Source: Devosia sp. 1566
Lineage (GTDB): Bacteria; Pseudomonadota; Alphaproteobacteria; Rhizobiales; Devosiaceae
Direction of reading: 5' to 3'
Length of the DNA stretch: 64,000 nucleotides
NCBI RefSeq assembly: GCF_004005995.1
Contig: NZ_CP034767.1
Span: forward strand, 3,760,501 to 3,824,500
In this document: piece by piece, positions 1 to 64,000 of the stretch
Numbering within the stretch: position 1 is the first letter of the stretch
Layout: each line of letters opens with the position of its first letter
Translations under genes and position numbers: made by a program
The notes under the pieces: generated by a model
What the model was told of the DNA's origin: nothing
What the model saw: the letters and a program-made list of their open reading frames with translations, nothing else
Database searches by the model: none

Positions 1-592
1 ACAACGGGCGGAAATGCGCGTCGCCGTCCAATACCCTCTCACCCAAAAAGACCAGATCGAGGATAGTGTGAATGATCCCAGTCAGCTCCGCGCGCCGTGC
101 AAGGTCAAACCGCAAGTGACTTTGGTGATCGAACGTGGTGCTCGACAGCACGTTGCCCTCGGCGATCCAAGCGTGCGCGAAGGTCGTCTCAAGGAATTTC
201 CGCTCCTCCACAGTCCACTCGCCGTCGGCACTGAACGCGGCAACTATCCGTGCTGGAAGGACGACGGGCGCTGCTCGATGACGACGAAGGCGGTCGATGA
301 CCTTTCCTTCCCCGATGCGGGCGACATTTCCGCTGGGGTCCTCAACCCGGTATATCCCATGCAGTGACAACCATGGCGCGAGCCTCGGATCTTCGATTGC
401 ACAGGCCGGGGCAATCAATACCGCTGCTGCGCGATCCGCAGACACGAGTGTAATTCCATGTGCCGGAATGCGGTACGGCACGTGCAGGAATACACCTTCT
501 GCATCGACGAGATGGGTCGCGGTCAGTCCCAGTTGATCGACAACCACAATGAGCTCCTGTCTCCGTTGATGATCCCGGCCGACGGGCGACAT
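1..592 (-). CDS. Left-truncated protein with a GIY-YIG-like core
   Basis: An open frame reads leftward from an ATG at 592 and leaves the window at position 1 without a stop, giving about 197 codons of the N-terminal part. The frame has the amino-acid texture of a real protein, while the overlapping frames are full of Arg/Ser/Cys runs. Around residue 80 it has HGIYRVEDP, then after about six residues RIGEGKVIDRL, which resembles the GIY...YIG core of GIY-YIG nucleases with the first Tyr of YIG replaced by Arg. Downstream, WTVEERKFLE is followed by FAHAWIAEGN. No good ribosome binding site precedes the ATG, so the start is uncertain. The nuclease assignment rests on this short motif only; a conserved protein of unknown function is the fallback. 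Confidence 0.55.
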   Translation of the reverse strand, partial: MSPVGRDHQRRQELIVVVDQLGLTATHLVDAEGVFLHVPYRIPAHGITLVSADRAAAVLIAPACAIEDPRLAPWLSLHGIYRVEDPSGNVARIGEGKVIDRLRRHRAAPVVLPARIVAAFSADGEWTVEERKFLETTFAHAWIAEGNVLSSTTFDHQSHLRFDLARRAELTGIIHTILDLVFLGERVLDGDAHFRPL

Positions 593-920
593 CGTTGGCG
601 ATGGAACATGGATAGTTGGCTTTGGCCGGGGCAAACACGGGAAGGTTTGTCCTCTTTCGCCTGGAATGCCGGGCGGCCGCAATAGTCGCTCCCCAGCGGA
701 GTTCTCGAACCTTCCGACCTCCCGCCCACCTCTTGCGGTCGTGGCGCACAAGTGTGCATGCCGCGGTGAACAAACGAGTGCAGACAGAAAGTCATGCAGC
801 ACGCGGCAGTCCTTGCGCTCTTGCCGCAATCCTTGCGGCAAGACGGATTCACCCGGCTGGGCACACGATGGTCTTCATCCTAATCCAGCGGGGCGAACCG
901 AAACGAGGCGGAGCGATCAC

Positions 921-2819
921 ATGGCGGAGCACGAAGACGACACGGCCGCAGCGCTTAACGTCCTGCTCGAAGACACGCCGGAATTCACCGATCCGCGCCT
1001 GGCGATCTGCCTGGCCTGCCTAAAGAGAACTATTCCGGCATCCGTCTTCAACAAGCTGCTCGCGGGCAGCTTCAACATCCTTCTCATCGAAGTGCCCGGG
1101 GCTGATTGGGTCAATTGGGTCGCCGCCGCCGCTCGAGAGGTTCTCCGAGGCTCCCCCCTTTTCATCCGAACGGCTTCTCGCGCCGGCAAGAAGCCCAGCG
1201 CAGAGTTCGAACGGCTCGTCGAGGTCGTCACGAAACAGGGTGGCGTTATAGCCATCGTCGAGAGTGGCGACCTGCCTGAAGAAGCCAGCAAGGTTGCCGA
1301 TTACCGATATAAGCTCAGATTGCCAGACCGGTCTGCACTGCGAGAAGTTGCCAGGCGCACGCTGGTCGGCGACCACACAAGGATCAAGGCGGGGCTCGAT
1401 CGATTTTGTGAGTTGAGCCTGCTTGGGGCCTGCTTCCCTCCCGGCGGTACAGTGAGCGCGACGGTGGCCCGGCTGCAGCGTTTAACAGGGTCATCTCAAA
1501 ATACAGCAGCCGAGATGCCGCCACTGGCTTCACTCCAAGGCCTAGACGCGGCTAAGGAATGGGGGATCGACCTCAAAGCCGACCTTACGGCATATCGGTC
1601 AGGTGACATTCCCTTCTCTGCCATCGAAGCTGGTGCCGTCCTCGCCGGCCCACCGGGAACCGGAAAGACCATGGTAGCAGGTATCATTGCTAGGGAATGC
1701 GGTCTCCACTTCGTGCAGACCTCCATCGGTACCCTGTTTGCTACATCCGACGGTCACCTGGACGGCGTGATCAAAAAGTTTCGCAGCATCTTCGACGAGG
1801 CTAGGCAACTAGCTCCCTCCCTTCTGTTCATCGACGAATTAGATGCGCTGCCGTCCCGGGAGACACTCGACGCGAAGAACAAAGATTGGTGGACCCCGGT
1901 CATCACCGACTTCTTGGTCCAGTTGGACTCTTCGTTGAACGACCGGGACGGGGTTGTCGTTTTGGGCGCCACCAACCGGTATCAGGACCTCGATCCCGCC
2001 TTGGTCAGACCTGGCCGGTTATCCCGTATGCTGCAGATCGACCCGCCGTCGCCGCAAGCCTTGGCAGGCATCCTGCGGCACTTTCTCGGCGGCGATCTTG
2101 GGGATGATGATCTGCTGTCCCTGGCTATGCTGACGAAAGGGGCGACGGGAGCCGCCGCAGCAGAATGGGTGAGCAGCGCCAGAAGGACGGCCAGAAATGC
2201 CGGGCGCGCTCTCCGGCATGAAGACCTGTGGAATGCCGCAATCGGGCGCGACTACCGGACATCAACCGAGTTGTGGCGCATTGCGATCCACGAGGCCGGA
2301 CATTGTATATCGGGGCACGTTTTGGGTCGAATTCCGACTTTTGTCACCATTCGCCAAGTTGGCAGCGCGGCTGGGCATACTCGCTTTGATGAAGTAACCG
2401 GCTTCACGCGGCGCGATTTCGAACGGGCAGCGATCGTCATGCTGGGGGGCCAGGCTGCCGAACGCGTGATCCTCGGCGGGGAGGTCACGATGGGCGCCGG
2501 TGGGAATCGTGGCTCCGATCTGCACGTGGCAACCGAAGTGGTCGCCCAGGGATATGCCAGTTTCGGGTGGGGAGACGCTTTGGTCTGGCGCACCGAACCG
2601 AAGAACGCCGTTTCGCTTCTGTCTAAAGACAGCCGCTTGTTGGAGGCAGTCGCAGCTGATCTGGGGCGCTATGCGAAAGTCGCCGAGAACCTCATCCAGC
2701 AGCACGCGGATACCTGCCGCGATCTAGCGACCATTCTCATGGCCAAATTGTCGCTATCCGCTGAGGAACTCGAGACCTTCCTCCGCACGATACCCCCGTC
2801 CGCAAGCTCTGACGGCTGA
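921..2819 (+). CDS. FtsH-like AAA ATPase with M41 zinc peptidase domain, no membrane segment
   Basis: A 632-residue protein. The first ~200 residues are a divergent domain. The AAA module has Walker A GPPGTGKT near residue 243, Walker B LLFIDELDA, sensor GATNR and a VRPGRLSR arginine-finger region. The C-terminal M41-like domain has HEAGH at residues 457-461 and a later GGQAAER and GSDLH stretch that should supply the third zinc ligand. Together these predict an ATP-driven unfolding protease. True FtsH has two N-terminal transmembrane helices and a periplasmic domain; none is visible here, so this form is probably cytosolic. The start at 921 has GGCGGAG ten bases upstream; a longer open frame reaches back to 666 but its extra residues look non-coding. 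It stands alone on the plus strand. Function beyond ATP-dependent proteolysis is unknown. Confidence 0.85.
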   Translation: MAEHEDDTAAALNVLLEDTPEFTDPRLAICLACLKRTIPASVFNKLLAGSFNILLIEVPGADWVNWVAAAAREVLRGSPLFIRTASRAGKKPSAEFERLVEVVTKQGGVIAIVESGDLPEEASKVADYRYKLRLPDRSALREVARRTLVGDHTRIKAGLDRFCELSLLGACFPPGGTVSATVARLQRLTGSSQNTAAEMPPLASLQGLDAAKEWGIDLKADLTAYRSGDIPFSAIEAGAVLAGPPGTGKTMVAGIIARECGLHFVQTSIGTLFATSDGHLDGVIKKFRSIFDEARQLAPSLLFIDELDALPSRETLDAKNKDWWTPVITDFLVQLDSSLNDRDGVVVLGATNRYQDLDPALVRPGRLSRMLQIDPPSPQALAGILRHFLGGDLGDDDLLSLAMLTKGATGAAAAEWVSSARRTARNAGRALRHEDLWNAAIGRDYRTSTELWRIAIHEAGHCISGHVLGRIPTFVTIRQVGSAAGHTRFDEVTGFTRRDFERAAIVMLGGQAAERVILGGEVTMGAGGNRGSDLHVATEVVAQGYASFGWGDALVWRTEPKNAVSLLSKDSRLLEAVAADLGRYAKVAENLIQQHADTCRDLATILMAKLSLSAEELETFLRTIPPSASSDG

Positions 2820-3278
2820 CAAATATTCCGCCGGCGGACGAATTGCTCGGCCAACGACGAACTTGGACCTGCCTTTCAATTCTCCCGGACAGATCAGGAG
2901 TTTATGAAGTCCTTAAGCAATCTGGCGGTTTCCTGTTTACGTCGATTGCGGGCCTTCGCAGTCGCGAAGCGGAAAGGCTGCCGTTGGCGCGGCACCTTCC
3001 GATGGAAGAGAACTTTGGAGATCAAAAATGGAATTCATCCTCGTCTACACCCACACTCCTCCCCCGAGACCGCTGCGCTCGTCCGGATTGATGGGCATGT
3101 CCTTGCCATAGGGAGCATGAGGCGGAGCGGCCGCCTTGGCGTAACGGCTCTCGTCTCTACGGCAGGACCAGCCCAACACATCCGGCACCGCCACGCTCGT
3201 CTCGCGTGGCCCGCCGCGGCAAAGCGTACGACAATGCTGCGCCGCGAACACGTGTCTGTTGTCCGGGAGTATGCTTTC
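2820..3278. other. Intergenic stretch without a supportable gene
   Basis: Between the FtsH-like gene and the small HTH gene. An open frame runs through the second half in phase with the HTH gene from 2904, but its residues are Arg-rich and unlike a protein, so it is read as leader sequence that could hold the promoter of the HTH gene. Confidence 0.5.
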
Positions 3279-3506
3279 ATGAATAGCGACTACGAACTGA
3301 GCTCCGACGTGATTTGGGGCGCCGAGGCCATTGGCCAGTTCTTGGGAATGACCCGCCGGCAGGTCTATCATGCCTGCTACCAGGAACATCTGCCCATATT
3401 CAGGGTCGGGAGTACTTTGGCGTGCCGAAGGTCCACGCTGTTGGCCTTCATTACTGAGCGGGAAGAAAAGAACGCCTCGTATAGGCGGGGCCTTATGAAG
3501 GTCTGA
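3279..3506 (+). CDS. Small helix-turn-helix (excisionase/AlpA-like) protein
   Basis: A 75-residue protein from an ATG at 3279. Residues 13-55 (VIWGAEAIGQFLG, then TRRQVYHAC, then LPIFRVGSTL and CRRSTLLAFI) have the layout of a winged-helix MerR/excisionase-type DNA-binding domain: a helix-turn-helix followed by a two-strand wing that ends in a helix. Proteins of this size and fold act as excisionases or AlpA-type activators in mobile elements, or as small regulators. The frame stays open upstream to 2904, but that part is not protein-like. A strong hairpin follows the stop codon, so the gene is a single transcription unit. Its target is unknown. No recombinase gene lies next to it. Confidence 0.65.
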   Translation: MNSDYELSSDVIWGAEAIGQFLGMTRRQVYHACYQEHLPIFRVGSTLACRRSTLLAFITEREEKNASYRRGLMKV

Positions 3507-3512
3507 GGAGCC

Positions 3513-3558
3513 AAAATTGGTGCGGACGAGCGCTTTATCGCCCGTCCGCATCAATTTT
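3513..3558 (+). terminator. Rho-independent terminator after the HTH gene
   Basis: Positions 3513-3528 and 3543-3558 form a 16-base-pair stem with one G-T wobble around a 14-base loop. Because the stem begins with AAAA and ends with TTTT, the hairpin carries its own U-tract and may work in both directions. It starts seven bases after the HTH stop codon. Confidence 0.75.
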
Positions 3559-3730
3559 CCTTGCCCCCACCTAATCCTTGACGGCGTCGCTCGTGACTGA
3601 AGTAATCCTTGGAGCCCACCCCCTGGGTGATCTCCACTCGGGGCGGGTTAGGCCGCTCCGCAACGCCAATTGCTGGGCGGCCGACCAACAATTGTGCGGC
3701 AGCCAATCAAGGATAAAGACGTTTGCTCGT

Positions 3731-4630
3731 TCACACTTCAGTTGGCTGCGTCCTGTACCAGTCCAAGATCTCAGATCCTGTCATGAGCGCAACACCTTCA
3801 TGGCCCAAAATGTAGTCGTAGAGCATCTCCAGATACTTGATGCGATGCGGTGCTCCAGTGAGATAGGGATGGATGGAGATGGCCATGACCCGCGGCTGAT
3901 CGGCGCCCTCTAGGTAGAGGCGGTCGAACTGGTCCACACCACGGTGGTAAATCTCGTCCGAGCGGTGGCCCTGCACCGCCGTCATCACCACGTCATTGAT
4001 CTCGACCGTGTAAGGCACAGACACAATCGATCCAGCCTGCGTGCGCAGTGTGACTGGCTGGTCATCCAGGCACCAGTCGCATACATACTCGATGCCCTCT
4101 GCCGCGAGATGGTCAAGCGTCTCAAGCGTTTCCGTTAGACCCGGGCTTTCCCAGCCACGTGGAGCAGAACCCGTCAGTTGCTTGATTGCCGTGATGGTGT
4201 CTCGGATCGCAGCTTGCTGGTCCTCGACGCGGTGCATGGGCTTCTGCACGAAGCCGTGGCCGATAAAGTCCCAGCCCGCCTCGTGCGCGGCACGGCACGC
4301 GGCCTCGTAGACAGTACAGGCAGAGCCATTCACGGCAAAACTCGCGCGCAGCCCGCGTTTGGTCAGCACATCGAGAAAGCGCCAGAAGCCTACCCGCATG
4401 CCATATTCGTGCCAGGCCCAGTTCGGAATGTCCGGCAGCAGCGGTTGACCCATTGGGGGTGGCAGTACGGCGCGAGGCATGGCACCCGCCGGAGACCAGT
4501 TCTCAACATTGACGATCGTCCAGACCGCCACACGCTCGCCCTTTGGCAGACGCAACTTTGGACGCTGGCTGATCGGGACATAATCCAACCGCCCCCGGAT
4601 CACGGAGGGGTCGATAGGCTGTTCGCTCAA
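3731..4630 (-). CDS. Polysaccharide deacetylase-family hydrolase (PuuE/allantoinase-like)
   Basis: A 299-residue NodB-fold protein. It opens the fold with AVWTIVNVENW and continues with FIGHGFVQKPMHR near residue 125, where the GHG histidine belongs to the metal site, then RGWESPGLTETLETLDHLAAEG and a C-terminal AISIHPYLTG. This pattern matches the PuuE subgroup, which acts on small C-N bonds (allantoinase-type ring opening) rather than on polysaccharides. It is the last gene of the leftward operon 8303-3731, 11 bases after the asparaginase gene. With an amidohydrolase and an importer nearby, a role in breaking an amide or cyclic ureide is likely. The true substrate cannot be told from sequence. 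The family call is firm; the PuuE subgroup is moderately sure. Confidence 0.8.
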   Translation of the reverse strand: MSEQPIDPSVIRGRLDYVPISQRPKLRLPKGERVAVWTIVNVENWSPAGAMPRAVLPPPMGQPLLPDIPNWAWHEYGMRVGFWRFLDVLTKRGLRASFAVNGSACTVYEAACRAAHEAGWDFIGHGFVQKPMHRVEDQQAAIRDTITAIKQLTGSAPRGWESPGLTETLETLDHLAAEGIEYVCDWCLDDQPVTLRTQAGSIVSVPYTVEINDVVMTAVQGHRSDEIYHRGVDQFDRLYLEGADQPRVMAISIHPYLTGAPHRIKYLEMLYDYILGHEGVALMTGSEILDWYRTQPTEV

Positions 4631-4641
4631 AGTGTTTTCCT

Positions 4642-5634
4642 TTACCGATAAAGCCGGAATCTTTCGGCGATCTTCATGGGTTCGCCGCCCTGGCCGATAA
4701 GGGCGGCAAGCAGCAGGCGTGCCTTGGGCGGCGACAGGGTGCCGCCAGCAACGAGGCCGTGCCCAAGAAGGTCGCGCTCCGATCCTGGAAAGCCATAAGT
4801 CTGCTGAAAGATCGCCCCGCCCGGCACCCGGGAAGCCAGCACGACGGGCATCCTTCCGGCGGCTTGCGCCAGCGCGGGCACGGCAGCGCCCGGCACATGA
4901 CCCGCCCCCATGGCCTCGACGACAATGCCGGCGTAACCAAGATCGGAGGCTGCTCGCACCAAGTCTCCATCATCACCCAGCGCCAGTTTGACGATTGCAA
5001 CACGCGCGAGTTGAGGGATGCCGTTCAAATGCGGTAATCGCGCGGGACGGAAGGCAATGTGAACTTCACCTTCCGCTACCAGGCCGACCGCCGCAGCTGA
5101 AGGGCTGATGAATGCGGACGGCAGGGCTTTATGGCCCTTTTCAACAAAGCGAGCAGCGTGGATCTCATCATTAAGCACCACAAGCGCTCCCAAACCCCGC
5201 GCCGCTTCTGATGCTGCTACAAGGACCGCAGCAAGCAGGTTGGCTGGCCCGTCGGCACCCGGAGCATCCGCCCCGCGCATCGCGCCGGTCACAACGACTG
5301 GCGCCTGGCCCTCATGGGCAAGGTCAAGCAGGAACGCCGTCTCGTCGATTGTGTCGGTGCCCTGGGCAATAACGACGCCAATGGCGCCCGCTGCCAGAGC
5401 TGCTTCTGCCCGCCTCACGACTTCGAGGAGGTTGTCGAAGGTCAGCGATGCCCCGGGCACCAGAAAGGGCGTCTCGACCGAAACCTCCGCCACCCGGTCA
5501 AGGCCCGGCACCGCGCGGATCAGATCGGCCCCTTCGAGGGCGGGAACTATCCCCCCCTCCGGGCGGGGCATCATCGTAATGGTGCCACCCAGCACGATGA
5601 CATGGACGCGCGGCTTGAATGTAATCGGCATCAT
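4642..5634 (-). CDS. L-asparaginase (type I/II fold)
   Basis: A 330-residue protein of the asparaginase/glutaminase family, which hydrolyses asparagine or a related amide to the acid and ammonia. The first catalytic motif is VLGGTITM at residues 13-20 (nucleophile Thr in GGTI). The second is QGTDTIDETA near residue 90, with TGAMRG around 116. No signal peptide is visible, so it should be cytoplasmic. The length is normal for the family. It starts with ATGA overlapping the stop of the upstream permease gene (5631-5634), so the two are translationally coupled. Its place inside an importer operon suggests that the imported compound contains an amide nitrogen. Confidence 0.9.
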   Translation of the reverse strand: MMPITFKPRVHVIVLGGTITMMPRPEGGIVPALEGADLIRAVPGLDRVAEVSVETPFLVPGASLTFDNLLEVVRRAEAALAAGAIGVVIAQGTDTIDETAFLLDLAHEGQAPVVVTGAMRGADAPGADGPANLLAAVLVAASEAARGLGALVVLNDEIHAARFVEKGHKALPSAFISPSAAAVGLVAEGEVHIAFRPARLPHLNGIPQLARVAIVKLALGDDGDLVRAASDLGYAGIVVEAMGAGHVPGAAVPALAQAAGRMPVVLASRVPGGAIFQQTYGFPGSERDLLGHGLVAGGTLSPPKARLLLAALIGQGGEPMKIAERFRLYR

Positions 5635-6443
5635 TTGTTTTCTTCAGAGCGCCAGAAGATCAGCTTCTTGTCCAGCCATTCCAGCAGGAAGTAGCCGCCT
5701 GCACCAATTGCCGCGAGCACCACGACCACCGCAAAGACGCGGTCGATGCGCAGCTGGTTGTTGTAGAGATCGACGAGGTAGCCAAGACCTTCGGAGGCGC
5801 CTACGAACTCACCCACGATTGCGCCGATCACGGCGAAGGTAAGCGCCGCCTTTACGCCCGCGAAGATCATCGGCAGGGCATGAGGCAGCGACACCTTAAG
5901 AAAGCTTTGCATGGGGGTCGCACGTATAGAGCGCATCAAGCGCATCGCGTCGGACGGTACGCTTTCCAGTCCCACCATCGTGTTGATCAACACCGGAAAG
6001 AAAGCAATCACCACCGCCATCACTACCTTGGAGGTCTCCCCGAAACCGAACCAGGCAATGAACAAAGGAGCAAAGACGATCTTCGGAATAGCTTGGAAGC
6101 CAACCACAAACGGGTAGGCTACCCGTTTCACCGTCGGCCAGATTGCCAGCGCCACGCCGATCGCGAACCCGATCGCCGTACCCAGAACGAAGCCGATCAG
6201 GATCTCACGCAACGTCACAATGAAGTGGCCAAGGAAAAAGTCGGTCAGCATCAAGGAGTAAAGGGCCGCGGCGACGCTGGAAAAGGGCGGGAGGATAATG
6301 GCCGAGACGAGCCCGAGCCGAGGCAACATTTCCCAAAGGCCGATCAACAGCAGCAAGACACCCCAAGTGATCAAAGTGAACCTGAGGTCACCTTGGACAG
6401 GTTTGACATTCAGGCGGACAGAACCGGCTTCAGTGAGTGCCAC
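5631..6443 (-). CDS. ABC transporter permease (SsuC/TauC family)
   Basis: A 270-residue inner-membrane permease of the nitrate/sulfonate/taurine type. It has about six hydrophobic segments, beginning at LITWGVLLLLIG, and the coupling-helix region ALPMIFAGVKAALTFAVIGAIVGEF typical of BPD_transp_1 proteins. The GTG at 6443 is chosen because GGAGG lies six bases upstream, inside the end of the ATPase gene; an ATG at 6473 would add ten residues without a good site. It overlaps the ATPase gene by 14 bases and the asparaginase gene by four. It works with the ATPase (6430-7254) and binding protein (7251-8303) as one importer. Confidence 0.9.
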   Translation of the reverse strand: MALTEAGSVRLNVKPVQGDLRFTLITWGVLLLLIGLWEMLPRLGLVSAIILPPFSSVAAALYSLMLTDFFLGHFIVTLREILIGFVLGTAIGFAIGVALAIWPTVKRVAYPFVVGFQAIPKIVFAPLFIAWFGFGETSKVVMAVVIAFFPVLINTMVGLESVPSDAMRLMRSIRATPMQSFLKVSLPHALPMIFAGVKAALTFAVIGAIVGEFVGASEGLGYLVDLYNNQLRIDRVFAVVVVLAAIGAGGYFLLEWLDKKLIFWRSEENK

Positions 6444-7254
6444 GCTTGCCTCCAAGAATATGACGGACTTCAAAAAGAATCTCGGTGAAGCGTGGGAGCT
6501 GCATGGTCTCGATCTCGCGCGGGCGCGGCAGATCCACCGGTACGATGCCGGATACCTTACCGGGGCGAGGCGTCATGACGACCACGCGGTCGGACATGAA
6601 CACGGCCTCGGTAATATTGTGCGTGACAAACAGCACCGTGATGCCAGCCTGCCGGGTGATGCGCATCAGTTCCAAATTCATGGCCTCACGGGTGAACTCG
6701 TCCAGTGCCCCGAACGGCTCATCCATCAACAAAACACTTGGCTCATAGGTCAGCACCCGAGCTAAAGCGACGCGTTGCTGCATGCCCCCGGACAATTGGC
6801 GCGGATAAGCCTTTACGAACCCACCAAGACCGACAGCCTCGAGAACCGCGTGCGCCTTCTCACGCAACGCACCATCCTTGCGACCAAACACTTCGCCAGG
6901 CATCAGTACGTTTTGCTCCACCGTACGCCACGGCAGCAGCACGGGCGTCTGGAACATGAACCCGACCTCCCGCGACGGCTCTCGAACCTCGACGCCATCC
7001 ACCAGAGCTTGGCCGCTGGTCGCCGGCAGCAGGCCGGCGACCATGTTCAGCAAGGTCGACTTGCCGCAGCCGCTGGGACCCACAAAGGAGATGAACTCAC
7101 CGCGTTCGATCGCAAGGTCCACGCCCTGTAAAGCGACGAACTCGTTACCCGATATGGCGAAGCTCTTTGCCAGGGACCGCGTTTCGATCAACGGATGGCT
7201 AGATGCGGGAGACGGCATGCCGGCTCCCCTTGTGCTCATCATGTCCAAGCTCAC
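6430..7254 (-). CDS. ABC transporter ATPase (SsuB/TauB/NrtD family)
   Basis: A 274-residue ATP-binding subunit. It shows Walker A GPSGCGKST, Q-loop FMFQTPVLLPW, signature LSGGMQQR, Walker B VLLMDEPFGALD and H-loop FVTHN, in the usual order. The LLPW sequence after the Q-loop and FGALDEFTR after Walker B are typical of the nitrate/sulfonate/taurine subfamily. The start is GTG at 7254 with a GTGA overlap on the stop of the binding-protein gene; in-frame ATG codons at 7242 and 7239 are possible alternatives. It powers the importer encoded with 5631-6443 and 7251-8303. Confidence 0.92.
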   Translation of the reverse strand: MSLDMMSTRGAGMPSPASSHPLIETRSLAKSFAISGNEFVALQGVDLAIERGEFISFVGPSGCGKSTLLNMVAGLLPATSGQALVDGVEVREPSREVGFMFQTPVLLPWRTVEQNVLMPGEVFGRKDGALREKAHAVLEAVGLGGFVKAYPRQLSGGMQQRVALARVLTYEPSVLLMDEPFGALDEFTREAMNLELMRITRQAGITVLFVTHNITEAVFMSDRVVVMTPRPGKVSGIVPVDLPRPREIETMQLPRFTEILFEVRHILGGKRGTH

Positions 7255-8303
7255 TTGCCAGCCACCGCGGCCCTGTCGAACTCGTTGGCGCTTTCCAGCA
7301 AGGAAGAATCCAGCACCAGCTCAAGATCCACATCGGCTGCCAGTCCGCCTTCCTCCTCGGTACCCTGGCGCAGGAAGTCATGATAAGCTTGGAAGCCGGG
7401 GAGATAGTGCGATCCGAGCGGCTGGTCTATGAGCGATTCCGGCGGGGTCTTAAGAGTACGCGCGGCCGTCCAGTTCTCGGCGGCCAGCGCTTCGAGCTCG
7501 AACTCCTCAGGCCGGATTTGCTTGGCCATATCGAAGGCTCGTTCATCATTTGCCGCAGCGTAGGCTACGCCTTTGGCCACCGCACGCAGGAACCCCGCGA
7601 GCTTTTCCGGCTCGGCTTCGAGGAAGTCAGCGGTGACCACGATTCCATTGGCAGGAAAATCCTGTGCTTCCTGGGGCAGGATGGTAACCATGTCGATGCC
7701 TGCCGAGCGGATTGCGGCCAGATCGAACAGGCTCGAGGAATAGGCATCCACCTGCCCGCTTTGCAGCGCATCGACCGTCAGGGCAGAACCGTCACCTACC
7801 GGAACCAGGCGCACGTCACTGCCTTCTCCAAGACCGGCTTCGGTCAAAACCGCACGGACCAGCGGCACTTCACCCCCCGAAAGGTCTGAAACGCCGACCC
7901 GCTTACCGGCCAGGTCACTCAGTTGCGTAATGCCAGACTCTGCCGTTGCCGCCAGAGTGAAGATGTTGGCGTATTGGTAAGAGTAGATCCAGCGCAGCTC
8001 GTGCCCCTGAGCGACGGCGTTGAGAAACGCGCTTGGCGCCGGCAAGCCAGCCTCCGCATTGCCGGCAAGCACTTGTTGGATCGCAGAACTCGACCCGCCG
8101 GCATCCTCGAACTCGACCTCGAGTCCCTCTTCGGCAAAAAAGCCGAGTTCATCGGCAATATAGAAGGGGTGGTATTGGTTGACGCTTTCTACCGGGAACA
8201 TGAACCGGAATGTTTCCAAGTCCTGAGCGCTTGTGGCTCCAGTAGTAAGGATCGTCAGAAGGCTGATGCCTGCGGCTAGGCGCCGTACGTGCAGTTTGGT
8301 CAC
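7251..8303 (-). CDS. ABC transporter substrate-binding protein (NMT1/SsuA-like)
   Basis: A 350-residue periplasmic binding protein. Residues 1-26 form a signal peptide ending near TSAQD. The mature part has FYIADELGFFAEEGLEVEF, GSSSAIQQVLAGNAEAGLP and VGVSDLSGGEVPLVRAVLTEAG, typical of the NMT1/SsuA class that binds sulfonates, pyrimidine precursors or similar small ligands. The start is GTG at 8303, with GAGAGG eight bases upstream. It is the first gene of the leftward operon, divergent from the GntR gene at 8466, and the promoter must lie in 8304-8465. The ligand is not predictable from sequence; the downstream asparaginase and deacetylase point to an organic nitrogen compound. Confidence 0.88.
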   Translation of the reverse strand: MTKLHVRRLAAGISLLTILTTGATSAQDLETFRFMFPVESVNQYHPFYIADELGFFAEEGLEVEFEDAGGSSSAIQQVLAGNAEAGLPAPSAFLNAVAQGHELRWIYSYQYANIFTLAATAESGITQLSDLAGKRVGVSDLSGGEVPLVRAVLTEAGLGEGSDVRLVPVGDGSALTVDALQSGQVDAYSSSLFDLAAIRSAGIDMVTILPQEAQDFPANGIVVTADFLEAEPEKLAGFLRAVAKGVAYAAANDERAFDMAKQIRPEEFELEALAAENWTAARTLKTPPESLIDQPLGSHYLPGFQAYHDFLRQGTEEEGGLAADVDLELVLDSSLLESANEFDRAAVAGK

Positions 8304-8392
8304 TCGAACCTCTCGGAAACAGTTTCACATACCAGCTGCACCCAGGCTGCCGTCCCACCTCGGCAGTCGAGATCATGCTTGCCTGAATATGC

Positions 8393-8404
8393 CTAATATA
8401 TTAG
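8393..8404. promoter_or_regulatory. 12-bp perfect palindrome in the divergent promoter region
   Basis: CTAATATATTAG lies in the 162-base gap between the divergently transcribed binding-protein gene (start 8303) and GntR-family regulator gene (start 8466). A perfect AT-rich palindrome in this place is a good candidate operator for that regulator, controlling both directions. The sequence is seen; the binding is inferred. Confidence 0.5.
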
Positions 8405-8465
8405 ATCATGGATATCAAGCGTGGGTTTACGAACCTTCGCTCAAAATTGAGTCAGGTGACGGCGA

Positions 8466-9170
8466 TTGATTAATTTTACAGCGGACGAGCAGAAGTTGTT
8501 GGCGGCAGTGAGCCGCAAGGATACCGTCCTTCAACTCATTCGCGCAGCCATTGTGGATGGACGGCTCCCGGCCGGCACACGTCTGGACCAAAACGAACTA
8601 GCAGCCCAACTTGGCGTGAGCCGCATGCCGGTACGCGAGGCGCTGAAACAGCTCGAAACCGAACGCCTCGTTGTGGTCTATCCCTACCGTGGCGTTGAGG
8701 TTTCTCGGCTGGAGCCCAAGGAAATCTTCGAGATGTTCGAGATCCGCATTGCACTGGAGCGGCTTGCAGTCAGCCGTGCCGCCACCGTGATGACCCCTTC
8801 GCATTTCTCACGGCTTCGGGCGGTGCTCTCAGAAATGGACCAACATCTAGTACCCGTAGCCGACGGAGATCCTTGGATGGACCTTAACCAGTCCTTCCAC
8901 GGCATCATGAACGATGCCACGGGCTGGCCGCACCTCGTGGAAACCATCAATCAGTATCGCTCCAACGTTGAGCGTTACGTGCGCTACTACTTCGCACTGC
9001 GGGGTCGCGAACAATCCCAGAAGGAACACTGGGACCTGCTGGCCGCCTGCGAGCGCCGCGATATCGTGGCGGCGCAACTGACTATTGAGCAGCACTTACG
9101 CAACACCGCGACTACCTTGGTCGAGGCGGTGGAGGCGGATGGCGGCGACCACAAGAGACAGCCTGCCTAA
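8466..9170 (+). CDS. GntR-family regulator, FCD (FadR) subgroup
   Basis: A 234-residue transcription factor. Residues 20-85 form the winged helix, with [31 protein letters not shown] as the helix-turn-helix core (VSR.PVREAL is diagnostic of GntR). The rest is an all-helical FCD ligand domain; [11 protein letters not shown] starts it, [11 protein letters not shown] supplies a metal-site His, and [10 protein letters not shown] and EQHLRN follow. The start is TTG at 8466 with weak spacing to AGGTGACGG; no ATG fits better. It is divergent from the importer operon and followed after 28 bases by the amidohydrolase gene. It likely represses both until an imported carboxylate or its product binds. 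Confidence 0.9.
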
Positions 9171-9198
9171 TCAGATTATCTACATTCGGGACAGCAGC

Positions 9199-10203
9199 GT
9201 GACCAATTCCATTCGGGCTCTACGCATTGACGTGCACGCCCATTACTACTCTGACCGCTTCATCGATCTTATCGAGTCCAGGGGTTGCGATTGCGGCGCC
9301 TGCGTGCGCAGAGATGCTCGAGGGCCGATCATTGATGCCGGCCCGCTGCACGCTGGGCCGCTGGCGTCGCGCTTCATCGACCTGGACCAGCGCATTGCCG
9401 ACATGGACGCACAAGGCGTTGACGTACAGGCGCTGTCGCTCACCCAGCCCATGGTGTACTGGGCCGAGGAAAATCTCGCACGCGAACTGTCCGCGACCTT
9501 CAACGATGACTTGGTCGCCGCTCACGAGCGCTTCCCAGACCGCCTGGTCGGGCTCGCCATGCTGCCGATGCACCACCCCAAATCGGCCTTGGATGAACTA
9601 GCGCGCGTCAAGGCGGCGCCTGGAATCCGGGGCATCTATATGGGCACAGCCATTGGCGACATGGACCTGTCGCACGAAAGTCTGCTGCCCGTGTTTGAGG
9701 CAATCGAGGAGGCCGGGTTGCCCGTGCTGCTGCACCCACTCAAGGTGCTGGGCATGACGGATCGGCTCAAACCCTATTTTCTGGCCAATTTGCTCGGCAA
9801 TCCCTTCGACACCGCTGTCGCGGCAGCCCATCTTATATTTGGGGGCGTGCTGGACCGTTTCCCCAAGCTGGATGTCGTGCTGCCCCATGCCGGTGGCGCT
9901 TTGCCCTTCCTAGTGGGGCGGCTACAGCATGGCTGGAGCGTTCGCCCCGAGCTGAAGCACATGGAGCGTGGCCCAGAGGAATATCTTGCCCGCTTCTATT
10001 TCGATACGATCGCCCATTCGCAGTCGAGCCTCCAATACCTGATAGCACAGGTGGGGGCAGATCGGGTGATGCTGGGAAGTGATTACTGCTTTGACATGGG
10101 ATTGGAGCGTCCTATCGAGGTAGTTGAGGCTCAAGAACAGCTTAGCGACACCCTTCGCGATCAGATTCTCGGCGGTACGGCAAGATCGTTGCTTAAACTC
10201 TAG
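9199..10203 (+). CDS. Amidohydrolase-family protein, ACMSD-like
   Basis: A 334-residue TIM-barrel metal enzyme. Near the N terminus DVHAHYY gives the paired metal His residues. Later features are LHPLKVLG with a metal His, LPHAGGALPF, and GSDYCFDMG with the barrel-8 Asp. The order and length match the amidohydrolase_2 group, whose best known member is aminocarboxymuconate-semialdehyde decarboxylase; relatives are non-oxidative decarboxylases or C-N hydrolases. The GTG at 9199 gives the expected start just before the HAH motif; the open frame goes back to 9085 inside the regulator gene. It is likely co-transcribed with the GntR gene and acts on the compound brought in by the divergent operon. 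Confidence 0.82.
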   Translation: MTNSIRALRIDVHAHYYSDRFIDLIESRGCDCGACVRRDARGPIIDAGPLHAGPLASRFIDLDQRIADMDAQGVDVQALSLTQPMVYWAEENLARELSATFNDDLVAAHERFPDRLVGLAMLPMHHPKSALDELARVKAAPGIRGIYMGTAIGDMDLSHESLLPVFEAIEEAGLPVLLHPLKVLGMTDRLKPYFLANLLGNPFDTAVAAAHLIFGGVLDRFPKLDVVLPHAGGALPFLVGRLQHGWSVRPELKHMERGPEEYLARFYFDTIAHSQSSLQYLIAQVGADRVMLGSDYCFDMGLERPIEVVEAQEQLSDTLRDQILGGTARSLLKL

Positions 10204-10667
10204 AGGGACGGGCGCCCGCGGGCGGAGAACCCCTAATCCTTGCTGAGCCAACCCAACAATGACCATGGTCGGTGATGACTGGTAGTTCCGGAAGGGGGCC
10301 GGCAACAGCCTGTCGCTTTGGTTGCCGCGTCACGGAAAGCGGCCATTGGGTGCGCGGACGTGCCAATGGCTTATTTGGGGCCGAGTGCGGACTGTCCGGT
10401 TTTGGCTGCAACCTGCGATAAGCTGTCATTCTGCAGCCGACCCCTATTCGAGCGTCCGATGCCAAGGGCGAACTATCAATAGCTGCCATAACTACTTCTC
10501 GTCTCGACTTGGTTGCCTGGTACGCGACCATACAATGTGACAATCAAGCCGTCCGTTCGTCGAAAAATGGGCGCGCAGCGGTACGTTGAACCGTGCACCC
10601 GGCGCACGCGGAAGCAGCACACAACCAGTATGTTTCGCTCTTCGTACAACGATCTGCAGAACGCTGT
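10204..10667. other. Intergenic gap before the protease operon
   Basis: Short open frames in this stretch are Arg/Ser-rich and disagree between strands, and none has a convincing start. No gene, RNA or repeat could be supported. The gap separates the catabolic locus from the accessory block and ends at the operator pair at 10668. Confidence 0.5.
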
Positions 10668-10714
10668 TGTCGGAAAATCCGACATGAGCTATATATCTGT
10701 TGGATTTTTAGACA
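10668..10714. promoter_or_regulatory. Two tandem inverted-repeat operators upstream of the protease operon
   Basis: Site 1 (10668-10684) is a perfect repeat, TGTCGGA-AAA-TCCGACA. Site 2 (10698-10714), TGTTGGATTTTTAGACA, keeps the same 17-base frame with partial symmetry. Their centres are exactly 30 bases apart, about three helical turns, so two repressor dimers could sit on one face of the DNA. Site 2 ends 11 bases before the first start codon of the operon (10726). The likely ligand is the XRE-family protein encoded by the second gene, which would make the operon self-regulated. Confidence 0.65.
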
Positions 10715-10725
10715 TGAGGTCATCG

Positions 10726-11019
10726 ATGGCTGTGTCGACCATCGCAATAGAAGACGTTATCCGCGATGAGATACGGAGCGCGCAAGCTGATCGACCAACC
10801 CCAAAGGCAGGGTGGGAGCCCCAAGTCGACTCCCTGGTCATGATATCGATCGCTCTCCGCATCGAAGAGGAATTCAACGTCAAGCTACCTGAGGCGGCAA
10901 TGCCGCCAGGTGGCTTCGACGATGAGGATACATGCGTCGCTGTCTTTACCCAGCGCGTTGTGGAGTTGCTGGAAGAGCAGCAAGCGCAAGAGCAGCCGGA
11001 AGGAGAGCAAGTGTCATGA
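10726..11019 (+). CDS. Acyl-carrier-protein-like small protein
   Basis: A 97-residue acidic protein. The core PQVDSLVMISIALRIEEEF, followed by NVKLPE, resembles the helix-2 region of acyl carrier proteins, with the DSL serine (Ser36) in the position that carries phosphopantetheine. The tail is a charged Glu/Gln helix. The start at 10726 has AGGT six bases upstream and lies just after the operator pair; the frame is open back to 10513 but that part is not protein-like. The next gene overlaps its stop by ATGA. No fatty-acid or polyketide genes are near, so a carrier role in lipid synthesis is unlikely; the fold may serve as an adaptor. The ACP likeness is from motif and helix pattern only. Confidence 0.55.
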   Translation: MAVSTIAIEDVIRDEIRSAQADRPTPKAGWEPQVDSLVMISIALRIEEEFNVKLPEAAMPPGGFDDEDTCVAVFTQRVVELLEEQQAQEQPEGEQVS

Positions 11020-11396
11020 CCGCTGAACGGATCGGCTTCGCCGTTGCCGAAGATGAGAGCCTAGTTCTCGGCGCCAAGCTGCGCGAGGCGAGGGAATATG
11101 TCGGGCTTAAGCAGGACCAGGTCGCACAACACATGGAGTTGCCCCGTACGGCGGTGTCGGAAATCGAAAATGGACGCCGTGGCGTCAGCGCCATCGAGTT
11201 GAAGAAGCTTGCCCGCCTCTATCAGCGTCCAGTGACTTGGTTCACCGGCGAAGAAACAGAACCGGCAGTTCCCGCGGATGTTGCGTTCCTAGCGCGTACT
11301 GCAAGCGATCTATCGGACAACGATCGTCAGGAACTCCAGAGATTTGCAGAGTTCCTGCGTTCCAGGTCGAAGGTTTCTGGTGATGGTCGGTCGTAG
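11016..11396 (+). CDS. XRE-family transcriptional regulator
   Basis: A 126-residue DNA-binding protein. Residues 22-76 form a Cro/CI-type helix-turn-helix: LGAKLREAREYVGLKQDQVAQ, then PRTAVSEIENGRRGVS, then LKKLARLYQRPVTWFTG. The C-terminal tail is a helix (DRQELQRFAEFLRSRS). Proteins of this kind sit next to ImmA/IrrE metallopeptidases, which cut or inactivate them to release expression. GGAAGGAG lies seven bases before the ATG, a strong site. It overlaps the ACP-like gene by four bases and the ImmA gene by 14. It probably binds the operators at 10668-10714. Confidence 0.9.
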   Translation: MTAERIGFAVAEDESLVLGAKLREAREYVGLKQDQVAQHMELPRTAVSEIENGRRGVSAIELKKLARLYQRPVTWFTGEETEPAVPADVAFLARTASDLSDNDRQELQRFAEFLRSRSKVSGDGRS

Positions 11397-12411
11397 CGAG
11401 CGCGAATCCATTCTCCGCGGCATCCGCGGCGCCAAGCGGCTCCAGCGTGATCTCCGGCTCGACATTGGCGCGTCTCGCGCACAGCGCGTCGATGTCTTTG
11501 GGTGCATTGCACGAATGGGCGCGATGCTGATGTTCCAGCCGCTCGAGCCGCTCCTCGGGGCGTTCATTCGCGAAGATGGCGCTGCGGGGATAATCCTGAG
11601 TACGCGGCGCCCGCTCGGTATGCAGCGGTTTACTGCGGCTCACGAGCTCGGCCACCTGTTTCTCGGCCATGATCCGCATGCTGATGACGAGCGCATTCTG
11701 CGTCGTGCGCCCTGGGCCAATGACGCTGCGAGAGTGCCGGCTATCCCTCCCGAGGAGCGGGAAGCGGATGCATTCGCCTCGTATTTCCTGCTCCCTCCCT
11801 ATCTCATCAAGGAACAGATGGAGCTCCGCGGCTGGGAGCCCCGGGACTTTGAGCAGCCCGAAACCATCTACCAGGCGTCTCTCCGGTTCGGCACGAGCTA
11901 CCGCGCCACGGTCTTCGCGCTCGAACGGGAACACGTCATCGGTCGCAGCCTGGGCCAACAGCTCCGAAACGCACAGCCCCGCGACCTGAAACGACAGCTC
12001 CTGGGCGACTTCACGTTGAAAAACGCGCAGCGCGTCGACGTGTGGCACCTGACGGAGCGAGACCAAGGCGCCGTGATCGAAGCGAGCCGCGACGACCTCT
12101 TCCTGCTTCGACTGAAAGAGGACAGCGGAAGCGGTTACGTCTGGACATTCGACGAATTGCACGACGCCGGCTTTGTCATTCTTAGAGACGGACGGGAACC
12201 CGTTCCCTCGGGCCAGATCGGCACGCCCACCGTGCGCCGCGTTCTCGCCCATGCGGAGCGGCCTCTGGCTGGAATGCTGACCTTGCGCGAGGTGAGGTCG
12301 TGGGCGCCTGATGATGATCCGCAGCTCCTGACACTCTACTGCAAGACCGCAACGAGTGACGAGGCTGGTTTATTCGAGCCGCAGCGTGAGGAGCTTTTGG
12401 CTACCTCATGA
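11383..12411 (+). CDS. ImmA/IrrE metallopeptidase fused to a chagasin-like (I42) protease inhibitor
   Basis: A 342-residue two-part protein. The N-terminal ~215 residues are an ImmA/IrrE zinc peptidase: AAHELGHLFLGH with HELGH at 87-91 and the third ligand in EEREADAFASYFLLP at about 127. Residues ~230-335 resemble chagasin, a tight inhibitor of papain-type proteases: LFLLRLKEDSGSGYVW corresponds to the NPTTGYxW loop, and a late REVRSWAP to the RPW loop, followed by a last beta strand LLTLYCKT. The next gene encodes a papain-type protease, so the fusion joins an activating peptidase to an antidote-like inhibitor. The start at 11383 overlaps the XRE gene. The ImmA part is firm; the inhibitor part rests on two loop motifs and context. 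Confidence 0.8.
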   Translation: MVGRSERESILRGIRGAKRLQRDLRLDIGASRAQRVDVFGCIARMGAMLMFQPLEPLLGAFIREDGAAGIILSTRRPLGMQRFTAAHELGHLFLGHDPHADDERILRRAPWANDAARVPAIPPEEREADAFASYFLLPPYLIKEQMELRGWEPRDFEQPETIYQASLRFGTSYRATVFALEREHVIGRSLGQQLRNAQPRDLKRQLLGDFTLKNAQRVDVWHLTERDQGAVIEASRDDLFLLRLKEDSGSGYVWTFDELHDAGFVILRDGREPVPSGQIGTPTVRRVLAHAERPLAGMLTLREVRSWAPDDDPQLLTLYCKTATSDEAGLFEPQREELLATS

Positions 12412-13130
12412 CGCTTGATGTGCTACAAGACCTGCGGCCGGTTCTTGGACCTGTGCGCGATCAGGGCCGCCGCCCGACATGCTTGTCGTTTGCCGCCTCG
12501 GCAGCCCACGAGAAGGCGCGCGGTGACGTGGATCCACTGTGCGTAGAGTGGTTATTCTACCATGCCGCACAGCGGGCCGGCACCGGGCCTGGCGAGGGCA
12601 CCACTTTGCCGGACACCCGTCAAGCCTTGCAAGACATCGGCCAACCCCTCGAGGCGTCCTGGCCCTATGATGGTCGGCCCTATTCGGGCGCTGCATGGCG
12701 CCCTCCGGCCGTGGTGTCCCCGCTTTTTCGGTGCGGCTCGGACGGCTGCGGAACAAACCTCACGCAAATTCGGCAAGCGCTCGATGGCGGCAAGCCTGTG
12801 GTCCTTGCTCTTTTTGTTTCGGCCGCCTTCACCGCTGCGACAACTTGGCTCCGAACGGGCAACGAGATCGTCCTCCCCGATGACAGCGAGCCGATAGACC
12901 CACAACGCGGGCACGCTGTGGTCGCCGTCGGTTATGGGCGCATCGGCAGCGAGGACCTCATCCTGGTGCGCAATTCGTGGGGTCCCGCGTGGGGCGCCAG
13001 TGGGCATGCCTGGGTACGAGAAACGTATCTGACTCGCCGTATGTTCGGCGGTTTCAGCATCAGCGAAGGAGATGGCGATGTTCTACAATCCGATGCCGGC
13101 GGCATCCACGCCCGCGCGCGCGTGGGTTGA
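12408..13130 (+). CDS. Papain-family (C1) cysteine protease without propeptide
   Basis: A 240-residue protease. Gln19 (VRDQGRR) and Cys25 (TCLSFAASAA) stand at the same numbers as in mature papain, followed by His169 (RGHAVVAVGYG) and Asn189 (RNSWGPAWG). All four catalytic positions are present. There is no signal peptide and no inhibitory propeptide; the chain begins about where a mature enzyme would. It should therefore be active in the cytoplasm as made, unless the chagasin-like domain of the preceding gene holds it. It overlaps that gene by four bases (ATGA) and the next gene by 53. This arrangement suggests a regulated effector protease acting on cell proteins. Confidence 0.85.
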   Translation: MTLDVLQDLRPVLGPVRDQGRRPTCLSFAASAAHEKARGDVDPLCVEWLFYHAAQRAGTGPGEGTTLPDTRQALQDIGQPLEASWPYDGRPYSGAAWRPPAVVSPLFRCGSDGCGTNLTQIRQALDGGKPVVLALFVSAAFTAATTWLRTGNEIVLPDDSEPIDPQRGHAVVAVGYGRIGSEDLILVRNSWGPAWGASGHAWVRETYLTRRMFGGFSISEGDGDVLQSDAGGIHARARVG

Positions 13131-13845
13131 AGCTGCGGCCCGCCTCCGGGCCCAGCCAAACCTCACCTTGGGCGGCCTTATGCTTCACATCGAGCAACCC
13201 CTTGGCATCGATGCCGACGACGAGGCTGTAATCATGACGATAGACAGCTTTCTTAGGCAGCAAGGTGCACACCCCATCTCGACCGTGGCCAACACAATCT
13301 TTCCTACCGCGCTAGACCGGGGCGACGGCATTGATGCGCTGCGCGAGCGCTATATGCAGGTCTATAAGCGCCGTATGTGCACTCCAGGCGAGTGGGGTCG
13401 TTACTTCGAGCGCATGGTCAATTGGCAAGACCGCAAGGGAGGTCGTATCGACCAGCTCGCCGAGAACATCCGGATGTTAAAAGACGCCCGCGAGGGACGC
13501 TTCTATGAGAACCGTTATGAGATCATCATATCGGACCCGGCGAGAGATTTGCGCAAAGCGCTCAATCGGCAATGCTTGAGCATGATCGAGTTGAAGCCAG
13601 AGCGGAACGGCTCACTTCACATGATTGCACTGTATCGGAACCACTATTATATCCAGAAGACCTTAGGAAACTTATTGGGCTTGGGTCGCCTTTTGGAATT
13701 TATCGCCCGTGAAAGCGGCTTTGAGGTCGGCACCTTGACCGTGAACTCCACATCTGCCCGCCTCGATACTGAAGGCTGGGGCAAAGCCGACGTCGTCTCT
13801 TTGGTCGATGAGTGTGCAGCGCGGCTCGTCAGGGCGGCGGCTTAA
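13078..13845 (+). CDS. Thymidylate-synthase-like protein
   Basis: A 255-residue protein. GRIDQL at 122-127, then IRMLKDA and a SDPARDL turn, then RQCLSMIEL with Cys166, MIALYRN at 182-188 and LGNLLGLGRLLEFIA follow the order of the thymidylate synthase fold (IDQI..., PCH catalytic Cys, YQRS, LPFNI). The Cys is kept and an Asn is in place of the nucleotide-binding Asn, but the Asp of DVFLGLP and the later HxY motif are not recognisable. It may bind or modify a pyrimidine nucleotide without making dTMP. The ATG at 13078 is chosen for AAGGAG seven bases upstream; ATG 13072 is too close to it. It is the last gene of the operon and overlaps the protease gene. Confidence 0.7.
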   Translation: MFYNPMPAASTPARAWVEAAARLRAQPNLTLGGLMLHIEQPLGIDADDEAVIMTIDSFLRQQGAHPISTVANTIFPTALDRGDGIDALRERYMQVYKRRMCTPGEWGRYFERMVNWQDRKGGRIDQLAENIRMLKDAREGRFYENRYEIIISDPARDLRKALNRQCLSMIELKPERNGSLHMIALYRNHYYIQKTLGNLLGLGRLLEFIARESGFEVGTLTVNSTSARLDTEGWGKADVVSLVDECAARLVRAAA

Positions 13846-13910
13846 AGGGCAGCTGGGTTCGCTCTCAGCCGCACCACAGTATACGCGCGGATCGTTGATA
13901 GTGGGTGCCA

Positions 13911-14594
13911 CTAGGCGAAGAGCGGGAGGGTCTCGTGCTTGTTCGCGAGCCCCAAGCCGTAGTGTGTGCTCACACCCTCCATGAATTCGGCTTGTCCACC
14001 GTAACTGGGATGCCTAACCTTCTCTGCAGTGACGCCCAGATCCTCAAGCGCCAGCTGAGCATCGCGGCCGATCGCGAGGACGCGTTGCGGTGATAGAAGG
14101 TGGATGAGCCCAACCATCACGTGCCTACTGGCTAGTCGTTCGCTGCGCGTGTGGCAGCGATTGGACATAGGTTCTCCGGGGGCATGCGGATGGAGCGGAA
14201 ACACGTTCCAAAGAAAGACGGGCTGCCTGATAGCAATCAACATCTGCCAAATCACGGTCGCAGTGCGCTCGGCAACCTCGGGGCCATTGGTAGAACGCAT
14301 TAGAGGGGGTGTGCCCAACAGGTCGGCGTGAGCGGTTAGATGTGCTTCATCGGTCAGGGCCAAACCGGTCCGGCGTCCGCCGCGGTAACCGAGATCGCGG
14401 GCCACCCAGATAGATTCAACACCTCGGTCGATCGCTGCGTCCAGAACCATCACGAGATTATGACGCCGAATCTGAGCGGCGTCGGGACGGTCGAAGTCCG
14501 AGCACAGGTCCGAGTATGGATTGAAGGCGTCTTCGAACTTCAGGGCGGCGACGAGCTCTACGAACTCTGCAGCGTTCTGTGGGTTGTTAGTCAT
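13911..14594 (-). CDS. Uracil-DNA-glycosylase-superfamily protein
   Basis: A 227-residue protein. FNPYSD at 24-29, WVARDLGYRGGRRTG near 66-80, FLWNVFPLHPHAPGE around 130 and a C-terminal KVRHPSYGG match the motif order of the uracil-DNA glycosylase fold (substrate pocket, FLWN-type core and HPSxxG loop). Members remove uracil or modified bases from DNA; this branch is poorly studied. The start ATG overlaps the stop of the MazG-like gene by four bases, so both are made from one message. It runs convergent to the thymidylate-synthase-like gene, with a 65-base gap. The job is probably base removal or sensing linked to nucleotide pools. Confidence 0.8.
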   Translation of the reverse strand: MTNNPQNAAEFVELVAALKFEDAFNPYSDLCSDFDRPDAAQIRRHNLVMVLDAAIDRGVESIWVARDLGYRGGRRTGLALTDEAHLTAHADLLGTPPLMRSTNGPEVAERTATVIWQMLIAIRQPVFLWNVFPLHPHAPGEPMSNRCHTRSERLASRHVMVGLIHLLSPQRVLAIGRDAQLALEDLGVTAEKVRHPSYGGQAEFMEGVSTHYGLGLANKHETLPLFA

Positions 14595-15817
14595 GGCAGC
14601 TCTTCAAAATCGACCGTCCGCTTGGTGAGGTCAATGATAACCGCGCCATTGCGATGCTTCTTTAGTTCCCGAAACACCCGGAACCCTTCGAGGATCGCTC
14701 GCTCCCATTGCCAGAGCGGGCGCATCTCGACTTCGTAGCCCCGTACCAGCTCATGGACAGCCTTGAGCATGCCGTAGTCGAGAGACGTAGCGTTCCGAAA
14801 CTCGGCCTGCCGTAGACCATGATTGAAGATCCACGTCGAGATGCCTTCTTCGATGATGATGGCCCGCGCGCCATCCTCGTTCTCATCGACCTCCGGCCGG
14901 CTCTTGCGTTTCAGGCGCAGCAGCGCCCGCATTGTCGGCGACCAGCCAAGGATGCCGGCAAAGGCCAGGTGAAAGACGTCGTGGTACCGGTAGTCGTCCT
15001 TTTCGTGGCGGTTGTCAGTTAACGGGCTGCCGAGATTGACGCCATTCCATCGCTGAACGACAAATGTCCGACCATTCACCGTTCTCTCGATAAACTCGAC
15101 CCGCATCTGCCGTGGCAATTGTTCATATTCGGGGAAGCCTTCGTCAAACAGAGGGCCCCAATGCTGCTGGTCCGGCCAGCGACCGAGGGTCTTGGCCACA
15201 TTATTGCGGGCCGCTTGTTCAAGGCTCACATGAGCGTCGTCGGCGGCCATGAGCAACGCGCGGAAAATCTCAACCAGATCGGCCGACAGCCGATCGCGGT
15301 TCTCCTTGATCTGCCCTTCGCTCCAATCGGCCAGGAGCACGCCAACCTTGCCTGCCAAAGCGAGCAAACGGTGTTCTACCTCCTCGCCCGCCAGGACTTC
15401 CGCGAAGGGCACTTCGGACTGCTGCAGGTCCTCGAATGTTGAGGCGCCTGATCGCCCATTGTAGTCCCAATCCTCGAGTTTTGCGGGAACGCTTCGAGCG
15501 ATCTGGCTTAGCGGCAGCTCCGCGCGAAGCGCGGCGTTCGCGAAGTACCAGAGAGCGTCGCCCAGTTCTTCGATGACCTCGTCGTGATAGGCCGCGAAGG
15601 CATCCTTGTCGCGCTGCTTTTTCTTGAGAGCACTAAGAAGGCTTCCTACCTCCCCGAACAAGCCGAGGAGCACAAAGCCCAGGCCGTCGACGCCCGACTT
15701 GTCGTTGCGGTCGGTGCGGGTGGTAAAGGTCTGGAACTCATCGAGCCCGATGGGCCGGTCGCTGTCACCGAAGAGCGAGCCTTGGTTTCTGAACAGCGCA
15801 CGACCGTCTGCAGCCAT
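14591..15817 (-). CDS. MazG-like nucleotide pyrophosphohydrolase with C-terminal extension
   Basis: A 408-residue protein. Residues 45-110 form a MazG-type helical domain with LGLFGEVGSLL (Glu56) and DEVIEELGDALWYFAN (Glu84, Asp87); the usual second Glu of EExxE is a Ser here. A second, weaker copy follows at about 155-220 (LLALAGKVGVLL, then ADLVEIFRALLMAA). The last ~170 residues (VQRWNGVNLGSPLTDNRHEKDDYRYHDVFHLAF in two pieces, EEGISTWIFNHG) resemble the extension found in long MazG proteins. The enzyme would split a (d)NTP to its monophosphate. GGAGGGGG nine bases before the ATG at 15817 is a strong site. It is divergent from the phosphoesterase gene and coupled to the UDG-like gene. Confidence 0.8.
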   Translation of the reverse strand: MAADGRALFRNQGSLFGDSDRPIGLDEFQTFTTRTDRNDKSGVDGLGFVLLGLFGEVGSLLSALKKKQRDKDAFAAYHDEVIEELGDALWYFANAALRAELPLSQIARSVPAKLEDWDYNGRSGASTFEDLQQSEVPFAEVLAGEEVEHRLLALAGKVGVLLADWSEGQIKENRDRLSADLVEIFRALLMAADDAHVSLEQAARNNVAKTLGRWPDQQHWGPLFDEGFPEYEQLPRQMRVEFIERTVNGRTFVVQRWNGVNLGSPLTDNRHEKDDYRYHDVFHLAFAGILGWSPTMRALLRLKRKSRPEVDENEDGARAIIIEEGISTWIFNHGLRQAEFRNATSLDYGMLKAVHELVRGYEVEMRPLWQWERAILEGFRVFRELKKHRNGAVIIDLTKRTVDFEELP

Positions 15818-15946
15818 ATTGATTCCCCCTCCAAGAATCTTGCCGCAGCCCAACCATTGACGCAAGTGAATCGGGGGGTGAATTCTCCAACATGGGAAGT
15901 GGCTAAGCATAGTCTGCGACCGCGATTGGCTGCACGAGGAGATTTG

Positions 15947-18118
15947 ATGGATTCGACTTCAGCGACGTTCCTGCACGTTACGGATGCTCACATCGCTTAT
16001 GCGGGGACGGTATTGGAGCGGGATGACCGCAAGAACCCGGTCGTCGGTCTTCCGACACAAACAAGGGAGGCTGCTCTTCGGCAGGTCTTCGAGCGCCTAG
16101 CAGAGCGTTTGAAGCAAGGAGATCGCACACTCGATGGAGTGATCTTCTCGGGGGACGCACAGGACCGCGGAAGGCAGGGCGGCCATGAACTGCTGCTCGA
16201 TCTGCTGCTCAACTATTTCGGCCCCTTCGGCATAACGGAAGAGCGCATCGTCGCTACCCCAGGCAATCATGATGTCGATCGCGCCTATGATCCGGGAGTG
16301 GCAGAGCGTTACAAGGATTTCTGTGCAACTTGGCGCGATCGTGGATGTGTCGTGCCCTGGATCGATGGTGTCGATGAGGCCGGTCCCCCCGCACGCCATT
16401 CGCTTGTCGATGCCGACGGCCGCTGGGCGATTTTCCCGATCAACTCGAGCAACTGGTGCCATGCCGCTGCAGTTCTTCCTGAACCACTCGCAACCGTGTG
16501 GTCGCAGTTGCCTTACCTCGCCGCCGGGGGGAACAAGCAGATCGAGACCGACCTGCAAAAACAACTCGACGCGCTTGCCCGCTACGACATGGCGAGGATC
16601 TCGGAACCGCAGCTGGAGCAGGTGAGAAAGCTCGTTGAGGCAACGCCAGGGCCGGAGCATGGGCAGCAGCTCCGTATCGCGGTGCTACACCACCATTTGC
16701 GGGCGCCGAGTCTTAGAGAGGAGATCAAGGCGTTTGCAGACATCTCCAATCTTGAGCAGGTCAGAGGGTTTCTTCGGGACCGCGCCTTCGACGTCGTCGT
16801 TCACGGCCACAAGCATGAACATGCAGCCCAATTCGATCACATGTACGATCATGGCGGCGACAATGCCCGACGGGTATTGGTCGTTTCTGGCGCCACCTTC
16901 GAGGCCGACCGCGAAAGCGACGCCGTGCGTCTGCTGACTTTCGAAGGATTGCCCTATACCCCGTCAATTCGCATAGAGCCAATTCCGCTGCAGCGCGGCG
17001 GAGTCGATGTACCGGCCAAGCCGGCCATCACGAAGCGCCTCTGGGCGTCGGAAACCCTCACCGACGGACCAACAACCGTTCAAGGCACCGACATCGACGA
17101 AGTCTATGAGCGCGTGGTGGAGGTGGCGCGTCTGGAGGCCGAGGGCAATACGCTGGTCGTTCATCTCGATCTGCCATCCCATGAGACGGATAGCTTGCCT
17201 TTGCCCAGCAGCTATCCGATGGCTGAGCCGCTCGAGCCTGGCGCTCGCCAAGAATGGCTACGCGAACTCGTCGGCTGGTGGCAACTCAGCCGGTCCAAAC
17301 TGGAACAGCGTATGCCCTTTGTCCACGGCACCCGGCTACGCCGCTATGGCGGCAAGATCGATCAGATCGAGCGCATCAAGAAACTTCTCAGGCAAAAGGC
17401 CAGCACGCGCGCGCTCGCGGTACTAGTGGATCCGTTTCGCGACTTTACAGCCGACGGAAGCGGCGAAGAGTTTGCCTCGTTCAGTCTCGTCGAGTTCAAG
17501 CGGAGAAATCTTGGAAACGGGCGGAGCTCGGTGGAGGTAATCGCGTTCTACAGAGCACAAGAGTTTGCGCGATGGTGGCCTATAAACGTCGCTGAGCTGA
17601 GATCGCTGCAGGTCGAGGTATGCCGCCATCTCAATTTCGATGCAGGCAGAATCACTACTATTGCTGCCGATGCCCGAACGCATTCCCGTAGTCCCACACA
17701 GGTTGCTATGCCCATCGTGGATCGTTGGCTCGACCAGGCGCCCGAGCGTTTGCATGCCCTTGCCAATGCGCTCGTTCAGAGGGGCGCTCGAAACGACAAA
17801 GAGCGCGCAGCGCTTGAGGGATGGGGTCGCTGCCTTTCTGAGCTTGAGGATGTGGCAAAGAACTATAATCCGGATGGCGTGCCTGTCGCCGTAGAGGGTC
17901 TTGAGGTTCTGGCTTCGTACGTGCAGACTAGCGTCGAGGGTGACCCCGCTCTCACTAAACTGGTGCGCGAACTGACCAGACTCGCCGAGGACAATCGGGG
18001 TTTCGAGCACGGTGTACGGGATCGATCAGCCTTCGACACCTGGTCCAAGCGAACGCTGATATCCATCACGGACCTTCGCGAAATCACGGCTCAGCGCATC
18101 TCGTCAAGCACCGAGTAG
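15947..18118 (+). CDS. Calcineurin-like metallophosphoesterase fused to a thymidylate-synthase-like domain
   Basis: A 723-residue protein. Residues 8-330 hold the metal motifs in order: HVTDAHI, SGDAQDRG, PGNHDVD (Asn107-His108), HHHLRAP and HGHKHEH, so a two-metal phosphoesterase. Residues ~440-650 parallel the protein at 13078: GKIDQI at 469-474 with IKKLL, then VDPFRDF, VEVIAFYRA (Tyr535-Arg536) and PINVAELRSLQ (Asn547), then GRITTIAADAR. The position of the thymidylate synthase Cys has no Cys, so this copy may sense a nucleotide rather than modify it. The ATG at 15947 has GAGGAGA before it. It is divergent from the MazG-like gene over a 129-base gap. The fold match of the C-terminal half is by motif order. 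Confidence 0.75.
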   Translation: MDSTSATFLHVTDAHIAYAGTVLERDDRKNPVVGLPTQTREAALRQVFERLAERLKQGDRTLDGVIFSGDAQDRGRQGGHELLLDLLLNYFGPFGITEERIVATPGNHDVDRAYDPGVAERYKDFCATWRDRGCVVPWIDGVDEAGPPARHSLVDADGRWAIFPINSSNWCHAAAVLPEPLATVWSQLPYLAAGGNKQIETDLQKQLDALARYDMARISEPQLEQVRKLVEATPGPEHGQQLRIAVLHHHLRAPSLREEIKAFADISNLEQVRGFLRDRAFDVVVHGHKHEHAAQFDHMYDHGGDNARRVLVVSGATFEADRESDAVRLLTFEGLPYTPSIRIEPIPLQRGGVDVPAKPAITKRLWASETLTDGPTTVQGTDIDEVYERVVEVARLEAEGNTLVVHLDLPSHETDSLPLPSSYPMAEPLEPGARQEWLRELVGWWQLSRSKLEQRMPFVHGTRLRRYGGKIDQIERIKKLLRQKASTRALAVLVDPFRDFTADGSGEEFASFSLVEFKRRNLGNGRSSVEVIAFYRAQEFARWWPINVAELRSLQVEVCRHLNFDAGRITTIAADARTHSRSPTQVAMPIVDRWLDQAPERLHALANALVQRGARNDKERAALEGWGRCLSELEDVAKNYNPDGVPVAVEGLEVLASYVQTSVEGDPALTKLVRELTRLAEDNRGFEHGVRDRSAFDTWSKRTLISITDLREITAQRISSSTE

Positions 18119-18335
18119 GCGAGTTGCGGAGGCCGTATGATTTCGAACGGCAGCTTTCGGGTTGCGACCGTATAAAGGCAAAATAACCTGATGGGGCGCG
18201 TAACCGAACACATTCTTATGGCGACTTAGACGCTAAGTCTCGTCTAACCCAGTCTGCAGCCGCTAGCAGATTGAAGGCTTGTTGTTTATTGTCGTGTAAT
18301 AATCGTGGAGTTGGTCGTTTCAGCCGGAGTAAAAA

Positions 18336-19337
18336 TTGCGTCGCGCATATATCGGATTCTCAACGCCAATTGGCTATGACTACAAACATCTAGTCAGAAA
18401 AGCTAAGAGCGACAAGGCAGACTCTCCCAACCCAGTCCTTGTCGGCTCGATGGGCCTGTTCTTGTTGTTTGATGAGATTTGGTTTCCCTGCGCCAGCGTC
18501 TGCCCCGACAACATGCGCGACTTGCCGTACGTCCGCTACTTGGAGGACCTGAGTCCAAGCATTCCGCTCTTCCCTAACGAGATTTTGGACCGCTGGCCTC
18601 CTCCGAACGATGGCGTGTCAATCTTTGATGTGCATCCTGGAGGCTATGGGGAACTTACGGGACTTTACTATGGTCGAGCTGAGGGCGTTGATAACCATAC
18701 TCACGGCTTGTCCTGTTTCGGAGCGGACTTCCACGGAAATCCGACACCTAGCAACTTGATATTAGACCTGTATCTAGTTGACACCTTCCATGAATTGGAA
18801 CTGACGCTAGTTCTCAATGAGGCAACTGCTAGTTATGCTTTTCCGAGTGGCTTGGACTATCTTCGTGGAAGAGATGTAGGGAAGGCATTGATGCTCGCTG
18901 AGCGAGCTTTGCAGATTGTCAGCATTTACGACATCACAGGGATCAATGGTCCCTACCACCCCTTGGTACAGGAGCTTCGTGAGCACCAATACCTTTCAGC
19001 TTTCCGGAAGTGGGCAAACTGCGAGGCTACTCGCCTGGACAATCGAACCGTCGAAGATATCGTTGAAGAGCTAGATGCGACCGTCGCGGAGTTCGCTGAT
19101 CGCGCGCTCCGAAAGGCGGTTGGGGATGGGGGACTCAAACATGTCACCCTGGACGTGGCAAAAGGAATAGCCTTGGATTTGGTGCCCGGAGCGCACACCG
19201 TGTCAAATAGCCTCTCGGTAATTCGCTCGCGCACAACTGGACAAGCCCGAAAACTCAACGCGTTCATTGCCAAAACGCGGGGCCAACTTTGGAGCCAGTA
19301 CTACAGCGCCCGGCGAGCACAACAAACGTCCAAGTAG
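18336..19337 (+). CDS. Unknown protein beside the nucleotide/protease block
   Basis: A 333-residue protein that was not recognised. It begins MRRAYIGFSTPIGYDY and has LVGSMGLFLLFDEIWFP near residue 37, several Tyr/Asp-rich loops and a helical second half (LKHVTLDVAKGIALDLVPG). No signal peptide, transmembrane helix or catalytic motif stands out. The start is TTG at 18336 with CCGGAG seven bases upstream. Its base composition is visibly more AT-rich than the flanking genes, a sign of recent transfer. It is followed after 77 bases by a DUF2971 gene. Pairs of an unknown protein and DUF2971 occur in accessory regions, but no function is claimed. Confidence 0.7.
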   Translation: MRRAYIGFSTPIGYDYKHLVRKAKSDKADSPNPVLVGSMGLFLLFDEIWFPCASVCPDNMRDLPYVRYLEDLSPSIPLFPNEILDRWPPPNDGVSIFDVHPGGYGELTGLYYGRAEGVDNHTHGLSCFGADFHGNPTPSNLILDLYLVDTFHELELTLVLNEATASYAFPSGLDYLRGRDVGKALMLAERALQIVSIYDITGINGPYHPLVQELREHQYLSAFRKWANCEATRLDNRTVEDIVEELDATVAEFADRALRKAVGDGGLKHVTLDVAKGIALDLVPGAHTVSNSLSVIRSRTTGQARKLNAFIAKTRGQLWSQYYSARRAQQTSK

Positions 19338-19414
19338 TAGGCGGGAAAGCCTCTGCCTAGCACAAGCGTCCCAATATTGCAGATTATCGGACCGCCTTAG
19401 CATCGGAAGCAAGA

Positions 19415-20146
19415 ATGGCAGAACTTCGCATCTACGCCATGCCTACTTACCTCTACAGGTACCGCCCTTTACGAGACAATCTACAACGGGAGGTTCAGTC
19501 GATTGATGAGAATTATGTGTATTGCCCGACGTTTAGTTCGATGAACGACCCGATGGAGGGTAGTCATCGACTGTCACTGCGTATGCTGAGCAGTGCGACC
19601 AGCGGTAACGCACAGCAAGCGGTACTCGAGGCGCAACAGCGGTTGGGGGTAGCTTCATTCTCGGAAGTCTTCGATCATGAGCCAATGTGGGCACATTATG
19701 CGGGGCAATTCACCGGCATGTGCGTACAGTATCATACAAGGCGACTGTTACAGGGTTTGCTGTCGGATGTAGATCTCGCTCGCATGATGTACTCGGAACG
19801 GGAGCCAACCATTCTTGAGGATCGACGTACATCAGACGACCGGGCAAAGATGACGCTCTCTAACAAGACGGCGAGATGGGCAAGCGAGCGGGAGTGGCGC
19901 ATCTTCCGACCGGAAGTCGGTCGAGCTTCCTACAGCGAGAAGAAGACTGTCACCAAAATATATCTGGGTGCACGGGTATCGCCGGCCGACGAGGAACTTG
20001 TGCGTGATCTCGGCAGGCGGCATAGCATCCAAGTCACAATCATGAAGATCGACGCCTACGCCATGGAGTTCTCCAGTACTCGTCGTCTTTCGCAAAAAGC
20101 AAGAGCGGCGCTCAATCGCGCGGCGGGCACCGCCGGAAAACAATAA
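19415..20146 (+). CDS. DUF2971-family protein
   Basis: A 243-residue protein. Near the start, YLYRYRPL and then YVYCPTFSSMNDPMEG match the DUF2971 opening (LYKYR...., FNDPFE). Later VASFSEV, MWAHYAGQFTGMCVQY and SEREWRI follow in the family order. The family is common in accessory regions next to unknown partners; its biochemical role is not established. The ATG at 19415 has GGAAG nearby; an in-frame ATG at 19439, just before the family match, is an alternative. It lies 77 bases after the unknown gene at 18336 and may share its transcript. Confidence 0.75.
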   Translation: MAELRIYAMPTYLYRYRPLRDNLQREVQSIDENYVYCPTFSSMNDPMEGSHRLSLRMLSSATSGNAQQAVLEAQQRLGVASFSEVFDHEPMWAHYAGQFTGMCVQYHTRRLLQGLLSDVDLARMMYSEREPTILEDRRTSDDRAKMTLSNKTARWASEREWRIFRPEVGRASYSEKKTVTKIYLGARVSPADEELVRDLGRRHSIQVTIMKIDAYAMEFSSTRRLSQKARAALNRAAGTAGKQ

Positions 20147-20589
20147 AGCCGACTTTCGCTGCGATCGCGAAACGATTTGGCGTTTGTTCCACAACTAGAT
20201 CGACCAGACTTATCTTCGTTTTTCTTGGCGAGACGAACGTCTGCTTTCGGGCAGCGCTGGAAGCTGCTCGAACGACCGCAGTGGGGCGCTTCGCCGACGA
20301 CTAGATGAATGCCGGCGAAGCCGCTTGGTCAAATTTCAGTGGCCTCGGACGACGACAGAGCGTCGTCAACGTCTACGCTCAAGTATCGAACCCAAAGTAC
20401 TTCAGTGACGCAGATATCTGCGGCGGCGGACAGCTCTCCATAGGTGAGTGGCTTCGATACGCAGAAACCCGGTCGCAGATCTATTCAAGCGTGACGGGAC
20501 GTTCAAACCACGCCTGGTGATGACATCACAGCGACTGGACTGTCCGTCGTCAGATCATTTGGCTCAGGTTCGGTCTAGGATTAGCGGAG
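20147..20589. other. Intergenic gap left of the IS3 element
   Basis: One open frame of 71 codons (20305-20520) has no ribosome binding site and no recognisable content, so it is not called. No other structure was seen. The insertion element begins at 20590. Confidence 0.45.
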
Positions 20590-20614
20590 TGTCTTACTCG
20601 TCATTGGGTTGATG

Positions 20615-21596
20615 TTAAGCGGCGAGTTTGCGGTGCTGCAAGCGCCGATGCTGGATGGTCTGGCGTTTGATCCTTTCACGCTGTTTGATGATGGCTGCGG
20701 CCCTGCCGAAGTAGGCGTCGGCCGGGGTCACGTTGGCGAGGCTCTCGTGGTAGCGCCGGTGATTATAGTGCTCGATGAAGGCGCCGATTTGGGCCTCCAG
20801 ATCGCCGGGCAGGAAGTAGTTCTCGAGCAGGATGCGGTTCTTCATGGTGCTGGTGCCAGCGCTCGATCTTGCCCTGGGTCTGGGGATGCATTGGAGCACC
20901 CCGGACATGGCTCATGGCATTGGCTTGGATATAATCCGCAAGTTCTCCAGCGATGTAGCACGGGCCATTGTCGCTGAGCAGCCGGGGCTTGTGCTGCACA
21001 TGGACCCGATCGCTGCCTGAGGCAGCGAGGGCCATGTCCAGCGTGTCTGTGACGTCCTGGGCTCGCATGGTGCTACACAGCTTCCAGGCGATGATGTAGC
21101 GCGAGTAATCATCGAGCACGGTGGACAGGTACATCCAGCCCCAGCCGATGATCTTGAAGTAGGTGAAGTCGGTCTGCCACATTTCGTTGGGCCGCACCGT
21201 CTTGGTGTGGAATGCATCGGCGGCCTTGATCACCACATAGGCCGGGCTGGTGATCAGGTCGTGGGCCTTGAGAAGCCTGTAAACGCTGGCTTCTGAGACG
21301 AAGTAGCGCTTCTGGTCAGTGAACTGCACAGCCAGCTCGCGCGGTGATAGCTCGGACTCTTCCAGCGCCATCTCGATAATCTGGTCATGGATGGCCGTCG
21401 GGATCCGGTTCCACACCCGGCTGGGCGCAGATGGTCGATCTTCCAGTGCCTCAGGGCCGCCACCGAGGTAGCGGTCATACCAGCGATAAAAGGTCCGGCG
21501 CGGGATGCCCAGCCGGTCCAGAGTGCGCGTTGCCGGCAGGTGCGACTGCTCGACCAGATTGATGATCTCGAGCTTTTCGGATGCGGGATATCTCAT
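20615..21596 (-). pseudogene. IS3-family transposase OrfB, disrupted by a one-base insertion
   Basis: The catalytic (DDE, rve) half of an IS3 transposase. The first part, from the ATG at 21596, has a helix-turn-helix region (GIPRRTFYRWYDRY) and the integrase core with EMWQTDFTYF, STVLDDYSRYI and LLSDNGPCY. The reading breaks after KIERWHQ near 20852 and resumes in another phase with TMKNRILLENYF and IEHYNHRRYHESL up to the stop at 20615. One extra base (a C in the coding strand) around 20850-20852 explains the break; removing it restores KIERWHQTMKNR. The final catalytic Glu lies in the KIERW part. It overlaps OrfA by ATGA. Confidence 0.85.
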
Positions 21597-21967
21597 TCTT
21601 GGTCGTCCCCATCCGCGATCATACTTTTTTTGAGCAGACGGTTTTCTAGCGTCAGGTCGGCCACGCATTCCTTGAGCGCACCGGCCTCGCGGCGCAGATC
21701 CTTGACCTCGTCGCTGGTCGCAGCACGGGAAGTATCGCCCGCCAGGCGACGCTTGCCGGCTTCCATGAACTCCTTCGACCAGGTGTAAAACAGGCTTTGC
21801 GCTATGCCTTCCTTGCGGCACAGCTCGGCTATGCTGTCTTCTCCACGCAGGCCCTCGAGAACGATCCGGATTTTGTCTTCGGCTGAAAAGTGCCGGCGCG
21901 TCGCCAGGCGAATGTCCTTCACCACCTGCTCGGCAGGCTTCTTGGTGTTCGAGGATTTGGCAGTCAT
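21593..21967 (-). CDS. IS3-family transposase OrfA
   Basis: A 124-residue DNA-binding subunit. RRHFSAEDKIRIVLEGLRGE, then IAELCRKEGIAQSLFYTW, form the helix-turn-helix that recognises the element ends. The C terminus (LRREAGALKECVADLTLENRLLKKS) is the leucine-rich coiled coil used for multimer formation with OrfB. The start at 21967 has GAAGGAA six bases upstream; a longer frame to 21997 is possible. It appears intact. Confidence 0.88.
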   Translation of the reverse strand: MTAKSSNTKKPAEQVVKDIRLATRRHFSAEDKIRIVLEGLRGEDSIAELCRKEGIAQSLFYTWSKEFMEAGKRRLAGDTSRAATSDEVKDLRREAGALKECVADLTLENRLLKKSMIADGDDQE

Positions 21968-22156
21968 CTTGGTTCCTTCGTCATCCGACGAGACCAAAAC
22001 ACTCCTTAAAGCTCAACCCTAAATCTGGGACATATGTGCTGACGGCAGACAGACTGGACCACGTACCGGCAATCACAGACACCGGCACTCTTCGACTTCG
22101 AACCCCAGCGAGCAGACATCGTCCTGCGCGCTCAGTAGCCCGAGGGAAGACCCAGG

Positions 22157-24337
22157 TTACTGAGCATCCGGGAGATCATGCAACTGACTGGTTGCGGACT
22201 CGCGCACGAGCAGGTCCCAGCGGAAGAGCGCAACCGACGCCGGTGTGGCTGGCGCTGGGAAGACGTCTCGCGCCTTTGTTCCTGATGCCGAGAGCGTAAG
22301 CAGAGTCGTCAGCAGGGGGTTGGGCGGCGGATCGCCAGCTTTAGCTCTTGGCAGCCCCAGTTGTCTGAGATCCGAAAGGTCGAGTGGACGCTGGTGCGCA
22401 ACTGCATCGGCACTGATGACCATAAGCATCTCAGGGCCGTAGACCGACCTGAAGCCTCCATCCGTGAGGGGGCATTCCGAACAGAACATCGGATCCGGTT
22501 CCCACATCGTCACTCTCGCGTCCGGGGGGTTAAGACGCCTGTAGAAGACCTTGATCCCAAAGTTTGCATCCACGTAGATGACGTTGACATCCTTTGCGAC
22601 GGTCAGGCCTGTGGCCACCACCCTGACTTGAAGCCTGTCGCACTGCTTGAGGGTTGAGCGAACCGCCAGCGGCACTGGATCTAGGTAACGCGCCTCCGCG
22701 CACTCCTGCTGTGGCTTGTATGAGTTTCCTGCACCGGCAATTGCTTCAGCCGTCCAAAGACTCGCGGGGTCCGATGGGCGCAAAATTATGTCGAGTGCCA
22801 ACTGCGGACCGCCTCCACCCTGCTGTTCATAGAGAGCATTGGCAATCTTGATGAGATTCTGGGCTTTTGCCGCGCGATGCAGAATACCCGCGAGCTCCAG
22901 TGCATCTTCCCTATCGTCTCCGGAAGGGCGCCATCCGATATTGGACGGTTGCTCCGTGTCTCTCCGAAAGCCTTCGCTCCCGGCGAACCAGATCCTTCCG
23001 TTTGACAGGCCAACCATTAGGTCGGGGGAGCCAGAATCAAGTCCAATGGGCGTACTCAGGTTGCTTGAAGCAAACGTCGCCGCAGCGGTGAGCACGGCGG
23101 TCAGGGCTTCAGGTGAGCTCCCATCGAGAGGGATAGGTGCCGACAGTCGCAGGACGGTATCTAGCGACGGGGCAACGATGCGCGCGTACCGCGAACGTGC
23201 AGTGAAGCCGGCTGCGTCGCCGATGAGCACTGCACAGGTATCATCGCCGGTGACACATGTGGCCGAGACCGGCTCGAAGGTCGATGTGACCGCATCGGCC
23301 ACCCGCACGCGGACGTGTCCGAGAGACTGGTCGTTGAATGCACCTGGGTCATCGAAGACGGCGAGGATTGACCCCGGCGCGAGCCCTTGCACCAGGCCGG
23401 CGGACAGGACTCCATCGACGATCGGAAACTGCCGCACGCCCCCCGGTAGCTCCGCTTCATCAACCAGACCGGCGGTTTCGATGTAGGGTGTCTGGATCGT
23501 CCCGTCGCCCACGATGCCGGAATCGGCCATGTCCATCAGCACGCCCTCATAGAGCTGCTGATAGCTGACGCCGGCGCTCCCGTGCTTCAGCCTGTCGACG
23601 AGCTTGGTTGTGAATATGCCGTGCCAGACGGGTGCCCCGTCGGGGCCGGGTCCGAAATTGTACTCCCAGGCCCGTTCGTAAGCCTGTGCCGCATAAAAGG
23701 CGACGAGGTACCCAGCATCCTCCCCAAGCTCCGATGTGCTGGTCGTCTCCGTCATGCTCACCCTGGCTGGTTCACCCGCAGGGGGCACGTCCTTGCCGCG
23801 AAGCCGCGGGTCCGGAGCGCGCGCTCCGGATGCCGAAAAGCAGCTGTCCATGATGAGCCACACATCAACACCACGGCTTCGGATGGCGTCCAGAAAGGTC
23901 CCGATGTCGTCATCGAGCAGCGCATTCGCTATCCCCCCACGGTTGTTGTAGTGAGCATCGATGGGGAGAAATGTTTCGTCGAAACCGTCGCCCTCGTCAG
24001 CGTTCTCGTCGGAGACGCGAGTGCCGTGTCCGCTCATGTAGATCATGACGGAGTCGCCCGGCTTGATCGCGGTCAGGGTCACTTCGAACACGTTCTCGAT
24101 ATTCTCGAGTGATGGCCGTCGGGCACCATCGATAGGAGCGTCCGTCAGAACCTGAACGTTCGAATACTGGAGGTGAGGGAGGACGGAGAGCATCAGTTCG
24201 ACGTCGTTCCCCGGACCGTTCAGGTCATCCATCGCTTCGTAGTCGGCCACGCCGATGAGGACGGCGTACCGCTCCGCAAGGGCAGGAGAGGTTAGAGCGG
24301 CAAGGACTATCGCCAGAAGAACCCTGAAGATCATCAT
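22157..24337 (-). CDS. Exported caspase-like (C14) protease
   Basis: A 726-residue protein. Residues 1-21 form a signal peptide (MMIFRVLL...LTSPALA). The caspase fold follows at once: YAVLIGVADY, the Asn-Asp of GPGNDVELM, VMIYMSGHGTR with His104, and VWLIMDSCFSAS with Cys166, so the catalytic pair is complete. The remaining ~450 residues are beta-rich and not recognised. The start at 24337 has AGAGAGG upstream; an open frame to 24901 overlaps the next gene and is not protein-like. It is divergent from the second caspase-like gene (24484) over 146 bases. The signal peptide places it in the periplasm or outside, unusual for a suicide protease. Confidence 0.85.
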   Translation of the reverse strand: MMIFRVLLAIVLAALTSPALAERYAVLIGVADYEAMDDLNGPGNDVELMLSVLPHLQYSNVQVLTDAPIDGARRPSLENIENVFEVTLTAIKPGDSVMIYMSGHGTRVSDENADEGDGFDETFLPIDAHYNNRGGIANALLDDDIGTFLDAIRSRGVDVWLIMDSCFSASGARAPDPRLRGKDVPPAGEPARVSMTETTSTSELGEDAGYLVAFYAAQAYERAWEYNFGPGPDGAPVWHGIFTTKLVDRLKHGSAGVSYQQLYEGVLMDMADSGIVGDGTIQTPYIETAGLVDEAELPGGVRQFPIVDGVLSAGLVQGLAPGSILAVFDDPGAFNDQSLGHVRVRVADAVTSTFEPVSATCVTGDDTCAVLIGDAAGFTARSRYARIVAPSLDTVLRLSAPIPLDGSSPEALTAVLTAAATFASSNLSTPIGLDSGSPDLMVGLSNGRIWFAGSEGFRRDTEQPSNIGWRPSGDDREDALELAGILHRAAKAQNLIKIANALYEQQGGGGPQLALDIILRPSDPASLWTAEAIAGAGNSYKPQQECAEARYLDPVPLAVRSTLKQCDRLQVRVVATGLTVAKDVNVIYVDANFGIKVFYRRLNPPDARVTMWEPDPMFCSECPLTDGGFRSVYGPEMLMVISADAVAHQRPLDLSDLRQLGLPRAKAGDPPPNPLLTTLLTLSASGTKARDVFPAPATPASVALFRWDLLVRESATSQLHDLPDAQ

Positions 24338-24483
24338 CGAGAGCACCTCTCTTGCAGATAAATGCAACTTTACTCGAGCGCCTGATATCTTGAACAGAGG
24401 TAGAATCCTGCGCCCAGCACTGAATAGTTTTGGCGATGGACCTTGCCCGTTCGCTCTGTCGGGGCGTATCGTATTGACGATCA

Positions 24484-27400
24484 ATGGGGCGGAAGATGCG
24501 GGTCCGGTTCTTCGTACTATTGGCGATGTTTTGTGGCGCGGCCCAGCTCGTTTCGCCGGCCGCTGCACAATCGGTGACTGAGCAGTTGGTTGGACCGGCC
24601 GACGTGCTCGCGGAGCTTCCCGAGCATGAACTCGTCGTGGTTCAGCAGGCTCTTGCCGCCGCCGGCTTTGATGTCGGATCGGTCGACGGGATACTTGGTC
24701 CCAAGACGAGGGCTGCGGTACGGAGCTATCAGAGCAGCAAGGGCATCCAGGCAACCGGCTTGCTCTCCATCGGCGAGGCGTTCTCGCTGGTGCAGGCCTG
24801 GGGGGGACCCGATGGAGTCCGGGCCATCGAGATGGGGACATTCGGAGACAGGCTTGTAGAGGCATATTTTTCGGGAGAGCCATTTGACGATCAGGAGACA
24901 ATCCTTGACGTCTTGCGTAACAACGACGTGTGGCACTACCTCCTTAAAAGCGTTGGTGACGGTTCCCGCGCCCGGGCAACGGTTCTGGCCACGTCCGAGC
25001 GCTATCTGGAATTTTCCGACCTTCTCGACCTCGATTCCGAAGCCGCCCAGGATGTCCTATCGGCACTGGTCTGGACGTATCAGCAGCTGGACGAGAAGGC
25101 CCAGGCGCGCTGGGAGGCGCTTACCGGGGGACAGTTCGACCTCCTTCATGGGGCGATCGCGGAGGCGAACGGGGATCCAGACGCGAGAGGCTGGTATGAG
25201 CGTGCGGCGGCCAGTTCGTTCGCGCGACAGCGCATTACCGAGATCGACAGCGGAGACTCCTCAGGTCTCGAGCAGCCTGACTGCGCCGTAATGTCACCGG
25301 CTCCCAAACACGCTGACGTCGACCTGCTTGCACAGAGCGGCGAGGTGTTTCGTGCGGGTGAGCCCGTTAAGCTCGTTTGGATGGTTCCCAATCTTGAGCA
25401 GGCATGCGTTGCCCCGTCCTATCTGGTTGTCGCTATGCCGAGTGCCGTCAGGTTTGAAGGAGGGGGATTCTACGTCCTCGCCCCACATGAACCTGCGCCT
25501 TTCGGAATCTCGTTCGCGAACGAGAGCATGCGAGTAGTTGTGCCGCTCCACCTTATGAGGTCTGCGGTCAGCGAAGCGACCTTGCGGATTTTCCAGCTCG
25601 GCACTTTCGACGTTCGCTGGACCGTCGTAGAGGCCGGAGAGATAGAGGCGGCGTTCGCAAGTGACAACACCTCGATTGTGGTGACTCATGGTAGCCCGAG
25701 CGTCGTCATCCAAGATCCCTTCCCCGCTGAAACGCCGATAGACTCGAGGGTGTCCCCGGATGGGGAATTCGAGCTGAGGCAGTTTCGGCGGCATTACGAC
25801 ATCATTTCGCGTTCCAGCGGTTCGCTGGTTTATACAGGGGACGGCTACGATGCGCGGTTTTCCCCGACAGGGCGCTTCGTTCATTCTTTTCGTAACGATG
25901 ACAGTCAGTTTCAGGTGGTCGACGTTTCGGCAGCCGAACTGGTGTTCGAACTCAATCGTGGGGTCGGCGCGAGCCGCGGAGAATACGTCCAGGCGGTGGG
26001 TTGGTCCGCTGGCGATAGTTTCTTGGTTCTGGGCTTCGAAGCGGCGGGCGGAATTGGCTTCCTGCAGACGTTCCTGAATAGGCCGCTGCTCTACAGCTCC
26101 GAGGGGTGCGGCGCGTGTGACTCGTGGAGCTCGTCGACTGTAGTTCTGGACCTCGAGAATTCTCTCGTGTCGATGACAGGCTGGGCTGGCGGATGGACGC
26201 CCCACAGCCTCGCGTTCGACCTGGACTTGTCCTCCTCGTCGAGAGACTTGTCGCTCGTCCTGCGCCACCTCGTCGACCCAAAGTCGCTGCCCGTCTTCGG
26301 TGACGTTGAGAATTGGAACATGAGCGGGCGCCCGCGGTACACCTACAACGCTTTCACCGACCCCAATCCGCGCCCAATGCGGTCTTCGCGGGGGAGCGAC
26401 CAGGCGGCTCTCGCCGACGAGCTCGAGCCGGAGGCAGACCTCCTTGTCGCGGACGTCCCCGAGGGGCTGCTTCGCGGCGTCTTTGAAATGGATCTGTCGG
26501 ACGGGGTCAACAGAAGCAGTCGGTTGGAGAAACGCCTTGCAGATTTTGGGATCACAGTGTTGCCGGCCGGCGAAGTCGAGGTCGACGTGGTGGACTTCGA
26601 ACCGTCCGCATACACTCTCTCAACCGCGGCGCCCGCGGTTCGCGCCGGCCTCATCGATGCGTCTGAGGGCGAAGCGCTAAATGCAGCAGCGGAGGCTTGG
26701 CACAGCACCACCAAAATGTGTCTTGTGATGCGCGCCTCAAGCGCGACAGTGTGGAGTTGGAGGGCGGGCGACGAATTCTATCAAGTCGTTCAGTACATTT
26801 GCTATGAGAGCACGGGCTACATCGCCAATGGGCGAGCCGCTCTGCTCTACTTGCGAGACGATGCGTTTCATGCATTTGCGCTCGGGGACACCGACGGTGA
26901 CAGCGACTTCGTAGACCCCGACGAAGGTCTTGATTCCGCCGTTGACGACAACCCTGAGGCGGTCGTTGAAAAGATTCGTCCACTGGCCACCAACGAACGG
27001 CTACGGATCTTCCGCCCCTGCGACGACCTGCTCGCCTTCGTCAGTCTCAACAGGCGGCTGGTGTTGTTCGATGCCGTCGAAAGAGCGGTTCGGTTCGATG
27101 TGCCAGTCGTTGGGGCCGACCTAGTCTCAGAAGTTCGCTGCCTCGACGGGCGCAACCAGCTTCTCCAGGTCAACAGCGACGGTCAGCTCTTCGTGCGCGA
27201 TATCGCCGACGGCCAGCTCGTCGTCCGCGGCTACTACGTCGACGACGAGCTTGCCTGGTACGACGACAGTCTCGCGTTTGACTCGACCTTCGAGGGTGCC
27301 CGGTACGTCAATCTGAAATTTCCCGGCGACAACAACCTCTATCGCCTCGATCAGTTTGCGCGCGAGCTGCGACGCCCCGGCTTGCTCGATGGCCTATCGG

Positions 27401-28431
27401 GGGGCGAGACGGTGGGCACCGCACTAAGCGTGACGGCTCCGCCGGTCGTCAGCGTCGGTGCCCTGGCAAGCTCCGCGGAGGTGGCCACACTGACCGTCGA
27501 GGGAAACTCCGGCGCCGAGACGGTCGAGGTCTTCCGGGACGGAATGCCAGTGCTTTCACGGGCGCTTGGAGCCGACCCGCGCGCCGCGTTCGAAGTTCCT
27601 CTGCTCCCGGAGACTCGGTGGATCACCGTGCGCGCGCAGGCCGCGAATGGGCTCTACAGTGCCGCCGTCTCAACGCCTGTTGCCGGGAGCGACGCGGCGA
27701 AGGCAGGCCGGCTTTTCTACGTTGGACTCGGCACCGACACCTACTCGGATCAGAGGCTGGAAGACCTCGACTTTGCAGTTTCGGACGCTTCGAGCCTGCA
27801 GCTTACGCTTGAGACTGCGGGTTCGACCTACTACCGCACCATAACGGGCAAGACGTTCGTTAATGTCGAAAGCTTCTCCGAGCCTCTACAGCGGGAGTTT
27901 GACATCATCGCGCACGCCGCAACTGCGGAGGACACGCTTGTTCTCTATGTCTCCGGCCATGGAGTGCTCGGTTCAAATGGTGAGCTGCGCCTGGCGTCGG
28001 GCGCGACCGACCTCGACGACATCGAGGAGACGAGCCTCAGTGTGTCCGACCTCGCCACGATGCTCGATGGCATTCCCTCACGCGTCTTCATTTTCCTCGA
28101 CGTATGCCACGCCGGTGCAATCGAGGGCGTAACCAACGACAACGCCGTCGAGCAGCTTCTGCAGGGCACGGTGAAACCGGTTGTCATCATGTCGGCATCG
28201 AAGGGCCGTCAGTTCAGCAGGGAAGGGGTGGCCTTCGGCGGTGGTGCCTTCACCTCGGCACTGAAAGCCATCCTGACGGATCTCAGCGGAACCGACTTTA
28301 GCGGCAACGGCACCCTCGAGCTCAGCGAGATCTACCCGCTTCTTAAGTCACAGGTCATCCGCCAGACAGCTGGCCAACAAACGCCATGGATCGCGCGATC
28401 GGACATGCCGGGGGAGATCCCCGTCTTCTGA
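24484..28431 (+). CDS. Large exported protein: peptidoglycan-binding domain, long middle, C-terminal caspase domain
   Basis: A 1315-residue protein. After a signal peptide ending near AAAQS, residues ~50-95 form a PG_binding_1 domain (VVQQALAAAGFDV, DGILGPKTRAAVRSYQ). Residues ~310-1060 are a long beta-rich region, possibly propeller-like (DSRVSPDGEFELR, ARFSPTGRFVHSF). The last ~250 residues are a caspase domain: RLFYVGLGTDTY, VLYVSGHGVLG with His1159, and FIFLDVCHAG with Cys1208. The domain order suggests cell-wall anchoring of a protease. An ATG at 24496 is a second possible start. It is followed after 45 bases by the astacin-like gene and is divergent from the other caspase-like gene. Confidence 0.85.
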   Translation: MGRKMRVRFFVLLAMFCGAAQLVSPAAAQSVTEQLVGPADVLAELPEHELVVVQQALAAAGFDVGSVDGILGPKTRAAVRSYQSSKGIQATGLLSIGEAFSLVQAWGGPDGVRAIEMGTFGDRLVEAYFSGEPFDDQETILDVLRNNDVWHYLLKSVGDGSRARATVLATSERYLEFSDLLDLDSEAAQDVLSALVWTYQQLDEKAQARWEALTGGQFDLLHGAIAEANGDPDARGWYERAAASSFARQRITEIDSGDSSGLEQPDCAVMSPAPKHADVDLLAQSGEVFRAGEPVKLVWMVPNLEQACVAPSYLVVAMPSAVRFEGGGFYVLAPHEPAPFGISFANESMRVVVPLHLMRSAVSEATLRIFQLGTFDVRWTVVEAGEIEAAFASDNTSIVVTHGSPSVVIQDPFPAETPIDSRVSPDGEFELRQFRRHYDIISRSSGSLVYTGDGYDARFSPTGRFVHSFRNDDSQFQVVDVSAAELVFELNRGVGASRGEYVQAVGWSAGDSFLVLGFEAAGGIGFLQTFLNRPLLYSSEGCGACDSWSSSTVVLDLENSLVSMTGWAGGWTPHSLAFDLDLSSSSRDLSLVLRHLVDPKSLPVFGDVENWNMSGRPRYTYNAFTDPNPRPMRSSRGSDQAALADELEPEADLLVADVPEGLLRGVFEMDLSDGVNRSSRLEKRLADFGITVLPAGEVEVDVVDFEPSAYTLSTAAPAVRAGLIDASEGEALNAAAEAWHSTTKMCLVMRASSATVWSWRAGDEFYQVVQYICYESTGYIANGRAALLYLRDDAFHAFALGDTDGDSDFVDPDEGLDSAVDDNPEAVVEKIRPLATNERLRIFRPCDDLLAFVSLNRRLVLFDAVERAVRFDVPVVGADLVSEVRCLDGRNQLLQVNSDGQLFVRDIADGQLVVRGYYVDDELAWYDDSLAFDSTFEGARYVNLKFPGDNNLYRLDQFARELRRPGLLDGLSGGETVGTALSVTAPPVVSVGALASSAEVATLTVEGNSGAETVEVFRDGMPVLSRALGADPRAAFEVPLLPETRWITVRAQAANGLYSAAVSTPVAGSDAAKAGRLFYVGLGTDTYSDQRLEDLDFAVSDASSLQLTLETAGSTYYRTITGKTFVNVESFSEPLQREFDIIAHAATAEDTLVLYVSGHGVLGSNGELRLASGATDLDDIEETSLSVSDLATMLDGIPSRVFIFLDVCHAGAIEGVTNDNAVEQLLQGTVKPVVIMSASKGRQFSREGVAFGGGAFTSALKAILTDLSGTDFSGNGTLELSEIYPLLKSQVIRQTAGQQTPWIARSDMPGEIPVF

Positions 28432-28476
28432 TCGCTCAACAGCCGACGACATCAAATCGGATCAAAGGAGGAAGGC

Positions 28477-29445
28477 ATGCGTAGATACTTTTTCGCACTG
28501 CTGGCCAGCACGCTGCTGGGCACCGCCTCGTTCGCCCAAGATACTGAGCAGGTGCTTTACGACGCCAGCGCCTATCCTCAGCATGAGGTTCTATTCGACA
28601 TGTTCGGAACCGTCGAGAAAATCACCTATTCCGAAGTTGCCGACGACGCGATCGTTGACGGCGACGCGAGCCTGGGTCTGCACAGCACAGTTCAGCAGCA
28701 GAACGCGCTGATGATCTTGAAGCTGCTCGAAGGTGTCGACAGCGATGCGATCACCGACACTGCGCTCCGAACGACGATAGACAACCTCAAGACGGCACTC
28801 GAGGAAGAACCGGGAGATAGGGCAGCGATTGCGCCCAACACTAGGGCGTGGCCGACCAACACGATCGCGTACCAATTCGATGCCAGCATCACCAGTGCCG
28901 ACCTGAAGAACACCTTCGAAGTAGCCGTTGCCGAGTGGAATGCCGTCGCTGCGGTGAAGTTTGTCCCGCGAGATAGGCAGGGCGTCTACCTGCGTGTCCG
29001 CGATGCTGACGGCGACGATTGGAAGTGCTCCGCCCAGGTCGGCTACAAGCCCGATTATGGCGGTCACATGAACCTCAACCCGCCATGCACGCTGGGCACG
29101 ATCCTCCACGAGATGCTCCACGTCGCCGGTATCATGCACGAACACCAGCGCAGCGACCGCGACCTCTACCTGAAAATGATCCCCGGCGCGACCGAGGGAA
29201 ACAATTTTGGAATCCGGAGTATTGGCTGGTCAACGCCGTACGACATGTGTTCGATCATGCTGTATGCACCGAACGTGCTCGTCGCAGGCCTCTCCCCGCC
29301 GATTTACCAGATGACGGAGGCAGGGGAGGACCAGCTGCGGGATTGCCGGCCGGCACTCCGGTCCAGTTGCCGCGCTGGAACTCCGGGACAGCGATGCCAA
29401 CTGAGCGCCAACGACGTGCTTGCGCTCAAGCACCTGTACGAGTGA
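28477..29445 (+). CDS. Astacin-like (M12A) zinc metalloprotease, exported
   Basis: A 322-residue protein with a signal peptide (residues 1-20, ending ASFA). LHEMLHVAGIMHEHQRSDRD has the full astacin zinc signature HExxHxxGxxHE at 211-222, and CSIMLY near Met261 is the Met-turn. Residues 20-120 look like a propeptide. AAAGGAGGAAGGC directly before the ATG is a very strong ribosome site. It lies 45 bases after the large caspase-like gene and is probably in the same transcript. Astacins cut proteins outside the cell and are often activated by removal of the propeptide; a caspase-like partner could do this here, which is inference. Confidence 0.88.
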   Translation: MRRYFFALLASTLLGTASFAQDTEQVLYDASAYPQHEVLFDMFGTVEKITYSEVADDAIVDGDASLGLHSTVQQQNALMILKLLEGVDSDAITDTALRTTIDNLKTALEEEPGDRAAIAPNTRAWPTNTIAYQFDASITSADLKNTFEVAVAEWNAVAAVKFVPRDRQGVYLRVRDADGDDWKCSAQVGYKPDYGGHMNLNPPCTLGTILHEMLHVAGIMHEHQRSDRDLYLKMIPGATEGNNFGIRSIGWSTPYDMCSIMLYAPNVLVAGLSPPIYQMTEAGEDQLRDCRPALRSSCRAGTPGQRCQLSANDVLALKHLYE

Positions 29446-30017
29446 GATAGCGTTCATAGCGACACGAAATGTGGTGCGGCGCGGAGATGGTCACTCAGCA
29501 CAAGTGTCGTTTCCGAAGCCCCCCCAATTCGAGGGAGCGGGTTGTTAGGTCTTGGTGTCATCCGAAGTCCGAACGAAAATCGCACGGTCGCTCTGGCTCG
29601 GTGTCACTGCTTGTCGCGTTCCTTACTCCATTGGTTGGCTGACAAACGTAGAGCATTGCGGTCCTGAACGATATATGCCGAGGGGTGTGTTATGTCGTTG
29701 CCGCCCGGCCCGTGACGAGTGGCTAAAAAGACAATCAGCATGCCCATTGTTTGACAAAGTACATTATCGCGCCGTCGGAGCGTAAAATTGGGGGGCAAGG
29801 AGGATACCAGATCTTCCGGTACTAGAAACGAGTCGGTTGAGACCGTGCCCTGTCAATCTCCCCCTTCTGACGCGAAGCAGTCGTAAGCGTTTTCAAAGCC
29901 GCCAGTCTCCTTCCCACCCCGATTGAGCCGTTGGGGACGCCGAACCAAAACGGCGGCTTTTAGGAACTCGCGTGAGCCTGTTTAACGGCCGAAATGGGGC
30001 GCTAATCCGACCAGAAT
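29446..30017. other. Intergenic gap between convergent genes
   Basis: It follows the astacin-like gene and meets the stop of the helicase gene from the other side. Open frames here are short and not protein-like. No RNA gene or clear terminator hairpin with a T-run was found. Confidence 0.5.
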
Positions 30018-32993
30018 CTATCCAGGAACAGGACCGCTCGTTGCGCCTGATCGGGGTTTTGGCTGCCCTCGAAATTTCTCGGACGGCGGCCGCGCGCTTC
30101 CGGAGCAGACCGGAAATCTCACGCAGCCCAAAAAGTCGCCGAAGCGCCCCGACCGCGGCACCAGCCAGCCATCATTGCAGCCCGGGGCAGGACAGTCTTG
30201 AAACACGGCCCCGCATTTGCATTTTACCTCAGGTGAGCCTGATAAGCGGCGTGGCAGACCCGTGCCGCAAACGGAGCAGGCAGGCAAAAAGTTGTCGCAA
30301 AGTCCTTCGTGTTCGCAGCGATACCAAACACGACCGTCCTTGCCGCGGACGTCCATCAAGCGTCCGCCGCATTCCCCGCATTCGTGTACTGGTGGATCGA
30401 GTTGTCCTGCTTGAGCAAGGATGTGCCTTTGACCTTCTTTGATCTCATTTGCGAAGGACGATGGTCGAGCTTTTGACGCCATAATTGTCAGGCTCTGACG
30501 CGCCCTCGTCATCGCGACGTACATCACTCGCCTTTCTTCGGCGTTCTCGAACACCTCCTGTTCCGGCGAAACCAGTGTCAGCAGCGGATCGTCCACAATC
30601 TCGGAGGGAAAACCCATCCGTCCGCTATCGGCGTTCAGAAGGACGACATGGTCCGCCTCAAGGCCTTTGGATCCGTGGATGGTTTTGAAGCTTATGCGCA
30701 GGCCGGGAAAGCGACGCCTCAACGGGGGCATTTCTGGCTCAACAAAACGATAGCGGGCCAGAAGCAGCACTGATGCGGGCTCTCCGCCCGCCTTTGTCGA
30801 GATGCCGGCCAAGATCTCCACGAGCTTTTCTTGCTTGTCGTTCGGGGAGGTGGACACGATGCCGATTGCGGGCTCGGTTGCAGTACCCGCGGGAACGATG
30901 CGTTTAGGCAGTTGTGCAGGATTGCGCAGGATGAAGTCCTTCGCCGCATAGGCAATTTGGTCGATCGACCGAAAAGTGCGGCCAAGATCTACAATCCGGT
31001 GAACAGCGATCTCTTCATCGAAACGCCCGCCGAACTCCTCACCGAAATGGCGCATGAGATGAATATCGGAGCCCGCGAACCTGAAGATGGACTGCCAGTC
31101 GTCCCCTACGGCGAAGATCCGTGTGCCCGGATTTTGCGCTTTGAGCGCCTTCACCAGGCGCGCGCGACCCTGAGATATGTCTTGGAACTCGTCGACTAAG
31201 ATGCGGCTAAACTGACTAATATAGCGACCGGTCTCTACGTATTGGGCAGCACGCAGGACCATGTCTTCGAAGTCGATCCGGCCGCTCAGCCGTGCCTGAT
31301 ACTCGACTAAGACCGGCTCAAAAACTGCGAGGAACGCATGCGCTCGTTCGCCTATTTTCAAGCTACGTGCTTTGGTGCTGCAGTCTAGCAGGCTGTACCC
31401 GCCGCCCTTGAATTTGCGGAGGAACGTGCCGAGTAATTGCGAAAAGCTGTCCATCTGGTGGTGCATCTCCACGATGCGGTCAAACACAGAGTTAGCAGAG
31501 AGGGGTCTAAGGACCACGTGCGGCGCCAGCTTGGCCGCTAACGCGGACAGCAAGCGCCCTTCCTGTCGCTCATAGCTATAAGTCTCGATCAACGTCGTGC
31601 CATGCTCAGCATGGACCTTCCGCTTCCACTCCATCCCGGCAAGATATGCCTCGCGTTTAACGAAAGGCGCGGTGACAAGCCGCTCAGTGCCGTCGTTATT
31701 GCGCTCTCGCCGAACACCGAAGTGCTCGATGTAGATCCCGCTCTCGGTCAAGCGGAAGTCGGGGCAGTAATTCCGCTTGCCGGTGTCGGCGATGGCATGT
31801 TCGTAATCCGGCTCGTACTCGTACCCAATGCCATTCTCATACAGCCAGTTGGCGATCTGCAGCTCTTCATGACTTTTAACCTTCTCACCCTGCAAAGTGC
31901 GGAGGTCCTGCTTCTCCAAATGACAGTAGAACTCATGCTTGGTCTTGAAGTCCCACTCCGATTTTGCCTCGACCAAGAAGTGCGCGAACCATCGAATGAT
32001 CGCCCGAGAAACCTCGGAATTTTCACCAACGAGGTCGTTGATGATCTGTTTGATCAGTTGCGAGAACGCAAAGTCGTCGGTCGCATGTGGCGCAAGTGCA
32101 GGCTTAGAGCCCTCGACCTGACCGATAATGCCGTAGGCCAGTCCGTGGAAGGTTCGGGCCAAGATGGGTACACCGGAACGCTTTTTCACGCGTTCCGACA
32201 TTTCATCTGCAGCATTCTTAGCGAACGCGAGGAGCAGGATGTCCTCTGGGCGGCAGATCCCCGCCTTCACAAGATAAGCTGCCTTGGCGGTAATGACACT
32301 GGTCTTCCCAGAACCGGCGCCGGCGAGCACCAACGTCGCATCTTCGTCCACCACCACGGAAAGCCTCTGTTCGGGGCTTAGCGGCTTGCTCTCGACGGTA
32401 TCGAAGAAGTCCTTGTACCGCTCGAGCTCGGCGGAGACGAACGCCTCCGTGGCAGAGGTCCGCATCGGACCGGGGGCCTCCGCGAACTGTCTGAGCGGCG
32501 CAATGCGTGCCGTCGCGTCAGCACCTATGGCCCTCGGCTGAAGCTTGGAAAGCAGCGAGGCATCTAAGGCCCGAACGTCAGTAAGCAAAGCCGTGGCCGC
32601 ACAGGCGGCGGGGTAACGCGAAGGACGACGCATCATCTCGTCGACCTGCTCCCACAAACGGTCAACCAGGGGCCCCTGTCGTTCCAGAGCGGATAGATTG
32701 AACTCCACCCAGCTGCTTTCGAGCTGGTCGGCGAACCTTCGGGCGTCGCGGAAAGACGCGCCGCGAAGAGAGAGACTTGCTGGTCCGGCGATGGGAATGA
32801 TGAGCGTTGTGCCGAGCAGTCCCTTTCGAACCATCGGCGCGGCGGAAACTTCGTCAAGTGGCACTGACGACACGCTTCGATTTCGGACCAAGTGCAGGAG
32901 ATTTCCGTCGACGGCTATCGAGCGGAAGGTCAAGCCGAATGGGTTGACCAGAAAACCCCAGAGTGGGCGCTCAAACAGCTCAGACAATGTCAC
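30018..32993 (-). CDS. UvrD/HelD-like helicase with a nuclease-like insert and zinc-ribbon tail
   Basis: A 991-residue superfamily 1 helicase. After an N-terminal ~200-residue domain come Walker A LAGAGSGKT (224-231), TFHGLAYGI, DEFQD near 610, VGDDWQSIFRFAG, KTIHGSKGLEADHV and VAMTRARQSL. Between helicase motifs, residues ~374-475 hold KSHEELQIANWL, YCPDFRLTESG and IYIEHFGV, a PD-(D/E)XK-like core as in HelD-type proteins. The end carries CGECGG, CSVCG, CKCG and PGC pairs, consistent with topoisomerase-type zinc ribbons. It likely unwinds DNA or displaces protein in repair or restriction. No clear ribosome site precedes the ATG at 32993. Confidence 0.85.
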   Translation of the reverse strand: MTLSELFERPLWGFLVNPFGLTFRSIAVDGNLLHLVRNRSVSSVPLDEVSAAPMVRKGLLGTTLIIPIAGPASLSLRGASFRDARRFADQLESSWVEFNLSALERQGPLVDRLWEQVDEMMRRPSRYPAACAATALLTDVRALDASLLSKLQPRAIGADATARIAPLRQFAEAPGPMRTSATEAFVSAELERYKDFFDTVESKPLSPEQRLSVVVDEDATLVLAGAGSGKTSVITAKAAYLVKAGICRPEDILLLAFAKNAADEMSERVKKRSGVPILARTFHGLAYGIIGQVEGSKPALAPHATDDFAFSQLIKQIINDLVGENSEVSRAIIRWFAHFLVEAKSEWDFKTKHEFYCHLEKQDLRTLQGEKVKSHEELQIANWLYENGIGYEYEPDYEHAIADTGKRNYCPDFRLTESGIYIEHFGVRRERNNDGTERLVTAPFVKREAYLAGMEWKRKVHAEHGTTLIETYSYERQEGRLLSALAAKLAPHVVLRPLSANSVFDRIVEMHHQMDSFSQLLGTFLRKFKGGGYSLLDCSTKARSLKIGERAHAFLAVFEPVLVEYQARLSGRIDFEDMVLRAAQYVETGRYISQFSRILVDEFQDISQGRARLVKALKAQNPGTRIFAVGDDWQSIFRFAGSDIHLMRHFGEEFGGRFDEEIAVHRIVDLGRTFRSIDQIAYAAKDFILRNPAQLPKRIVPAGTATEPAIGIVSTSPNDKQEKLVEILAGISTKAGGEPASVLLLARYRFVEPEMPPLRRRFPGLRISFKTIHGSKGLEADHVVLLNADSGRMGFPSEIVDDPLLTLVSPEQEVFENAEERRVMYVAMTRARQSLTIMASKARPSSFANEIKEGQRHILAQAGQLDPPVHECGECGGRLMDVRGKDGRVWYRCEHEGLCDNFLPACSVCGTGLPRRLSGSPEVKCKCGAVFQDCPAPGCNDGWLVPRSGRFGDFLGCVRFPVCSGSARPPSEKFRGQPKPRSGATSGPVPG

Positions 32994-33113
32994 GGACCCA
33001 ATAATCGAGGCGACACCTCAGAGGCTTGTCGACCCCGACATCATGCGCCTGGGAACGAAAGGTCAAGTTCGAAGATAGTGAGAAACTGGCGTACTCCACC
33101 ACGGATCTCGTTT

Positions 33114-33960
33114 TCATTGGCTGGTTGCCGCTGGTGTCGCGCGCCACGTTTGAGGGTCGAGTCGCAATGCGGATTCTAAAGGTGCCTTGACGGTGAATAT
33201 TTTGGGTGTTTGCGCGAACAGATGGACTCGATAGAGCTGCCAATGGGTGGAGCGCTCCTGCGCCACGGCCAGTTCATTTCGCGTGATAAAGAATGGTGTC
33301 TGGGCCGCACCGTTCGTGGTCTTCACCTCGATAAGGCGCTCTTGCCCAGTATGGTCAAATGACAGGATGTCGAAACCGGCACCATCACCATCCTCCATCG
33401 CCACCCATCGAATTTTGTTGGCGAGGTCCTTCCGATCCTCAGCAATCAACCGCAGACGTTCGACACCAACAACGAATTCCTCGCCTGCCCTACCAAGCTG
33501 GCGGTTGCGGAAATCGCGCTCCACTGGATCGAACTTGCTCACCAGCCGCTCGAGTGCCGGTCGATACGCACGCGAAGCACTCACCGGCATTTCAGTGAAG
33601 ACATGCTCGGGCGGTGCTCCTGGGATGGGGGGCCCTGTAGGTTGCTGCTCTACCATTTCGCGATTGCCCGTCAGATAACGGTCGGTCGCAGAGAAAAGTG
33701 CCTCTTGATAGTTGGGTGCCGGCTTGTAACCCCAAATCCAAAGGAAGCCCTAACTCCTGCAGCACGGCAGATATGTTCCGATGCTTGAACTCAACCGATG
33801 CTGCCGAGCGGCCGGTGAGCTGCATTAGGGTCGCTCGATGATGGGCCTTCACATATGGTCGTTGCGCAAGTTCGTGACCCAGCATAGCGAAATAGTCGGC
33901 AATGATGGCGTCGAGTTCGTTATCGCTCCACTCCTCGCCCTGTTTGGTCTGTTCGGCCAT
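33114..33960 (-). pseudogene. DUF3883-type protein split by a frameshift
   Basis: The first part, from ATG 33960, has WSDNELDAIIADYFAMLGHEL and SVEFKHRNISAVLQELGLP, the usual N-terminal domain of DUF3883 proteins. The frame then breaks, but the next phase continues the expected sequence WIWGYKPAPNYQEALFSATD and RYLTGNREMVEQQ, and goes on to GRAGEEFV, GDGAGFDILSFD, LIEVKTT and PFFITRNEL, a PD-(D/E)XK-like core with the lysine of EVKTT. One extra base in the AAA run at 33740-33742 explains the break. The protein would be nuclease-like and is often found near helicases and restriction genes, as here. A sequencing error is possible. Confidence 0.8.
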
Positions 33961-34616
33961 AGTCCCCCCCACAACCAGGATGCCTGAATTCGGTGCGGAC
34001 GAGAAGCTATTGCATAGGGGGTGGACCCAAATCCATGACGGTGATCTTGAGGGCGACGCGGTTCCGGAACGACCACTTTTAAGAACGAATAAACGCATCC
34101 CACACGGCTGAGATGGGGCGTATTCCTGCGGGGATAGCGGTCAGACGGAGGTCTGATCCGAACGGCAGCCTTTAGCATCTTAATCTGGTATTTTGAGCGA
34201 CGCGACGCGCGCAATTATTGCCCAACCGCACGTGACAGCATTGGGCAGGCTTCTAACTGTTCAATGTTCGCGCAACATACGATCCGCGCGCTTGCGCAAA
34301 CGGGATAGGTCAAGGCGAACGCCCGTGCGCGACCCAAGTTGTTAGGCGGGCTGGCATCTGTCCCTCATTGATAGAAACGACTCTCCCGCATGGCCAAGTC
34401 GGCCTTGAACGCTCAAGATCGAAAGGCTTTAGGCGCGGACTTCCCGCCCTGAAGTATTGGTGTCGACTAACGTACATGCAGTCAGCGTAATAGATGTGCA
34501 AACATATCTTTGGCTGCTAGCAGAAACGAAGCGGTGTAGCGCTTCATATCTATCCCGTTAAATTTGGCACAATCTTTGCAGGGATCCTGATGAAAGGTGT
34601 GAAGGGAACTAAAATC
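33961..34616. other. Intergenic stretch before an orphan binding-protein gene
   Basis: About 650 bases with only short, non-protein-like frames. The promoter of the gene at 34617 should be in its right part. No RNA or repeat was recognised. Confidence 0.45.
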
Positions 34617-35462
34617 ATGATCACTGCAACTACCCGCCGCAGACTGCTCGCCGGCATCACAGGTCTGGCGACTGCGCTGATGATGAGCAATCAAGGGAGC
34701 CTGGCCCAGCCTGTCACCACCCCCAAGACGATCTCAGCGGGGAAGCTGACTATGTCAATCAACCCCACCTTGCCGCCGCTACAGTTCGTTGATGAACAGG
34801 GCCAGTTGCAGGGCATGCGCGTGGAGCTCGGCAATGCGATTGCTGAAAAGCTTGGGTTAACGCCCGAATACGTAAGGATCGAATTTGCTGCCATGGTCCC
34901 CGGCTTGGCCGCGCGCCGGTGGGACATGATCAACACCGGCATATATTGGACCGAGGAGCGGTCAGAGCTGATGTATATGGTTCCTTACGAGCTGGCTGCT
35001 GTCAGCTTCATGGCACCGCGCGGCAATCCGCTCGGGATCTCAACCTGGCAGGATCTAGCCGGGCTTTCGGTCGGAGTTGAACTCGGCGGGATTGAGGAGA
35101 CCCGCACCCGCGAAGTCAACCAAATGCTGATCGCAGAAGGACTTGAGGGGATCACCATCCGCACCTTCAACAATTTTTCGGAAGCCTTCCAAGCGCTTCG
35201 GGCGGGGCAGGTGGAAGCAGCCACCGCCATTGATGCTACCGCCATGTACTGGCAAGAACGAGGCACCTTCACCCGAGCAGTATCGGGCCTGTTCCCACAA
35301 GTTGCGACCTTCGCCTTCGCGGATCGCGACCTCGCCGAGAGTGTCGCCCAAGCGCTCAATGAGTTGCGCGAGGATGGCTATTACGACGATCTATTTGAGC
35401 GGTACGGCGTGCTCCCAATCGAAGAAGACGAGTTCGCGATCCGCGGCCCTGGTCCGGCTTGA
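34617..35462 (+). CDS. Orphan amino-acid ABC transporter binding protein
   Basis: A 281-residue periplasmic binding protein of the polar amino-acid class (SBP_bac_3). A signal peptide with RRR near the start (TTRRRLLAGITGL) ends around LAQP. The mature part has SINPTLPPLQFVDEQG, GMRVELGNAIAEKLGLTPEYVRIEF and RWDMINTGIYW. These match, motif for motif, the binding protein at 50312-51139, so the two are paralogs. The ATG at 34617 is preferred over 34590 because AAGGGAA stands eight bases before it. No permease or ATPase gene is next to it; an IS91-type element and a broken gene follow. It may feed the importer encoded at 43.8-51.1 kb. Confidence 0.85.
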   Translation: MITATTRRRLLAGITGLATALMMSNQGSLAQPVTTPKTISAGKLTMSINPTLPPLQFVDEQGQLQGMRVELGNAIAEKLGLTPEYVRIEFAAMVPGLAARRWDMINTGIYWTEERSELMYMVPYELAAVSFMAPRGNPLGISTWQDLAGLSVGVELGGIEETRTREVNQMLIAEGLEGITIRTFNNFSEAFQALRAGQVEAATAIDATAMYWQERGTFTRAVSGLFPQVATFAFADRDLAESVAQALNELREDGYYDDLFERYGVLPIEEDEFAIRGPGPA

Positions 35463-35727
35463 TCGCCAGCTCTTTCGAAGTGGTTGCTAAACTCTCCGCC
35501 ATAAGCAACAGCGAACCGGACCAGTCCGCGAGCGTCTACGGGGCTCAAGCTTTGCGCCATCCGCGCGCAGGGCTTGCTCTTCTGTCCCCAACTCCAAACA
35601 AGCTGAAGGTCTGTGAGAACGAGTGCGTTGCCGGCCTCGTAAGAAACCGTTGAGCCGTTGAGTAATAGCCCAGCAACGGTGATGCCTTTGCTGTCCCGGA
35701 GACCTGCGGCCAGAACGGCCTAAAAAT

Positions 35728-36550
35728 TCAGGTCCTGGGCGCCAGAACGCGATACGTACTCCGCGTAAATCGTGCCCCCCGTATGGAGCTGGAGGGCAAA
35801 GCTGGGCGTACCAGCGCTGTCGTTACAGTGATGTTTTCGCCGACAGTAGCCGTGAACTGCAGGACATCATTGACCTTGTAGGTTCCGTCAGCGGGAACCG
35901 AGACCTCAGTCACAAAGGGGTTGGCGGTATAGATGGTGAAGGTCTGAGTGACGGGGGTGGAGCTATTGCCGGCCACATCCGTTGCCGTAACGCTGATGGA
36001 GTTTGAACCATTCACATTGAGGCTCAGGGTGCCGCTTTCCGGCGCGACGGTAGCCAGATCGATGCTCCATTCCCGGTCGGCCGCCGTGGTCGTGTAGGTT
36101 GCCCCACCGATTGTCAGCTTGATACCAGCGCCATCCTCCACCGTTCCGCGAATTGCCGGGGTGGGATTGCTGGCATGGGTTGACGAGGTGATTGTTGGCG
36201 CAGTTGGTGCTGACGTGTCGATGGTGACGAAAGTCGATGAGGAAAGCGCGAATTCGTTGCCGGCCGCGTCCCGGGCCGCTGCAGTGATCTCGTGCGTGCC
36301 CTCCTGGAGTTGCCCAGCCTCGAAAGACCAGTTTCCGGCGCCGTTGGCGTCTACGCTGCCGATTTCCAGGCCATTTGAGTAGACGATGATCTTCGCGTTG
36401 GCTTCTGCGTTCCCGGAAAAATACCGGCTCAGCGACATTGTTGAACCCGTCATTCGGGGTGCCGCTGTCGGAGTTTTCGTCGAGCACGATGCTCGCAGCG
36501 GCGGGCGGGATGTCATCGAGAACGGTAATCGTGAAGGGGGACTCACTCAC
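35728..36550 (-). pseudogene. Fragment of an Ig-like-repeat adhesin, frameshifted and truncated
   Basis: The reading on the minus strand shows bacterial Ig-like repeats: SPFTITVLDDIPPAAASIV, then after a phase change near 36420, GNAEANAKIIVYSNGLEIG, GAGNWSFEAGQLQEGTHEI, TAAARDAAGN, VTIDTSAPTAPTI and again VNGSNSISVTATDVAGNSS. These are typical of very large surface or secreted proteins. The fragment covers about two repeats and has no proper start. Its 5' side stops about 50 bases from the IS91-type element end at 36604, so insertion or rearrangement probably removed the rest. The region is decayed and unlikely to be functional. Confidence 0.75.
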
Positions 36551-36603
36551 CGCCTCCGCTGAACTTCTGGAATGGGGCTCGCAGCGGTCCGGCCGGTACC
36601 GAC

Positions 36604-36620
36604 CCCATGCACGAACCCGC
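36604..36620 (+). repeat. Left inverted copy of a 17-bp end sequence
   Basis: CCCATGCACGAACCCGC. It matches the reverse complement of 39067-39083 at 16 of 17 bases and is followed at once by a GC-rich hairpin (CCCGC TTC GCGGG). It is taken as the possible left end of the IS91-type element. Confidence 0.55.
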
Positions 36621-36726
36621 TTCGCGGGAGGGGTGCACGCGGGTCGTAGCGGGTGATATTTTGGGCCTTTGAGCGGAGGCGGTTGCGATCTGAGCCTGGA
36701 GTTTCTTTCAACGAGAGGAACTTTCC

Positions 36727-37631
36727 ATGGCGATCTTATCGACCGACGCTCCCGCCACGCCGCTTCGCCAACGCATGCAGCAGGACATGCTGATGCGCGG
36801 TCTGGGCGTCCACACGCAGCACGATTATGTGCGTCACGTCCGGCGCTTTGCCGTCTTTCTGGGGCACAGCCCTGATGTGGCCACGCCCGATGATATCCGC
36901 CGTTACCAGCTGCACCAGCATGAGAGCGGCGTCAGCCCCTCCACGATCAATGGTGCGGTCTCGGCGTTGCGCTTCCTGTTCGATGTGACGCTGAAGCGGC
37001 AGGATCTGTCGCGGGCTTTGGTGATCACCCGCTATCAACGCCAGCTGCCTGACGTGCTCAGCATCGAGGAAGCGGCCCGGTTGCTCCAGGCGACACCAGG
37101 TATCAAGTACAAGGCCGCGCTTGGGGTTGCCTATGGCGCCGGGCTGCGCGTGTCCGAGGTTGCCCACCTCAAGTCGACGATATCGACAGCGCCCGCATGT
37201 TGATCCGGGTAGAACAGGGAAAAGGGCGCAAGGATCGCAACGCCATGCTCTCGCCCCAGCTGCTGGAGCTTTTGCGATTATGGTGGCGCGAGGGCAAGCG
37301 GCGGGGCGTGATGCTGCCTCATGGCTGGCTGTTCCCGGGGCGCTCCTGCATCGATCCGATCTCGTCGCGGCAATTGCATCGTGCGGTGCAGGAGGCGACC
37401 GAGCTCGCCGGCATCCGCAAACGCGTCAGCCCGCATACCTTGCGGCACAGCTTTGCCACCCACCTGCTGGAGCAGGATGTCGATATCCGCGTCATCCAGG
37501 TGCTGCTCGGCCATAGCAAGCTCGAGACAACAGCGCTCTACACCAAGGTCTCGACCCGCACGATCCAGGCGGTCGCCAGCCCGCTCGACCGGCTGATGGC
37601 CCTGATGGAGGACAAGCCTCCACCCGCCTGA
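36727..37631 (+). pseudogene. Tyrosine recombinase of the IS91-type element, one-base deletion
   Basis: The N-terminal part, from ATG 36727 (GAGAGGAA upstream), has the SAM-like DNA-binding domain (RQRMQQDMLMRGL, HTQHDYVRHVRRF) and the first catalytic Arg in YGAGLRVSEVAHLK. The phase is lost near 37172. It resumes with RMLIRVEQGKGRKDRNA and ends with SPHTLRHSFATHLLEQ, VLLGHSKLETT and ALYTKV, which hold the remaining catalytic residues including Tyr. A missing G in the run after CTCAAG restores HLKVDDID. The recombinase is thus complete but split. It ends five bases before the transposase start. Such recombinases accompany IS91-type transposases in alphaproteobacteria. Confidence 0.88.
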
Positions 37632-37635
37632 TCCA

Positions 37636-38835
37636 GTGCGCGCCACCATCGAGGTCGCCGATATCTTCCGGGTTGCTGGTCCTGCCTATCGCTCGGCCCA
37701 TGCCGGGCATCTGAGCCTGGACCAGCTCAAGATCATGTCGGCGATTGAGACTTGCCGCACCGCCGCGCTTGGCGGCCATGTCGAAGCCTGTTTTGACTGC
37801 GGCCATCAGCGGATCGCCTACAACTCCTGTCGCAACCGCCACTGTCCCCGGTGCCAGGGCGCCGCGGCCCGCGCCTGGCTCGAAGCGCAAAAGGCCAATC
37901 TTCTGCCGGTCGGTTACTTCCATGTCGTCTTCACGCTGCCAGCTGAGATCGCCGACATCGCCTTCCACAACAAGGCGCTGATCTATGACCTGCTGTTCAG
38001 GGCGGCGTCCGAGACCATGCTGACGATCGCGGCCGACCCAAAACACCTGGGCGCCCGCATCGGCATCACCGCCGTGCTCCACACCTGGGGTTCGGCCATG
38101 ACCCACCATCCACACATCCACATGATCGTTCCCGGCGGCGGCATTGCCCCGGATGGTCGGTGGATCTCCTCGCGACCGGCCTTCCTGCTGCCGGTGCGGG
38201 TGCTCGGCGCGCTATTCCGGCGATTGTTCCTCACCCGGCTGCTCGAACTCCATGGTGCCGGACGGCTCGCGTTCTTCGGCAAGCTGGCCGGGCTCAGCGC
38301 CCATCGCGCCTTCGTTCGTCACCTCGCGCCAGTCCGGAAGAAACGCTGGGTGGTCTATGCCAAGCCGCCCTTTGCCGGGCCAGAGGCGGTGCTCGCCTAT
38401 CTCTCGCGCTACACCCATCGCGTGGCGATCTCGAATAGCCGTCTCCTCGGGTTCGACGGAGCCGAAGTGACCTTGTGCTACAAGGATTATCGCCGCAGCG
38501 GCACCGACCGGCAGCAGGTCATGACCCTGGCCGCCGACGAGTTCATCCGCCGCTTCCTGCTGCACGTTCTGCCGCGCGGGTTCCACCGCATCCGGCACTA
38601 CGGCCTGCTCGCCAGTTCCTCTCGCAAGGACTGCCTCGCCCAGATCCGCGCACTGCTTAAGGTGGCACCAGCACCAGAAGAACCAGCGGTCGCCGAGGCC
38701 TCAAACCAGCGCCCGCCTTGTCCCTGTTGCGGCGGCACCATGGTCATCATCGAGACCTTCGCTGCATGGTGCCAGCCGCGGGCTCCGCCAACCGCGGGAC
38801 CACCAACCCGGGAGACCGTTAATGACCCGGCATGA
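37636..38835 (+). CDS. IS91-family HUH (Y2) transposase
   Basis: A 399-residue rolling-circle transposase. An N-terminal zinc-binding part (CFDCGHQRIAYNSCRNRHCPRCQG) is followed by the HUH motif in HPHIHMIVPGGG and the nucleophile region YLSRYTHRVAISNSRLL with two tyrosines. A second Cys cluster, CPCCGG, lies near the end. The start is GTG at 37636, four bases after the recombinase stop. It cuts one strand and moves the element by single-strand transfer. The frame is intact. Confidence 0.92.
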   Translation: MRATIEVADIFRVAGPAYRSAHAGHLSLDQLKIMSAIETCRTAALGGHVEACFDCGHQRIAYNSCRNRHCPRCQGAAARAWLEAQKANLLPVGYFHVVFTLPAEIADIAFHNKALIYDLLFRAASETMLTIAADPKHLGARIGITAVLHTWGSAMTHHPHIHMIVPGGGIAPDGRWISSRPAFLLPVRVLGALFRRLFLTRLLELHGAGRLAFFGKLAGLSAHRAFVRHLAPVRKKRWVVYAKPPFAGPEAVLAYLSRYTHRVAISNSRLLGFDGAEVTLCYKDYRRSGTDRQQVMTLAADEFIRRFLLHVLPRGFHRIRHYGLLASSSRKDCLAQIRALLKVAPAPEEPAVAEASNQRPPCPCCGGTMVIIETFAAWCQPRAPPTAGPPTRETVNDPA

Positions 38836-39066
38836 CCCGCTTGTTCAAACAGCCGCGCCACATCACTGGCCGACGGGATGGTTCGTGCCAAGCGCCACGG
38901 CGACCATCGTCATGCACACCAACCTCTTCAACACCCTCGTCGCTGATGCTCGAATGCAGTCCGAACAACATCCACCCGGCTGGCGATCAACGCCATATAC
39001 CGCCGTTCGCGGCGGGAACTCGACCTCGCCTAAACCAAAAACCCCATAGCGCAGCGCATGCGGACC

Positions 39067-39083
39067 GCGGGTTCCTGCATGGG
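39067..39083 (-). repeat. Right inverted copy of the 17-bp end sequence
   Basis: GCGGGTTCCTGCATGGG. It is the reverse complement of 36604-36620 apart from one base and is taken as the possible right end of the IS91-type element, about 230 bases after the transposase stop. Confidence 0.5.
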
Positions 39084-39931
39084 TGGCTTTGTGACGCCAA
39101 ACGGCATCCCAAACCCTTCACCATGGCAGACGTCTGCCGCGGAGCTGCGATTGCCCAGAAGCAGCCGCAGTCCACAGGATCCTTGCAGCGTTAAAGGCAA
39201 TCGGTTCGGCCAGCGTACAGCTATCATCGTGATCAGCTCAGGTTTGGTCCAAACAAACCTGCTTCCCGGCGGTTGGAGCTTATAATGACACTCAAGCTAT
39301 TCATTAACTGCATCGGTCATGGTGCTAGGCCTTACCGCACCCGTATTTTCATATCCCCTGGGCATTAATGACGCCGACACAAGCGTCATTCAGGCCGAAG
39401 ACGGTTTCCTCTCGGGCGAGTCGCGGGCGGGCCGTACCCTGCCGGTGCGCACCAGGCCGAACCCCGTCGCACCCCCGGAAGTCAAACCAGTACGCAAACG
39501 GAGCGATCGCGAACGCCTCGGTGAAGTCTGGGCCCCCGAAACGGTGTTCCGGGGCGGCCAATATGAAGCGCCCTTCGCCCGCGGGGTCCGCAGTGACCAT
39601 CGCATGTATGTCAGCCGATCGGCCGACCCATCGCTGGGTACAGCGATGCAGTCGAGATCGCGCTCCCGGAGGATAGATGGTCGATTGACGGCCTGCCGTT
39701 CACCTATAGGCGGCCAATAATTACGTCTGGTCGGGCCGGCCAGGTGACACCGATGTGCAGCAAGACACCTTTCTGGCGCCGATGGCTAAACGCGGCCAAG
39801 TGCAATCCCCTTGAGCAAGGATCCGCTTACCGTTGAGCTGATAAAATACTCACTGTGCTCAAAGTTTGTACCTGCACTTGATCGCGTGCAAACTGTATGC
39901 GATATGCGTCAGACCATCGGAGACTGCTACC
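39084..39931. other. Gap with no supportable gene between the IS91-type element and the GntR gene
   Basis: Two overlapping open frames (39319-39720 on plus, 39349-39600 on minus) are present. Neither has a good start site or known motifs. It looks like decayed sequence next to a mobile element. The promoter of the GntR gene should be in the last 150 bases. Confidence 0.45.
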
Positions 39932-40576
39932 GTGCAAAATATCACAGCCGCGGCGCCAAAGCTCAGTGACGATGCTTTGTCCGACCGAGTCCATGCGGCA
40001 GTATCTGAGCTCATAAAATCGCAAAAGCTGCACGGTGGAGACATCATCGTGGAATCGCGGTTGGCAGAAATGCTGGGGGTATCTCGTACGCCCTTACGCG
40101 AAGCGCTGCAGAAACTGGAAGGCGAGGGCCTTGTGGTCAAGAACGGCCGCTCCTTTGTGGTGCGCGCCGTCGGGCTCGCCGAATATCTGCAAAGCCTCAA
40201 GGTACGCGAAGTGCTGGAAGGGGAAGCCGCCGCCCTCAGTGCCGGCCGGGTCCCACCCGCTGCCATCAAGCGCGTGCGTGAAAACATCGATGCGCTGCTC
40301 GCCGCCCCCGTGTACCTGCCCGAAGCCCACTGGCAATCCGATGACGAGGTTCATTCCCTCGTGTGCGACTATGCCGGCAATCCGGTACTGGCCGAAATGA
40401 TCCGCCATCTGCGCATGGTCACCCGGCTTTACGAGACCCTCAATCTGGCCGATCGTCTCATTCCCGATGCCACCGAGCATCTCGAGATCATCGAGGCGCT
40501 CGAAAGCGGCGAAGCGAAGCTGGCTCGGCAAAAGGCGCAGGCCCATATGCGCTCGCTCTACAAGGCCTCGATCTGA
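39932..40576 (+). CDS. GntR-family regulator, FCD subgroup
   Basis: A 214-residue regulator. ESRLAEMLGVSRTPLREALQKLEGEGL is the diagnostic GntR helix-turn-helix; the C-terminal FCD domain has LKVREVLEGEAAALSA, a metal-type DDEVHSLV and a late EHLEIIEALESG. The GTG at 39932 is chosen because GGAGA lies nine bases upstream; an ATG at 39866 would add residues that do not fit the family. Its stop codon directly touches the stop of the convergent hydrolase gene (40577), with no spacer. It is the natural candidate regulator for the nine-gene operon and may bind the GTATAC palindromes at 51237 and 51392. Confidence 0.88.
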   Translation: MQNITAAAPKLSDDALSDRVHAAVSELIKSQKLHGGDIIVESRLAEMLGVSRTPLREALQKLEGEGLVVKNGRSFVVRAVGLAEYLQSLKVREVLEGEAAALSAGRVPPAAIKRVRENIDALLAAPVYLPEAHWQSDDEVHSLVCDYAGNPVLAEMIRHLRMVTRLYETLNLADRLIPDATEHLEIIEALESGEAKLARQKAQAHMRSLYKASI

Positions 40577-41602
40577 TCACCCAGGCGACAGAGTCAGCAA
40601 GCGCAGCGGATTGTGCCGCAACAGCTGTTCGACCCGATCTGGCGTAAGGCCCGCCCGACGCATGAGGGTGGGACCGTTGCGCAGCAGGTGCCCATAGCCG
40701 TGCCCTCCCAGATGCGTCATCCGGGTGCAGGTGCAGATGTCGTGGCTGACTACGATCCGCTCGCCCCAGCCCTCATCGAACAGGGCCTTGATCAGGTGCA
40801 GCCGACCCAGGTCGGTAGGCAGTTCCGCCTCGCCCATCCAGTAATGGGACTGCTCGATGCCAAAAAAGTCCCATTCCACGCAGACGCCGGTTTCCAGCAG
40901 CGCACGCACGCCTTCGCCGTCGGGATAGGTGCGATCCATGTGGCAGATCACGCAGCGCGACAGATCCGCGCCCGCTGCCTCCAGAATCCGCACGATCTCG
41001 AATGGCGCCTGCACATGGCGGCCGGGATGTACGCTGATCGTCGCCCCGGTCCGGCGGCTCGCCTGAGCCGCGGCCACCAGCGCCCGTTGCTCGAACGGGT
41101 GAATGGGCCAGGAGCAGCCGATCTCTCCGATCAGGCCGGCGCACACCGCAGTGCCATCAAGCCCGGTTTCCACTTCCGCAACAAAGCGCTCGGTCAGCGC
41201 CGCCACGTCGAGCACCAGGGTTTCGGCATCGAGGTAATCGGCCACATAGGTGCCGGCAGCAGCAACCACATGCACGCCCGCCGCCACGGACGCCCGCCGC
41301 TGCCCTTCCGGATTGCGGCCGATGCCGAAGGTGCTCTGGTCGACCAGCAGCGCTCCGCCATCAGCCGCAAACGCCGCCAGCTCCCCCGCCGCCACCTCCG
41401 GATCAAGCTGGCGCGCATTGCGGGGGTTTTCGTTGGAGCGGTAGTCGACCTGCCAGCGATTGGCCATGGTAATGGGCGGGCTCCCGATGCCGTTGCGCTG
41501 CCCGGGGCGAACGAGATCGAACAGCAGATGTTCGTGAAGAACGATGCGCCCGATTGCCTCTGCATCCACATCGCCGCACACCGTGCGAACCACACCCGCC
41601 AT
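40577..41602 (-). CDS. Phosphotriesterase-family hydrolase
   Basis: A 341-residue TIM-barrel metal enzyme. LHEHLLFD near residue 22 gives the first metal His pair; IGEIGCSWP stands at the carboxylated-Lys strand (with Glu here instead of Lys), ISVHPGRH and ICHMDRTYPD give further metal His residues, and VVSHDICTCTRM holds the last Asp. This is the PTE-like group, whose members include lactonases and amide or ester hydrolases rather than organophosphate degraders. It is the last gene of the leftward operon that starts at 51139. The job is likely opening of a lactone or lactam intermediate. Confidence 0.85.
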   Translation of the reverse strand: MAGVVRTVCGDVDAEAIGRIVLHEHLLFDLVRPGQRNGIGSPPITMANRWQVDYRSNENPRNARQLDPEVAAGELAAFAADGGALLVDQSTFGIGRNPEGQRRASVAAGVHVVAAAGTYVADYLDAETLVLDVAALTERFVAEVETGLDGTAVCAGLIGEIGCSWPIHPFEQRALVAAAQASRRTGATISVHPGRHVQAPFEIVRILEAAGADLSRCVICHMDRTYPDGEGVRALLETGVCVEWDFFGIEQSHYWMGEAELPTDLGRLHLIKALFDEGWGERIVVSHDICTCTRMTHLGGHGYGHLLRNGPTLMRRAGLTPDRVEQLLRHNPLRLLTLSPG

Positions 41603-41616
41603 CTGTCGCCTCCCCG

Positions 41617-42426
41617 CTAGATCGCCACCCGTGCCTGCCGCCGGCGCAGCAGACGCAACACGCTGAACGTGGTGTAGTCGATCGGATCCTCGTCCACGGG
41701 CGCATCGCGCCCCCCGATCCGCAGGCTCACCGGGCCAGCATCGGCAAGGCTCGTCACCTCAAACACCGCCTGGGTGATGCCGGGATCGGCAACCAGCTCC
41801 AGCTCGGTATGATCCAGTCCCAACCCCGCCAGTGCCACGGCTACCGACACATTGAGATGCCCGGGGAACCTGCTCACGACGTCCCGCACCGTTCCGCGCA
41901 AAAACGAGGTGGGCTGGCGCACCGCGTCCAAATCGATGAAGCGCCCGGCCCCCATGCCCGCCCAGCGCTGCACGGGATAGCTCACCCGCAACACCACTTC
42001 GCGCAGGCCGCACTCACGTCCGGCCGCAATGAAACCCAGCGACCCCAACGCGCCTGCCGGGATCTCCAGTCGCCCCGGCCCGCCCTTGGCAGCCGCCCGC
42101 AACGCTTGTTCGTTTGCCGGATCGGCAAAGGCACCCAGCGACAACGGCATAAGATCGATACCGGCCCTCAGCAATTCCGGGCCATGCTGCACCAGCGCCG
42201 TGGCCGAGGCACTTTCAACCGCCACGACCGGTCGGCGCGCGATGAACGCCCTCAGATCGGTGCACACAACCGCGGCGCCGAACGCCTCCGTGGCCGCCTC
42301 CCGGCTGCGTTCGCGCACCAACAGGGCCACGAGTTCGGGCGCCCCCGCTTGATCGCGGAGCCGGCAGGCGATGCGCCGCGCGATAGGGCCGAAACCGATG
42401 ATCCCGAAGCTTGCGCCCGCCGTCAC
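41617..42426 (-). CDS. Aspartate-dehydrogenase-like NAD(P) enzyme
   Basis: A 269-residue protein. GIIGFGPIARRI near residue 8 is the dinucleotide-binding GxGxxA loop. The second half has GRFIDLDAVRQPTSFLRGT and RFPGHLNVSVAVALAGLGLDHT followed by LELVADPG, which matches the dimerisation domain of L-aspartate dehydrogenase. Such enzymes interconvert aspartate or a similar amino acid with the oxo acid and ammonia. The GTG at 42426 gives a GTGA overlap with the M20 gene; longer frames to 42540 have no support. In this operon it may act on aspartate or an analogue released upstream. Confidence 0.82.
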   Translation of the reverse strand: MTAGASFGIIGFGPIARRIACRLRDQAGAPELVALLVRERSREAATEAFGAAVVCTDLRAFIARRPVVAVESASATALVQHGPELLRAGIDLMPLSLGAFADPANEQALRAAAKGGPGRLEIPAGALGSLGFIAAGRECGLREVVLRVSYPVQRWAGMGAGRFIDLDAVRQPTSFLRGTVRDVVSRFPGHLNVSVAVALAGLGLDHTELELVADPGITQAVFEVTSLADAGPVSLRIGGRDAPVDEDPIDYTTFSVLRLLRRRQARVAI

Positions 42427-43766
42427 GAGACGCTCGTGGCCATCGCCCTGGGCTGGACGGTTTCCCGCACGCCGCACCAGCGCGCGATGATACCGGCTGC
42501 CACCTGAACGCAGCGGACATAATCGTCGATATCGATCCACTCGTCATGGCTGTGGTTCTGCGTCAGGTCCCCGCCAAGCGAACCCAGTCCGACAGTTAGG
42601 ATGCCCTTTTGCACCATCGGATTGCGGATATCACTCGAGGTGTGCATCACATTGATATGGGGCGCTTCCCCGATCGTAGCTTCGATCACCTCGGCTACCG
42701 TGCGGTAAAGCGGGTGGCTCACCGGCACTTCAGCGCCGGTAACACCAGCATCCCAGATGATCTGGGGTGGATGGAGACGCAGCCAATCGTCTTCGTCGAC
42801 TACATGGCGCACCACCGCTTCGATCTGCGCCTGCACATCTTCGAGTGCTTCCCCCGGCGGCAGCGAAACCGCTCCGCCCAGCGTGCAGCTGCTGGCCATC
42901 CGCGACAACCGATCGGGTTCGCCCGCCGCGATATGGGACAGCATCAGATTGGTGGAGCGACCCACCGCAGCCTGCAGCGAGGGATGCAGCACGCGCTCGC
43001 CGCGTTCGGCATCGAGGTCACTCAAGGCCCGGAAAATCAGCATGGCTTTTTCGATCGGGTTGACCCCGCGATGAGCGAAGCCGGTCTGGTGCGGTTCGGT
43101 GGTTTGGGGTGGCTGGCCGGCCACCACGATGCGAAAATCCAGCTGCCCCGAAGCAAAGGCTTTCACTTCACGCAAGCCTTCTCCGGATTCCGCGGGGTGG
43201 AAATACACCGCCGCATCGGCGCTGACCCCGCTATGGAGCAATGCGGAAACCCCGCGCGCATGGCGCTTGCTGGGTGTGCTGGCCAGATAAACATCTCCGG
43301 CCGGCTTGAGCCCGGCCGCCTTGAGCACGGCCACCGCCTGCACCATGGCGGCAATTCCGGCCAGATCGTCTGCCAGGCCCCAGCCATAAAGGCGGCCGTT
43401 TTCGGTTTCCCCGGCAAAGGGGTCGTGGCTCCAGCCATGCGGCTCGACAAAGGGTTCGCTGTCAGGATGGGCGAAGAAGATGACGCTGCGCCCCTCGCCC
43501 GAACCAGGCAGATGGGCCAGCACGCTTGCCCGTTCGCCGGTGTCGATTGCCCGCTCTCCGGCAAATTCGGCCACCATCGGAATATCGGCCGGGCGATAGC
43601 GCTGCGTTGTCACCGTGCAGCCCAAGGCCTCACTTTGCGCTGCGAGCCAGGCCTGCACCGCTTCCTCGCCATTGCGCGACTGGCTCAGCAACTGGCGCAG
43701 GAAGTCGACAATGGTGTCCCGGCCGGCGGCAACTGCCGCATCGATCTTGTTCAGGCTCTCGCTCAT
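42423..43766 (-). CDS. M20-family metallopeptidase
   Basis: A 447-residue protein of the M20 (dipeptidase/deacylase) family. VIFFAHPDSEPF gives the first metal His-x-Asp, YGWGLADDLAGIAAM the bridging Asp, and ADAAVYFHPAESGEGLREVKAF the Glu region. The lid domain follows (FRIVVAGQPPQTTEPHQTG). The start at 43766 gives a normal N terminus (MSESLNKIDAAVAAG); the frame reaches 43871 inside the ATPase gene. It is translationally coupled to the aspartate-dehydrogenase-like gene. It would cut an amide such as an N-acyl amino acid or a dipeptide. Confidence 0.88.
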   Translation of the reverse strand: MSESLNKIDAAVAAGRDTIVDFLRQLLSQSRNGEEAVQAWLAAQSEALGCTVTTQRYRPADIPMVAEFAGERAIDTGERASVLAHLPGSGEGRSVIFFAHPDSEPFVEPHGWSHDPFAGETENGRLYGWGLADDLAGIAAMVQAVAVLKAAGLKPAGDVYLASTPSKRHARGVSALLHSGVSADAAVYFHPAESGEGLREVKAFASGQLDFRIVVAGQPPQTTEPHQTGFAHRGVNPIEKAMLIFRALSDLDAERGERVLHPSLQAAVGRSTNLMLSHIAAGEPDRLSRMASSCTLGGAVSLPPGEALEDVQAQIEAVVRHVVDEDDWLRLHPPQIIWDAGVTGAEVPVSHPLYRTVAEVIEATIGEAPHINVMHTSSDIRNPMVQKGILTVGLGSLGGDLTQNHSHDEWIDIDDYVRCVQVAAGIIARWCGVRETVQPRAMATSVS

Positions 43767-43788
43767 GCTTTGTGCTTCCTGCCCTGCG

Positions 43789-44517
43789 CTAATGCTGCAG
43801 GATCTTGCTGAGAAAGGCGTCGGCCCGCGGACTGCGGACATTGCCGAAAAATTCCGAGGTGGGCCGGTCATCGGCGATCTCGCCGTGATCCATGAAGATC
43901 ACGCGGCCCGCGACCTTGCGCGCAAAGCCCATTTCATGGGTGACGCACATCATCGTCATGCCTTCGCGCGCCAGCTCGGTCATCACGTCAAGCACTTCGG
44001 ACACCATTTCGGGGTCGAGCGCGGAAGTCGGCTCGTCGAACAGCATGGCGATCGGGTCCATGGCCAGCGCCCGGGCAATCGCCACGCGCTGCTGCTGGCC
44101 ACCAGAAAGCTGCAGCGGATATTTGTTGGCATGGGCGCTCAAGCCGACGCGGGCCAGCAGTTCCCTGGCCTTGTCGGCAGCCTCGTTCTGCTTGCGCCCC
44201 AGCACCTTGGCCTGGGCGATGGTCAGGTTGTCGAGGATCGTCAGGTGCGGAAACAGCTCAAAGCTCTGGAACACCATGCCGACGCGCGCGCGCAGCTTGG
44301 GCAGGTCGGTGGTCTTGGCACCCACGGAGGTGCCATCCACAGTGATGGTGCCCTGCTGGAAGGTTTCCAGCGCATTGACGCATTTGATCAGCGTGGACTT
44401 GCCCGAGCCGGAGGGGCCGCAAACGACCACGACCTCGCCCTTTTGGACCGTTGTGGTGCAGTCCGTAAGGACCTGGAAGTCGCCATACCATTTGCTGACT
44501 TTGTCCAGAACAATCAT
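43789..44517 (-). CDS. Amino-acid ABC transporter ATPase (GlnQ/HisP family)
   Basis: A 242-residue ATP-binding protein. [18 protein letters not shown] (Walker A), [11 protein letters not shown] (Q-loop), LSGGQQQR (signature), [16 protein letters not shown] (Walker B) and CVTHE (H-loop) follow the polar amino-acid importer pattern. It completes the importer made of the permease at 49560-50288 and the binding protein at 50312-51139, from which it is separated by four catabolic genes in the same direction. The downstream M20 gene begins 22 bases after its stop. Confidence 0.93.
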
Positions 44518-44532
44518 GCCTTGAACTCCTGA

Positions 44533-47457
44533 CTATCTGGGGAAACGGGAAATCGCGAACGGGCTGACGTCCCGGTCGGTAGTACCGGTGGTGACGAGGT
44601 CGGCGGTGATGCGCCCTACCAATGGGGCCAGCGTATAGCCGTTGGAGGTCACCGCATTGAAAAAGCCGGGTAGCGCCGGGTGCTCGCCGAGAATGGGCGC
44701 GCCATCGATATCGATATTCATCGCTGCCCAAGTGCGGATCACATTGAGCTTGCGCAGTGCTGGAACAACGCGTTGCGCCACCCAAAGATTGCCCTCGATG
44801 CTTTCGCGCGTCGGGCGGGGATGCTTGTGGATGGTGTCGAGTCCCGCAGTCCAGCCGCCTCCGATGAGGAAACTGCCATTGCTGGTTTGCTTGAGCGTCA
44901 GGTGCCGGTCGGCATGCGCCACAAGCCGCGAGATCAGCGGCTTGACCGGCTCGGTGACGCACATCTGCAAGGGCGCACCGAATACCGGCACCTGCAGCCC
45001 TGCAATGCGGCCGATTTCGCCAGCGAAGGCCCCCGCCGCATTGACGACCTGTCCGGCCTGAATCGTGCCGCGCACCGTGCGTACGGCAAAGCCGACACCG
45101 GCCTTGTCGATCCCCGTCACCGCCGCATTGGAATAAACCCGCACGCCCAGCTTCAACGCTGCATCCAGCACGGCCTGGGTCGCGACCAGCGGATTGATCT
45201 TGCCTTCCTGCGGGCAGAAGGCCGCCCCGATAAAGAGTTCATCGAGTGCCGGCTCAAGGCTGCGCAGGGTTGCGGCATCGATGATGTCGCAGTCGATCCC
45301 AAAGGAGCGCTCGACCCGGGCTTTTTCCGCCAGGAAGCCGAGATCGCGTTCGTTCTCGGCGACCATCAACCCGCCAGTGATCTTGATGTCGAGATCGAGG
45401 TCGGTTTCGCTCTGGATCGCCTTCCACAGCTCGATGCTATCGCGCTGGAGCGGAAGGGTCTGGGCGGCCAGCGAGCTGCCGCCCGTTTTGGCTCCGTGGT
45501 CAAAGGACAGCAGCTGCGCATGCAGGCTCCCCGCATTGCCGCCTGAAGCGCGCGCATTGGGGTAGCCGCGATCCACCACCGCCACTTCGCGGCCGGCCCG
45601 TGCCAAAAACATTGCGGTCGAAAGCCCCACAATGCCCGCGCCGATCACCACCACTTGCGCCTGCCGGCGATCGAGCCGGTCCTGGCGTTCCGTGGCATCG
45701 AGCGGGGGCAGCATGGCGCGGCGATGGCCGCCCCATTCCGGCTTTTCCACCGCCAGGGCAGCCAGCGGGACTGGGCGCAAGGGGATCTGGGGGGCATTGA
45801 ACTGCGCTTCCGAGCGCGGCCGGTCGATCAGGGTCGCAATACGCGAGCCGCAGTAGCGGCCCTGGCAGCGGCCCATCCCGGCCCGGGTCAGGCGCTTGAT
45901 GCTGGCCAGGTCGACGGCCCCCCGGCTCATGATTGCGTTTTTAATCTCGCCCAGTTCCACCGCCTCGCAGCGGCATACAATGGTGTTGTCTTCGGCCCGG
46001 CTAAGGCCCGGATCGTCGGCGGCAAAGACCTGCCAAAGTGCGTTCTGAAACTTGCGATGCCGCGCCAGGTGGCGCCGCGCCACCGCGTCGTCAGCAACGT
46101 TGCGCCCCATCCGCCTTGCCGCTTCGAGGCCAGCCAGCCGGCCCTGTGCCATGGCGATATGCGCGCCGCCAAAGCCTCCGGCCTCACCCACGACGAAAAC
46201 ATCCGCAAGGGAGGTCGCACCCGCATCGTCGCGCACGGCTTCGAGCCGGGCAAAACTGTTGGCAGGCGCGGCATGTTTCGCACCCAGCAAGCGCAGCAAT
46301 TCATTGGCCGGGGCAAAACCTTCCCCCACGCAGACCGCATCGACATCGAAGCGCTGCTGCTTGCCCGCCTTGTCTTCCAGCACCGCCACCCGGGCGCGTC
46401 CGTTGCCGTCCACCCGAACGATCCGCGTTTCCCAATAGACGGGCGTATCGAGGCGGTTCAGTGCCGCCAGCTGCCGCATGCCTGCAAGGGTGAGCTTGGG
46501 TTGCGCCGCCGCCATGGCCATCGCAGCAGCGGGGCGTTGCCATGGTGCGGGTGCCGCTTCGGCCACCGCAACCACGCGGACGCCGCTGCGCGCCAGTTCA
46601 AACGCCACCTGCAGGTTGAGCGGTCCATTGCCCGCCACGAGCACCCGCTGCCCCGCCGCCACGCCATAGCTGCGCAGCAGGGTTTGCGCAGCGCCGGTGG
46701 TCATCACACCCGGCAGCGTCCAGCCGGGGAACACGCCGGGCTGCTCGCTGGCGCCGGTCGCAATAATCATCATACCGGGCGTGAAATAGCCCGCCTTGCC
46801 GTCGCGCAGATAGCCCAGGCGCAGCTTGTCGCCGTCGCGAAAGGCGCCCCAGATCAGAACGCCGCTGCGGATCTCGATGCCGGCGCCCTGCACCTTGCCG
46901 ATCAGCTCGGCCCCCGACCGCATCTGCGCATCGGCGCCCGTCATGGTATGTGCGCCCAGATGGGCGGCCTGCTTGTAGAACTGCCCGCCGGGAGCCGGCC
47001 GTTCATCGACGACCAGCACCGAGGCGCCAGTCTCGCGCGCCGCTGCTGCCGCCACGAGCCCGCCGGGACCTGCGCCGATCACGAGGATCTCGACCGCTTC
47101 CACCGGCAGGTCGCCCTGGGGCAACTCGGCAAGATCGGCTTCGCCATCGCCCAGTGCCGGCCGCGGCTCCTGGGGCTGCACCATCATGCCAGGTTCGACC
47201 TTGGTCATGCAGGAGCGGACATTGTTGCGCCCGTCAACGGTCACCAGGCAATCATGGCACACGCCCATGCCGCAAAACAGGCCGCGCGGCTGCTCGGCGC
47301 CCGTGCTCGACTTGAGGTTGCGGGTCTGGGCCATGATGCCATGGGCCAGCAGCGTAGCCGCCACCGTGTCGCCTGCCACCGCTTTGAGGGGGCGGCCATC
47401 AAAGCTGATGGTAACGCCCGGCCCGCCGGTCCGGTTCTGATGCGGCACGCCACTCAC
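44533..47457 (-). CDS. Three-part fused FAD oxidase (HcnA/HcnB/HcnC or opine-oxidase type)
   Basis: A 974-residue fusion. Residues ~15-95 are a [2Fe-2S] ferredoxin-like domain (GLFCGMGVCHDC, RSCMT). Residues ~120-480 are an FAD/NAD oxidoreductase with ILVIGAGPGGLVAA and LVAGNGPLNLQVA. Around 495-545, IVCRCEAVELGEI and GMGRCQGRYCG form a BFD-type [2Fe-2S] cluster. Residues ~600-974 are a D-amino-acid-oxidase-type FAD domain (VVIGAGIVGLSTAMFLARAG). In relatives (HcnABC, nopaline/octopine oxidase, D-hydroxyproline dehydrogenase) these are two or three separate subunits. The enzyme likely oxidises a secondary or D-amine. It overlaps the M20 gene at 47454 by ATGA. Confidence 0.9.
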   Translation of the reverse strand: MSGVPHQNRTGGPGVTISFDGRPLKAVAGDTVAATLLAHGIMAQTRNLKSSTGAEQPRGLFCGMGVCHDCLVTVDGRNNVRSCMTKVEPGMMVQPQEPRPALGDGEADLAELPQGDLPVEAVEILVIGAGPGGLVAAAAARETGASVLVVDERPAPGGQFYKQAAHLGAHTMTGADAQMRSGAELIGKVQGAGIEIRSGVLIWGAFRDGDKLRLGYLRDGKAGYFTPGMMIIATGASEQPGVFPGWTLPGVMTTGAAQTLLRSYGVAAGQRVLVAGNGPLNLQVAFELARSGVRVVAVAEAAPAPWQRPAAAMAMAAAQPKLTLAGMRQLAALNRLDTPVYWETRIVRVDGNGRARVAVLEDKAGKQQRFDVDAVCVGEGFAPANELLRLLGAKHAAPANSFARLEAVRDDAGATSLADVFVVGEAGGFGGAHIAMAQGRLAGLEAARRMGRNVADDAVARRHLARHRKFQNALWQVFAADDPGLSRAEDNTIVCRCEAVELGEIKNAIMSRGAVDLASIKRLTRAGMGRCQGRYCGSRIATLIDRPRSEAQFNAPQIPLRPVPLAALAVEKPEWGGHRRAMLPPLDATERQDRLDRRQAQVVVIGAGIVGLSTAMFLARAGREVAVVDRGYPNARASGGNAGSLHAQLLSFDHGAKTGGSSLAAQTLPLQRDSIELWKAIQSETDLDLDIKITGGLMVAENERDLGFLAEKARVERSFGIDCDIIDAATLRSLEPALDELFIGAAFCPQEGKINPLVATQAVLDAALKLGVRVYSNAAVTGIDKAGVGFAVRTVRGTIQAGQVVNAAGAFAGEIGRIAGLQVPVFGAPLQMCVTEPVKPLISRLVAHADRHLTLKQTSNGSFLIGGGWTAGLDTIHKHPRPTRESIEGNLWVAQRVVPALRKLNVIRTWAAMNIDIDGAPILGEHPALPGFFNAVTSNGYTLAPLVGRITADLVTTGTTDRDVSPFAISRFPR

Positions 47458-48608
47458 CTGCCGGCATATCCCAGGAGGCGTTCAATGAAATCGAGGTGGA
47501 TGGCGGCGCTTTCATCCAATTCGCTCGCCAGCACGAACTCGTCGGCCGCATGCCCTTCCGAGCCGCCTCCGGGCCCAAAATTGATGATCTCGATCCCATC
47601 ATCGGCAAACCAGCGGCCATCGCTGGCGCCCACCGCATCGAGAAACCGCGGTTCGGCTCCCGTCACTGCGGTTACCGCCGCCGACAGGGCCTGCACCACT
47701 GCCCCATCGCGGGGCGAGCTGAAGCCGTTGGTGCCGCGCATCAGCTCGGCCTGCCAGCTGCCTTCCGGCTCGCCGCTTCTTTCCAGCGCCGCTACGATCT
47801 CGGCAAAGGCGCCGTTCACGGTTTCGGACGGTACGAGGCGGCGGTCGATCTCGAGCCGGCACCGGCTGGGCACGACATTGGTGTTGTGCCCGCCATGGAA
47901 CTTGCCCACATTGTAGGTCGAGCGCAGCGCCCCTTCCGAACGCGCCGCAATCCTGGGGAACAGCTCGCGCTCCAGCACCGCCGCCAGCCGCAGCATGCGC
48001 TCGATGGCGTTGTCGCCCGTTTCAGGCGCCCCGGCATGGGCTGCCTTGCCGAAGGTTTCGATGCCCACCCACATCACCCCGCGTTCCGAAGTGATGAGGG
48101 CATTGGAGGTCGGCGCGCCCAGGAACAGGTAATCGGGCTTCACCGCGCCGCTTTCGCGCAGGAACCGCATGCCGTGCGGCCCAAGACTTTCCTCGTCGGT
48201 CACGAAGGTGAAGCTGATCGAGCCCTTAGCGGGCCCGCCGCGCCGGGCGATCTCCTCGGCCAGCCAAAGCTGCACCGCCATGGAGCCCTTGCAGTTGGAT
48301 GAGCCCAGGCCATAAAGCCGGTCGCCCTTGGCAGTCAGAGCAAACGGATCGGTCTGCCAGCTCGAAGCCTCGCCAACCCCCACCGTATCGGCATGGGCGT
48401 TGAAGACGAGATGGGGCGCGGCCGTGCCAATAGTAGCGACGAGATTGTCGAGCCCGGGCACTTCGGCGTGCACCGCCACCCGATAGCCCAGCGCCTCGAA
48501 ACGCGGCACCAGCAAGGCGCAGAGCGCCGTGGTTTCCCCCGGCGGATAGGCGGTAGGCACCGCCACAAGCTCTCCGAGAATTTCGGTCAACCGCTCCCTG
48601 GTGCTCAT
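47454..48608 (-). CDS. M20-family deacylase (ArgE/DapE-like)
   Basis: A 384-residue zinc hydrolase. VFNAHADTVGV has the metal His-x-Asp; YGLGSSNCKGSMA is at the bridging-ligand site, where most members have an Asp in GSxDMKG and this one shows an Asn-Cys; FVTDEESLG supplies the catalytic Glu pair. GKAAHAGAPETG and NVVPSRCRLEIDRR belong to the lid domain. The C-terminal GGGSEGHAADEFV supplies the last metal His. It sits between the DapA-like gene (ATGA overlap) and the fused oxidase gene. The likely action is removal of an acyl group from an amino acid. The altered bridging motif is a point to check. Confidence 0.85.
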   Translation of the reverse strand: MSTRERLTEILGELVAVPTAYPPGETTALCALLVPRFEALGYRVAVHAEVPGLDNLVATIGTAAPHLVFNAHADTVGVGEASSWQTDPFALTAKGDRLYGLGSSNCKGSMAVQLWLAEEIARRGGPAKGSISFTFVTDEESLGPHGMRFLRESGAVKPDYLFLGAPTSNALITSERGVMWVGIETFGKAAHAGAPETGDNAIERMLRLAAVLERELFPRIAARSEGALRSTYNVGKFHGGHNTNVVPSRCRLEIDRRLVPSETVNGAFAEIVAALERSGEPEGSWQAELMRGTNGFSSPRDGAVVQALSAAVTAVTGAEPRFLDAVGASDGRWFADDGIEIINFGPGGGSEGHAADEFVLASELDESAAIHLDFIERLLGYAGR

Positions 48609-49510
48609 GGCTCGACGCTCCCGGCGGCGTAGCTCAAACCCAGTTCGCGCACGAGTTGGCCCATCTTGCGATCGAGCTCGTCGGGAATGGGCAGGCGTGG
48701 CGGACGCGGATGGCCGGCGTCAAAGCCCATATGCTTGAGCAGGGACTTGGTGGCCCCAACATAGCGCTGCCCGCCCACCGCATCGATCAGCGGCACCCAG
48801 GCATGGTAAAGGTCGCGCGCAGCGTCGATGTCCTTTTCGTCCGCCACCAGCTCATAAAGCCGCGCCATTTCTTTGGGGGCTACATTGGAGGCCACGGCCA
48901 CCCAGCCGCGGGCACCCTCCACAAAGGACTCAAAGCCCAAAATGCCGCCGAAGACGGTCATCTTGTCACCGCACAGGCGGATGATGTCGCGCACGCGGGT
49001 CACTTCAAGGGTCGATTCCTTGATGTAGTCGCAGCCATCGATGTGGGCCAGCCGCGCCACGAGTTCGGGCTTGAGATCGACATTGGCAGTGGCGGGGTTG
49101 TTGTAGACCATGATCGGAATGTTGATCCCGGCCGCGATGGTCTCGTAGTGCCGCACCAGTTCGTCGTCGGTGGGCGTCGAATAGAATGGCGGGATAATCA
49201 TCACGCCGTCAGCGCCCAGCTTTTCGGCGGACTGGCTCAGATGCAGCGCCCGGCGGGTATCTTCGGCCCCCGTGCCCACCAGAACTGGCACGCGCCCATC
49301 GGCGGTATCGATCACGGTGCGGGCGACATCGGCAAATTCCTCGTCACTGAGCGACAGGAACTCGCCCGTTGAGCCCAGCGGGATCAGCCCATGTATGCCC
49401 TGCTCGATCTGCCAGTTGGTGAACTCGGCAAGGGCGGCAAGGTCGACCCTGCCTGCTCCGTCAAAAGGCGTGATCATCACGGTGAAGGTACCGCTGAAGG
49501 TGTTATGCAT
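48605..49510 (-). CDS. DapA/N-acetylneuraminate-lyase family enzyme
   Basis: A 301-residue TIM-barrel aldolase. GSTGEFLSLSDEE holds the substrate-carboxylate binding GSTGE; IMVYNNPAT gives the catalytic Tyr; CDYIKEST gives the Schiff-base Lys. The family includes dihydrodipicolinate synthase, sialic acid lyase and the deaminase of hydroxyproline breakdown. Because it sits beside an oxidase of the hydroxyproline/opine type, a lyase or deaminase in catabolism is more likely than lysine synthesis. It overlaps the M20 gene by four bases and follows the permease gene after about 50 bases. Confidence 0.88.
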   Translation of the reverse strand: MHNTFSGTFTVMITPFDGAGRVDLAALAEFTNWQIEQGIHGLIPLGSTGEFLSLSDEEFADVARTVIDTADGRVPVLVGTGAEDTRRALHLSQSAEKLGADGVMIIPPFYSTPTDDELVRHYETIAAGINIPIMVYNNPATANVDLKPELVARLAHIDGCDYIKESTLEVTRVRDIIRLCGDKMTVFGGILGFESFVEGARGWVAVASNVAPKEMARLYELVADEKDIDAARDLYHAWVPLIDAVGGQRYVGATKSLLKHMGFDAGHPRPPRLPIPDELDRKMGQLVRELGLSYAAGSVEP

Positions 49511-49559
49511 AGTTCTCGAACCAGTCCGCAGAATAAAGTGTGGTATTGAAGGATTGGGC

Positions 49560-50288
49560 TCAGCGCTGCTCGGCCGGCGCGCCGATCTTGGGCAATTTGG
49601 AACTCTTGCTGGTGCTGACCTGCTGGTAGGCCTTGGCGTAGCGCTTCTCGATGCTGCGCTGCACGAAGTCCCACAGCGTGGTCAGGACCAGGTAGTAGAT
49701 GGCGGCCACGGCAAAGAGCTCGAGCACCATGAACTTTTCCTGGATCAGCACCTGGGTGCGGCGCAGCAGCTCTTCCATGGAGATCACGGAGGTGACCGAG
49801 GTGGTCTTAAGCAGTCCATTCACCGAGTTGCCGAGGGGGGGAATGATGATGCGCAGTGCCTGGGGCATGATGATGTAGCGCATGATCTGCGGCTCGCGCA
49901 TGCCCACCGCTCGGGCGGCATTGACCTGGCCGGCCGGCACGGCGCCAACGCCAGCGCGCACGATCTCGGCCAGGTAGGCCGCCTCGTTCAGGATCAGCCC
50001 GATCAGCGCCGATTCCAGCACGCTGAGGCGGATACCGAATTGCGGCAAGCCGGTATAGATGACGATGAGCTGCACCAGCAGCGGGGTGCCGCGAAAGAGC
50101 CAGATGTAAGCTGAAGCTGGCGCCGACAAGAGCGGGTTCTTCGAGATCTTCATCATGGCGAGGATGAAGCCGAGGATCAGACCACCCACGATTGCGGCCA
50201 GTGTCAGCCACAAGGTGGTTATGGCCCCTCCGATAATAAAGGGATTGGTCAGGTACTCGAAAAAGCCGGTCCAGCTCCAGACTTGCAT
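49560..50288 (-). CDS. Amino-acid ABC transporter permease (HisM/GlnP family)
   Basis: A 242-residue inner-membrane protein with five or so hydrophobic segments (FIIGGAITTLWLTLAAIVGGLI, LVLTTLW). YIWLFRGTPLLVQL is the HisMQ signature near the start of the permease domain, and EIVRAGVGAVPAGQVNAARAVG is the coupling loop. A single permease likely works as a homodimer with the ATPase at 43789. The gene starts 23 bases after the binding-protein gene. Confidence 0.92.
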   Translation of the reverse strand: MQVWSWTGFFEYLTNPFIIGGAITTLWLTLAAIVGGLILGFILAMMKISKNPLLSAPASAYIWLFRGTPLLVQLIVIYTGLPQFGIRLSVLESALIGLILNEAAYLAEIVRAGVGAVPAGQVNAARAVGMREPQIMRYIIMPQALRIIIPPLGNSVNGLLKTTSVTSVISMEELLRRTQVLIQEKFMVLELFAVAAIYYLVLTTLWDFVQRSIEKRYAKAYQQVSTSKSSKLPKIGAPAEQR

Positions 50289-50311
50289 GTCAGCTCCTTG
50301 CGGTTGCTTGC

Positions 50312-51139
50312 TTATTCGCCGGCGACGATGACGAAGTCCTCCGTCACCGAAGCGACGCCATATTGCTCGAACAGGGCGTCATAGGAGCCGTCCGCCTTCA
50401 TCTCCGCCAGCACCGAAACCACGGCCTTGGCCAGTTCGGGGTTCTGCATGGCGAGCGCGACTGGGGTGGGGAACAGGCCCGAGATGGCTCGGCGGAAGTC
50501 GCCGCGGGCGTCATATTCCTCGGCCACGCCATCGATCGACACCACCGCCTCTACCTGCCCGGCACGCAGCGCCTGATAGGCCAGTGCAAAATTGTCGAAG
50601 GTGCGGATTTCCATGGGCTCGAGCCCGCGCGCCTCGAGGTCGGCACTCAGCTCCTTGGTCTTGTTTTCTTCAAAGCCGCCGATCTCGACGCCTACGACCT
50701 TGCCCGCCAGGTCATCGGCTTCGGTGACGTCCTCGACGCCGACCGGCACCGAAACGCTGATGGCCTGCAGCTCATAGGCGATCATGTTCATCATCGCCGC
50801 CCGCTCCGGCGTCACGAAGATGCCGGTGTTGATCATGTCCCAACGCCCGGCCTGCAGGCCCGGGATCATGGCGGAGAACTCGATGCGCACATATTCGGGC
50901 GTCAGGCACAGCCGCTTGGCGATTTCCTCGCCCAGTTCGACGCGCATTCCCTTGAGCTCGCCGCTCGAATTGATGAACTGCAGCGGCGGCAGGGTGGGGT
51001 TGGTGGACATCACCAGGGTGCCGGACTTGACTAGCGCCGAATCCGGAACGGTCTGCGTGCAGTCCGCAGCCGTGGCCACTCCCATCGACATGATCAACGC
51101 GACTGCACTTGTAAAGCCTAGTTTGATGCTGTTCGGCAT
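50312..51139 (-). CDS. Amino-acid ABC transporter binding protein
   Basis: A 275-residue periplasmic protein. A signal peptide (residues 1-22, ending VATA) is followed by MSTNPTLPPLQFINSSG, GMRVELGEEIAKRLCLTPEY and RWDMINTGIFVTPERA. These blocks match the orphan protein at 34617-35462. It is the first gene of the nine-gene leftward operon, so the transcription start must lie between 51140 and about 51400. The ligand is an amino acid or opine-like compound by family and by the downstream enzymes. Confidence 0.9.
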   Translation of the reverse strand: MPNSIKLGFTSAVALIMSMGVATAADCTQTVPDSALVKSGTLVMSTNPTLPPLQFINSSGELKGMRVELGEEIAKRLCLTPEYVRIEFSAMIPGLQAGRWDMINTGIFVTPERAAMMNMIAYELQAISVSVPVGVEDVTEADDLAGKVVGVEIGGFEENKTKELSADLEARGLEPMEIRTFDNFALAYQALRAGQVEAVVSIDGVAEEYDARGDFRRAISGLFPTPVALAMQNPELAKAVVSVLAEMKADGSYDALFEQYGVASVTEDFVIVAGE

Positions 51140-51236
51140 GTTCGATACCCCTCAGGTGAAGCCCAGCTGGAGGGCCAGCAATGCGATGACCCTGGCCGTG
51201 AAAAAGGCACAAGTCAAATGCATTTGCAATATGATT

Positions 51237-51244
51237 TGTATACA
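51237..51244. promoter_or_regulatory. GTATAC-type palindrome, candidate GntR operator (left)
   Basis: TGTATACA, with TTGTATACAC in context, fits the GT-AC half-site pattern used by FadR/FCD-type GntR regulators. It stands about 100 bases upstream of the leftward operon start (51139), in promoter range. Regulator choice (39932 gene) is inference. Confidence 0.5.
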
Positions 51245-51391
51245 CTAGGGCCGACAGAGCGGTTGCGCCGCTTTCTTCGAGCAGCCGCTTTTGGTCGGTT
51301 TGAGGCAGGAGCTTGCGGGGCTGAGCGCACGCGCAAAAAGCTCCCTCAATCGTTGACTGGACGCACGATCGTGTTAGCGTAGAATGTAATG

Positions 51392-51399
51392 TGTATACA
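51392..51399. promoter_or_regulatory. GTATAC-type palindrome, candidate GntR operator (right)
   Basis: A second TGTATACA, inside GTGTATACAT, about 150 bases before the rightward amidohydrolase start at 51545 and 155 bases from the left copy. Having one copy per divergent promoter is what joint control would need. Confidence 0.5.
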
Positions 51400-51544
51400 T
51401 ATGGAATCCAGGCGGATGCTGTGCCGCCATTCGGGCCTTTGTTTCTGCGTTCGCCTTATCGTTGCCGTCCTTGAGCCGCCGCTGCCATGGCGCAGCCGAC
51501 AGGGGTTCTTGTGATAGCAGGGCCCAACACCAAGGGAGAAGACA

Positions 51545-52783
51545 ATGACTGAGCCTCAGGACTATGCGCTGACCCGCGGCAAGATCGTCGACGTGATCGG
51601 CGGCAAGATCATCGATGACAAAGCCATACTGATCAGGGGCGGCAAGATCAGTGGCATCATGGCCGAAGCCGAGTTGCCGGCCGGAACGCGGACCATCTCG
51701 GTCGGCGGACGCTATCTTTCGCCCGGCCTCATCGATTGCCACGCCCATGTGTTCATCGGCCAGTTCAACGATGGCGGCCATATTCTGCCATCCGAGATGT
51801 CGGCCCGCGCCGGTGAGCACCTCGAGGGCATCCTCAAGCGCGGCTTCACAACCATCCGCGATGCCGGCGGTGCCGACCAGGGCCACAAGGCTGCGGTCGA
51901 AAAGGGAATCTGGACTGGGCCGCGTATGTTCGTGGCCGGCAAGATCCTGTCCCAAACCGGCGGTCATGGCGACCATCGCGGCCGGGCCGACACCTGCTCT
52001 TGTTCGTCTCAGCTTGGCGGTACGGCCATCATTGCCGATGGCGTTGACCAGGTGCGATGGGCCGTGCGCGAGAATGTCCGCCAAGGGGTCGACCAGATCA
52101 AGATCATGGCCGGCGGTGGTGTCAGCTCCCCGGGGGATAAGCTGATCCACCCGCAATATTCTCTGCAGGAGATCGAAACTATCACCGAGGAAGCCGACCG
52201 CGTCGGGCGCTATGTCATGGCCCATGTCTATGCCGATATTGGCATTCGTCGCGCGGTGGAAGCGGGCGTGCGCACCATTGAGCACGGCAATTTCCTCACC
52301 GCTGCCACGGCACGCGTGATGAAGGAACGTGACGCCCATCTCGTGCCGACCTTGATCACCTATGAGGCAGACGGCAAGTACGGCATGAGTTTCGGCTGGG
52401 CGCCGGAAAATGCCGAGAAGAACGCCGAAGTGCTCGCCAGTGGCCTGAAATCGCTCGAAGTCGCACTCGCTGAGGGCGTTAATGTCGGCTACGGCACCGA
52501 TCTGTGCTGGTCGCCAAAGACCTACCAGGGGGATGGCCTCCTGATCCACCAGAAGGTGTGCGGGCCGGCGGAAGCTCTCCGTCACGCCACCGTCAACAAC
52601 GCCAGAATCGTTCGCATGGAAGGTCAGATTGGCGAACTCAGCGCCGGTGCCTTGGCCGATATCCTTGTGGTCGACGCCAACCCTTATGATGGGCTGGAAT
52701 GTTTTGCCCAACACGAAAACAAGGTTGTGGGCGTCATTCAGTCCGGGCGCATTATTCGCGACGATCTGCAGCTTTTGCACTGA
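51545..52783 (+). CDS. Metal-dependent amidohydrolase (prolidase/imidazolonepropionase-like)
   Basis: A 412-residue TIM-barrel hydrolase. LIDCHAHVFIG near 60-70 has the HxH metal pair, QIKIMAGGG near 178 the carboxylated Lys, MAHVYADIG and TIEHGNFL the next two metal His residues, and YGTDLCW the final Asp, so the binuclear site is complete. A small beta domain surrounds the barrel (ILIRGGKISG and LADILVVDANPYDG). AAGGGAGAAGACA before the ATG is a strong site. Relatives hydrolyse Xaa-Pro dipeptides or acyl amino acids. It is the first gene before a Dpp-type importer, so it probably cuts the imported peptide-like compound. Confidence 0.9.
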   Translation: MTEPQDYALTRGKIVDVIGGKIIDDKAILIRGGKISGIMAEAELPAGTRTISVGGRYLSPGLIDCHAHVFIGQFNDGGHILPSEMSARAGEHLEGILKRGFTTIRDAGGADQGHKAAVEKGIWTGPRMFVAGKILSQTGGHGDHRGRADTCSCSSQLGGTAIIADGVDQVRWAVRENVRQGVDQIKIMAGGGVSSPGDKLIHPQYSLQEIETITEEADRVGRYVMAHVYADIGIRRAVEAGVRTIEHGNFLTAATARVMKERDAHLVPTLITYEADGKYGMSFGWAPENAEKNAEVLASGLKSLEVALAEGVNVGYGTDLCWSPKTYQGDGLLIHQKVCGPAEALRHATVNNARIVRMEGQIGELSAGALADILVVDANPYDGLECFAQHENKVVGVIQSGRIIRDDLQLLH

Positions 52784-52891
52784 CCCTCGAGGGATGGGCC
52801 GTCCTTGCTAACAGTGCGGCCCACCCACCTTGCAGTGTACAAGGGTTGCATACATAATCGATCCATCGGATCAGGAGAGGGGTGTTGCCCT

Positions 52892-53953
52892 ATGGAGCAA
52901 CAGAACGCGATAAGACGCGCCTGGTACGCATTGCCCAGCCTCATTCGCTTTGTTGTGAGGCGATTGGCCGTTGGCGTGCTGCTCTGCGTTGGCGTCACTC
53001 TGGTCTCCTTCACCCTCACCCAAGTCGTACCCGGTGATCCGGTCGCCGCCAGCCTTGGCGAACATGCTGCCGCCGATCCGGATACCGTGGCTGCCTTCCG
53101 CCAGCGCTTCGGCCTCGATAAGCCTCTGCCAGAGCAATACCTCATCTATGTGCGCAATCTCGTGCAGGGCAATTTCGGAGAATCCCTCCAAACCCGCCGC
53201 CCTGTCGCGGAAGATCTTGCCAAATATATGAGCGCAACCATCGAGCTCTCGGTGGTGGCGATGACCATCGCCATGGTGGTCGGGATCTCGCTGGGGATCC
53301 TCGCCGCCGTCCATCGCGACCATTGGCCCGACCAACTCATCCGCATCATTTCCCTCGCAGGCGTTTCCGTGCCCACCTTCTGGCTCTCCCTAGTCTGTTT
53401 GTACGTGTTCTTTTTCCAGCTCGGCTGGTCGCCTGGAGTTGGACGCCTGCCTCCAGGGGCGAGTTCGTCTGTCAGCATCACCGGGCTCAACACCATCGAC
53501 GCCCTGTTCACCGCCAATTGGAAGCTCTTGGGTCAGGCATTGAGCCATCTGGCACTACCTGCCCTGGTGCTGGCGGTTTACACCCTCGGTGCTATCACCC
53601 GCTTCACCCGCGCTGCGGTGATAGATGCCCTGCAGCAGGACTTTGTCCGCTCGGCTCGAGCTAAAGGCCTTCCCGAGCGCATTGTGGTGATGCGCCACGT
53701 TCTGCGCCCGGCACTAGCTGCCATCATCACTGTGTCCGGCATGGCGTTCGGACGCATGCTGGGCGGCGCCGTTCTGGTGGAGTCGGTCTTTTCCTGGCCT
53801 GGCTTAGGCGAATACGCCTATCGCAGTGCCGTTGCGCTTGATCTGCGGGCCATCATGGGCGTTAGCCTGGTCATCGCCGCCATCTACATCCTCGTCAATC
53901 TCCTGGTCGATGTCCTTTATGCGGTGGTGGACCCCCGCATTCGCTTGGGTTGA
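52892..53953 (+). CDS. Dipeptide ABC transporter permease DppB-like
   Basis: A 353-residue inner-membrane permease. The N-terminal RFVVRRLAVGVLLCVGVTLVSF and VVPGDPVAASLG are typical of DppB/OppB. GAITRFTRAAVIDAL and FVRSARAKGLPERIV hold the EAA-type coupling loop. The ATG at 52892 has AGGAGAGGGG upstream. It opens the importer part of the operon, 108 bases after the amidohydrolase gene, and pairs with the DppC-like protein at 53959. Confidence 0.92.
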   Translation: MEQQNAIRRAWYALPSLIRFVVRRLAVGVLLCVGVTLVSFTLTQVVPGDPVAASLGEHAAADPDTVAAFRQRFGLDKPLPEQYLIYVRNLVQGNFGESLQTRRPVAEDLAKYMSATIELSVVAMTIAMVVGISLGILAAVHRDHWPDQLIRIISLAGVSVPTFWLSLVCLYVFFFQLGWSPGVGRLPPGASSSVSITGLNTIDALFTANWKLLGQALSHLALPALVLAVYTLGAITRFTRAAVIDALQQDFVRSARAKGLPERIVVMRHVLRPALAAIITVSGMAFGRMLGGAVLVESVFSWPGLGEYAYRSAVALDLRAIMGVSLVIAAIYILVNLLVDVLYAVVDPRIRLG

Positions 53954-53958
53954 TCCTC

Positions 53959-54828
53959 ATGACCATTGCTCCCACTAGCCAAGACATCCATCGCGACGGC
54001 ACGAAGCATCGCTCTGTCTGGTTTCAGCCCCTCGGCCTGCTCGGGGCGGGGCTGCTGCTGATGATGATCCTCGCGGCCGTCCTCGCACCGTGGCTGGTGC
54101 CAAACGATCCCAACGCCCAGTCCTTTGGCCGCTTTCTGCCGCCCAACCCCGAAAACTGGTTCGGCACCGATCAGCTCGGGCGCGACATCTTCGCACGTGT
54201 TGTCCACGCAGCACGCGTCTCCATGCCCTATGCGCTGCAGCTGGTGGTGATGTCGGCGGTGATCGGCACCATCGCTGGTGCGATTGCTGGCTATTTCGGT
54301 GGCTGGGTAGATGGCGTGATCATGCGAGCGGCCGATCTCGTCATGTCCTTTCCCGACATCATCCTTGCCATGGCGGTGGTTGCCGCGCTCGGTCCCAACC
54401 TCTTCAACGCCGTTCTGGCCGTTGTTATTGTCAGCTGGCCCATCTATGCGCGCGTCGTGCGCTCGATGATCCTCACACTGCGTGATGAACCTTATGTTCA
54501 ATCGAGCCGGCTGCTCGGAGCATCCTCCGGCCGCACGCTCTGGAAGGATATCAGGCCAAATGTCGCCGGCCCGGTGGCCGTGCTTGCCGCGCTCGAATAC
54601 GGCCATGCCGTACTCATCCTTTCGGGCCTTTCTTTCCTTGGTCTGGGCGCCCAGCCGCCCACTGCCGAATGGGGCAGCATGGTTTCGGAAGGCGCCAAGT
54701 ATTTCGACAAGTGGTGGATGAGCGTCTTCCCCGGATTGGCCATCCTGACCGTGGTTCTCGCCGCCAACTTCCTCGGCGACACCCTGCGCGATGCTTTTGA
54801 TCCCAAGTCCGCCAAGGCTTTCCGATGA
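53959..54828 (+). CDS. Dipeptide ABC transporter permease DppC-like
   Basis: A 289-residue permease with the OppC-type N terminus (GLLGAGLLLMMILAAVLAPWLVP) and FGTDQLGRDIFARVVHAAR, the hallmark of DppC. EPYVQSSRLLGASSGRTLW is the coupling loop. ATG 53959 is preferred; TTG 53950, three codons upstream, is possible. It overlaps the ATPase gene by ATGA. Confidence 0.92.
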   Translation: MTIAPTSQDIHRDGTKHRSVWFQPLGLLGAGLLLMMILAAVLAPWLVPNDPNAQSFGRFLPPNPENWFGTDQLGRDIFARVVHAARVSMPYALQLVVMSAVIGTIAGAIAGYFGGWVDGVIMRAADLVMSFPDIILAMAVVAALGPNLFNAVLAVVIVSWPIYARVVRSMILTLRDEPYVQSSRLLGASSGRTLWKDIRPNVAGPVAVLAALEYGHAVLILSGLSFLGLGAQPPTAEWGSMVSEGAKYFDKWWMSVFPGLAILTVVLAANFLGDTLRDAFDPKSAKAFR

Positions 54829-55811
54829 CCGGCACCCCGCTCGTCAGAATTGAGAAACTGACCATCAGTCTGCCGGCCAGCAGTGGCAGCCGCCTCTTTC
54901 CCGTGCGCGATGTCAGTCTTGCCATAGACGCCGGTGAGATCGTTGGGCTCGCCGGTGAAAGTGGCAGCGGCAAGACCATCACTGCATTGAGCCTTTTGGG
55001 GCTGCTGCCGCCCGGCGGGCGCATGAGCGGCCGCATCCTGTTTGACGGCCAGGACATTGTTGAGATGGCACCCAGGCAGCTGGCAAGCTTGCGGGGCCGT
55101 GACATCGCCATGGTGTTCCAGGACCCCATGACCGCGCTTCACCCCATGCTCTCCATCGAAAAGCAGATGACCGAGCACCTGCGTCATCATCGAGGTTTGG
55201 ACGCTGCAGCGGCCCGCACTCGAGCCATCGAGCTTCTGGACATGGTCCGGATCCCGGACGCGAAACGGTCTCTCAAGCGTTTCCCGCACCAGTTCTCGGG
55301 CGGCATGCGTCAACGCATCGCCATCGCCATTGCCTTGTGCTGCGCGCCCCGGTTGCTTATCGCCGACGAGCCGACCACCGCCCTCGACGTAACGGTGCAG
55401 GCAGGCATCCTTCGCCTGTTGCAGGACTTGCGCGCCGATCTTGACCTATCGGTGCTACTCATCACCCACGACATGGGCGTCATGTCGGCCCTCACGGACC
55501 GGGTAGCCGTCATGTATGCGGGCCGGATCGTTGAGCAAGGCAGGCGCGCGAGCGTGCTGGCTCACCCTCGCCACCCCTATACCCATGGCCTGCTAGCCGC
55601 TCTGCCCCATGCTGACGCTGCTGGCATAAGCCTTACCCCGCTGCAGGGCACGCCGCCGGCAATCGGCGCCCTGCCCCCAGGCTGCCCGTTCCATCCGCGC
55701 TGCGCCTGGGCCGAGCCGCGCTGTCAGGCAGTCGAGCCTGACCTGGCCGGTGTTGAGGCCGACCGCACCATTGCTTGCTGCGTCGATCCGCTCGCCCGGG
55801 AGTTTGCATGA
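54825..55811 (+). CDS. Dipeptide ABC transporter ATPase DppD-like
   Basis: A 328-residue ATPase. GESGSGKTITALSLLGLLP (Walker A), MVFQDPMTALHPM (Q-loop), FSGGMRQR (signature), LLIADEPTTALDV (Walker B) and LITHDMG (H-loop) are all present. The C-terminal CPFHPRCAWAEPRC is the oligopeptide-type extension with a Cys cluster. It overlaps the genes on both sides by four bases. Confidence 0.93.
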   Translation: MTGTPLVRIEKLTISLPASSGSRLFPVRDVSLAIDAGEIVGLAGESGSGKTITALSLLGLLPPGGRMSGRILFDGQDIVEMAPRQLASLRGRDIAMVFQDPMTALHPMLSIEKQMTEHLRHHRGLDAAAARTRAIELLDMVRIPDAKRSLKRFPHQFSGGMRQRIAIAIALCCAPRLLIADEPTTALDVTVQAGILRLLQDLRADLDLSVLLITHDMGVMSALTDRVAVMYAGRIVEQGRRASVLAHPRHPYTHGLLAALPHADAAGISLTPLQGTPPAIGALPPGCPFHPRCAWAEPRCQAVEPDLAGVEADRTIACCVDPLAREFA

Positions 55812-56767
55812 GCCTGCTCGAAATTCGTGATCTCGAAGTAACTTATGCCGGGCACGCCGGCACGCGCGTCAGGGCCGTTGCCGGCGTCGATCTGGATGTG
55901 GAGGCCGGCCAGGTCGTCGCGCTGGTCGGCGAGTCGGGTTGCGGCAAGTCCTCGCTTGGCAAGGCGGCAGTGGGCCTGGTGGCGCCCTCGGCGGGGTCGG
56001 TGCGCTTCGACGGACAGCCGCTCGAGCCGTTGCGCCGCGGTGCCCGGCCCAAAGCGCAGCGTAAGCTGCAGATGGTATTTCAGGATCCGTTCTCCTCCCT
56101 TAACCCAAGGCGCCGCATCGGCGATCTCATCGCCGATGGTGGCCGGGCAGCGAGCGAGGGCGGGGAGATCCCCATGAGCGCGGGCGAGTGCCTTGAACGG
56201 GTTGGGCTTTCGGCCGGTTTTGCCGACCGCTTCCCGCATCAATTCTCGGGCGGCCAGCGCCAGCGTATCGCCATCGCCCGCGCACTGGCGGCACGGCCGC
56301 GCTGCATCGTTGCCGACGAACCAATTTCCGCCCTTGATGCTTCGGCCCAGGCTGCCATCGCCAATCTCCTCGTGACCCTGGTGCGAGAACTCGACATGGG
56401 CTTGCTATTCATCTCCCACGACTTGGCCATCGTGCGAACCATCGCCGACGTCACCACGGTGATGTATCTGGGCAAGATCATCGAGACCGGGCCCAGCGCA
56501 GCAGTCTGGCAGGATCCGTTCCACCCCTATGCTCGTAGCCTCATAGCTGCCATTCCCCGCCCGGACGGCAGCGGCACGGTGCCGCGCGGCCTGCCGGGTG
56601 ATGTCCCCGACCCTGCCCGGCCGCCGGCCGGTTGCCGGTTCCATCCGCGCTGTGCCCTGGCGCTGCCCCTTTGCCGCGAGGCCGAACCGGTCCGCGAGCA
56701 CTTCGGAATGGCGCGTTCGGCCGCCTGCTTCGTCGCGTCAGCGGCCTTGAGGAGCCCGACAGCATAG
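55808..56767 (+). CDS. Dipeptide ABC transporter ATPase DppF-like
   Basis: A 319-residue ATPase with GESGCGKSSLGKAAVGL, MVFQDPFSSLNPRR, FSGGQRQR, CIVADEPISALDAS and FISHDL in order, and the C-terminal CRFHPRCALALPLC Cys cluster. The start ATG overlaps the DppD-like stop. With 54825-55811 it forms the heterodimer that drives the importer. The binding-protein gene follows after about 117 bases. Confidence 0.93.
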   Translation: MSLLEIRDLEVTYAGHAGTRVRAVAGVDLDVEAGQVVALVGESGCGKSSLGKAAVGLVAPSAGSVRFDGQPLEPLRRGARPKAQRKLQMVFQDPFSSLNPRRRIGDLIADGGRAASEGGEIPMSAGECLERVGLSAGFADRFPHQFSGGQRQRIAIARALAARPRCIVADEPISALDASAQAAIANLLVTLVRELDMGLLFISHDLAIVRTIADVTTVMYLGKIIETGPSAAVWQDPFHPYARSLIAAIPRPDGSGTVPRGLPGDVPDPARPPAGCRFHPRCALALPLCREAEPVREHFGMARSAACFVASAALRSPTA

Positions 56768-56884
56768 CCCCCACCGATGTATTGCTAGAGGTATGCATCT
56801 GTGTTGTACTCTAATTGTATGCGATGGTGATGCCGCAGGTCGGGATGTCCCCGCCCCGGCACCGTCTTCAAGGGGGTAAGGATC

Positions 56885-58450
56885 GTGAAAAACATTCTCG
56901 GCGCCACGCTGATTGCGGCCTTGGGCAGCATGTCGGCAACCAGCTGGGCACAGGCCCAGGAAACGCTCATCGTTGACACAGTCTTCCAGCTCAAGACGGC
57001 CGATCCAGCGCGCTCCTTCGAGCCCACGGCCGCCCTGTGGCTGCACGCCGTTTACGAGAACCTCGTTACCTTCACCGACGGCGATACCACCACCGTCAAG
57101 CCAGGCCTTGCCGATGCCCCCGTTGTCTCGGATGACGCCAAGACCTTCACCTTCACCTTGCGGGAAGGCGCCACCTTCAGCGATGGCTCGCCGGTGACTA
57201 TTGAGGACGTGGTTTTTTCTCTCAACCGGGCCATCAACGTGAAGGGAAACGCTGCCTATATCCTAGCCGGCCTCACCATCAAAGCCGGGTCTGAACCCAA
57301 CACTGTTGTGGTGACCACGGAAAATCCCGATCCCGCGCTGCCTGCGCGCCTGACCTATCCTGCCTTCGCCATCGTCAACGCGGATGTTGCTCAGGAAAAC
57401 GGCGCGGCGGCGAATGCTGAGGCCGCCCAAACGGACACAGCCGACGTCTACTTGGCCACGGCATCGCTGGGCTCAGGCCCCTACATCCTGAGCAAGTTCG
57501 ACATGGCCTCCGAGGTCGTCCTGACCCGCAACGACAACTATTGGGGCGACCCCGCGGCCTTTGACCAGATCGTCATCCGCAACACCGCCAATGCGGCCCA
57601 GCAGATGAACATCATGCGCAATGTCAGCCAGATCGCCATCGACCTGCGCCCTGACCAGGTTAGCTCGCTTGGTGATGGCGCAAATGTCATTTCCCAGCCA
57701 GGCTCTGACATGGGCTGGCTGTTCCTCAACGCCAATCCCGAGATTTCGGCCACCTCGTCCAATCCCAAGATCTGGGAAGCGGTACGTTATGGTCTCGATT
57801 ACGAGGGCATCCGCTCGATCGCTGGCGAAAGCGCCGGACGCCCCGGTGGGATCATTCCCTCGATCATCCTCGGCTCCCTGCCGACTCAGGATGCTCCAGT
57901 GCGTGACGTCGAGCGTGCCAAGGCTGCTGTTGCGGCCAGCGGCATCGAAAATCCGACCCTCGACATGGCCTATGCGTCTGACATTGCCAAACACGGCATT
58001 TCCTTCGGGGATATTGGTGCCAAGGTGCAGGCCGATCTCGCCGAAATCGGCATCACGGTCAATCTAGTCCCGCAGCCGGTCACGACCAACCTTGATGCAT
58101 ATCGCGCCGGACAATTGCAGTTCAGCGTCCAGTGGTGGGGCTCCTCCTTCCCCGATCCGGTCGGCTATCTGCCCTTCACACCTGGCCTGCTTGTCGGCAC
58201 GCGTGCAGGCTGGCCGGCAGGGTCTGATCCGACGGTCGAAGAAATCTCGGCCCGCGCCGCCGTTGTTGTGGATGCGGCAGAGCGCGCCGCCGTATATGAG
58301 GAGTTCCAAAAGGCGCTCAACGCCTCCAGCCCCTTCATTCCCTTGTTCCAGCCGCCAACGACGCTCGTCAGCGCCACTGCGGTTGACAATGTCACCTACA
58401 ATCCGACCTGGACCGTAGACCTGACCGAGGTAGTGCCAGCCGCGGAATGA
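56885..58450 (+). CDS. Dipeptide/oligopeptide ABC transporter binding protein (SBP family 5)
   Basis: A 521-residue periplasmic protein. The signal peptide (residues 1-24) ends at SWAQA. LKTADPARSFEPTAALWLHAVYENL and GATFSDGSPVTIEDVVFSLNRA are the family 5 opening; LGSGPYILSKFD and LTRNDNYWGDPAAFDQI follow. The start is GTG at 56885 with AGGGGGTAAGGA upstream. It is last in the operon, which ends at a hairpin at 58460. The ligand is a peptide-like compound by family. Confidence 0.92.
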   Translation: MKNILGATLIAALGSMSATSWAQAQETLIVDTVFQLKTADPARSFEPTAALWLHAVYENLVTFTDGDTTTVKPGLADAPVVSDDAKTFTFTLREGATFSDGSPVTIEDVVFSLNRAINVKGNAAYILAGLTIKAGSEPNTVVVTTENPDPALPARLTYPAFAIVNADVAQENGAAANAEAAQTDTADVYLATASLGSGPYILSKFDMASEVVLTRNDNYWGDPAAFDQIVIRNTANAAQQMNIMRNVSQIAIDLRPDQVSSLGDGANVISQPGSDMGWLFLNANPEISATSSNPKIWEAVRYGLDYEGIRSIAGESAGRPGGIIPSIILGSLPTQDAPVRDVERAKAAVAASGIENPTLDMAYASDIAKHGISFGDIGAKVQADLAEIGITVNLVPQPVTTNLDAYRAGQLQFSVQWWGSSFPDPVGYLPFTPGLLVGTRAGWPAGSDPTVEEISARAAVVVDAAERAAVYEEFQKALNASSPFIPLFQPPTTLVSATAVDNVTYNPTWTVDLTEVVPAAE

Positions 58451-58459
58451 GCCTCTATG

Positions 58460-58487
58460 GAGTGGCGGTCGCTTCTATCCGCCACTC
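58460..58487 (+). terminator. Hairpin terminator after the Dpp-type operon
   Basis: GAGTGGCGG (58460-58468) and CCGCCACTC (58479-58487) make a perfect 9-base-pair stem with a ten-base loop, followed by TTACTT. It begins ten bases after the binding-protein stop codon. The T-run is short, so efficiency is uncertain. Confidence 0.65.
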
Positions 58488-58659
58488 TTACTTACCGGCA
58501 GTCCGGCTATGCACTCATGGTGTCTCGACCGGCATCGCACTCGGGTCACCGTCTTGACGCGGGTCTGCATGGTCGGAACAATTGCAATGGCCATGGAACG
58601 CCGTCGGGACGTGAGTCACTCGGCGGCGCAATCGCCACCGCCGCTCCGCGCCTTTGCAG

Positions 58660-59376
58660 TCACGCCCGAACCACCTGTTTGCGGATAACGGGAACGCCCG
58701 CGGATTCCAACAAGCGGCAAACGGAACCGAAACTAAATCTACCGAAAGACAGGTAGTGCCTTAGCGGGTCGGTCTCATCCTCCGGCGGTCTGGGATAATG
58801 ACGAAGCGTCAGATACCGCGCCGCCCGCCAGGTGAGTCTTTCCTCTGGGCCCACTGTCAAAACGGTGACGAGCGGGTCCGTTGCAATCAACCGCAATCCG
58901 TCTGCCATCAGGGCAGCCAAGTTTGCGGTCAGTAAAATGGGCTGAAGCGGCTCAGATGTGTCGGACACTCCGATCCAAGCTTCTGGTCCCCCCGAAACGC
59001 GATCGAGTGCACCTATCACGTCGACAATGTGCGCCTCCGAGGTCAGGCGACGTCGATAACCAGACAGCACGAAATCGCTGGACGCTGGGCCTATCCGATC
59101 GATGGTACCATCTCGACCCGACCGACTTTTGATAAACCTTTGGAGTACAAGGTCTATTACGCAACCATAACGGGCGATCACGCATACTCTGTCCGCACAG
59201 ATCAGAGCGAGTTCGGGATTTAATGCAATTGGTCCCGTCCCTGGCTCACACACGATTTGGACCGGATAACCTTCGACGCCGAGCAGGAGAGCACGCGCCA
59301 GGCCGATGGCGGCACCAGTCTCCCCCGGCACCCCCTGGTACTCGATTATTTTGGTAATAGAGGCGCCTTTCATCAT
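58660..59376 (-). CDS. Unknown third protein of the recombinase module
   Basis: A 238-residue protein that was not recognised. It begins MMKGASITKIIEYQGVPG and has ALLLGVEGYPVQIV, LALICADRVCVIARYG and LLTANLAALMADGLRLIA, a mixed alpha/beta pattern; the Tyr/Arg-rich end (LTLRHYPRPPEDETD) has no known motif. No signal peptide or transmembrane helix is seen. The start codon at 59376 lies 16 bases after the stop of the recombinase gene, in the same direction, so the three genes probably form one transcript. The function is unknown; an accessory role in recombination is the contextual guess. Confidence 0.6.
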   Translation of the reverse strand: MMKGASITKIIEYQGVPGETGAAIGLARALLLGVEGYPVQIVCEPGTGPIALNPELALICADRVCVIARYGCVIDLVLQRFIKSRSGRDGTIDRIGPASSDFVLSGYRRRLTSEAHIVDVIGALDRVSGGPEAWIGVSDTSEPLQPILLTANLAALMADGLRLIATDPLVTVLTVGPEERLTWRAARYLTLRHYPRPPEDETDPLRHYLSFGRFSFGSVCRLLESAGVPVIRKQVVRA

Positions 59377-59392
59377 AATAGAATTTCTTTCT

Positions 59393-60544
59393 TCAAGCTG
59401 AGGGAAATGCGCCAAAAGGTCCCACCGCGCGGCTGACACGTTTCTTCGAAATCCGGGGCGCCTTCGTGGGCGGGCTGAGCTTTGTCCGCACCGGCAGCGA
59501 CCGCTCACGATAGAAAAAGGATGCTTCCCCGCATGGGCCGATTACAGGTGGTGGTTTGCGCTCACACACCGTTCGCGGGTCATAGAAATAAACCCCGTAA
59601 CTGGTTGCCTCAGTCGCATGACCCATGCGTGTCCGGATCTCTCCCGCCGCGCTACCCTCGATGACCCAGATGGAGGCGCCTAAGCGGCGGAGCATGCGTA
59701 CCGAACACTTCGGCACCGTCTTGCGCCGGCTGCGACAATCAGGATCAGAGATCACCCGGGTAACGCCGGCTTGCATGCAGAGCGCCTGGAAACGCTTGTT
59801 AAGTTCATCTTTAGGAAAGCTCGATTCTGAGCCTCCAACGATGAACGAACCGTCCGGCGTCTCGCGAGAGACAAAGTAGTTGTAGAGCGTTGCTCCAAAA
59901 TCTATGGCGCGACGAGCATTCGGGGTCTTGCCACTGGCGGTGACTTTGCCATCGCTGTTAATGACAGCCTCTACAACAAACTGCCCGCACTTGTTATGGT
60001 GGTCCAGACATATTGCGGAAGCACCGGCTCCACGGATTTCCTGCGATCGAAGCGCCAGACCTATCGCCAAGACAATCAGATCGAGATCGTCATCCGTTGC
60101 AGCGGAAAGGATTGCCTCCAGATCAGCGATGGAAAGCGCCTGCTCTCGCGTCTTTAATTGACGCTCGCGTTTGGCAGAATTCTTGCGTTGCAGCCTTGGA
60201 AATTTGAAGTCCGGCACGTTTTGCAGCCACAACTTAATCCTCGCAAATCGCAGTAGTCCCTTCCAGAGGGATGTGACCCTCCTGGCAATTCTGGGCGACA
60301 CTTCTGCGAGCTCGCAGCGATACCGAAGCAAGAACGCATAGTCGATATCGCCCAAGCGCAGATGCCCGTATGGCGCAACAATGTAGGTCCGTATTGCGTT
60401 GGCTCGCCCACGAGCACTCCTGGAGCCCTGGTTGTTGGTGAGGAAGGACTCTATGTAAGCGGTCGCTGCGACATCGACGGAATTGTTGCCCCCAGGCGAT
60501 ACGAAGACTGGCACTGCTCCACCGTGCCCCGGATTCTTATACAT
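59393..60544 (-). CDS. Divergent tyrosine-recombinase-like protein (second of module)
   Basis: A 383-residue protein. Residues ~25-110 look like the SAM-like DNA-binding domain (VAATAYIESFLTNNQGSRSAR, YAFLLRYRCELAEVSPR). The C-terminal domain has LAIGLALRSQEIRGAGA with the first Arg box, VRMLRRLGASIWVIEGSA, IRTRMGHATEATSYGVYF as the HxxR/GH...Y-like end. The His of HxxR is not in the usual place, so activity is uncertain. The start at 60544 has GGGAAG upstream and overlaps the stop of the first recombinase by eight bases; longer frames to 60763 are not protein-like. Confidence 0.7.
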   Translation of the reverse strand: MYKNPGHGGAVPVFVSPGGNNSVDVAATAYIESFLTNNQGSRSARGRANAIRTYIVAPYGHLRLGDIDYAFLLRYRCELAEVSPRIARRVTSLWKGLLRFARIKLWLQNVPDFKFPRLQRKNSAKRERQLKTREQALSIADLEAILSAATDDDLDLIVLAIGLALRSQEIRGAGASAICLDHHNKCGQFVVEAVINSDGKVTASGKTPNARRAIDFGATLYNYFVSRETPDGSFIVGGSESSFPKDELNKRFQALCMQAGVTRVISDPDCRSRRKTVPKCSVRMLRRLGASIWVIEGSAAGEIRTRMGHATEATSYGVYFYDPRTVCERKPPPVIGPCGEASFFYRERSLPVRTKLSPPTKAPRISKKRVSRAVGPFGAFPSA

Positions 60545-61760
60545 CGTGCGAGAACTTCCCGATGCGCCGACGAATGGCCGTGGCCTCTCCCGGAAGAGCC
60601 GGCTTCCCAGGAGAAGGCGGCATATAGGGACCAAAAAGCCGCTTAACCGTCCTGATATCGCTGTACCCGACAGCCTTGGCCACCTCATGCAGGCGATGGT
60701 TGCTTGCCGCAACCCGGCGCCCCGCTGCGAGGCGGAAGTCACGATAGGCGAAGCGTCCGACATATGTTGTCGGAGTGACCTTCGACTCCGCCCTCCCCCG
60801 AGTCTTCACAAGGTGCTTAAATTGCAGACTGCAAAGGGCACCTATGATGCCGTGATCTGTCCTCCAGAGGGCGAATATGCGTTCGTCTCCAAGTCGATCG
60901 CGCTTGATGCGGTCCAGGCGCCCACGTAATAGACCGAGTAGTTCCCGTTCCCTCAAGTGCGCCCACCGCCCGAAGCAATCTTCCTCAGTTTCTTCGGTCG
61001 AGGGCTGCAAATAGATGCGCCCACGAACGGGATCGAAATCGCGCCACCGCACGTCAAGGATCTGCGCTTCGGACGCACCCTGCCCGGCGCTCAGGTCAAA
61101 AACAATGGTTTGATTGATGTCGGCGGCGTCCCTGAGCGATTCAAACACCTCGGGATCGTTGACAGCAGAGGCCGGTTTACTGGCGCGCGGCCGAACCACC
61201 TGAGCTCCCATCGGGTAAACATCGGTAAAGTGCTGGGCAACGGCATAGGCGGCCAGCTCGGCCAGGGCCAGCATCCGGTGGTATACCGTCGCAGGCGACA
61301 GGGGGCGTTTACACCCGGCGGGTTTGACCCGACCGTGTTTGATTGCCTCCGCGGCTCTCTGGATATCGGGCTCCCTGATGGTGCTCATCATGCGCTCGCC
61401 AAACAGACGGACGAATACTTCGCAGGCGGCAATGAGCCGCGTGACCCCGTCCGGGTAGGACGCCAGGGTATGGTTGAGGAATTCCTGCACCACCCGCCGC
61501 ACCCTTACTGCCTTACGGGCCGCATAAGTCCCTTCTGCAATGACCAGACTTTCGATTTCGTGTCGCGACATTACCTTCCGCCGAGTCCATGGTCCCGGCG
61601 AAGCGGGGTCTCCATCCAGACGCTGGGCGAATCTGAAAAGACGGGCCTCATCCCAACTGTCCGGCTCACCCCGTACAGGGTAGAGGGGTGCCGCGTTGTC
61701 TTCCGCCGTCTTCGGTCTTCCCGGTCTTTTGGGTGAATTGAGTTGCTTTCTCGCTTTCAT
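60537..61760 (-). CDS. Divergent tyrosine-recombinase-like protein (first of module)
   Basis: A 407-residue protein. The N-terminal third has an extended Arg-rich DNA-binding part (RKVMSRHEIESLV, VRVRRVVQEFLNH). The catalytic half shows FDLSAGQGASEAQILDVRWRDFD at the position of the first Arg box (with Gln/Gly rather than Arg), YRDFRLAAGRRVAASNH and VAKAVGYSDIRTVKRLFGPYM at the second box and Tyr end. Some catalytic residues seem changed, so it may be a structural partner. ATG 61760 is chosen for GGAGG seven bases before it; ATG codons at 61784 and 61820 are alternatives. It starts the three-gene leftward module. Confidence 0.65.
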   Translation of the reverse strand: MKARKQLNSPKRPGRPKTAEDNAAPLYPVRGEPDSWDEARLFRFAQRLDGDPASPGPWTRRKVMSRHEIESLVIAEGTYAARKAVRVRRVVQEFLNHTLASYPDGVTRLIAACEVFVRLFGERMMSTIREPDIQRAAEAIKHGRVKPAGCKRPLSPATVYHRMLALAELAAYAVAQHFTDVYPMGAQVVRPRASKPASAVNDPEVFESLRDAADINQTIVFDLSAGQGASEAQILDVRWRDFDPVRGRIYLQPSTEETEEDCFGRWAHLRERELLGLLRGRLDRIKRDRLGDERIFALWRTDHGIIGALCSLQFKHLVKTRGRAESKVTPTTYVGRFAYRDFRLAAGRRVAASNHRLHEVAKAVGYSDIRTVKRLFGPYMPPSPGKPALPGEATAIRRRIGKFSHDV

Positions 61761-62978
61761 GCTTGCGCCTCCGTTTGCTCGGTTGCGCATGAACCAAGCT
61801 AAGGCTGGGAGAACTGTCACCCCATTTATTTTCTAGGCGCGAACTGCGAACACCACAGAGCGTCGAGTGACAAATAAGGATTCGCGGAGCGGCTGAAGGA
61901 TTCAGGTAACGCGTTGTAATCTATGGACTTTCCTGCACGTCGGCGGAATGAACCTCTGCAGCTTGACCAAAACCGCCAGACCGGCAAAATAGCTTGCGAA
62001 ATCCGAAACTTAACGCAAGTCAAGCACGGAAATTAACCTCACCACCGGACAATCAGGTGCAGCAATGCATCATCGATCCCGAGGGCGATTTCACCAGCGC
62101 CCGCAGGAGGTTGGGCCCCTCAGGTGGCCTTGGAAAGACAAATTGCCAAAAGTCACTGCTTCCGTTCGACCGTTCGCAAGGACTACCGGAATTTTCCTTA
62201 TCCAACCGAACGGACGGCATCTTGCACGAGGGACAATTCCTTTGGCTCCAAGATCGTCTATCCGGTGCTTGAAAAATTCGCGCCTCGCCGACAGGCAGCA
62301 AAGCCGTCGGTTTCCGGCTGTTTTGCCTTGTTCAGGAATTCGCATCGTTCCTGTTTCGCGCCGCCAAGGATTTCAGCTCCGGTGCTTGTCAAGTGTGGAC
62401 CCACGAAAAGCGCCCTAGCCGCAGCCGCAGTGCGTCGTTTTGACGCACATAGACGCGTATGCTCATGGTTCTGCAGCCCGGCATCATCGGCTTGTGGGAA
62501 GAGAGATCTGCCCCGGAACCATCCCACCGCTTGATCGATCGCCATCGGATAATGCATCCCGCATGACGCGGAACAGCTCCAAACTACCGGGCAGCGGAAC
62601 CAGCAGCGTAAGACCACCAGGACCCAAAAAGACCGACGGCGGCCAGTCAGATCGCGCTGGCTCCGAACGAGTTCGGATGCCTGTGCCAGCTTGCGGTGGA
62701 GCGGCCCACGACACGACCCCGGATTTGCTGTCACAAGCCGAAGCCTAGGCATCTACGGGACTGACCGGCATCTCCGCCTCCTGTTTGGAGGTACAGTACC
62801 GCTGGTTCCAGAAGCGGGGATAAGGCAGTAGCTGGTTTCTGAAGCATCCTTACGCGCGCTACTGGCGCATCATCAGCTAGCAGATCAACCTTCCGTCCTA
62901 AAGCCTCAAGCCCGGCTCAACCGACCTTCCAGCAGGCTTGGTAGATCGACAAGCAGGTCATTCTCGCTGTCGAAATCT
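61761..62978. other. Gap of gene debris right of the recombinase module
   Basis: About 1.2 kb. The first part must hold the promoter of the recombinase module. Open frames on both strands (62258-62752 and 62484-62714 on minus) are not recognisable and lack good start sites. No attachment-site repeat or tRNA was found. It looks like decayed sequence next to the truncated LysR gene. Confidence 0.45.
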
Positions 62979-63383
62979 TTGGGCCTATACGCCTCGCCCG
63001 ACTACATCGCTCAGCATGGGGAACCGGCGAACCTCGACGATCTAGCACAGCATAGTATTGTCGGTCCCGATCGCAGCCGCAGCGACCTCGCCTTGGCCGA
63101 GGCACGCGGGGCGATGTTTTCGCGTCACCGCTACGTCCTTCGCTCCGACAGCCACCCCGCTCAACTGGCTGCAGTCCGTGCCGGCATCGGCATTGGAGTC
63201 ACCCAGGTGCCTTTGGGCGACAGCGATCCCCGGCTCTTCCGCGTGCTGCCGGATTTCACGATGGCCTCGCTGGAAACCTGGATTGTCACGCACGAGAACC
63301 TCTCGCGCGTGCCCCGCGTGCGCGCCCTGTTCGATGCATTAGTGCACGAGTTTACAGCCATGGCTCACCAGAGCGCGGTTTGA
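62979..63383 (+). pseudogene. C-terminal fragment of a LysR-type regulator
   Basis: About 134 codons. GLYASPDYIAQHGEPANLDDLAQHSIVG and RSDSHPAQLAAVRAGIGIG followed by VPLGDSDPRLFRVLPDF match the second half of the LysR effector domain. The DNA-binding domain and the first half are missing; upstream, the frame passes into unrelated sequence near 62975. The TTG at 62979 is just the first usable codon, not a true start. It is a remnant and should not act as a regulator. Confidence 0.85.
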
Positions 63384-63470
63384 GGAGAGAGCGCTCAATT
63401 GTGGTAGCAGCAAGCTGAGGCGCGGTGCCCGAACTTTCAACGAGATGGCAGCCCAGCTATCCGCCGATTA

Positions 63471-63791
63471 TTATGTCCGCTTACCGGCTAGGGGCCAAAG
63501 TGCTTCAATGACCGAATTGGGGTCGGGAATGGAATAGCAGCATTCGTCGGTGTGCCTGCGATAGCGGACATTCCGCGCACGCGGTGCCATGTGGTCATAA
63601 TGGCGTCGGAGGCTATCAGTCCGGGTCGGAGAGAAGTAAGTGAAGCAGACGCTGTCGACAAAAGCGCACAGGTTTGCCCAGTCGCGCTCGTTGAGGCAGG
63701 CGATATATTCGTTGTAGATGAGGGGCAGTCTGGCTTGGTCGAATGGGCTATCCTCAGCACGGCAATTTGCAGTCGAAATGCTCAACCTCAA
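63471..63791 (-). pseudogene. SnoaL-like/ester-cyclase fragment, degenerate
   Basis: IYNEYIACLNERDWANLCAFVD resembles the first helix of SnoaL-like (NTF2-fold) ester cyclase proteins. After it, the sequence (SVCFTYFSPTRTDSLRRHYDH) no longer fits the family in any phase, so the gene seems truncated or scrambled. It is 106 codons long from ATG 63791, shorter than the usual ~130-140. Confidence in the family is modest. Confidence 0.45.
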
Positions 63792-63800
63792 AAGCCGCCG

Positions 63801-64000
63801 TTAAGTACGGCCTGGCGGGGTCGCATCGTCGGGCCGGCCGCCCATACCCATCCCCATGCCTCCGCCACCTCCGCCGCCTCCGCCAACACCACCGGCACCG
63901 CCTCCGCCATCTTCGCGGCCACCGCTGCCCTGCTGACCACCACCCCTGCCTCGTCCGCCAGTGCTGGCCGGTCGGGTAGGGCCCTGCATGGGGATCTGCA
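63801..64000 (-). CDS. Glycine-rich C-terminal end of a protein truncated by the window edge
   Basis: The minus-strand frame enters from the right edge and stops at 63801. It reads IPMQGPTRP, then Gly/Arg-rich sequence, then a GGGG-rich tract with MGMGMGGRPDD before the end. Such low-complexity tails are flexible linkers or surface tails. Reading the plus strand gives only Arg/His/Leu-rich sequence. The identity of the protein is unknown. Confidence 0.5.
   Translation of the reverse strand, partial: QIPMQGPTRPASTGGRGRGGGQQGSGGREDGGGGAGGVGGGGGGGGGMGMGMGGRPDDATPPGRT

Follow-up and report, generated by a model that had tools for sequence, protein, structure and literature searches.

We have identified a conserved cassette of about seven neighboring genes in which a repressor/metallopeptidase switch stands between the genes for an acyl carrier-like protein (ACP) and a thymidylate synthase-fold (TS-fold) protein, and which is probably a virus defense without earlier description. 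The gene set and its order, the key residues, the covariation of two members, the exchange of two others, and the operator are demonstrated by comparison of 92 loci. We estimate at roughly 45% the probability that the cassette is a mobile, inducible immune operon that works by C5-pyrimidine chemistry, with a protease as an added arm that is inhibited by a chagasin domain on the metallopeptidase (ImmA-chagasin). None of the literature matches listed describes the whole gene set; an earlier mention of a part of it is possible.

Genes, operator, and switch

The cassette lies in a 64-kb window (the whole stretch of DNA that was analyzed) of the Devosia sp. 1566 genome, with these features:

10668..10684, no strand: operator 1, a perfect palindrome, TGTCGGAAAATCCGACA
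10698..10714, no strand: operator 2, an imperfect copy of operator 1
10726..11019, + strand: ACP-like protein, 97 aa, with the phosphopantetheine-site Ser in a VDSL motif (Pfam, family profile)
11016..11396, + strand: XRE repressor, CapH-like (Pfam, PADLOC)
11383..12411, + strand: ImmA/IrrE metallopeptidase (HELGH) with a C-terminal chagasin (I42) cysteine-protease inhibitor domain at about 12085–12318
12408..13130, + strand: C1 papain-type protease; Gln19, Cys25, His169, and Asn189 invariant in 14 aligned relatives
13072..13845, + strand: TS-fold protein; Cys168, Arg189, and Asn200 conserved (Pfam, alignment, structure model)
13911..14594, − strand: putative UDG-superfamily protein; no variation at Asp67 or His195-Pro-Ser among 30 aligned rows; PF18723 instead in other loci
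14591..15910, − strand: MazG NTP-pyrophosphohydrolase domain and MazG_C (PF18722) (Pfam)
15947..18118, + strand: calcineurin-like phosphoesterase with a C-terminal TS-like domain; accessory, not core

Open reading frames, Pfam, and family profiles confirm five co-directional genes, overlapping by 4, 14, 4, and 59 bp, behind two operator copies, as the first-pass annotation had proposed. An earlier in-frame ATG of the ACP-like gene, at 10684, falls between both operator copies, and the gene probably starts at 10726, not 10684; the TS-like gene may start at 13078 instead of 13072. Pfam assigns the switch genes to HTH_31 (XRE, 1.1e-12) and Peptidase_M78 (ImmA, 4.3e-12) and the protease to Peptidase_C1 (4.5e-10). 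Matches below the gathering score were obtained for the ACP-like protein (PP-binding, 0.0015), ImmA-chagasin (Inhibitor_I42, 5.2e-5), the TS-like protein (Thymidylat_synt, 0.0025), and the UDG-like protein (UDG, 0.0031); a relative of the last, from locus L011, scores 3.4e-6. With its transposase and caspase-domain genes, the window resembles an island. No tRNA was found in its 64 kb, and in 2-kb steps of GC content the cassette stretch is not distinct.

The operator pattern TGTC-N9..11-GACA is present within 200 bp upstream of the ACP gene in 66 of the 92 loci (26 are without it), as compared to 21 of 1,840 random 210-bp windows of those loci, and second copies are also present in L028 and L029. 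The strict motif, allowing one mismatch, occurs at one place in the 4.17-Mb genome; because a backwards control pattern likewise occurs at one place, the operator site is single but enrichment is not demonstrated. At up to two mismatches the motif has 10 matches in the window versus 3.96 expected, this site being the only perfect one.

The switch resembles the CapH/CapP pair of CBASS and Bub operons, in which, as here, an HTH repressor adjoins an ImmA/IrrE metallopeptidase in the operon. PADLOC 2.0.0 matched the XRE-type repressor to capH (5.7e-15) and ImmA to capP (2e-19), the best PDB match of ImmA is CapP (7t5t), and HExxH is found in ImmA at all 92 loci. According to PMC13373217 and PMC10904395, ssDNA activates the proteases CapP and PprI, each of which cleaves its own repressor. 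Unlike in CapH/CapP, ImmA here has a fused chagasin domain wherever the protease is present, the switch is preceded by an ACP gene, and the remaining genes are not CBASS genes: among eight genes, PADLOC found only capH and capP of CBASS, and no CD-NTase or cyclic-nucleotide effector. Its other matches were HTH/ImmA models (RmrA, HTH_VI, control proteins, and PDC-M69A/B) and, for the phosphoesterase, weak PDC-S60/Effector matches; the ACP, C1, TS, UDG, and MazG genes each matched 0 families at E ≤ 0.1.

Conservation and the protease-inhibitor pair

For the census, 110 sources (the window and L001–L109) were reduced to 107 by removing a repeat of the window (L001) and the Deinococcus and Priestia plasmid matches to C1 (L016 and L017), which have no TS gene, and then to 92 by removing 15 without 3.3 kb upstream or 2.5 kb downstream. 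The genome loci, 80 in number, are the best 80 of 180 relatives. With profiles seeded from some of the very loci scored, and with low bit-score floors for small proteins, ACP, XRE, and ImmA were found beside the TS-like gene in all 92 loci. These form 37 clusters at 70% TS identity, one of which holds 35 loci. The records belong to Alpha-, Beta-, and Gammaproteobacteria (the last presumably, from Woeseiaceae), Planctomycetota, Acidobacteriota, Cyanobacteriota, Actinomycetota, and one haloarchaeon. In one haloarchaeal locus, tmk lies beside the cassette.

The census supports one conserved, co-regulated set that joins a repressor/metallopeptidase switch to a protease-inhibitor pair. In these respects the first-pass annotation is supported; its TS-like sensor and its placing of the protease at the center are not. 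The conserved unit does not end at 13845 but extends to the UDG-like protein and MazG/MazG_C. The window's phosphoesterase was rejected as a core member, a relative being near just 11 of the 92 loci.

In 87 loci the protease occurs together with the chagasin domain of ImmA, in 5 both are missing, and 0 loci have one alone; other samples show the same all-or-none pattern. On a TS tree (49 non-redundant TS rows, of which 47 carry labels, two, L005 and L008, by hand) their presence changes a single time, so that the perfect correlation represents one event. When the protease alone was used as query, 29 of 385 class genomes matched, at 34 places, 30 of them given as loci. At the six strong loci (E < 1e-30), ImmA-chagasin adjoins the protease in every case, and the two are therefore not the rare neighbors that would have told against the earlier proposal. 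The 24 weaker loci (L116–L139) all lacked an ImmA match above 20 bits in short flanks, L124 having a faint chagasin match, and were set aside, as were 20 weak TS matches in a phylum sample (L150–L169) with the same result.

Both partners retain the marks of their families. The protease motifs QG....C, HA[VLMI], and NSW[GA], which supply the Gln-Cys-His-Asn set, are found in 82, 85, and 85 of the 87 loci, respectively. The chagasin family profile matches amoebiasin-2 in the PDB (3e-9), the window's domain matches I42 below the gathering score, and the motifs G[YF]xW (85 of 87) and R[PS]W (78 of 87) we take to be chagasin loops with their inhibitor roles. These family matches and loop motifs are shared with known chagasin (I42)/papain (C1) pairs, from which the present pair differs in that its inhibitor is joined to a metallopeptidase of the kind that cleaves repressors; by eye, a signal peptide is absent from both the protease and the inhibitor protein. 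A protease at the heart of the system is not supported: protease-less cassettes retain ACP-XRE-ImmA-TS and the nucleotide enzymes.

TS-fold protein, carrier, and putative base-acting proteins

The TS-like protein has the fold of ThyA in a confident structure model, together with its nucleophilic Cys and pyrimidine-site Asn, each found in 47 of 47 aligned rows (Arg in 45). The earlier view of it as a mere sensor was rejected because this catalytic Cys and Asn are kept throughout. Mapped by hand, the Ec D169 position (presumably the folate Asp) has Asp in 2 of the 47 rows, and, approximately, the positions of Tyr209 (which we take to be a dUMP-contact residue) and Arg127 (presumably the partner-subunit Arg) have Tyr and Arg in 0 of 47. 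The best sequence family is methanogen-type TS (TIGR03283, 9.5e-15), with 54.6 bits against a curated cut-off of 174.55; since methanogen-type TS may have its own, unrelated causes for differing at these positions, the residues are no proof of a new electrophile. The fold is shared with the CMP hydroxymethylase MilA (TM 0.64 by query) and the phage dCMP hydroxylase AfhB (TM 0.68 by target); across the 50 fold matches listed, identity is 13–18%. Unlike MilA, AfhB, and methanogen-type TS, the protein is here partnered with an ACP.

The ACP family profile matches a solved ACP-like protein (2.2e-5), and the DS motif is kept in 89 of the 92 loci, the others having ES, ES, and SS by eye. AcpS or another phosphopantetheinyl transferase lies near 9 of the 92 loci and could load the ACP Ser; the conserved core contains no ACP-loading enzyme.

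The UDG-like protein is found in 79 loci and PF18723 in 13, with 0 having both and 0 neither, and on the TS tree the swap took at least four changes, two of them forced by starred branches. The UDG-like family has a weak match in the PDB (0.013); we take Asp67 to be the motif-A Asp and His195-Pro-Ser the HPS motif. A dCTP deaminase occurs in 11 of the 92 loci. PF18723 is a relative of phage thymidine-hypermodification enzymes, with homologues in 473 phage records. In two of the three phage regions inspected, such homologues adjoin TS/hydroxymethylase genes or lie close to them; no TS gene was seen in the third. Its structure model bears a weak likeness to phage 5-PmdU glycinyltransferase and to HhH glycosylases (0 of 105 PDB matches at E ≤ 0.001), and it is perhaps an HhH glycosylase-fold relative of the glycinyltransferase. 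Aquaporin matches of the PF18723 profile were put down to chance.

Phage thymidine hypermodification employs a TS/pyrimidine hydroxymethylase, an aGPT-PPlase/PF18723 protein, and a 5-hmdU DNA kinase. A TS-fold enzyme with PF18723 is common to it and to 13 of the 92 loci; unlike it, the cassette has a UDG-like protein in 79 loci, adds the ACP, the ImmA switch, and the protease, and has no 5-hmdU DNA kinase in its conserved set, hence not the full phage trio of hydroxymethylase, kinase, and aGPT-PPlase. A phage origin was rejected, the window's TS-like and UDG-like proteins having no match in 50,697 phage records. Two relatives of the TS-like protein occur in viral contigs. PMC13092281 reports DefensePredictor systems of the same domain classes (TS, dNMP kinase, and 5-hmdU kinase), of which those for TS and for 5-hmdU kinase are newly validated in phage defense in E. 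coli, and lists MazG, MazG-C, and UDG in predicted systems, there without testing. ACP, acyl carrier, chagasin, ImmA, and papain are absent from its main text; overlap in single genes is possible. The UDG-like and MazG partners, the nearby phosphopantetheinyl transferases, the CapH/CapP likeness, and the link to phage hypermodification all go beyond the first-pass annotation.

A proposed inducible immune operon and its alternatives

From these observations we infer a trigger, a set of reactions, inhibition of the protease, and anti-phage defense. XRE would repress the operon via the operator pair and, by analogy to CapH/CapP and PprI/DdrO, would be cleaved by the CapP-like ImmA upon ssDNA or another sign of infection. 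The TS-fold Cys would attack C6 of a pyrimidine nucleotide and so turn C5 nucleophilic. Since the protein does not conserve canonical contacts to folate and sugar, the phosphopantetheine arm of the ACP probably delivers either the electrophile for C5 or the acceptor, the boldest step of the scheme. MazG/MazG_C would handle the product or its precursors; in DNA, the product would be dealt with by the UDG-like protein or, in loci that have it instead, by PF18723: either the modified base would poison foreign DNA and the glycosylase clear host DNA, or the base would be a lesion that gets cut. The protease would be inactive under the chagasin domain and freed once ImmA is engaged. Counting against an immune operon of this kind, UDG and MazG are on the opposite strand, outside the single operator, and the operator pattern is absent from 26 of the 92 loci. 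We regard as doubtful the fully specified version, in which an ACP-bound group passes through the TS-fold enzyme to yield a pyrimidine modified at C5, foreign DNA takes this up as it replicates, UDG-like/PF18723 and MazG act on that same base as lesion-maker or antidote, and the sensor-leashed protease is a second output.

It is unlikely that the cassette instead hypermodifies T/U of its own plasmid or island against host restriction, with XRE/ImmA switching on at single-stranded entry. The cassette does occur on plasmids, 12 of 20 such records being typed conjugative, relaxase or T4SS genes lie near some copies, TS with a PF18723/aGPT-PPlase-type partner is the phage hypermodification pairing, and CapP-type proteases are triggered by ssDNA (PMC13373217 and PMC10904395). 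However, the glycosylase-like protein of 79 loci would excise the mark, which would be odd for a marking system, chromosomal copies exist (the window, L032, and L044), and defense-type genes of the Shedu or caspase families adjoin some plasmid copies.

That the protease is a toxin, ImmA-chagasin its sensor and antitoxin, and the TS-like protein a nucleotide sensor, so that infection leads to cell shutdown, would accord with a chagasin domain and protease that are never apart and with the retained loop motifs, but seems quite unlikely given that the rest of the cassette is kept where the protease is absent and that invariant TS Cys and Asn would be needless for a sensor. Similarly improbable is stress-induced nucleotide housekeeping, in which a DNA damage-inducible TS would make dTMP-like nucleotides, MazG and dCTP deaminase would trim dNTPs, and UDG would remove uracil, aiding mobile-element replication. 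UDG-like, MazG, dCTP deaminase, and TS proteins all act around uracil or dNTPs, but the ACP, transferase, protease, and inhibitor are left unexplained, canonical dUMP-contact residues are missing, and the Devosia genome has a second TS-family match, in a 267-aa frame. Finally, a chance gathering of passengers, as the island-like window might suggest, is refuted by a core conserved in every locus across 37 clusters and several phyla and an operator conserved in 66.

The cassette is a multi-gene system, spanning Alphaproteobacteria to a haloarchaeon, for which the literature searched gave no description. The exchange of UDG-like protein for PF18723 presents an equivalence open to direct test, and fusing the inhibitor to the sensor would be a simple way to keep a protease leashed. 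If our preferred reading of an inducible immune operon is true, carrier-protein chemistry, as in fatty-acid and polyketide synthesis, would be tied to nucleotide or DNA-base chemistry, and phage-style thymidine-hypermodification enzymes would gain a cellular counterpart under DNA-damage control.

Gene layout and operator of the cassette

The first-pass annotation had proposed an operon of five genes at 10668–13845 of the window, encoding an ACP-like protein, an XRE regulator, an ImmA–chagasin fusion, a papain-type (C1) protease and a thymidylate synthase (TS)-like protein. All five open reading frames are indeed present, in the same direction and overlapping. Pfam recognizes HTH, Peptidase_M78, Inhibitor_I42 and Peptidase_C1 domains in them, and its PP-binding and thymidylate synthase matches are weak. 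The operator and the two genes downstream are as follows:

10668–10684 and 10698–10714: the two copies of the palindromic operator
13911–14594, convergent with and directly downstream of the five genes: putative UDG-superfamily protein (ORF and Pfam)
14591–15910, convergent with the five genes and overlapping the UDG-like gene by 4 bp: MazG and MazG_C protein (ORF and Pfam)

The ACP gene most likely starts at 10726, because its relatives begin there; both operator copies would then precede the operon. As read by eye, the first copy lies between putative TTGTCG and TATATA boxes with a spacing of 17 bp. The strict operator occurs at one place in the 4.17-Mb genome, as does a backwards control pattern, and thus the operator count by itself shows no enrichment. 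The UDG-like and MazG genes lie outside the control of the operator.

Conservation, covariation and exchange

Protein searches of a plasmid collection identified the TS-like gene in 20 records and the protease in 18; the analysis took in the best 80 of the 180 relatives from a profile scan of genome contigs, and viral contigs gave two. We scored the window and 109 loci with profiles of our own and took counts from the 92 loci with enough flank, 35 of which form one cluster, mostly Sphingomonadales by their record titles, and some of which had seeded the profiles that scored them. The TS sequences formed 59 clusters at 90% identity, 37 at 70% and 14 at 50%.

ACP, XRE and ImmA were found in all 92 loci, MazG in 87, dCTP deaminase in 11 and AcpS or another PPTase in nine. 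The C1 protease and chagasin were both present in 87 loci and both absent from five, neither ever occurring alone. In a rapidly built tree from 49 TS sequences, whose deep joins are unsure owing to long branches, protease presence changes once, so that this perfect correlation represents a single event and is not to be over-counted. Every locus held either the UDG-like protein (79) or PF18723 (13) and none held both; this character changes at least four times on the tree (mean of 10.7 for shuffled labels), two of the changes being forced by starred branches.

The protease and ImmA–chagasin genes had been expected to be neighbors in other genomes as well. A protease-alignment search of 385 class genomes matched 29 of them, 30 of the 34 places being given as loci. 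In all six loci with a strong protease match (E < 1e-30) the two genes lie side by side, as anticipated; no ImmA was found within the other 24 short loci. TS was in the same short locus in five of the six; in the sixth (genome G097), the contig has a partial TS gene at a distance of about 2.1 kb, the gene order being rearranged and AcpS intervening. The rearranged order in L006 and L115 (genome G097) is TS (partial), AcpS, XRE, ImmA–chagasin, C1, MazG and PF18723.

The cassette is rare in our samples: strong TS-like matches (E < 1e-50) occurred in 4 of 398 phylum genomes, the window counted among them, and TS-like matches of any strength in 7 of 385 class genomes, two of them (G097 and G228) partial only. 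The phylum sample obeys both rules, protease with chagasin or neither, and UDG or PF18723: one locus (L147) has protease, chagasin and UDG, and from two others with PF18723 and MazG (L148 and L149) both protease and chagasin are missing.

The TS-like protein and its exchangeable partner

The model of the TS-like protein (pLDDT 92.1, pTM 0.92) adopts a TS fold, and the 50 fold matches listed for it comprise thymidylate synthases, MilA, the phage dCMP hydroxylase AfhB and a riboflavin-dependent monooxygenase with dCMP; neighbors in the fold thus perform other chemistry. All 47 rows have Cys168 and Asn200, and 45 have Arg189. At the positions mapped by hand to D169, Y209 and R127 of the E. coli enzyme, Asp is found in two of the 47 rows and Tyr and Arg in none. 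The closest curated family is the methanogen-type TS, with a score below its cut-off. From the fold, its neighbors, the kept and absent residues and this score, we conclude that the protein very probably has enzymatic activity and is unlikely to be an ordinary ThyA.

In two Rhizobium ruizarguesonis plasmids the TS-like gene is annotated as two open reading frames (L024, 8651–9485; L025, 8644–9403), the remaining core genes being annotated whole. Another TS-like domain (profile E 7.7e-7) forms the C terminus of a calcineurin-like phosphoesterase at 15947–18118 of the window; it reads FASFSLVEF, as against FASFCLVEF in L021, L025 and L026, and so has no Cys at that place. Relatives of the phosphoesterase lie near 11 of the 92 cassettes, and L021, L025 and L031 also have a second, longer TS gene.

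Asp67 and an HPS motif are conserved in the UDG-like protein, whose PDB match by sequence is a weak one, to TM0511 (0.013). In Sphingomonas paeninsulae (L020, 8762–9106) the gene is annotated as shorter than its relatives and is perhaps decaying. PF18723, named in Pfam as the helical domain of 5-hmdU DNA kinase, has relatives in 473 phage records. Among the three phage regions opened, the relative adjoins a TS/pyrimidine hydroxymethylase gene in Montesquieu, shares a gene run with a TS gene in LuckyBarnes, two glycosyltransferase genes intervening, and has no TS gene near it in the Nodularia phage. One viral relative carries an additional N-terminal stretch with a P-loop-like motif, as read by eye. 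None of 105 PDB matches to the PF18723 model (pLDDT 92.2) reached E ≤ 0.001; the first five were a 5-phosphomethyl-deoxyuridine glycinyltransferase of a PaMx-type phage (two chains), 3-methyladenine glycosidase (two) and AGOG. One slot seems to be filled by two different base-acting folds, a suggestive pattern only. A haloarchaeal plasmid copy (L012, 3600–7041) has tmk, PF18723 and PPTase upstream of ACP and may represent a more complete form of the pathway.

Switch, setting and a possible immune role

The XRE protein matches the PADLOC model capH (5.7e-15) and ImmA matches capP (2e-19), the RmrA and PDC-M69 models matching more weakly. The best solved relatives of this ImmA family are CapP and PprI/IrrE; two papers describe CapP and PprI as repressor-cutting proteases with ssDNA as their activator, and place immune operons under the joint control of CapH and CapP (PMC13373217, PMC10904395). 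The catalytic set of the protease is intact, and the chagasin domain has a match in amoebiasin-2 (3e-9). The ACP serine is kept in 92 of 92 loci, as DS in 89; of the other three, read by eye, two have ES and one has SS.

Among the 20 plasmid records that carry the TS-like gene, 12 are typed as conjugative, one as mobilizable and seven as non-mobilizable. Annotations read by eye, without a control, place a defense or toxin–antitoxin type gene near the cassette in 11 of the 17 cassette-bearing plasmid loci inspected; two of the 11, L011 and L027 (the latter from the soil bacterium Sphingobium sp. TA15), are closely related plasmids. The types include Shedu, AbiEii, caspase-family, CHAT, HEPN/nucleotidyltransferase and VapC. 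In the window, a transposase with an rve integrase core lies beside two large caspase-domain (Peptidase_C14) genes (20763–28431), and plasmids of Rhizobium and Sinorhizobium (L018, L021, L024 and L025) likewise have caspase-family genes as neighbors of the cassette.

The analysis shows the composition, order, covariation and exchange of the genes, the operator, the active-site residues and the modeled TS fold. We propose, at slightly less than even odds (roughly 0.45), that the cassette is an inducible immune operon acting on C5 of pyrimidines. The switch would be triggered by ssDNA, the reactive group would be carrier-bound, the pyrimidine chemistry would act on a particular target base, the protease would be held inhibited and then released, and the outcome would be defense. 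The nearest experimental support for an immune reading comes from DefensePredictor, where TS and 5-hmdU kinase domains were newly validated in phage defense and MazG, MazG-C and UDG occur in systems predicted and not tested there (PMC13092281).

Among the papers listed in the literature searches, none described this gene set, an earlier partial mention being possible; the one paper there with words beginning in both chagasin and ImmA is about Chagas disease. We file the cassette with the nucleotide-centered mobile systems controlled by CapH and CapP, rather than as something categorically new.
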